NCBI GenBank assembly: GCA_035498015.1
Contig: DATKAO010000026.1
Span: 1-33,016 of the forward strand
DNA from: Myxococcota bacterium
GTDB lineage: Bacteria; Myxococcota_A; UBA9160; SZUA-336
Reading direction: 5' to 3'
DNA: 33,016 nucleotides
Position numbers and translations under genes: made by a program. Numbering within the stretch: the first letter of the stretch is position 1; every line of letters starts with the position of its first letter. The notes under the pieces were generated by a model. That model searched no databases, was not told the origin of the DNA, and saw only the letters and a list, made by a program, of their open reading frames with translations. This document shows positions 1-33,016 of the stretch, one piece after another.

Positions 1-1322
1 CGCGAGAGACCGAGCTCCTTGGCGGCGCGGGTGACGTTGCCCTCGGTGAGTCGCAGCGCTTCCAGGATGGCGTCGCGCTCGATGCGCTGCGTGGCCGCGC
101 GGATGCGCTCGCGCAGCGGGGTCGCGCCGGCGGGAGCGGGCGCCGCGGGCGCGTGCCGGTCGAGCTCGGGCGGGAGGTCGCGCGGTCCGAGCGTCGTGCC
201 GTCACACAACAGTGTCGCCCGCTCGATCGCGTTCTCGAGCTCGCGGATGTTCCCGGGCCAGGGGTGCGCGCGCAGCAGGTCCATGGCCGCGGGCTCGATG
301 CCGGTCACGGGCCGGCCGAGCTTGGCCGCGAAGCGCTCGAGAAACAGCCGCGCCAGCATCGGGATGTCTTCGGGGCGCGAGCGCAGCGGGGGCAGGTCGA
401 TCGGCACCACGTGCAGCCGGTAGAAGAGGTCCTCGCGGAAGCGGCCGGCGTTCACCTCGGCGCGCAGGTCGCGGTTGGTGGCCGCCACCAGCCGCACCGA
501 CACGTGCACCGTCTCGGTGCCGCCCACGCGATAGAAGCGCCCCTCCTGGATCGCGCGCAAGAGCTTCGGCTGCGCGGCCAGCGGCATCTCGCCGATCTCG
601 TCGAGAAACAAGGTGCCGCCGTCGGCCAGCTCGAACTTGCCCGGCTTGCGCGCCGCGGCCCCGGTGAAGGCGCCTTTCTCGTAGCCGAACAGCTCGCTCT
701 CGAGCAGGCCCTCGGGGATGGCCGCGCAGTTCACCTTCACGAACGGGCCGCCCCGCACCGCGCTGGCGCGGTGCAGGCTGCGCGCGACGATCTCCTTCCC
801 GGTCCCGCTCTCGCCGCTGATCAGCACGGTCGCGGGCGTGGGCGCGACGCGCTCGATCACGTGGCGCACCTCGCGCAACAGCTCGCTCTCACCGACGAGC
901 AACGGCTCGGGGCTCTCGTCGGCGGGCAGGCGCGCTTCGCGCGCGGCCAGGCGCCGGGTCGAGACCGCTTTCTCCATCACCTGGCGGATCTCGTCGGGAT
1001 CGAAGGGCTTGGTGAGATAATCGAACGCGCCCTGCTTCAGGGCCTCGACCGCGCTGCCCACGGTGCCGTGCGCGGTCAGCATGATCACGGGGATCTCCGG
1101 GTGCTTGCGCCGCACCGCCTCGAGCAACTCGAGGCCGTTCAGCTTGGGCATGCGCAGATCCGTGAGGATGGCGTCGACCGGCTCGCGCGCGAGTGTCTCG
1201 AGCGCGGCCGCCCCGTCGGCGGCCTCGAGCGTGCGGAAGCCGTCGCGCTCGAGCAGCGCCGACAGCACGCGCCGCATGTTGGCTTCGTCCTCGGCGATCA
1301 GCACCGTGCGCGCGTCCTTCAC
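1..1322 (-). CDS. NtrC-family sigma54-dependent response regulator (C-terminus cut by window edge)
   Basis: About 440 residues are visible. Residues 5-120 form a receiver domain with acidic pocket E11/D12, phospho-acceptor D55 in LTDLRMP and the conserved lysine in YLTKPF. A sigma54-interacting AAA+ domain follows with Walker A GESGTGKE, the sigma54-contact loop GAFTGA, a Walker B region ending LDEIGEM, and R-finger region [10 protein letters not shown] Fis-type helix-turn-helix begins ([19 protein letters not shown]) and is cut by the left edge before its end. The start is a GTG at 1322-1320 that overlaps the TGA of the upstream kinase by 4 bp, so the two are translationally coupled and very likely cognate. 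By family it activates sigma54 promoters by ATP hydrolysis. Its targets are not visible here; the kinase resembles PrsK-type sensors of exopolysaccharide/PEP-CTERM systems, but that link is only a guess. Confidence 0.93.
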
Positions 1323-3382
1323 GCGTGCTCCTCGGCGGGCTTGGCTGCGAGCGGCAGGCGGATCAACACGCTCGTGCCCTCGCCCGGCCGCGAGCGCAGC
1401 TGGATCGTGCCGCCCTGTGCGCGGATCAGCCGCTCGCACAGCGCCAGACCCAGGCCGGTGCCCTGCTGCTTGGTCGTGTAGAAGGGGATGAAAGCGCGCT
1501 CGAGCGTGGTGTCGCTCATGCCAGGCCCGTCGTCGTCGACCTGGATCTCGACTCCGCCGTCGCCCAGCGCTCCGGGAACGCCGCGGCGCAGCGCGACGCG
1601 CACGTGTCCGCCGTCTTCGAGCGCCTCGTAGGCGTTCTGAACCACGTTCACCACCACGCGCTCGAGCTGATCGGCATCGGCGCGCAGCTCCGGGAGGCCG
1701 GGCTCGAGCTCGAGCGCGAGCTCCACGTCGCTGCGCCGCTTGGAGCGCGAGACCGCCTCGGCGCAGCTCTTCACGAACGCGGCCAGATCGCGAATCGTGG
1801 CCGTGCGCGTGGACGGCCGTGCATAGTCGAGGAATGACTCGACCACGCGGTTGAGCCGCGCGATCTCCTCGATGATCACCGCCCACAGCTCGGCCGACTT
1901 GGCGTCCGTGGGCTGCTGCAGCACGGCGACCGCGCCGCGGATCGAGGCCAGGGGGTTGCGGATCTCGTGCGCGAGCCCGGCCGCCATCTCGCCCAGTGAC
2001 ACGAAGCGGTCTCTCGCGCGCACGCGCTCGAAGGCCTTGGAGTTCTCGAGCGAGGTCGCGATCTGGTCGGCCACCAGGCGCAGCAGGCGCACCTCCTCGC
2101 TCGAGAACGACTCGCTCGAGCGCGCGTCGGCCAGCGTCCAGAAGCCCACGACCTGTGACTTGGCGCGCAGCGGCAGCACCAGCTCTGCCTCGAGGTCGCG
2201 CAGGGTCGCGCACAGCACCTCGAGCCGCGGCCGCTCGGCGGCGTTCTTGGGGTCGTCGAGCCGCCGCTCGAGCTCCTCGCGCTGCAGCACGTCGACCGCC
2301 TCGACCGTCGACACCCAGACCGGCTCGGACAAGAGACTCACTCGCGTGCGGGTCGGCAGGCCGATGCTGCCGGCGAGCTGGAAGCCGAGCGTGGCATCGT
2401 CGCGCAGGTAGATCGCCGAGGCGCGGAACAGCTCGGCCTTCTCGACCGCGGCCAGGAGCTCGGTGAGCAGCTCGTCGAGCGTGAGGATGTGCTTCAGGCG
2501 CTCGCGCAGGGGCCGCAGGCCGCGCTCGAGCGCCACCTTGCCGGCCAGGAAGCGGCGCTCCATCGCGCCCTGGATCCGGTCGCGCATGGGCGCGAAGAAC
2601 AGGAACAGCGCGAACGAGGCCACGAAGGCGTTGAACACGAACAGGTCGAGCCGCTCGCCGACCCACAGCCGGATGGCCGCGAAGAAGGCGGCGAGGCCGA
2701 CCGCCATGACGGACAGCGCCACGGTGTTCCCCACCAGCTGGCGCAGATCGGCGACACGGACCTGTGTCAGGTGCAGGTAGCCCGCGTAGAGATACAAAAG
2801 GGGAAACAGCAAGCACGCCACGCGCGGCAGCGAGAGCTGCCACAGCAGCACGTCGAGCAGGACGCCGCCGATCGCGATCGAGTGAGCCACGATCACGTAG
2901 CGCACGCGCCGCGCCTCGGGCGACGCGGCTTCGTCGGCGCGCGCGTCGTCGGTACCCGGATCACCGGACGCCGGGGCGCGGCGCCACAGCGCGAAGGTGG
3001 CGGCGGCCACGCAGCCCAGGGCGAACACGTCGGCCGCCACGTGGACGCCGCGCGGCGCGGGGTGGAGCGTGAGCAGCGCAATCCCGAGCAGGAACGGCGT
3101 GGCGGCGAACAGCGGCGCGAAGCGCGGCGCGATCGCGGGCCGGCCCACCAGCGTGGCCGCGCATGCCAGCGCGAGCGGCCCGAGCGCGATCAGCGACAGG
3201 TCGGCGAGCACGGGACCCCAGTCCTGTCCCAGCCCGCCCGCGGCGCAGCCGGTGCACCACAGGCCATAGGCCAGAGTGAGCCGCGCGAAGCGGCGCGCGG
3301 CCAGCTCGCGGCGCAGCGACAAGAACGCCACGAGCAGCACCGCGGCCGCAGCCGCGCCCATGAACGCGCTCTCTGTCTCCAT
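1319..3382 (-). CDS. Membrane sensor histidine kinase with GAF domain
   Basis: About 687 residues from ATG 3382; a GTG at 3406 in the same frame is the alternative start and neither has a clear ribosome site. The N-terminal ~270 residues hold about eight hydrophobic segments. A GAF-like sensor region follows (about 290-450), then a HisKA dimerisation helix with phospho-acceptor H472 in [10 protein letters not shown], and a HATPase domain with N box ([10 protein letters not shown]), G1 (DDGPGM) and G2 (GTGLGLAL). It should autophosphorylate and pass phosphate to D55 of the regulator encoded directly downstream, whose GTG overlaps this TGA. The multi-TM plus GAF plus HisKA plan resembles PrsK-type kinases, but no PEP-CTERM genes are seen nearby, so I give no symbol. 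It is transcribed away from coaBC across a 214-bp gap. Confidence 0.9.
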
Positions 3383-3596
3383 TGACTTCGCTCGCCTGCG
3401 GCTCACTGCGCGGGGCGGACCTGTGATCGCGCGGGCACCCTGCCCACGCTCCGCCCCTTGCGGGCCTGCGCTCAGGGCAGCCTTCGCTCGGCCACCGCAC
3501 TTACGTCTTCGGGTTTCTCGCGGGGCGCTTGACGGCCGGTTGGCGGTTTCGGGTGGCGCGGGCTACGTTCGCGAAACCAAAGAGGATTCCAGCACA
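3383..3596. other. Divergent intergenic region between sensor kinase and coaBC
   Basis: This 214-bp gap must hold promoters for both directions, but I see no convincing -35/-10 pair or -24/-12 element. It contains an imperfect inverted repeat at 3429-3449 (9-base arms, 3-base loop) that would fold best in minus-strand RNA, where its one mismatch is a G-U wobble; no T-run follows, so it does not look like a terminator. The sequence is rich in short TTCGCTCG and TGCGGCTCA words. An AGAGG at 3581-3585 serves the coaBC GTG at 3597. Confidence 0.4.
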
Positions 3597-4787
3597 GTGA
3601 GTCGGATCCTTCTCGGCGTTTCCGGAGGCATCGCCGCGTACAAGGCGTGCGAGCTGGTGCGCTCCTTCACGCAGCGCGGCCACGAGCTGCGGGTGGTCGC
3701 GACCCCGCACGCGCTCGAGTTCGTGTCGGCGCTCACGCTCCAGACTCTCTCGGGCTCGCCCGTGCGCTCCGAGTTACTGGCCGCCACCGCCGAGTCCGAG
3801 ATCTCGCACATCGAGCTCGCCGACTGGGCGCAGGTGTTCGTGGTCGCGCCCGCCACCGCCAACGTGATGGCCAAGCTCGCGCACGGCATCGCCGACGACC
3901 TGCTCACCACCGTGGCGCTGGCCTGCACGGCGCCGCTCGTGCTCGCGCCCGCGATGAACGTGAACATGTACCGGCACCCGGCCACCCAGGCGAACCTCGA
4001 CGTGCTGGCCAAGCGCGGCGTGCGCATCGTGGGGCCGGGCAAGGGTGACCTGGCCTGCGGCTGGGTGGGTGAGGGGCGGCTGATCGAGAACGACTCGATC
4101 GTGGCCGTGACCGAGGCCGCCACTGCCGAGCCCGCGCTGCGCGGCGAGGTGGTGCTGGTGAGCGCGGGCCCGACCGCCGAGCCGATCGACCCGGTGCGGG
4201 TGATCACGAACCGCTCGTCGGGCAAGATGGGCTTCGCGCTGGCCGAAGCGGCCGCGCGGCGCGGGGCAGAAGTCATCCTGGTCGCCGGTCCCGTGTCACT
4301 CGCCAGCCCGCACGGCGTGGCGCGCATCGACGTGGAGACCGCGGTCGAGATGCGCGACGCGGTGCTGGGCGCGCTCGAGCGCGCCACGATCGTGATCCTG
4401 GCGGCCGCGGTCGCCGACTACGCGCCGGCGTCGGCTGCGGACAAGAAGCTGAAGCGCGAGAAGAGCGACTCACTCTCGCTCGAGCTGGTGAAGAACCCGG
4501 ACATCCTGGCCGAGGTCGTGCGCCGGCGCGGCGCTCGCACGGTCGTGGGCTTCGCGGCCGAGACCGACCACGTGCTCGAGAACGCGCGCGGCAAGCTCGC
4601 GCGCAAGGGCTGCGACCTGATCGTGGCCAACGACGTGTCGCGCAGCGACATCGGCTTCGACGCGGACCGCAACGAAGTCGTGATTCTCGGTCCTGGCCCC
4701 GACGACCTGCGCGAGATCGCGGCGGGTCCGAAGTCGGAGATCGCGGAGCGGATCCTCGAGCGCGTGCTCGAGGTGCGCAAGAGATGA
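3597..4787 (+). CDS. coaBC: Phosphopantothenoylcysteine decarboxylase / phosphopantothenate-cysteine ligase
   Basis: A bifunctional enzyme of 396 residues for the second and third steps from pantothenate to coenzyme A. The N-terminal CoaC flavoprotein part (about 1-180) begins with GVSGGIAAYKA and has catalytic H71 in SHIEL, the PAMN motif ending at N121, and C154 in the substrate-clamp segment LACGWVGEG. The CoaB part (about 185-396) has ITNRSSGKMG, the KLKR equivalent of the KXKK motif, and the NDVS motif near the C-terminus. Start GTG 3597 gives the typical MSRILLGVSGG N-terminus and has AGAGG 11 bases upstream; longer in-frame starts would add an unconserved extension. The stop overlaps the nfeD ATG (ATGA). 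Length and motifs are complete, so it should be functional. Confidence 0.97.
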   Translation: MSRILLGVSGGIAAYKACELVRSFTQRGHELRVVATPHALEFVSALTLQTLSGSPVRSELLAATAESEISHIELADWAQVFVVAPATANVMAKLAHGIADDLLTTVALACTAPLVLAPAMNVNMYRHPATQANLDVLAKRGVRIVGPGKGDLACGWVGEGRLIENDSIVAVTEAATAEPALRGEVVLVSAGPTAEPIDPVRVITNRSSGKMGFALAEAAARRGAEVILVAGPVSLASPHGVARIDVETAVEMRDAVLGALERATIVILAAAVADYAPASAADKKLKREKSDSLSLELVKNPDILAEVVRRRGARTVVGFAAETDHVLENARGKLARKGCDLIVANDVSRSDIGFDADRNEVVILGPGPDDLREIAAGPKSEIAERILERVLEVRKR

Positions 4788-6148
4788 GGAACCCGCGCGC
4801 CGCGGCGCTCGGGCTCCTGCTCGCCGCCGCGCTGGCGGCGAGCGCGCGCGCCGAGACGGTCGCCGCCATCACGATCGACGGCGCGATCAACCCGGCGATC
4901 GCCGACTTCGTGGCGAAGTCGATCGACCGCGCCTACACCACGGGCGCCAGCGCGCTGGTGATCCAGCTCGACACGCCCGGGGGGCTGGTGGTGTCGACCA
5001 AGGACATCGTGACCGCGATCCTCAATGCCGAGCTGCCCGTGATCGTGTACGTCGCGCCGCGCGGCGCGTGGGCCGCCTCGGCGGGCACGTTCATCACGCT
5101 CTCGGGTCACGTGGCCGCGATGTCGCCGGGCTCCACGATCGGCGCCGCGCACCCGGTCTCGCTCGGCGGTGACAACCCGAGGCCCCCCGACGACGACGCC
5201 GAAGGCAAGAAGGGAAGGTCGAAACACTCGGACTACATGGCCGAGAAGCTCGAGAACTTCACCACCGCGTTCATCGAGGCGATCGCGCAGGAGCGCAAGC
5301 GCAACGTCGAGTGGGCCGCGCAGGCGGTGCGGAACTCGGTGGCGATCGGCGCGCCCGAAGCGCTGAAGCGCAACGTGATCGACTTGATCGCCGAGGACAT
5401 GGACGACCTCTTGGCGAAGAGCGACGGGCGCAAAGTCACCGTGGGCAAGCGCACGGTCACCCTGCACACCAAGGGCGCAGCGGTCGTGCAGCTGCCGATG
5501 GACCTCATGACTCGCGTGTTCGCGGTGATCGCCGACCCGCAGATCGTCGGCCTGTTGTTCCTGATCGGGCTCCTGGGCATCTGGATCGAGTTCCAGAACC
5601 CGGGGCTGATGGCGCCCGGCGCGGTCGGTGCGGTGGCCCTGGTGCTCGCGGCCACCGCGCTGCAGATCATCCCGTTCAACTGGGTCGGACTGCTGCTCGT
5701 GGCCGGCGGGATCGCGCTGATCGTGGCCGAGGTACACCTGTCGAGCTACGGGCTGCTGTTCGCGCTGGGGCTGGCCGCGCTGTGCTGGGGCGCCTGGCTC
5801 ACGTTCCGCGTGCCGGAGCTCTCGGACCTGTCGCTGCCGTTCTGGGGCGCGGTGTTTCCCGCGGCACTGTCACTCGCGCTGCTTCTCAGCGCGGTGGCCT
5901 GGGCCGTGTCGCGCGCGCAGGCGCGGCCGCAGTATTCCGGCGCGGAGGCCCTGCTCGCCGAGCTGGGCGTGGCCGACAGCGACCTCGAGCCCGAGGGGCG
6001 CGTGCTGGTGCGGGGCGAGCTGTGGCGGGCGGTCGCGGACGAGCCCGTGCGCCGCGGCGACAAAGTCGAGATACTGGCCGTGAACGATCTGGTGCTGCGC
6101 GTGCGGGCGCGGCCGGGGCCGCGGGACGGCCAGGCGCGGAACAGCTAG
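4784..6148 (+). CDS. NfeD-family membrane-bound serine protease (ClpP-like, long form)
   Basis: 454 residues. A signal peptide (about 1-23, ending ARA) precedes a periplasmic ClpP/SppA-like protease domain. By comparison with archaeal 1510-N proteases, Ser99 in WAASAGT is the likely nucleophile and Lys155 in MAEKLEN the likely general base of a Ser-Lys dyad. About four to five membrane helices follow from residue 240 to 380, then a C-terminal OB-fold (NfeDC) at about 385-450. Long-form NfeD proteins are typically encoded beside a stomatin/slipin and cleave it near its hydrophobic C-terminal end; the next gene here is exactly such a slipin, 10 bp away. ATG 4784 overlaps the coaBC stop by 4 bp. 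Confidence 0.93.
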
Positions 6149-6158
6149 GGGGAGAGGC

Positions 6159-6920
6159 ATGGTCTATCCGATCGCGATCGCCGCCTTCATCGGCGTGCTG
6201 TTCCTGATGTCCGCGGTGCGCGTGCTCCAGGAGTACGAGCGCGGCGTGCTGTTCCGGCTCGGCCGCTTCAGCAGCGTGAAGGGCGCCGGCCTGCGCGTGG
6301 TGATCCCCGGCGTCGACCGGCTGGTGCGCGTGTCACTGCGCGAGGTGGTCATGGACGTGCCGCCGCAGGACGTGATCACCAAGGACAACGTGTCGGTGAA
6401 GGTCAATGCGGTGCTCTACTTCCGGGTGGTCCACCCGCAGGACGCGATCATCAAGGTCGAGAACTTCCTGTACGGCACCTCGCAGCTGGCGCAGACCACG
6501 CTGCGCAGCGTGTGCGGCCAGGCGGAGCTCGACCACCTGCTGGCCGACCGCGAGCGCATCAACCGCCAGCTGCAGTCGGAGCTCGACCACGGCACCGACC
6601 CCTGGGGCGTGAAGGTGCGCGCGGTCGAGATCAAACACATCGACCTGCCCGAAGACATGCGCCGCGCCATGGCCAAGCAGGCCGAGGCCGAGCGCGAGCG
6701 GCGCGCCAAGGTGATTCACGCGCAAGGTGAGTTCGAGGCCTCGCAGCGGCTGAAGGAAGCCTCCGACGTGATGACCCAGTCGCCCTACACGCTCCAGCTG
6801 CGCTACCTGCAGACACTCTCCGAGATCGCGGTCGAGCACAACTCGACCATCTTGTTCCCCATGCCGATCGATCTGCTCTCCCCGTTCCTCGACTCGCTCC
6901 ATGCGCGGCGGAACGCGTAG
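6159..6920 (+). CDS. Slipin (stomatin-like SPFH-domain protein)
   Basis: 253 residues. One N-terminal membrane helix (about 3-22) leads into an SPFH/Band 7 domain with the family-typical opening [16 protein letters not shown], then [16 protein letters not shown] and the helical region [17 protein letters not shown]. Such proteins assemble into large membrane rings or microdomains. The neighbouring NfeD is the usual partner and protease. The ATG at 6159 follows GGGGGAGAGG, a good ribosome site. This is a short bacterial slipin of normal length; the two following genes encode two further SPFH proteins, so three paralogous Band 7 proteins stand in tandem. Confidence 0.94.
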
Positions 6921-6926
6921 GTCGGT

Positions 6927-7859
6927 ATGCGGGGGGTGTTTCTCGCGGTCCTTCTGGTTCTCGCAGTCGCGGGGGCCTTGTGGGTGTGGCGCGGCTTCTA
7001 CGACGTGGCGCCCGACGAGCAGGCGATCGTGCTGCGGCTCGGACGCTACGACCGCACGGTCGACCCAGGCAGCTTCCACTGGCACGCGCCCGGGCTGGAG
7101 CAGGTGCTCAAGCAGCGAGTCACCACGACGCTGCGCGAGGAGTTCGGCTACCGCACCACGAACGCCGCGACGGGCACGGTCGAGGAGCACCCCGAGGAGA
7201 AGAGCATGCTGACGTCGGACGAGAACCTGGTCGACGTCGACTTCGTGGTGCAGTACCGGATCGGCGACGTGCGCGACTACCTGCTCAACTTCCAGCCCGA
7301 GCAGCGCGAGGCCGTGCTGCGCGACGCCGCGCGCGCGGCCGTGCGCACGGTCGTGGCGCAGAACCCGATCGACCAGGTGCTGACTGCGCGCGGCCTGATC
7401 CACGACGCGGCGCGCGAGGAGCTGCAGGCCACGCTCGACGCCTATCGCGCCGGGGTGCGCGTCGAGAACATCCAGCTGCAGGACGTGGCCGCGCCCGAGC
7501 CCGTGCGCGAGGCCTTCGCCGACGTGACCAGCGCTCAGCAGGACCGCGAGCGCGCGGTGCTCGAAGCGCAGGGCTACGCGGACAAGGTGGTGCCCGAGGC
7601 GCGCGGCAGGTCGGAAGAGGCGGTCAACCTGGCGCATGCCTACCACGAGCGGCGCATCCTCGAGGCCCAGGGCCAGGTCGCGGGCTTCAAGGCGGTGCTC
7701 GACCAGTACAAGAAAGCGCCCGACGTGACTCGCCAGCGGCTCTATCTCGAGACGCTCGAGACGATCCTGCCGAAGATGGACAAGGTGATCCTGGAGCGTG
7801 GCTCGAGCGACCAGCTCCTGCCGTATCTGCCGCTGCCGCGGCGCGAGGGCCCGAAATGA
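6927..7859 (+). CDS. hflK: HflK-like SPFH protein, FtsH protease modulator
   Basis: 310 residues. An N-terminal membrane helix (about 3-21) is followed by a Band 7 domain with the HflK-type signature LTSDENLVDVDFVVQYRI and a long helical, charged tail region. HflK and HflC form a cage around FtsH hexamers in the inner membrane and limit access of membrane substrates. Compared with the E. coli protein (just over 400 residues) this one lacks the long glycine/proline-rich N-terminal cytoplasmic segment and is shorter at the C-terminus, as in many delta-proteobacterial homologues. It starts 6 bp after the slipin stop, and its own stop overlaps the hflC ATG. Confidence 0.88.
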   Translation: MRGVFLAVLLVLAVAGALWVWRGFYDVAPDEQAIVLRLGRYDRTVDPGSFHWHAPGLEQVLKQRVTTTLREEFGYRTTNAATGTVEEHPEEKSMLTSDENLVDVDFVVQYRIGDVRDYLLNFQPEQREAVLRDAARAAVRTVVAQNPIDQVLTARGLIHDAAREELQATLDAYRAGVRVENIQLQDVAAPEPVREAFADVTSAQQDRERAVLEAQGYADKVVPEARGRSEEAVNLAHAYHERRILEAQGQVAGFKAVLDQYKKAPDVTRQRLYLETLETILPKMDKVILERGSSDQLLPYLPLPRREGPK

Positions 7860-8773
7860 ACCGCTGGATCGCAGCACTCCTCCTGGTGGCGGGGCTCGGC
7901 GCCTTCGCGTTCTTCTGTGTCACGATCATCGACGAGCGCGAGCAGGCCTTCCGCACGCTGCTCAACCAGGCCGAGCCCAAGGTCCTGGGCGTGTCTCTGA
8001 ACCAGCCGAACTTGACCGAGCCCGGCTGGTACGTGGTGATTCCCGGCCTGCACGAGCTCACGCGTTACGACCGGCGCAACATCCACTTCCATTCGGCCAA
8101 GCGCTCGCTCAACACCGTGGAGCGGACGCTGGTCGACGTGGACTACTACATCGTGTGGCGCATCGTCGACCCGCGCGCGTTCTACGAGTCCTACCGGCGC
8201 GAAGACGCCGCCGTGCAGCGCATCGACGAGGTGACTTACAGCGAGGTGCGCGAGACCGTGAACAAGCACAGCCTCGCCGACCTGCTCTCGCCCACGCGCG
8301 GCGCGGTGCAGCAGGAGATCACCGCCTCGGCCGACGGCAAGCTGCGCGAGCGGGGCGTGCGGATCGTCGACGTGCGGCTGGGCGCCACGCTCTACCCCGA
8401 GGAGAACCTGGCGCGCGTGTACGACCGCATGCGCACCGAGCGCGCGCGCTTCGCGCTGAAGTTCCGGGCCGAAGGCGAGCAGCAGGCGCGAGCGCTGCGC
8501 TCGAAGGCCGACGGGGAGAGCCAGGTGATCCTGGCCACGGCCGAGCGCGAGTCGCTCGAGCTGCGCGGCACCGGCGATGCCGAGGCGGCGCGCATCTACT
8601 CCGAGGCCTACTCGGGCGATCCCGAGTTCTACGCCTTCTTCCGCAGCCTCGAGGCCTACCGCAAGTCACTCGACGCGCAGACCACGGTCGTGATGTCGCC
8701 GCGCTCGGGCTTTCTCAAGTACCTGTTCGACATGAACGGCACGCCGCCGGTCTCGGCGCGGCCGGAGCGCTAG
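7856..8773 (+). CDS. hflC: HflC-like SPFH protein, FtsH protease modulator
   Basis: 305 residues from ATG 7856, which overlaps the hflK TGA (ATGA). An N-terminal membrane helix (about 4-22) runs into the SPFH domain; HflC-typical segments include TIIDEREQAFRTL, LVDVDYYIVWRI and the region RARFALKFRAEGEQQA, then AAR-rich helices ending in FLKYLFDMNG. It should pair with HflK to control FtsH. The TAG stop (8771-8773) abuts the TGA of the convergent lpt-type gene on the other strand with no base between, so no classic terminator fits between them. Confidence 0.9.
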   Translation: MNRWIAALLLVAGLGAFAFFCVTIIDEREQAFRTLLNQAEPKVLGVSLNQPNLTEPGWYVVIPGLHELTRYDRRNIHFHSAKRSLNTVERTLVDVDYYIVWRIVDPRAFYESYRREDAAVQRIDEVTYSEVRETVNKHSLADLLSPTRGAVQQEITASADGKLRERGVRIVDVRLGATLYPEENLARVYDRMRTERARFALKFRAEGEQQARALRSKADGESQVILATAERESLELRGTGDAEAARIYSEAYSGDPEFYAFFRSLEAYRKSLDAQTTVVMSPRSGFLKYLFDMNGTPPVSARPER

Positions 8774-9847
8774 TCACTCGGGGATCAGCCGGTAGCGCCA
8801 GAAGCCCAGCGCGAGCGCGCCCAGCGTGACGCCCCAGACCGGCAGCGGGGCGGGCACCTGGCCGCCGCGCGCGGCCAGCAAGGCCACCGTCCAGCACAGC
8901 CAGAACACCGCCGCGGCGCCGAGCGAGCGCAGCAGCGCCCGCGGGAGTGAGTCGGCCTTGCCCGAATCGCCGGTCGCGAACGGGATCGCCAGCAGCACCA
9001 CGATCAGCACCGCGAACGGCTGCGCCAGGCGGCTGTGGAACGCCAGCTCGAGCTTGGCCTTCTCGGCCGCGTCGTGTCCGCTCTTGCGGATCAGCCGCGC
9101 GAGCTGGTGCAGCGAGGCCGTGGCCGCGGGATCGGTCGCGCGGCTCATCTCGGTGCCGGTGATGCCCAGGTTCAGCCGCAGCGACGGCGCCTCGTGTCTG
9201 GCGATGCCCTCGTCGGAGGAGAAATCGAGCACGTGCGCGTCGCGGATCTCCCAGGTGTCTCCGTCGACGCTCGTCGCGGTCTTGGCGTCGATGCGCTGCC
9301 GGATCTCGCGCTTCTCGTCGAACAGGAACACGGTCACGTCGTGCAGCGCGTGTGTCTCGAGATCGTACGAGGCCGCCGAGAAGATCGAGGCGCCCGAGGC
9401 GAACCACCAGCGCTTGAGCAGGCGCTCCGGCGCGCGGGTGCCCTCGTCGTCGGCCGCGCGCCCGGCCTCGAGGCGCTCGCGCAGCGGCAGCAGCACGCGG
9501 TCCTCGAGCACGCCCAGCCCGCCCGCCACCAGCGCGCACAGGATCAGGAGCGGCGCCAGCGCCGCCTGCAGGCGGATCCCGCCCGTGCGGATGGCCGTGA
9601 GCTCGCGGTTGCGCACCGCGCGCGAGAGACACAGCACGGCGCCGGTCAGGCCCGACAAGGGCAACACGATCGGCAGCACGGGCAGGGCGCGCAGCGCGAC
9701 CTCGCGCAGGCCCGCGAGCACGTGACCCGCCAGGTCGTCGATGTGCAGCAGGATGTCCGCGGCGAACCACATGGCCGCAATGCCGAGAAACACCCCGGTG
9801 GTGGCCACGATGAACTCGACCAGGAGATGGCGCGCGATCGTCCGCAC
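8774..9847 (-). CDS. LptF/LptG-family permease (YjgP/YjgQ)
   Basis: 357 residues. Two N-terminal membrane helices and a connecting segment (IVLPLSGLTGAVLCLSRAVRN, followed by ELTAIRTGGI) match the LptF/LptG permease family, a periplasmic beta-jellyroll region spans about 130-260, and three more helices lie at about 270-350. In the Lpt machine LptF and LptG with LptB2 extract lipopolysaccharide from the inner membrane. Only one permease is present here and the partner must lie elsewhere; I cannot decide between F and G. GTG 9847 gives the typical start of the family just before the first helix; no clear Shine-Dalgarno sequence precedes it. Confidence 0.87.
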   Translation of the reverse strand: MRTIARHLLVEFIVATTGVFLGIAAMWFAADILLHIDDLAGHVLAGLREVALRALPVLPIVLPLSGLTGAVLCLSRAVRNRELTAIRTGGIRLQAALAPLLILCALVAGGLGVLEDRVLLPLRERLEAGRAADDEGTRAPERLLKRWWFASGASIFSAASYDLETHALHDVTVFLFDEKREIRQRIDAKTATSVDGDTWEIRDAHVLDFSSDEGIARHEAPSLRLNLGITGTEMSRATDPAATASLHQLARLIRKSGHDAAEKAKLELAFHSRLAQPFAVLIVVLLAIPFATGDSGKADSLPRALLRSLGAAAVFWLCWTVALLAARGGQVPAPLPVWGVTLGALALGFWRYRLIPE

Positions 9848-9904
9848 GGCGGCAGGATAGGACAGGGGGCGGAGGCGCGCGCGGTGAGGCTAAGATGCCG
9901 GGGG

Positions 9905-10864
9905 ATGCAAGTCATCGAGGGGAGCGATCAGCCGCCCGAGGGGGCTCGCGGGTGCGTGCTGACGGTCGGGAACTTCGACGGCCTGCACCTGGGCCACCGC
10001 GCGCTGATCGCGCGGGTGATCGAGCGCGGCCGCCAGCTCGGCCGGCGCACCGTGCTGTACACCTTCGACCCGCACCCGCGGCGCGTCCTGTTCCCCGACA
10101 CACCGCAGCAGCTGCTCATGACCTGGGACCAGCTCGCGGCGGCGCTCGAGGCCGAAGGCATCGACTATCTCGTGCGCGAGCGCTTCACCTCGGCCTTCGC
10201 GGCGCTCTCGCCCGAGGAGTTCCTGCGCGACGTGATCGCCGAGCGGCTCGGGCCGCGCGAGGTGTTCGTGGGCCGTGACTTCCACTTCGGCAAGGGCCGC
10301 GCCGGCTCGGGCGAGATGCTGGTGGCGCGCGGCCCGGCGCTGGGGATCCGGGTCGAGTTGCTGCCGCAGGTGCGCGCCGGCGGCGCCGACGTGTCGAGCA
10401 CGCGCATCCGCGAGGCGCTGGCGCGCGGCGACGTGGCCGAAGCGCGGGTGTGTCTCGGTCGGCCCTACACGGTGTGGGGTCGCGTCGTCGAAGGCGACCG
10501 GCGCGGGCGCACGCTCGGCTTCCCGACCGCGAACCTCGCGCCCGAGAACGAGATCGTGCCCGCGAATGGCGTGTACGCCACGCGCGTGCGGCTGTTCGAT
10601 CCGGCGCTGCCGTCGCGGCCCTCGGCTGACTCGCTGCCGGCAGTGACCAACGTGGGCACGCGGCCCACCTTCGCGCCGGGCCGCGTGCTGGTCGAGACAC
10701 ACCTGTTCGACTTCCAGGGCGACCTGTACGGACGGCGCCTGGAGCTCGCCTTCCACGCGCGCATCCGCGAGGAGCGCCGCTTCTCGGGTCCGCAGGAGCT
10801 CGCGCGCCAGATCGGCGCCGACGCCGAACAGGCGCGGCACACCCTGCGCGCGGAGCCCGAGTGA
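9905..10864 (+). CDS. ribF: Bifunctional riboflavin kinase / FAD synthetase
   Basis: 319 residues. The N-terminal FAD synthetase (nucleotidyltransferase) domain has TVGNFDGLHLGH, GRDFHFGKGRAG and SSTRIREAL. The C-terminal flavokinase domain has the GRTLGFPTANL phosphate/flavin loop, TNVGTRPTF, and the ETHLFDF segment carrying the catalytic glutamate. It converts riboflavin to FMN and FMN to FAD. ATG 9905 is preceded by a G-run, and an in-frame upstream extension lacks family similarity. The TGA overlaps the next gene's GTG by 4 bp. Length is as expected for the bacterial enzyme. CoaC at 3597 is itself an FMN enzyme, but the two genes are in separate operons. Confidence 0.96.
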   Translation: MQVIEGSDQPPEGARGCVLTVGNFDGLHLGHRALIARVIERGRQLGRRTVLYTFDPHPRRVLFPDTPQQLLMTWDQLAAALEAEGIDYLVRERFTSAFAALSPEEFLRDVIAERLGPREVFVGRDFHFGKGRAGSGEMLVARGPALGIRVELLPQVRAGGADVSSTRIREALARGDVAEARVCLGRPYTVWGRVVEGDRRGRTLGFPTANLAPENEIVPANGVYATRVRLFDPALPSRPSADSLPAVTNVGTRPTFAPGRVLVETHLFDFQGDLYGRRLELAFHARIREERRFSGPQELARQIGADAEQARHTLRAEPE

Positions 10865-10867
10865 CTC
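10859..10867. repeat. Exact copy of the iterated word GAGTSACTC
   Basis: GAGTGACTC spans the ribF stop codon and the start of the next gene, flanked by C and G so that the symmetric core is 11 bases. It is one of six exact copies in the window (others at 22769, 23538, 23605, 26140 and 27469). Confidence 0.6.
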
Positions 10868-11910
10868 GCTGGCTGCGCATCGCGCTCGACTGGCGCATCT
10901 GGCTCGGGGTCGCGCTGCCGGTCGCGGCCATCGCCTACACCGTGCACGACGTCGACCTGCGCGAGGTCGCGGCGCACATCGGCGATGCCAACCCCTGGCT
11001 GGTGCTGGCCATGGTGCCGATGCACGTGGCCGCGCTCTGGCTGCGCGCGCTGCGCTGGCGCTGGCTGGCGCGCTCGCTGTCGCGCGATCCGCTGCCGCTC
11101 GGCCCGCTGTTCCGCGCCACGGCGCTCGGCTTCATGGCGATCAACGTGCTGCCGTTCCGGCTGGGTGAGCTCGCGCGCCCGTGGCTGCTGGGGCGCGAGA
11201 CCGAGGTGCGCGGCTCGGCGGCGCTGGGCACGCTCGTGCTCGAGCGCGCCATCGATTTCACGGCGGTGTCGGTGCTGGGCGGGATCCTGTTGTTCCTGCA
11301 CACCAAGGCCATGCCGTCCTGGGTGCGCTCGGGCGCCGCCATCTTCGCGGTGTTCACCGCCGTGCCCGTGGTGGCCATCGCGGCGCTGCGCTTCGACGAG
11401 GCCGGCTCGCTGTCGCTCCTGTCGCGGCTCATCCGGCCCTTCCCCGAGGGCGTGCGGCACCGGGTGATGGACCTCGTCACCGAAGTGTGTCGCGGTCTCG
11501 CGGGGCTGCGCGGCGTCCACGCCACCGCACAGGTCTTGCTGCAGACCGTGATCCTGTGGGTCGTGGTGCTGCCCGCGCCGTTCCTGCTCGGGCTGTACGC
11601 GTTCGGCATCGAGTACCCGCCGCGCCAGCAGCTGCTCGCGACCTTCACGACCAACATCTTCGTGGCGCTCGCGGTGGCGGCGCCGTCGGCGCCGGGCTTC
11701 TTCGGCGTGTTCCACTTCGCCTGCCGTGAGGCGCTGCACCTGTTCGGCGTGTCGCGTGCCGTGGCGGTGGCCTACGGCACGCTGGTGCACATCACTTACT
11801 GGCTGCCGGTGACTCTGATCGGCTCGGTCGTGGCTGCGCAGACGGGCGCGCGTCTGGCCGAGATCGTGGCGCCCGGACTGGGTAAAGCTCCCTCCGGCGA
11901 CCACCGATAA
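10861..11910 (+). CDS. Flippase-like integral membrane protein (LPTM/UPF0104 family)
   Basis: 349 residues with about eight membrane helices and the family pattern LRALRWRWLARSL early and GLRGVHATAQVLLQTVILW in the middle, then APSAPGFFGVFHFACREAL near the C-terminus. This matches the lysylphosphatidylglycerol synthase transmembrane (LPTM, formerly UPF0104, AglD-like) family. Members are thought to move lipids or polyprenyl-linked sugars across the membrane. The aminoacyl-transfer domain of MprF is absent, so lysinylation of lipid is not expected. GTG 10861 overlaps the ribF stop by 4 bp. Substrate unknown. Confidence 0.85.
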   Translation: MTRWLRIALDWRIWLGVALPVAAIAYTVHDVDLREVAAHIGDANPWLVLAMVPMHVAALWLRALRWRWLARSLSRDPLPLGPLFRATALGFMAINVLPFRLGELARPWLLGRETEVRGSAALGTLVLERAIDFTAVSVLGGILLFLHTKAMPSWVRSGAAIFAVFTAVPVVAIAALRFDEAGSLSLLSRLIRPFPEGVRHRVMDLVTEVCRGLAGLRGVHATAQVLLQTVILWVVVLPAPFLLGLYAFGIEYPPRQQLLATFTTNIFVALAVAAPSAPGFFGVFHFACREALHLFGVSRAVAVAYGTLVHITYWLPVTLIGSVVAAQTGARLAEIVAPGLGKAPSGDHR

Positions 11911-11947
11911 CGCGCTCGATTCCGGATCTCCGTCTTCGGAGGGGTGC

Positions 11948-13648
<1,701 letters not shown>

Positions 13649-13655
13649 GTCGAAC

Positions 13656-14756
13656 ATGGCGAACCTGCACCAGCTGCTGAAGGCGATGGTCGAGAAGGGC
13701 GCGTCGGACCTGCACATCACGACCGGCAGCCCGCCGCAGCTCCGGGTCGACGGTCACTTGACGCCGCTGCGCATGGATCCGCTCTCGCCGCAGGACACCA
13801 AGCAGGCGTGCTACTCGATCCTGACCGACGCGCAGAAGCACCGCTTCGAGGCCAACAACGAGCTCGACCTGTCGTTCGGCGTGAAGGGCCTCGCGCGCTT
13901 CCGCGCCAACATCTTCGTGCAGCGCGGCGCCGTCGCGGGCGCCTTCCGCACCATCCCCTACAAGATCCTGACCTTCGAAGAGCTGGGTCTGCCGCCGGTG
14001 ATCGAGAAGCTCTCCACCAAGCCGCGCGGACTCATCCTGGTGACCGGCCCCACGGGCTCGGGCAAGTCGACCACGCTGGCGTCGATCATCAACAAGATCA
14101 ACACCGACAACAACCACCACATCATCACGATCGAAGACCCGATCGAGTATCTCCACCCGCACAAGAACTGCCTGGTGAACCAGCGCGAGGTGGGTGCAGA
14201 CACGCAGTCCTTCAAAGCCGCCCTGCGCTACATCCTGCGCCAGGACCCGGACGTCGTGCTGGTCGGCGAGATGCGCGACCTGGAGACGATCGAGGCGGCG
14301 CTGACCGTGTCCGAAACGGGTCACTTGTGCCTGGCCACGCTGCACACCAACTCGTGCGTGCAGACCATCAACCGCGTGATCGACGTGTTCCCGGCGCACC
14401 AGCAGTCGCAGATCCGCACGCAGCTCTCGTTCGTGCTCGAGGGCGTGGTCAGTCAGACGCTCTTGCCCAAGGCCACGGGCGGCGGGCGCGTGATCGCCCT
14501 CGAGGTCATGGTGCCGAATCCCGCCATCCGCAACCTGATCCGCGAGGACAAGATCCACCAGATCTACTCGCAGATGCAGATCGGCCAGGACAAGTTCGGC
14601 ATGCAGACCCTGAACCAGTCACTCGCGGACCTGTACCAGCGCCGCCTGATCACGCTCGAGGACGCCACCGCGCGCAGCTCCGATCCCGACGAGCTGGCGA
14701 ACATGATCGCGAATCCCAACGCCCTCGCGGGCCGCCGGCGCGCGGCCCCGACCTGA
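13656..14756 (+). CDS. pilT: Type IV pilus retraction ATPase
   Basis: 366 residues. A PAS-like N-terminal domain (about 1-100) leads to Walker A GPTGSGKST at 131-139, Walker B DVVLVGEMRD, His box ETGHLCLATLHTNS and the PilT-diagnostic AIRNLIRE motif followed by DKIHQIYSQMQIG. No zinc-binding cysteines are present, as expected for the retraction motor. It hydrolyses ATP to depolymerise the pilus, which is the force stroke in twitching. It starts 7 bp after the pilB stop. The length matches P. aeruginosa and M. xanthus PilT. Confidence 0.97.
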   Translation: MANLHQLLKAMVEKGASDLHITTGSPPQLRVDGHLTPLRMDPLSPQDTKQACYSILTDAQKHRFEANNELDLSFGVKGLARFRANIFVQRGAVAGAFRTIPYKILTFEELGLPPVIEKLSTKPRGLILVTGPTGSGKSTTLASIINKINTDNNHHIITIEDPIEYLHPHKNCLVNQREVGADTQSFKAALRYILRQDPDVVLVGEMRDLETIEAALTVSETGHLCLATLHTNSCVQTINRVIDVFPAHQQSQIRTQLSFVLEGVVSQTLLPKATGGGRVIALEVMVPNPAIRNLIREDKIHQIYSQMQIGQDKFGMQTLNQSLADLYQRRLITLEDATARSSDPDELANMIANPNALAGRRRAAPT

Positions 14757-14770
14757 GCCGGAGAGCCACC

Positions 14771-15979
<1,209 letters not shown>

Positions 15980-15984
15980 TCACG

Positions 15985-17568
<1,584 letters not shown>

Positions 17569-17609
17569 GCGCGCGCAACTCATGTCCGATCGGGCCTAGG
17601 GAGGGGTGA

Positions 17610-18992
17610 TTGGCTCGGATTCTTGTCGTCGACGACGAGACCAGCATGCAGGAGTTCCTCCAGATCCTCCTGCAGCGCGACGGTCACGAGGTCAGCGCGT
17701 GCGGCTCGGCCAGCGAGGCGCTGGTCGCGCTCGAGAGCGACGACTGGGACCTGGTGATCAGTGACATCCGCATGCCCGGCATGTCGGGCCTGGAGCTGCT
17801 CGACCAGGTGCGGCGTCTGCACGTCGAGACCACGGTCATCCTGATCACCGCACACGGCACGACCGAGTCCGCGGTCGAGGCCATGAAGCACGGCGCCTAC
17901 GACTATCTCACCAAGCCGTGCTCGGTCGACGAGATCCGGCTCGTGGTCGAGAAGGCGCTCGAGAAGCGCGACCTCTCGCACGAGAACCGGCGCCTGCGCC
18001 AGCAGCTCCGGGTCGAGAGCGCGTTCCCGACCATCGTCGGCAAGAGCTCGCGCATGCAGGAGATCTTCGCGCTCGTGCGCCAGGTCGCGCCGACCCGCGC
18101 CAACATCCTGATCACCGGCGAGAGCGGCACGGGCAAGGAGCTGATCGCGCGCGCGATCCACAATCTCTCCGACCGGCGTGACGCGCCGTTCGTCGCGGTG
18201 AACTGCGGCGCGATCCCGGAGAACCTGCTCGAGAGCGAGCTGTTCGGTCACGTGAAGGGCTCGTTCACCGGCGCCTCCGCGAACAAGCCGGGGCTGTTCG
18301 AGGTCGCCAACGGCGGCACGCTGTTCCTCGACGAGATCGGGGAGATGGAGCTCGGGCTACAGGTGAAGGTCCTGCGCGCGATCCAGCACCGCACCTTCCA
18401 GCGCGTGGGCGGCACGAACGAGATCCACGTCGACGTGCGCATCCTGTGCTCGACCAATCGCCGGCTCGACCAGGAAGTGAGAGAGGGGCGCTTCCGCGAG
18501 GACCTGTTCTACCGCCTGAACGTGATCGAGATCGAGCTACCCCCGCTGCGCGAGCGGCCCGAGGACCTGCCGCAGCTCGTGTCTCACTTCGCCGAGAAAT
18601 ACTCCGCGGAGCTCGGCAAGGACGTGCGCGAGCTCGACCCCGCGGTGCTGCCCGCGCTCGAGGCCTACCCGTTCCCCGGCAACGTGCGCGAGCTCGAGAA
18701 CGTGGTGGAGCGCGCGGTCACGCTGGCGCACACCAACCGCATCACGCTCGACTGTCTGCCGGCCACCGTGCGCCGGCCCGCCGAGCCGGCGCCCGCCGCG
18801 CGCATTCCCAGCGACGGCGTCGACCTCGACGCCCTGCTCGCTGCCTACGAGACCTCGCTCATCCAGGAGGCCCTGCAGCGCACCGGCGGCGTGAAGAAGC
18901 GCGCCGCGCAGCTCCTGGGCGTCACGTTCCGGTCACTGCGTTACCGCTTGGAAAAGCTGCGCCTCGACGACGGGAGCAACGAGCCGGAGTGA
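17610..18992 (+). CDS. pilR: PilR-type sigma54-dependent response regulator
   Basis: 460 residues. The receiver domain has D52 (VISDIRMPG) as phospho-acceptor and TKP lysine; the AAA+ domain has Walker A GESGTGKE, sigma54-contact loop GSFTGA and arginine-finger region FREDLFYRL; the C-terminal Fis-type HTH reads EALQRTGGVKKRAAQLLG. The GSFTGA version, instead of GAFTGA, is known from PilR proteins and supports the assignment. The start is TTG 17610 with AGGGAGGGG just upstream; a GTG four bases earlier is out of frame. A sigma54 promoter lies 146 bp beyond its stop, in front of pilA, and is the obvious target. Confidence 0.95.
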   Translation: MARILVVDDETSMQEFLQILLQRDGHEVSACGSASEALVALESDDWDLVISDIRMPGMSGLELLDQVRRLHVETTVILITAHGTTESAVEAMKHGAYDYLTKPCSVDEIRLVVEKALEKRDLSHENRRLRQQLRVESAFPTIVGKSSRMQEIFALVRQVAPTRANILITGESGTGKELIARAIHNLSDRRDAPFVAVNCGAIPENLLESELFGHVKGSFTGASANKPGLFEVANGGTLFLDEIGEMELGLQVKVLRAIQHRTFQRVGGTNEIHVDVRILCSTNRRLDQEVREGRFREDLFYRLNVIEIELPPLRERPEDLPQLVSHFAEKYSAELGKDVRELDPAVLPALEAYPFPGNVRELENVVERAVTLAHTNRITLDCLPATVRRPAEPAPAARIPSDGVDLDALLAAYETSLIQEALQRTGGVKKRAAQLLGVTFRSLRYRLEKLRLDDGSNEPE

Positions 18993-19035
18993 CGAAGCGC
19001 GTCACCGGGACGCGCGCGGCGCGTCACTCGGTGAC
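18989..19035. promoter_or_regulatory. Candidate upstream activator site array for pilA
   Basis: Four GTSAC half-sites fall in 47 bp: GTGAC 18989-18993, GTCAC 19001-19005, GTCAC 19023-19027, GTGAC 19031-19035. They make two inverted pairs (spacers of 7 and 3 bases), and the two GTCAC copies share the longer word GCGCGTCAC at 18997 and 19019, exactly 22 bp or two helical turns apart. The array ends about 100 bp upstream of the -24 element, a usual distance for NtrC-type activators. The first half-site covers the pilR stop codon. GTSAC is generally frequent in this window, which weakens the case. Confidence 0.4.
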
Positions 19036-19137
19036 CTTGGACACGTTCGCCATCTGGTGCGCAGGCGGGCCGGATCGAGTCAGTGGTGCGCGGGCTTGCG
19101 GCGGATCATGCGCGCTCCCGAGCCGGCAGTGATTCGC

Positions 19138-19153
19138 GGGCACGGGCCTTGCT
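19138..19153 (+). promoter_or_regulatory. Sigma54 (-24/-12) promoter of pilA
   Basis: GGGCACGGGCCTTGCT matches the consensus TGGCACG-N4-TTGCW at all but the first base. The invariant GG (19139-19140) and GC (19151-19152) are correctly spaced, so transcription should start near 19164 and give a leader of about 80 bases before the pilA ATG. It lies between a PilR gene and pilA, which fits known sigma54/PilR control of pilA in other bacteria. Confidence 0.82.
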
Positions 19154-19214
19154 CAATGCGGGGCCGCCGGGCGCTCGTGGCGTCGTAAGGGCGAGTAGGC
19201 CCGAGACCGATTCA

Positions 19215-19230
19215 TGAGTACTGGTACTCA
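19215..19230. promoter_or_regulatory. Inverted repeat in the pilA leader next to the ribosome site
   Basis: TGAGTAC-TG-GTACTCA is a perfect 7-base inverted repeat with a 2-base centre. It ends 2 bases before the Shine-Dalgarno AAGGAG (19233-19238) and 15 bases before the ATG. A 2-base loop is too tight for a full 7-bp RNA hairpin, so a DNA operator or a shortened stem with a 4-base or larger loop is more likely. AT-rich relative to its surroundings. Confidence 0.4.
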
Positions 19231-19245
19231 GCAAGGAGACAAACA

Positions 19246-19920
<675 letters not shown>

Positions 19921-19950
19921 GCCTCGCCTGGGACTCGGGCTCTGATCCTC

Positions 19951-19989
19951 GACCCGGCGGAGTCGAAAGACTCCGCCGGGTCTTCTCGC
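19951..19989 (+). terminator. Intrinsic terminator after pilA
   Basis: A perfect 14-bp stem (arms 19951-19964 and 19969-19982) closed by a GAAA tetraloop is followed by a T/C-rich tail (TTCTCGCTT). It lies 30 bp after the pilA stop and should isolate pilA from the downstream operon and stabilise the pilA mRNA 3' end. The T-tract is short and interrupted, so release may be partial. Confidence 0.85.
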
Positions 19990-20027
19990 TTAAGGCGGAC
20001 CTGCATGTCTCCGATCCCGGAGGCGTC

Positions 20028-20933
20028 ATGTCCGCGCGCACCGTCCGCCTCCGCATGCCCACCGAGGCACTGCTGCTGCCGTTCGCGCTGTGCGTGGCGC
20101 TGGCCGTGAACGGCACGAACCACTGGCTCGAGGCGCGCTCGGTCGAGACTCACGCGGACGGCGACGTCGGCGTCCTGCCCGACGGTCACGCCGTGAACGT
20201 GCTCTCGCTCGGCTTCGAGAGACTGGTCGCGGACCTGTTCTGGATCCGGACCGTCAACTACGTCGGGGACGAGGTCGCTTCGGCCGCGCACTGGCCCGCG
20301 GCGGAGCGCCTGGCCAACCTGGTGACCGACACCGATCCGCACTTCGATTCGGCCTACGTCGTGATGGCGTCGGTGCTCAACGGCTTGAAGCACGATCCGG
20401 ACGCGGCCATCCGCCTGCTCGAGAAGGGCGCCGCGGTCAGCAAGTACTGGCGCATCGATTTCCTGCTGGGCTTCCAGTACTTCATGGAGAAGGGCGACTA
20501 CGTGCGCGGGGCCGAGTGTCTGCAGCGCGCGATCGACCTGGGCGGACCGCAGTATCTGCAGTTCCTCGTGACTCGCCTGTACGCGAACGCCGGCGATCCC
20601 GACACGGCCATGCAGTTCATCGCGCTGCGGCTGAAGAGCGAGGAGACGCCCGAGGTCCGCGCCCAGCTCGAGAAGCGCCTCTCGGACCTGTGGATCAACC
20701 GCGATCTGGCGCTGATCGACGCCGCGATCGAGGCCTACAAGGCGAAGCTCCACCGTGACCCGGCGGACGTGCGGGCGCTCGTGACCGCCGGCCTGCTGCC
20801 GAAGCTCCCGCGCGATCCCGAGGGCGGTGAGTACGCGATCTTCTCGGACGGCAAGGCGGGCACGAACCTGGCCTACGACACACTCGAGCTGCACATGCCG
20901 GGCCTCCGGAATCAGAAGCAAGAAGGGAAGTGA
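20028..20933 (+). CDS. Membrane-anchored TPR-like protein in the pilG position
   Basis: 301 residues from ATG 20028, with GGAGG at 20019-20023; longer in-frame starts run back into pilA and its terminator. A single hydrophobic segment (about 14-32) anchors a mostly helical protein that looks like divergent tetratricopeptide repeats: SAHWPAAERLANLVTDTDP, DAAIRLLEKGAAV, DYVRGAECLQRAIDLG, DPDTAMQFIALRL. The following genes are an ABC ATPase and permease and then pilD. In M. xanthus the genes between pilA and pilD are pilG, pilH and pilI, with PilH an ABC ATPase, so this gene occupies the pilG slot. Homology to PilG itself I infer from position only. Confidence 0.78.
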   Translation: MSARTVRLRMPTEALLLPFALCVALAVNGTNHWLEARSVETHADGDVGVLPDGHAVNVLSLGFERLVADLFWIRTVNYVGDEVASAAHWPAAERLANLVTDTDPHFDSAYVVMASVLNGLKHDPDAAIRLLEKGAAVSKYWRIDFLLGFQYFMEKGDYVRGAECLQRAIDLGGPQYLQFLVTRLYANAGDPDTAMQFIALRLKSEETPEVRAQLEKRLSDLWINRDLALIDAAIEAYKAKLHRDPADVRALVTAGLLPKLPRDPEGGEYAIFSDGKAGTNLAYDTLELHMPGLRNQKQEGK

Positions 20934-20934
20934 C

Positions 20935-21867
20935 TTGAACGCGATTCGCACGCGCGGGCTGCGGAAGACGTTCCGCACCGGCTTCTGGATGCGGCCCGTG
21001 GAAGCGGTGAAGGAAGTCGATCTCGAGGTGAAGGCCGGCGAGATCTTCGGCTTCATCGGGCCCAACGGCGCCGGCAAGACCACGACGATCAAGGTGCTGA
21101 CGGGGCTGGTCATGCCGACCTCCGGCGAGGCCTGGGTGAACGGGCTCCCGGTGAGCGACCCGGAGAGCCGCGCGCAGCTCGGCTTCCTGCCCGAGGGCAC
21201 GTTCTTCCACGACTATCTCACGGCGAGCGAGTTCCTCGACTTTCACGGCTCGCTGCTCGGCATTCCCCGCGACGTGCGGCGCGAGCGCATTCCGAAGCTG
21301 CTCGAGCGCGTCGGCCTCGCGCACGCCGCCGAGCGCCAGATCCGGCGCTACTCGAAAGGCATGCGCCAGCGCGCGGGACTGGCGCAGGCGCTGATCGGCG
21401 AGCCGCAGATCGTGATCCTCGACGAGCCCATGTCGGGCCTCGATCCGCTCGGCCGCAAGGACGTGCGCGACCTGATCCTGTCGCTGCGCGACGAGGGCAA
21501 GACGGTGTTCTTCTCCTCGCACATCCTCGAGGACGCCGAGGTCATCTGCGACCAGGTCGCGCTGATCCTGTCGGGCCGGATCGTGAAGCAGGGCTATCTC
21601 GACGAGCTGCTCGGGCAGGAGATGGTCGGCAGCGAGCTGGTGGTCGAGGGCATCGACGAGTCACTGTTCGCGGAGCTCCAGGGCAGGGCGAGGCGCGCGG
21701 TCGTGCAGGGCCACCGCTTCCTGCTCGAGTTCGCGGGCGAGAGCGACGGCGAGAAGGCGCTCGACCAGGTGCGGCAGAGCGGCGGCCGGATCCGCAGCTA
21801 CGTCCCCAAGCGCAAGAGCCTCGAGGACCTGCTGCTCGAGGGTCTCGCACAGGAGAAGGACCGATGA
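20935..21867 (+). CDS. pilH: ABC transporter ATPase, PilH-like
   Basis: 310 residues. Walker [11 protein letters not shown] lies at about 42-51, the signature is [15 protein letters not shown], Walker B with the catalytic glutamate is [13 protein letters not shown], and the switch His is in [11 protein letters not shown]. The C-terminal ~90 residues form the accessory domain common in exporter/ABC-2 ATPases. I chose TTG 20935, one base after the preceding TGA, because AGAAGGGAAG lies just upstream and the protein then begins with the usual RTRGLRKTF strand. With the overlapping permease it makes an ABC-2 type exporter or membrane-remodelling complex. The symbol rests on gene order as in the Myxococcus pil locus. 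Confidence 0.85.
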
Positions 21868-22640
21868 AGTCACTCGGGCGCATCGGGGTGCTGGCCTGGA
21901 ACACGTACCGCGAAGCGGTGCGCGACAAGCTGCTCTACAACCTGCTCTTGTTCGCGGCCATGATGATCGCGAGCTCGATCCTGCTCGCGCAGATCCAGAT
22001 CGGCAAGGACGAACGCATCTACCGCGACTTCGGGCTGGGCTCGATCGCGTTCTTCGGCGCGCTGATCGCGATCTTCGTGGGCATCAACCTGGTGTACCGC
22101 GAGATCTCGACCAGGACCGTCTACACCATGCTGTCGAAGCCCGTGCGGCGCTGGGAGTTCCTGCTCGGGAAATACTTCGGCCTCTTGTCGCTGCTCGCGG
22201 TGGAAGTCGCGATCATGAGTCTGTGCTTCCTGGGCGTGCTGGTGTGGAAGGGCTCGGAGTTCTCCACCGGCCTGGTCTGGGCGATCTGCATGATCTATCT
22301 CGAGCTGGCGCTGGTGACTGCGGTCGCGATCTTCTTCTCCACCTTCACCTCGCCCTATCTCGCCGCGATGTTCACGGTGGCGCTGTGGATCATCGGGCAC
22401 CTGCTCGCGGACCTGCGGGCGTTCGGCAGGAAGTCCGACATCGCCGGGCTGAAGGAGCTGCTCGAGGCGCTGTACTGGACGCTCCCGAACCTCGACCGGC
22501 TGGACTTCAAGGCCGACGCGAGCGCCAACAACCCGATCGCCCTGGCGCGCATCGCGATGGCCTCGCTGTACGCGCTCTTGTACTCGCTGGGCCTGATGAT
22601 CGGCTCGGTGCTGCTCTTTCAGCGTCGTGACTTCCGCTGA
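21864..22640 (+). CDS. pilI: ABC-2 type permease, PilI-like
   Basis: 258 residues with about six membrane helices (near 22-40, 62-82, 108-130, 143-165, 170-190 and 230-252). It begins with LAWNTYREAVRDKLLYNLL, a segment typical of ABC-2 permeases that follow a PilH/CcmA-like ATPase. Its ATG overlaps the ATPase stop (ATGA), so the two subunits are translationally coupled. What is moved is unknown; in M. xanthus the equivalent genes are needed for pilus export or assembly. Confidence 0.82.
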   Translation: MKSLGRIGVLAWNTYREAVRDKLLYNLLLFAAMMIASSILLAQIQIGKDERIYRDFGLGSIAFFGALIAIFVGINLVYREISTRTVYTMLSKPVRRWEFLLGKYFGLLSLLAVEVAIMSLCFLGVLVWKGSEFSTGLVWAICMIYLELALVTAVAIFFSTFTSPYLAAMFTVALWIIGHLLADLRAFGRKSDIAGLKELLEALYWTLPNLDRLDFKADASANNPIALARIAMASLYALLYSLGLMIGSVLLFQRRDFR

Positions 22641-22660
22641 GTCGCGCTAACCTCTGAGCC

Positions 22661-23449
22661 ATGGGGGAGCCCGCGATCTCGATGCCCGTGCTGGGCGCGT
22701 TCGCGTTCGTGCTGGGCGCCTGCATCGGCAGCTTCCTGAACGTCGTGGTGTGGCGCCTGCCGCGCGGCGAGTCACTCGTGCGTCCGGGCTCGCACTGTCC
22801 CGCCTGCGACGCGGCCATTCCCGCCTGGGCGAACGTGCCGCTCCTGTCCTACGCGCTGTTGCGCGGGCGCTGCAAAGCCTGCGGCGCGCACATCTCGGCG
22901 CGCTACCCGCTGGTCGAGGCGCTGACGGGCGCGGTGTTCGCGGCGCTGATGCTGGTGCAGGGCCCCACGGCGCGGCTTTTGGTCGACTGGGCGCTCGCGG
23001 CCGCGCTGATCGCGGTGACCTTCATCGACGTCGACCACCACATCATCCCGAACTCGATCACCATCCCGGGCCTGGCGATCGGCCTGTTCCTGTCGCTCGT
23101 GGCGCCGCAGCTGGCGGTCGACTGGCGCGACGCGCTGCTGGGCGTGGTGCTGATCGGCGGCGGCATGTGGGCGATCTCGGCCGGCTACGAGCGCTTCTCG
23201 GGCAAGATCGGGCTGGGCATGGGTGACGTGAAGCTGGTGGCCATGCTCGCGAGCTTCCTCGGGCTCGAGGGGGCGCTGGGCGTGCTGATCGTCGGGTGTC
23301 TCGTGGGGATCGCGTACGGCGTGCTCATGCTGGCTTGGGTGAAGGGCGGGCGGGACACGCGCATTCCGTTCGGGCCGGCGCTGGCTGCGGCCGGGCTGGT
23401 GTTCCTGTTCCAGCCCAACTTCCTCGACCACTTCCTGGTCCGGCCGTGA
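22661..23449 (+). CDS. pilD: Prepilin leader peptidase / N-methyltransferase
   Basis: 262 residues, about seven to eight membrane helices. The cytoplasmic loop carries the two CxxC pairs of the methyltransferase-type form (C46/C49 and C71/C74). Aspartyl protease residues are D123 or D125 in FIDVDHHIIPNS and D189 in the GMGDVKL (GxGD) motif. It cuts the leader of PilA at G10/F11 and methylates the new N-terminal Phe. All expected catalytic residues are present. Its TGA overlaps the GTG of the following kinase gene. Confidence 0.96.
   Translation: MGEPAISMPVLGAFAFVLGACIGSFLNVVVWRLPRGESLVRPGSHCPACDAAIPAWANVPLLSYALLRGRCKACGAHISARYPLVEALTGAVFAALMLVQGPTARLLVDWALAAALIAVTFIDVDHHIIPNSITIPGLAIGLFLSLVAPQLAVDWRDALLGVVLIGGGMWAISAGYERFSGKIGLGMGDVKLVAMLASFLGLEGALGVLIVGCLVGIAYGVLMLAWVKGGRDTRIPFGPALAAAGLVFLFQPNFLDHFLVRP
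22769..22777. repeat. Exact copy of GAGTSACTC inside pilD
   Basis: GAGTCACTC flanked by C and G. It encodes Glu-Ser-Leu-Val with the rare-in-context codon TCA. It is one of six exact copies. Confidence 0.6.
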
Positions 23450-23537
23450 CCCGGCGCGTCGGCGTCCAGCTCGAGATCGTCGCGAACCTGTTCGTGATGA
23501 TGTTCGCGGGCGTGGCGCTGGTGGGCGTGGTGCTGCT

Positions 23538-23546
23538 GAGTCACTC
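23538..23546. repeat. Exact copy of GAGTSACTC
   Basis: GAGTCACTC inside the second kinase gene, 67 bp from the next exact copy at 23605. Confidence 0.6.
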
Positions 23547-23604
23547 GGCGGTCACCGTGCGAGACGAGGCGGTCGAGCGCCTGCGCATGGGCTCGCGCCA
23601 TCTC

Positions 23605-23613
23605 GAGTCACTC
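23605..23613. repeat. Exact copy of GAGTSACTC
   Basis: GAGTCACTC inside the second kinase gene; encodes Glu-Ser-Leu across three codons. Confidence 0.6.
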
Positions 23614-24946
23614 CTGGAGCGCGGCGTGAACGACCTGGCCGACCTGGCCGCGGTCGCACACACCTCCACTCCGCGGCTGGCCGGCGGCGAGTTCGCCGTG
23701 CTCGACGCGTCGGGCCGCCAGGTGCTGGGCCCGCCGTTCGACGCCGCCGGGCGCCAGCAGATCGCGGAGCTGGTGGAGCTGGCGCGCGCGCGCGGCGAGG
23801 TGCTCGAGCTGGGGAGTCTGTGGCGCGGCGAGCTGGCGCTCGTGACTCCGGTCCGCACGCACTCGGGCCAGGAGGGCTTCCTCGTGGGCCGCAGCCGCGG
23901 CGAAGAGTACCGCGCGCGGCTCGCGCCGCTGGTGGCGTCGGGCGTCGGCCTCCTGGTCATCGCCACGTCGGTGTTCGCGGGCTTCGGCGCCTGGCTGCTG
24001 CGGCGGCGGGTCGTCTCGCCCCTGGCCGAGCTCGCGCGCGGCACGCGGCGCGTGGCGGCGGGCGACCTGGCGGCGCGCATCGCCACGCAGGGGCCCGCCG
24101 AGCTCGAAGACCTGGCCGCGTCGTTCAACCGCATGGCCGAAGCGCTCGAAGCCGACCGCGCCGCGCTCGAGCGCGCCCAGGACGCGCTGGCGCGCGGCCG
24201 GCGCCTGGCGAGCGTGGGCCAGCTCGCGGCGGGGGTCGCGCACGAGGTCGGCAACCCGGTGGCGGCGATCCTGGGCTACGCCGAAATGTGTCAGCGGGAA
24301 CGCGGCGCGAGCGCGCGCTCGCGCGAGCTGGCGGAGCACATCGCGGACGAGGCGATGCGCATCCGCACGCTCGTGCGCGAGATGCTCGACCTGTCCCGCC
24401 CCGATGCGCTCTCGGTCGAGCGCGTGCCCGCGGCCGAGCTCTTGGAGCGCGTGGCGGAGCGCATGCGCCCGCAGCCGCTGTTGGCGGGCATCGAGCTCGC
24501 GTCGTCGCTCGCGCCGGAGCTGCCCCTTGTCGACGTGGACCGGCGCCGGATCGAGCAGATCTTCGTGAACCTGGTCGAGAACGCGGCGCACGCCCTGCGC
24601 GGGGTGACCGGCCCGAGGATCGAGCTCGCCGCCGAGCGCGCGCGTGATCCCGCGCGGCCCGCGCGCCGGGCATCGGATCGCACGGACGAAAGTCACGCGG
24701 CCGAGCGCGCGCCGGACTCCGTCGCCTTCACGGTCACCGACAACGGCCCGGGCATCGACCCCGAACACCTGCCGTACGTGTTCGACCCGTTCTTCACCAC
24801 CAAGGAGCCCGGCGAGGGCTCGGGCCTGGGCCTGTGGAACGCACACCGGCTGGCCGAGCTCCTGGGCGGAAGACTCGAAGTCGCGAGTCAGTCCGGCCGG
24901 ACTTGCTTCAGATTGGTGTTGCCGGCGGCCGATACGAACGCCGGCC

Positions 24947-26383
<1,437 letters not shown>

Positions 26384-26422
26384 GGCACCTCGCAGCGTTC
26401 TTGCTGCCGGGTGGAGGTCGCC

Positions 26423-27592
26423 ATGTCGAAGCGAGTCATCGCAATCGCGATCGCACTGGCGTGCGCGGCGTGCGGCGGCTCGGACCCGACGCCGCCCGCG
26501 TCGAGCGCACAGCCGGCGGCGTCTGCCAAGCCCGCGGGAAACTCCGAGCCGGAGATCGTGAGCGCCACGCTCTCACCGGAGCCGGCCGGCGCCGGTGACT
26601 CGGTGTCGATCGACGTGAACGCGCGCGACATCGACCGCGATCGCCTGCAGACCACGATCGAGTGGTACCGCAACGGCGAGCTCGACGCCTCGCTGCAGGG
26701 CGTGTCGATTCCGGGAAACACCTTCAACCGCGGCGACCGCGTGTACGCCGTGGCGCACGTCTCCGACGGCCTGCACGAGGTGAGCAAGGCGACCAATCCG
26801 CTCACGATCGGCAACGCCGTGCCCAAGGTGCGCGGGGTCTCGATCGGCCCGTCGAGCGCGACCGCCTCAGACGTGCTCGAGGCCCAGGCCACGGCGCAGG
26901 ACGCGGACGGTGACTCGATCGAGCTCTCGTACCGCTGGTTCAAGAACGGCCAGCCGCTCGAGGGCGCGACCGACGCGCGCCTCCCGGCCGGCCGCGTGCG
27001 CCGCGGCGACAAGCTCGCGGTCGAGGTCTCCGCCAGCGACGGCACGGACCAGAGCGAGTGGGTGCGCTCGCAGGACTTCGTGATCGCGAACGCCCAGCCC
27101 GTGATCACCTCGCAGCCGGGCTACGAGATGGGCCCGACCGGCGTGTACAGCTACGAGATCTCGGCCAAGGACGCCGACGGCGACACACCGCTGCGCTACG
27201 AGCTGGTGAGCGGGCCGACCGGCATGGCGATCGACGACGCCACGGGCGCGGTCACCTGGACCGTCCCGCAGGACGCGAAGGCCAGCAACCCGATCGAGGT
27301 CGCCGTGACCGACGGCTTCGGCGGCCGCGCGACCCAGCGCTGGGTGCTCTCGGTCGACTGGAACCAGGCGCCAGCGGCGCCGGCTGGCGAGAACGGCGAG
27401 GACAAGGCGCCGGCGAACGCCAAGCGCGCCGCCGCGAACGGCGAGAAGCCCGCCGCCGCCGCCAAGTCGAGTGACTCGAAGAAACCGCAGGCCGCCAAGC
27501 CGCAGCGCGCGCAGCCGCAGCGCGGCGACGGCGACGACCTCGATCGTGATCAGGGGGAGGAGTACCGGCAGGAGAAGGAAGAGGAGTTCTAG
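26423..27592 (+). CDS. Putative lipoprotein with three Ig/cadherin-like repeats
   Basis: 389 residues from ATG 26423 (GGAGG at 26413-26417). An N-terminal signal segment (MSKRVIAIAIALACAAC) offers C14 as a lipidation site, a loose lipobox match. Three repeats of about 90 residues follow (about 42-132, 133-224, 225-312), each with an acidic loop of DxDxD form at D69-D73, D160-D164 and D250-D254. The first two also share W-Y/F-R/K-NG, R-G-D-K/R and a SDG near the end; the third reads like a cadherin/He_PIG-type fold. The tail (about 315-389) is Ala/Lys/Pro/Gln-rich and ends strongly acidic. I do not recognise a named family. Being between the second regulator and the pilM operon, it may be a calcium-dependent cell-surface or periplasmic partner of the pilus; that is inference. 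Confidence 0.75.
   Translation: MSKRVIAIAIALACAACGGSDPTPPASSAQPAASAKPAGNSEPEIVSATLSPEPAGAGDSVSIDVNARDIDRDRLQTTIEWYRNGELDASLQGVSIPGNTFNRGDRVYAVAHVSDGLHEVSKATNPLTIGNAVPKVRGVSIGPSSATASDVLEAQATAQDADGDSIELSYRWFKNGQPLEGATDARLPAGRVRRGDKLAVEVSASDGTDQSEWVRSQDFVIANAQPVITSQPGYEMGPTGVYSYEISAKDADGDTPLRYELVSGPTGMAIDDATGAVTWTVPQDAKASNPIEVAVTDGFGGRATQRWVLSVDWNQAPAAPAGENGEDKAPANAKRAAANGEKPAAAAKSSDSKKPQAAKPQRAQPQRGDGDDLDRDQGEEYRQEKEEEF
27469..27477. repeat. Exact copy of GAGTSACTC in an extended palindrome
   Basis: GAGTGACTC extends symmetrically to 13 bases (27467-27479, TCGAGTGACTCGA), the longest symmetric copy in the window. It lies in the low-complexity tail of the lipoprotein gene. Confidence 0.6.
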
Positions 27593-27769
27593 CGGGGCGC
27601 GCTGCGGGTCGCTGAAGCCAACCTTGGGGTCGACAAGCCTCAAGTCGGTATTTCGGCCCGCCGATCAAGCGCGAAACGGATGGCCGGGATCTCATCGTGA
27701 TCCAAGTCACCCGCGGCCTCGATGCAAGGGGAACTCAGGTCTTCTGCCGGCTCTAAACGGAGGGGCTCA
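27593..27769. other. Intergenic region upstream of the HTH-pilM operon
   Basis: A 177-bp gap that probably holds the promoter for the HTH-pilMNOPQ genes. I see no convincing -24/-12 element and only a poor -35/-10 pair. An inverted repeat GGATC-N7-GATCC occupies 27687-27703, about 67 bp before the HTH start. No terminator hairpin follows the lipoprotein gene. Confidence 0.4.
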
Positions 27770-28024
27770 GTGGCCAGTAACAACGTTCGGCGGATACGCG
27801 AGGCGCTCATGATGAGCAAGGCCGAGCTCGCGCGTAAGGCCGGCCTCTCGACCCTCACGATCGACCGCGTCGAGGCCGGCAAGACCTGCCGCCTCGACAC
27901 CAAGCGCAAGATCCTGCATGCGCTCGGCCTGCGTGTCTCCGACAAGGACTCTGTCTTCGGCGATCGCCCCGTCGATCACCTGCTCGCCACTCACAGCGCG
28001 GACGCGCTGTCGGACGGGAACTGA
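27770..28024 (+). CDS. Small XRE/Cro-type helix-turn-helix protein
   Basis: 84 residues from GTG 27770, with GGAGGGG at 27759-27765; the upstream in-frame extension of 16 residues lacks a ribosome site. Residues 5-55 form a compact HTH_3 domain: NVRRIREALMMSKAELARKA, recognition helix LSTLTIDRVEAG, then KRKILHALGL. It ends with a 30-residue unstructured tail. The stop is 7 bp before pilM, so it is almost certainly co-transcribed with pilM-N-O-P-Q. Possible roles are autoregulation of this operon or linking DNA-bound control to pilus assembly; the sequence does not decide. Confidence 0.85.
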   Translation: MASNNVRRIREALMMSKAELARKAGLSTLTIDRVEAGKTCRLDTKRKILHALGLRVSDKDSVFGDRPVDHLLATHSADALSDGN

Positions 28025-28031
28025 GGCACGC

Positions 28032-29099
28032 ATGGCACTGTTCGGAAACAAGACGGTCATCGGACTCGACATCGGCTCTTCGACGGTGAAGGCGGTCGAG
28101 CTGGAGCCGCACGGCGGCAGCTACCGCCTGCGCGGGTTCGGCTTCGCGTCGCTCCCGCCCGAGGCGATCGTGCAGGGCTCGTTCATGAACGCGCCCGCGA
28201 TCTCGGCCGCAATCTCCGAGGCCTGCTCGATGGGCAGCTTCAAGTCGAAGGAAGTGGTGACCTCGATCTCGGGTCACTCGGTGATCGTCAAGCGCATCTC
28301 GCTCCCCGCGCAGAGCAAGGAGGAGCTGGAAGAGACGATCCGCTGGGAGGCCGAGCAGTACATCCCGTTCGACATCAACGAAGTCAACATCGATCACCAG
28401 ATCCTGCGCGAGACCGGCATCGACGGCCAGATGGACGTGCTCCTGGTCGCCGCCAAGAAGGACCTGATCGACGACTACCAGAGCGTGATCACCGAGGCGG
28501 GTCTCTCGCTCGTGGTGATGGACGTCGACGCCTTCGCGGTCGGCAACATGTACCAGCACAACTACGAGCCGGCCGACGACACCACCGTGGCGCTGCTCGA
28601 CCTGGGCGCCTCGGTCATCAACATGAACGTGATGAGCGGCTCCGTGCCGGTCTTCACGCGCGACATCACCTCGGGCGGCAATCAGTACACCGAGGAGATC
28701 CAGAAGACGCTGGGCATCACCTTCGAAGAGGCGGAGCGCATCAAGATCGGCGGCCGGCCGGGTGAGACGTCGAAGGACGTCGTGCCGCAGGAGGTCGAGG
28801 AGGCCATGCGCGAGGTCTCCGAGACCATGCTCGGGGAGATCCAGCGCTCACTCGACTTCTACCGCGCGACCGCCTCCAGCTCGCGCATCGAGCGCGTGCT
28901 CCTGTGCGGCGGCGCCGCGCGCGTGCCCGGCCTCGACCGGATCTTCCACGACAAGCTCGAGATCGCCGTCGACATCGCGGACCCGTTCCAGCGCGTCGAG
29001 ATCGGCTCCTCGGCGGGCGACGAAGACCGACTCCGCGAGCTGGGTCCGGCTCTGTGCACCGCGATCGGACTCGCCATGCGGCAGGGGGACGACAAGTGA
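28032..29099 (+). CDS. pilM: Type IV pilus assembly ATPase-fold protein
   Basis: 355 residues, an FtsA/actin-like protein that lies on the cytoplasmic face. The phosphate-1 loop is IGLDIGSSTVKAVEL near the N-terminus, phosphate-2 is VALLDLGASVINMNV, and the adenosine-binding segment is RVLLCGGAARVPGLDRIF. It binds the short cytoplasmic N-terminus of PilN, whose INLLP motif is encoded immediately after. ATG 28032 has GAGG upstream. The TGA overlaps the pilN GTG by 4 bp. Confidence 0.96.
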   Translation: MALFGNKTVIGLDIGSSTVKAVELEPHGGSYRLRGFGFASLPPEAIVQGSFMNAPAISAAISEACSMGSFKSKEVVTSISGHSVIVKRISLPAQSKEELEETIRWEAEQYIPFDINEVNIDHQILRETGIDGQMDVLLVAAKKDLIDDYQSVITEAGLSLVVMDVDAFAVGNMYQHNYEPADDTTVALLDLGASVINMNVMSGSVPVFTRDITSGGNQYTEEIQKTLGITFEEAERIKIGGRPGETSKDVVPQEVEEAMREVSETMLGEIQRSLDFYRATASSSRIERVLLCGGAARVPGLDRIFHDKLEIAVDIADPFQRVEIGSSAGDEDRLRELGPALCTAIGLAMRQGDDK

Positions 29100-29719
29100 T
29101 TCGAATCAATCTCCTTCCCGTCCGCGAAGCGCGCCGCGCCGCGAACCTGCGCAAGCAGGGCATGCTGCTCGCGATCGCAGCGGGCGCCGGCGTCGGCATC
29201 TGTCTGTTGATCTCGACCTGGATGGCCGCGCGCATCGCCCACGAGCGGGCGCTGATCGCCAAGAGCGAAGCCGACCTGAAGAAGCTCGAGAGCACGCTGG
29301 CCGAGGTCAAGAAGTACCAGACCGAGCAGGAAGAGATCGAGAAGAAGCTCGCGATCATCGACCAGATCGAGGCCGCGCGCTTGGGTCCGGTCAAGATCAT
29401 GGACGAGCTGGCGACGCGCATGCCCCAGCGCGTGTGGCTCACCAAGATCGTCGAGAAGAACGGCACGCTCGAGCTCGAAGGCCGCTCGATCGACGCCGAG
29501 GTCGTGGCCGACCTGGCCGCGACGCTCGAGGAGTCACCGATACTCTCGGGGGTGGACCTCCAGGAGACTCACCTCGAAGAGGTCGACGGTCTCAAGCTGT
29601 CCGCCTTCAAGATGACCGCGCAGTACCCGTTCCTGAAGAACCAGTCCGAGGCCAAGAAGGCCGGCAAGCCCATGGCGGGCCGGCCTGCTCCCGCCGGCAA
29701 GAAGCCGGGCGGCGACTGA
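29096..29719 (+). CDS. pilN: Type IV pilus alignment-complex protein
   Basis: 207 residues. The cytoplasmic tail begins VIRINLLPVREARRAANLRK with the conserved INLLP motif that docks in PilM, followed by one membrane helix (about 22-45), a coiled coil (about 50-90) and a periplasmic ferredoxin-like domain. The C-terminal tail is Lys/Pro/Gly-rich. GTG 29096 overlaps the pilM stop, and the INLLP motif fixes this start. It heterodimerises with PilO in the inner membrane. Confidence 0.95.
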   Translation: MIRINLLPVREARRAANLRKQGMLLAIAAGAGVGICLLISTWMAARIAHERALIAKSEADLKKLESTLAEVKKYQTEQEEIEKKLAIIDQIEAARLGPVKIMDELATRMPQRVWLTKIVEKNGTLELEGRSIDAEVVADLAATLEESPILSGVDLQETHLEEVDGLKLSAFKMTAQYPFLKNQSEAKKAGKPMAGRPAPAGKKPGGD

Positions 29720-29731
29720 GAGAGGCGAGTC

Positions 29732-30379
29732 ATGGCGATCGGCCAGAACATCGACGCCCAGAAGCTGCTGCAGAAATTCGAGCGGATGCCCGCGCCCATG
29801 CGCAGCGCCGTGCTCGGCGCGATCGCGCTGGCAGTCATCGGCCTGTACATGGTGCTGTTCTTCGGTTCGAACCAGGCCCAGCTCCGCACCCTGCAGACGC
29901 GCCACGCGAAGGTCGAGCAGGACATCTCGGCCGCCAAGGCGGTCGCGAACAACCTCGACGCCTTCAAGCGCAAGCGCGAGGAGCTGGGCCAGCAGCTCCA
30001 GGCCGCGCTCGAGAAGCTGCCCGAGTCGAGTGACCTGCCCGCGCTGCTCACGAACATCTCGACGCTGGGCAAGAAGTCGGGGCTGGAGATCCAGACCTTC
30101 AAGCAGGGCAAGAAGATCGACCGCGGCTTCTACTCGGAGCAGCAGATCGAGCTGCAGTTCACCGGCTTCTACCACGACATCGCGCTGTTCTTCGATCGGG
30201 TGGCAAGTCTCTCGCGCATCGTGAACCTGACCGAGCTCACGTTCGACGTGGAAAAGGACACCGGCGAGAGCCCGACGCTCAAGGTCAAGGGCATCGCGGC
30301 GACCTTCTACTTCAATGACTCGTCGAAGACCACGCCGGCCGCACCTGCGGCGGGCGCGGCGCCGGCGAAAGGAACCTGA
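29732..30379 (+). CDS. pilO: Type IV pilus alignment-complex protein
   Basis: 215 residues. A short cytoplasmic N-terminus, a membrane helix at about 28-48 (VLGAIALAVIGLYMVLFFG), a coiled coil (about 50-95) and a periplasmic domain with the family segment LPESSDLPALLTNISTLGKK and the later FTGFYHDIALFFDRVASLSR. It pairs with PilN and contacts PilP. It lies 12 bp after pilN and 1 bp before pilP. The Ala/Pro tail is non-conserved. Confidence 0.95.
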   Translation: MAIGQNIDAQKLLQKFERMPAPMRSAVLGAIALAVIGLYMVLFFGSNQAQLRTLQTRHAKVEQDISAAKAVANNLDAFKRKREELGQQLQAALEKLPESSDLPALLTNISTLGKKSGLEIQTFKQGKKIDRGFYSEQQIELQFTGFYHDIALFFDRVASLSRIVNLTELTFDVEKDTGESPTLKVKGIAATFYFNDSSKTTPAAPAAGAAPAKGT

Positions 30380-30380
30380 G

Positions 30381-30890
30381 ATGAGGCAGCTCCGTACCCT
30401 GCGCTGCGCGCTGGCCCTGGGCCTGGCCCTCGCCGTCTCGGCGTGCGGCAGCAAGGACAAGGTGGATCCGAACGCCAACAAGGCGGCGGTCGCGAAGCCT
30501 CAGAAGGCGGAGCCCGCCATGCCCGTCGCGGCGGCGTATCACTACGACCCGACGGACAAGACGGACCCGTTCAAGAGCTACATCCGCCGCGAAGTGACTC
30601 TGGAGAACGACTCGTCCTCGTCGCCGCTGGAACGCTTCGACCTGTCGCAGCTGATCGTCATGGGAATCATCTGGGGCGTCGACGAGCCGCGCGCTCTGAT
30701 CAAGGACCCGACGGGCAAGGGTTACATCGTGAAGGCCGGCACGCCGATCGGGAAGAACAAGGGCCGGATCCTGCGGATCGAGGACAACAAGGTGGTGGTC
30801 AAGGAGACCTACCTCGACCACCTCGACCGAGCGACGACCAAAGAGGTGGAGCTCGAGCTCTACGCCAACGGAAGGAAGGACGGAGCATGA
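30381..30890 (+). CDS. pilP: Type IV pilus assembly lipoprotein
   Basis: 169 residues. A lipoprotein signal ends in VSAC (Cys about 24), followed by an unstructured stretch and a beta-rich periplasmic domain with YDPTDKTDPFKSY, LERFDLSQLIVMGII, ALIKDPTGKGYIVKAGTPIG and VVVKETYLD, all typical of PilP. It links the PilN/PilO ring to the secretin PilQ. The ATG follows the pilO stop by one base; its own TGA overlaps the pilQ ATG. Confidence 0.95.
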   Translation: MRQLRTLRCALALGLALAVSACGSKDKVDPNANKAAVAKPQKAEPAMPVAAAYHYDPTDKTDPFKSYIRREVTLENDSSSSPLERFDLSQLIVMGIIWGVDEPRALIKDPTGKGYIVKAGTPIGKNKGRILRIEDNKVVVKETYLDHLDRATTKEVELELYANGRKDGA

Positions 30891-33016
30891 CTCGGAGGGT
30901 GTCACTCACGATGTGGACGCTGCGCGCTGTCGCTGCGCTCGCACTGGCCGCGATCCCGCCGCAGGCGCGGGCGCTCGGGGCCGAAGTGAAGACGATCTCC
31001 GCCGTCGAGGTCCAGAACGACGGGGGCGTGACTCGGATCGTGCTGCGCGGGGCCAAGGACGCCATCTACACCGCGTTCATGAAGGACAATCCGCCGCGGC
31101 TGATCATCGAGCTGCCGGACGTGAACTTCGAGAACGTCAACACGCCGATCGCCGTGAAGAACGGGCTGGTCGACGAGGTGACCCTGGGCGCGTTCGGCGA
31201 CGTGAAGGCCGGTCACAACATGGCGCGCGTGTCGATCGCGCTGGCCAAGACCGCGGAGTACGAGGTCAAGCCGCAGGGCGACGAGATCGCGGTCGAGCTG
31301 CGCGCCGGCAGCGACTCCACGGCCCAGGCCGCTCCGACTCAGCCGGGCCCGCCCGACGTGTCTCCGGACGACGAGGCGGCGTTCGCGCAGGCGGCGAGCG
31401 AGGCCGCGCCCGCCGCGCCCGACGCCACCGCGCCCGCGGCGCCGTCGGTGCCCGTGCCCAAGGCGAAGTCCGCGCCCGCGAAGCCCGCGGCGGCGGCCAA
31501 GACGGCCGCGGCGAGCGGTCCCGCCAAGGCCAAGCTGAAGGCGCTGGTCGCGAGCGCGAACGGCATCGAGATCCAGGCCGACGGCCCGATCGACAACGTC
31601 GACACCTTCCTGCTCGCGAACCCCGACCGCGTGGTCGTCGACCTGTTCGGGGCGAAGAGCGGCATGGCCAAGGCCAAGCAGTCGTTCGCCGACGGCATCG
31701 TGTCACAGGCGCGCGTCGGCGAGCACCCGGACAAGGTGCGCGTGGTGCTCGACCTGCGCTCGAAGACCGGCAAGCCGACCGTGGTCCCGACCGACAAGGG
31801 CGTGCGCATCGAGCTCAGCGCCGACGGCAAGAGCGCCTCGGCGACTGACTCGGCCAGCGCAGCGCCTGCGGCGCCGAACACCGCCGCCGAGGCCGCGCCC
31901 GCGGGTGACTCCGCGCCGATGGCCGCCGACGCCGCGACCGGTGACGCCACCGTGCAGAGCGTGCACTTCGAGTCTCTGCCCGGCGTCGACCGCGTCGTGC
32001 TGACGCTCGGCAAGAAGGTCACGGCCACCCAGTTCGAGCCCGATCCGAGCACGCTCATGGTGCTCTTGAAGGGCGCGATGATCGACGCCGCGACCGAGCG
32101 GCGCGTGGACACCAAGGAGTTCGGCGGCCCGATCGAGATGTTCTCCGTCTTCAAGACGCCCGACATCCCGACGCCCGAGGTGCGCGTGCTCCTGAAGCGC
32201 AACACGCCCGAGAAGGCCAAGCTCACCTGGGACGGCGGCCAGCTGCGCATCGAGATGGCGCGCCCCGGCGGCGCGCCTCCCGCGGCGCCCGCGAGCGCTG
32301 ACTCCGGTGCGGCCGCGTCGGCCGACTCGGCGGCGCCGGTCCCGGCGGACCTGCCCGCGGACGCGGGTGCGGCTCCGGCGGCCCCGGCGGCGGGTGGCGA
32401 CATGGCGGCGGCTCCGGCCGGTGACCCGCACGCGGCGGGTGACTCGCACGGCGCGGAGCCCAGCCGCGCGGTGCCGGCCGACATCGGCAAGAAGGCGCCC
32501 GCGCCGATCAAGACCGCGAACGGCGGCCAGGTCGCGTTCGATCCGTTCCTCGACGGCCCTGCGGACCCGGCGTCGATCGACATCCTCGAAGAGGGTGGCT
32601 TCGACGAGGAGAAGCAGTATCAGGGTCGCCGCATCTCACTCGACTTCAAGGACGCCGACATCGGCAACATCCTGCGCCTGATCGCGGAGGTCTCCGACCT
32701 GAACGTGATCGCCGGCCAGGACGTGGCGGGCAAGGTCACGATCCGCCTGGTCGACGTCCCGTGGGACCAGGCGCTCGACGTGATCCTCTTGACCAAGGGC
32801 CTGGGCTTCGTGCGCATCGGCAACATCCTGCGCATCGCGCCGACCGACGTGCTCAAGACCGAGCGCGAGGCGCGGCTGCAGGAGCGCCGCTCGCGCGAGA
32901 AGCTCGAGGACCTGGTCGTGAAGCTCCAGCCGGTGAACTTCGCCAAGGCGGGGGACCTCGACAAGCTGGTCAAGCGCCTGCTCTCGACGCGCGGCTCGGT
33001 GAACGTCGACGAGCGC
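30887..33016 (+). CDS. pilQ: Type IV pilus secretin (right end cut by window edge)
   Basis: 710 residues are visible and the frame is open at the edge. A signal peptide (about 1-30, ending QARA) is followed by three AMIN-type peptidoglycan-binding domains (about 35-130, 205-310 and 340-455) separated by Ala/Pro-rich linkers. A secretin N0/STN domain begins with YQGRRISLDFKDADIGNILR and continues NVIAGQDVAGKVTIRL, DVPWDQALDVILLTKGLG, and the first N1 segment DLVVKLQPVNFAKAGDLDKL. The beta-barrel gate domain lies beyond the window. By family it forms the outer-membrane pore for the pilus. ATG 30887 overlaps the pilP stop. Three AMIN domains are one more than in P. aeruginosa. Confidence 0.95.
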   Translation, partial: MTRRVSLTMWTLRAVAALALAAIPPQARALGAEVKTISAVEVQNDGGVTRIVLRGAKDAIYTAFMKDNPPRLIIELPDVNFENVNTPIAVKNGLVDEVTLGAFGDVKAGHNMARVSIALAKTAEYEVKPQGDEIAVELRAGSDSTAQAAPTQPGPPDVSPDDEAAFAQAASEAAPAAPDATAPAAPSVPVPKAKSAPAKPAAAAKTAAASGPAKAKLKALVASANGIEIQADGPIDNVDTFLLANPDRVVVDLFGAKSGMAKAKQSFADGIVSQARVGEHPDKVRVVLDLRSKTGKPTVVPTDKGVRIELSADGKSASATDSASAAPAAPNTAAEAAPAGDSAPMAADAATGDATVQSVHFESLPGVDRVVLTLGKKVTATQFEPDPSTLMVLLKGAMIDAATERRVDTKEFGGPIEMFSVFKTPDIPTPEVRVLLKRNTPEKAKLTWDGGQLRIEMARPGGAPPAAPASADSGAAASADSAAPVPADLPADAGAAPAAPAAGGDMAAAPAGDPHAAGDSHGAEPSRAVPADIGKKAPAPIKTANGGQVAFDPFLDGPADPASIDILEEGGFDEEKQYQGRRISLDFKDADIGNILRLIAEVSDLNVIAGQDVAGKVTIRLVDVPWDQALDVILLTKGLGFVRIGNILRIAPTDVLKTEREARLQERRSREKLEDLVVKLQPVNFAKAGDLDKLVKRLLSTRGSVNVDER

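What the first reader, a model, noticed from the sequence alone, without database searches (positions are those of the whole stretch)
26423..27592. Uncharacterised Ig/cadherin-repeat lipoprotein embedded in the pil locus
Three ~90-residue repeats carry evenly spaced DxDxD loops (D69, D160, D250), suggesting calcium-binding beta-sandwich domains, with an acidic C-terminal tail and a lipoprotein-like N-terminus. It stands between the second kinase/regulator pair and pilM-Q. It could be a periplasmic scaffold for the pilus machine, a surface adhesin, or the ligand sensed by the periplasmic domain of the second kinase. It is the best candidate for an undescribed accessory component here.
Basis: partly seen in the sequence, partly recalled or inferred. 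Interest (0 to 1): 0.5.

Follow-up and report, generated by a model that had tools for sequence, protein, structure and literature searches.

The report
Pilus-tip operon Ig-like lipoprotein
A three-domain, cadherin-like lipoprotein, for which no description was found, is encoded with the pilus-tip genes across a little-studied branch of myxobacteria, so it is probably an extra part that helps build, hold or calcium-tune the tip of their type IV pili.

Summary
Bases 26423-27592 encode a 389-residue lipoprotein (likely lipid Cys17). AlphaFold gives three confident beta-sandwich domains of cadherin/Ig/FN3 type, and all three DxDxD loops are conserved. One slip: an 84-residue helix-turn-helix gene lies between it and pilM.

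The main result comes from relatives in the window's class of Myxococcota (probably GTDB UBA9160; label recalled). 43 of 49 sampled genomes with PilY1 have the protein; 1 of 10 without PilY1 does. Outside the window's own family, 54 of 60 places fetched have a same-strand minor-pilin or pilY1 gene within 1.5 kb; 28 of 60 have any pilR2, HTH or pilM hit in the stretch. In the window's family the PilY1 genes lie on other contigs and this gene stands behind pilR2. So it belongs to the PilY1 tip/priming module more than to the PilM-Q machine or the kinase.

Best reading: an outer-membrane-anchored, probably calcium-stiffened accessory factor of the PilY1/minor-pilin complex, analogous to but not related to M. 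xanthus TfcP, encoded just upstream of pilY1.1. The module placement is well supported; the molecular step and calcium binding are inferred. No description turned up in the literature listings I saw.

The parts
26423..27592 (+). Ig/cadherin-like lipoprotein gene (389 aa)
   Evidence: ORF with GGAGG at 26413-26417; match in 44 of 59 genomes, own included
26423..26473 (+). Signal peptide and probable lipid-attachment Cys (residues 1-17)
   Evidence: lipobox-like start in 45 of 51 homologous frames; A1 and A4, whose starts were mostly picked by the lipobox
26549..26806 (+). Beta-sandwich domain 1 (about residues 43-128), DxDxD at 26627-26641
   Evidence: AlphaFold2 strands 44-123; Asp counts
26807..27094 (+). 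Beta-sandwich domain 2 (about residues 129-224), DxDxD at 26900-26914
   Evidence: AlphaFold2 strands; Asp counts
27095..27358 (+). Beta-sandwich domain 3 (about residues 225-312), Big_9/He_PIG type, DxDxD at 27170-27184
   Evidence: Pfam; AlphaFold2; Asp counts
27359..27589 (+). Disordered Ala/Pro then acidic tail (residues 313-389)
   Evidence: low pLDDT; tails compared
24944..26383 (+). PilR2-like NtrC-family response regulator, directly upstream (39-base gap)
   Evidence: Pfam Response_reg, Sigma54_activat, HTH_8
23446..24978 (+). PilS2-like histidine kinase
   Evidence: HAMP, HisKA, HATPase_c
27770..28024 (+).
   Evidence: Pfam HTH_3; conserved upstream of pilM
28032..29099 (+). pilM, first of pilM-N-O-P-Q (28032 to the window end)
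   Evidence: PilM_2; PilO, PilP, AMIN/STN

Best explanation
The protein is an accessory lipoprotein of the type IVa pilus tip/priming module. SHOWN: the gene and a lipobox-like start; three confidently predicted beta-sandwich domains with conserved Asp loops; linkage, same strand, to the minor-pilin/PilY1 genes in most of the class places fetched outside the window's family; absence from 9 of 10 sampled genomes without PilY1; a separate position behind pilR2 in the window's family. INFERRED: the lipid anchors it to the outer membrane (Gly at +2, by the E. coli Lol rule, recalled); the three domains form a rod whose Asp loops bind calcium; the rod contacts PilY1 or the minor pilins as they gather below or in the PilQ pore, helping PilY1 to fold, bind calcium or stay docked before extension. 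This would be the job TfcP does for PilY1.1 in M. xanthus, done by an unrelated protein.
For: Linkage: of 60 class places fetched outside the window's family, 54 have a same-strand FimT, PilW, PilX or PilY1 gene within 1.5 kb; nearest marker PilY1 26, PilX 25, FimT 3; PilY1 itself within 1.5 kb in 39 (layouts). Where PilX and PilY1 are both on the same strand as the gene (36 loci), the order is PilX-PilY1-gene in 19, PilX-gene-PilY1 in 14, other in 3: the gene moves inside the cluster but stays in it. The 6 misses: L041, L068 and L078 are cut within 300 bases on one side; L047 (4.3 and 2.5 kb of flank) and L057 (0.7 and 2.8 kb) show none; L061 is a second copy beside PilR2. A second view, anchored on the HTH gene upstream of pilM in named assemblies (many are the same genomes): of 80 loci 22 show the lipoprotein and 20 show PilY1, 15 both. 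In the 5 with PilY1 only, PilY1 starts within about 0.1 kb of the locus edge, and for one of them (L179) the same contig holds the lipoprotein just outside (L139). Of 17 loci that run from PilB or PilC to PilM without PilY1, 1 shows it (L170, second-copy type). Profile in the 59 genomes, own included: both 43, neither 9, PilY1 only 6, lipoprotein only 1; Fisher p = 3.6e-6. Of the 6, G041 carries it at a contig end and G052 is cut at PilY1, G002 and G005 are 58% and 75% complete. Identity of the cluster: PilY1 passes Pfam's cut-off; in the window's own genome the PilX-like gene passes PilX_N (26.0 against 25.5) and the first pilin GspH; PilW passes in L038; the PilV-like gene only N_methyl (NCBIfam PilV below cut-off). 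All 53 long PilY1 frames scanned (some genomes twice) match a loose EF-hand-like pattern. Precedent: TfcP lies immediately upstream of pilY1.1 and stimulates its calcium binding (PMC13190605 section 2.3; PMC8833165 passages).
Against: In the window's own family the gene is not in the PilY1 cluster: none of 10 PilY1 loci fetched from that family shows it (L126-L135, two of them cut at PilY1). G036 and G044 have the cluster without it, even at a permissive threshold. No contact with PilY1 or a minor pilin could be modelled. A distance-matrix comparison had 7 loci only (partial r 0.50 with PilY1, 0.47 with PilX) and is inconclusive. Calcium binding is untested, and TfcP itself did not detectably bind calcium (PMC8833165 passage). 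Several minor-pilin labels rest on sub-cut-off matches and gene order (PilW 22.8 against 26, PilX_N 18.5 against 25.5 in L044). The 60 places leave out matches inside large frames and some weaker second matches. The profile test ignores shared ancestry and incomplete assemblies.
Confidence: 0.6

Rival explanations
1. Calcium-dependent surface adhesin displayed on the cell body, co-expressed with pili so that retraction brings the cell to a surface to which the lipoprotein then sticks.
For: Many of the best structural matches are adhesion proteins: cadherins, and the bacterial cadherin-like domains of SraP (4m00_A Z 9.6, rmsd 4.9 over 168; 4m03 Z 9.7, rmsd 4.1 over 152). Divergent sequence (26-46% identity to the window) would fit surface exposure.
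Against: Position inside the PilX/PilY1 cluster and the compact size suggest a fixed role with the tip complex; no expansion of repeats was seen among the frames (259-425 aa), and three copies are shorter.
Confidence: 0.17
2. Periplasmic scaffold of the core machine: binds PilP/PilQ/TsaP rather than PilY1, as its place next to pilM-Q in the window suggests.
For: Just upstream of the HTH gene in 6 of 6 fetched members of the window's family besides the window; pilM follows in the 5 whose contig goes on.
Against: Outside that family 28 of 60 places have any PilR2, HTH or PilM hit in the stretch (PilM in 22) against 54 of 60 near minor pilins/PilY1; 16 of 17 PilB/C-to-PilM loci lacking PilY1 lack it too.
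Confidence: 0.12
3. Ligand or co-receptor of the second histidine kinase (PilS2), reporting pilus state to PilR2.
For: In the window's family it follows pilR2 on the same strand with a short gap and so is probably co-transcribed with it.
Against: G007 of the same family shows no PilS2 between PilD and PilR2 but keeps the lipoprotein; outside the family it is often in another transcription unit or with no kinase or regulator in the stretch held. No sigma-54 site stands out upstream.
Confidence: 0.06
4. Ordinary envelope lipoprotein with Ig domains that merely hitchhikes in the operon.
For: Such domains are common: many larger proteins of the phylum match them.
Against: Linkage is kept in eight families of the class (f2-f7, f9, f11) although the gene's place inside the cluster changes, and the gene is absent from 9 of 10 sampled genomes without PilY1.
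Confidence: 0.05

Closest known systems
TfcP of Myxococcus xanthus (PMC8833165, passages seen; PMC13190605 section 2.3 read)
   Same: Extra gene in a minor-pilin/pilY1 cluster, immediately upstream of pilY1; accessory to PilY1; linked to calcium. TfcP has a charged C-terminal extension, as has the window's protein.
   Different: TfcP is a cytochrome c without a conserved calcium motif, found with the pilY1.1 type cluster only. No sequence relation is claimed.
He_PIG / Big_9 (bacterial Ig, cadherin-like) domain proteins
   Same: Domain 3 passes Pfam's gathering score for both.
   Different: The matches outside the class that I saw are mostly in long multi-domain frames; this is a compact lipoprotein tied to pilus genes.
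Cadherin EC domains and SraP cadherin-like domains (PDB 2a4e, 4m00 and others)
   Same: Fold, with tied matches also to Ig and FN3 proteins such as PECAM-1 and PTPRD. That cadherin Asp loops bind calcium is recalled.
   Different: Low identity (7-20%), different anchoring and context.
PilY1/minor-pilin priming complex of M. xanthus (PMC7541494, passages seen)
   Same: The kind of cluster in which most homologues sit: FimU/FimT, PilV, PilW, PilX, PilY1.
   Different: [quoted passage not shown] 'lipoprotein' occurs 0 times in the held main text.

Membership tests
He_PIG / Big_9 bacterial Ig domain (Pfam PF05345, PF17963) | Score over the curated cut-off | tested here: met
   Domain 3: Big_9 31.8 bits (cut-off 23.6), He_PIG 30.2 (24)
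He_PIG / Big_9 bacterial Ig domain (Pfam PF05345, PF17963) | Domains 1 and 2 also match a curated model over its cut-off | tested here: not met
   Only Ig_3, 18.8 bits below its cut-off of 30, touches domain 1; no row for domain 2
Cadherin-like calcium-binding repeat | Beta-sandwich fold in tandem | tested here: met
   AlphaFold2; Foldseek and VIA matches to cadherins, tied with Ig and FN3 proteins
Cadherin-like calcium-binding repeat | Calcium ions actually bound between or within repeats | not testable with these tools
   no model coordinates at hand; only Asp conservation shown
Bacterial lipoprotein | Signal peptide with lipid-attachment Cys | tested here: met
   lipobox-like start in 45 of 51 homologous frames and in the window; by my own pattern, no trained predictor was at hand
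Minor-pilin/PilY1 tip-complex module | Encoded in the FimT-PilV-PilW-PilX-PilY1 cluster | tested here: inconclusive
   54 of 60 places outside the family; not so in the window's own family
Minor-pilin/PilY1 tip-complex module | Physical presence in the priming complex or pilus tip | not testable with these tools
   needs pull-down or proteomics
TfcP | Cytochrome c with haem-binding CxxCH | tested here: not met
   Cys14 and Cys17 are the only Cys, in the signal peptide, read CAACG; no cytochrome match

The most novel reading that the evidence does not exclude
A class-wide, outer-membrane lipoprotein with three calcium-stiffened cadherin-like domains holds or loads the PilY1/minor-pilin complex below the secretin, so that calcium gates assembly of the pilus tip: a second, independent solution to the problem that TfcP solves in M. 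xanthus, and a regular component of the pilus machine in this class.
Probability: 0.25. Interest if true: 0.7.

Novelty: new variant of a known kind. Interest (0 to 1): 0.5.

Why it matters
How the PilY1/minor-pilin complex is built, kept stable and docked before a pilus extends is still open, and most models come from Pseudomonas, Neisseria and Myxococcus (from general knowledge). A conserved extra lipoprotein in that cluster, in a branch of Myxococcota that the 2026 survey of 67 genomes does not name in the sections I read, is a concrete new candidate for an outer-membrane partner of the tip complex and a testable link between calcium and pilus assembly.

Tried and rejected
Kinase-ligand reading: weakened by G007 and by class-wide synteny. 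Sigma-54 control of the gene: 6 loose matches in the window against 10.4 expected, and no site of the pattern used within 150 bases upstream in 7 of 7 family members. No sigma-70-like promoter or terminator hit between 26300 and 28100. Co-evolution by distance matrices: only 7 loci had all genes; too few. Tree: the window's family is one clade (support 0.995) but deeper branches are weak, so I cannot say whether the tip cluster left the lipoprotein behind or the lipoprotein moved; second copies beside PilR2 (L044, L049, L061) did not group firmly with the window's family. Outside the class: the 9 loci fetched around same-phylum matches (L090, L096-L103; some on short contigs) show no minor-pilin, PilY1 or PilM hit; in L087, L092 and L094, three other-family loci where both genes were called, no gene was called between pilX and pilY1. 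By sequence the best PDB match is E 0.018 to an engineered repeat protein, taken as chance. Literature: listings (15 of 75 papers shown; 1 paper each; none) gave no such lipoprotein; one search lists 7 papers with UBA9160 and Myxococcota, seen as a listing only.

Dropped or not taken: I left out L080, L084, L085 (overlaps or no copy), L086-L103 (outside the class) and L095; two tandem copies in L041 count as one place. Class matches inside large frames and some weaker second matches (for example G025:C151, G033:C103) were not fetched; one search did not list all its matches. Six of 51 frames without a lipobox were not in the first alignment. The first tree held rows in the wrong frame and was replaced; alignment A3 held one wrong-frame row (L162) and was replaced by A4.

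Full report
WHAT IS THERE. The ORF 26423-27592 is a real gene: ATG with a GGAGG just upstream, 389 codons, third-position GC 0.94 as in its neighbours. The genome is a 4.5-Mb, 257-contig assembly and gave one match. The window holds a type IVa pilus locus: PilB, PilT, PilC, a kinase/regulator pair, a pilin, a weakly TPR-like protein (below Pfam's cut-offs), an ABC transporter pair, PilD, a second kinase/regulator pair, this gene, a small HTH gene, then PilM-N-O-P-Q (PilT, PilN and the first kinase were not scanned with Pfam and are named from sequence and place). The order resembles the myxobacterial pilQPONMRSDIHGARSCTB cluster of PMC13190605 (section 2.3 read).

ANATOMY. Signal peptide with Cys17 at a lipobox-like site; a linker; three beta-sandwich domains (about 43-128, 129-224, 225-312), with mean pLDDT 88-98 in 26 of 27 ten-residue blocks; a disordered tail. 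Foldseek gives 213 PDB matches at E 0.001 or better, led by cadherins. VIA-align gives cadherins at Z about 10 over the three domains with large rmsd, tied with Ig and FN3 proteins; shorter alignments are tighter, such as cadherin-11 (2.6 over 91) and the staphylococcal SraP cadherin-like pair (4.1 over 152). So the fold class is firm and the choice of cadherin over Ig or FN3 is not. Domain 3 is a Big_9/He_PIG domain. The DxDxD loops and a second Asp in each domain (D115, D206, D297) are kept in 43 to 53 of 54 homologues, except D71 (41) and D73 (35) in the first loop. Calcium binding is plausible, not shown. The acidic tail belongs to 6 of 7 members of the window's family. Three relatives of about 260 aa appear to lack domain 1.

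WHERE RELATIVES ARE. 44 of the 59 genomes sampled, own included, have a match; of those at least 90% complete and at most 5% contaminated, 32 of 37. I fetched surroundings and scanned them with profiles of the window's pil proteins and of the minor-pilin/PilY1 genes. The labels of the latter rest on Pfam: PilY1 over its cut-off; in L044 the minor pilins mostly under theirs; in the window's own genome GspH and PilX_N over theirs, in L038 PilW over its own, the PilV-like gene only by the methylation motif, closest to NCBIfam PilV below cut-off. Besides the window I examined 66 places in the class. The 6 of the window's family all lie between PilR2 and the HTH gene. Of the other 60, 54 have a same-strand minor-pilin or PilY1 gene within 1.5 kb; 28 have any PilR2, HTH or PilM hit in the stretch. 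A second view, centred on the HTH gene in named assemblies, is not an independent set of genomes, since many contigs are the same, but was not chosen by the lipoprotein: 22 of 80 loci show it. Of these, 15 have PilY1 in the stretch, 4 are the window's family (L141, L147, L157, L186), 1 is a second copy (L170) and 2 lie at a contig edge (L169, L185). 5 loci show PilY1 but not the lipoprotein, all with PilY1 at the locus edge. Of 17 loci running from PilB/PilC to PilM without PilY1, 16 lack it. None of the 10 loci titled Nannocystis, Enhygromyxa or Paraliomyxa shows it in the stretch held.

THE WINDOW'S FAMILY. In the window's genome FimT-PilV-PilW-PilX-PilY1 are on another contig (contig 112: L126), with pilX followed directly by pilY1 and no lipoprotein; none of ten PilY1 loci fetched from this family shows it, though L134 and L135 are cut at PilY1. 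So the window shows the gene in its unusual place. The window's context alone would have suggested the core machine or the kinase; the class-wide context points to the tip module. Whether the tip genes left or the lipoprotein moved is not settled.

NAMES. The HTH scan also hit an assembly named UBA9160 (L182). I infer GTDB class UBA9160; the class label is recalled, not tested.

HOW IT PROBABLY WORKS. PilY1 and minor pilins form the complex that primes the pilus and is present in it (PMC7541494, passages). PilY1 depends on calcium, and in M. xanthus TfcP, encoded immediately upstream of pilY1.1, stimulates calcium binding by PilY1.1 at low calcium and so stabilises it (PMC8833165 passages; PMC13190605 section 2.3). 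In this class a lipid-anchored, Asp-rich, rod-like protein is encoded in the same cluster: between PilX and PilY1 in 14 of 36 loci, after PilY1 in 19. The PilY1 proteins here match an EF-hand-like pattern (53 of 53 long frames have at least one match to a loose pattern, some genomes counted twice). I think the lipoprotein supports PilY1 or the assembled tip complex at the outer membrane. I hold the module assignment at about 0.6 and the tethering or calcium-loading step at about 0.25. An independent adhesin is the main rival.

NOVELTY. In the PilY1 survey of 67 Myxococcota genomes, 'lipoprotein', 'Ig-like' and 'UBA9160' do not occur in the held main text. Its sections 2.3 and 2.4 name the orders Myxococcales, Polyangiales, Nannocystales and Haliangiales, and section 4.4 says that species were chosen to cover all described families. 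The listings of five literature searches (15 of 75 papers seen) gave no such protein. Supplements were not read. Domains and cluster are known kinds; the combination appears undescribed.

Noticed in passing
window 27770-28024: An 84-aa Xre-type HTH gene is strongly conserved (71-86% identity to the window's in 13 class members) and sits just before pilM, also in the 10 loci titled Nannocystis, Enhygromyxa or Paraliomyxa. PilM is actin-like, and RodZ's HTH binds the actin-like MreB (recalled), so it might bind PilM rather than DNA; one narrow literature search gave no paper.
   Followed up: partly
L044:6339-6914, L049:11151-11774, L061:6447-7067: A second, shorter copy of the lipoprotein stands beside the PilR2-like regulator in some genomes, much like the window's copy; two of the three show no clear lipobox.
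   Followed up: partly
L136, L138 (G036, G044): One genus (g31) has the minor-pilin/PilY1 cluster but no detectable lipoprotein near it or in the genome: a natural loss that could be compared.
   Followed up: partly
C-termini of homologues outside the window's family: 29 of 37 carry Pro-Ala in the last 8 residues although the proteins are only about 30% identical; possibly a binding or processing signal, not tested against chance.
   Followed up: no
L062, L070, L072: Copies of about 260 aa that appear to lack domain 1, with no change in their place beside PilX or PilY1.
   Followed up: no
L133 (G010) 158-11073: In one member of the family a PilY1 gene and the FimT-PilX genes lie on opposite strands, separated by genes that look like groES and groEL by eye.
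   Followed up: no
window 4784-8770: An NfeD-type protein followed by three Band_7/SPFH proteins in a row.
   Followed up: no
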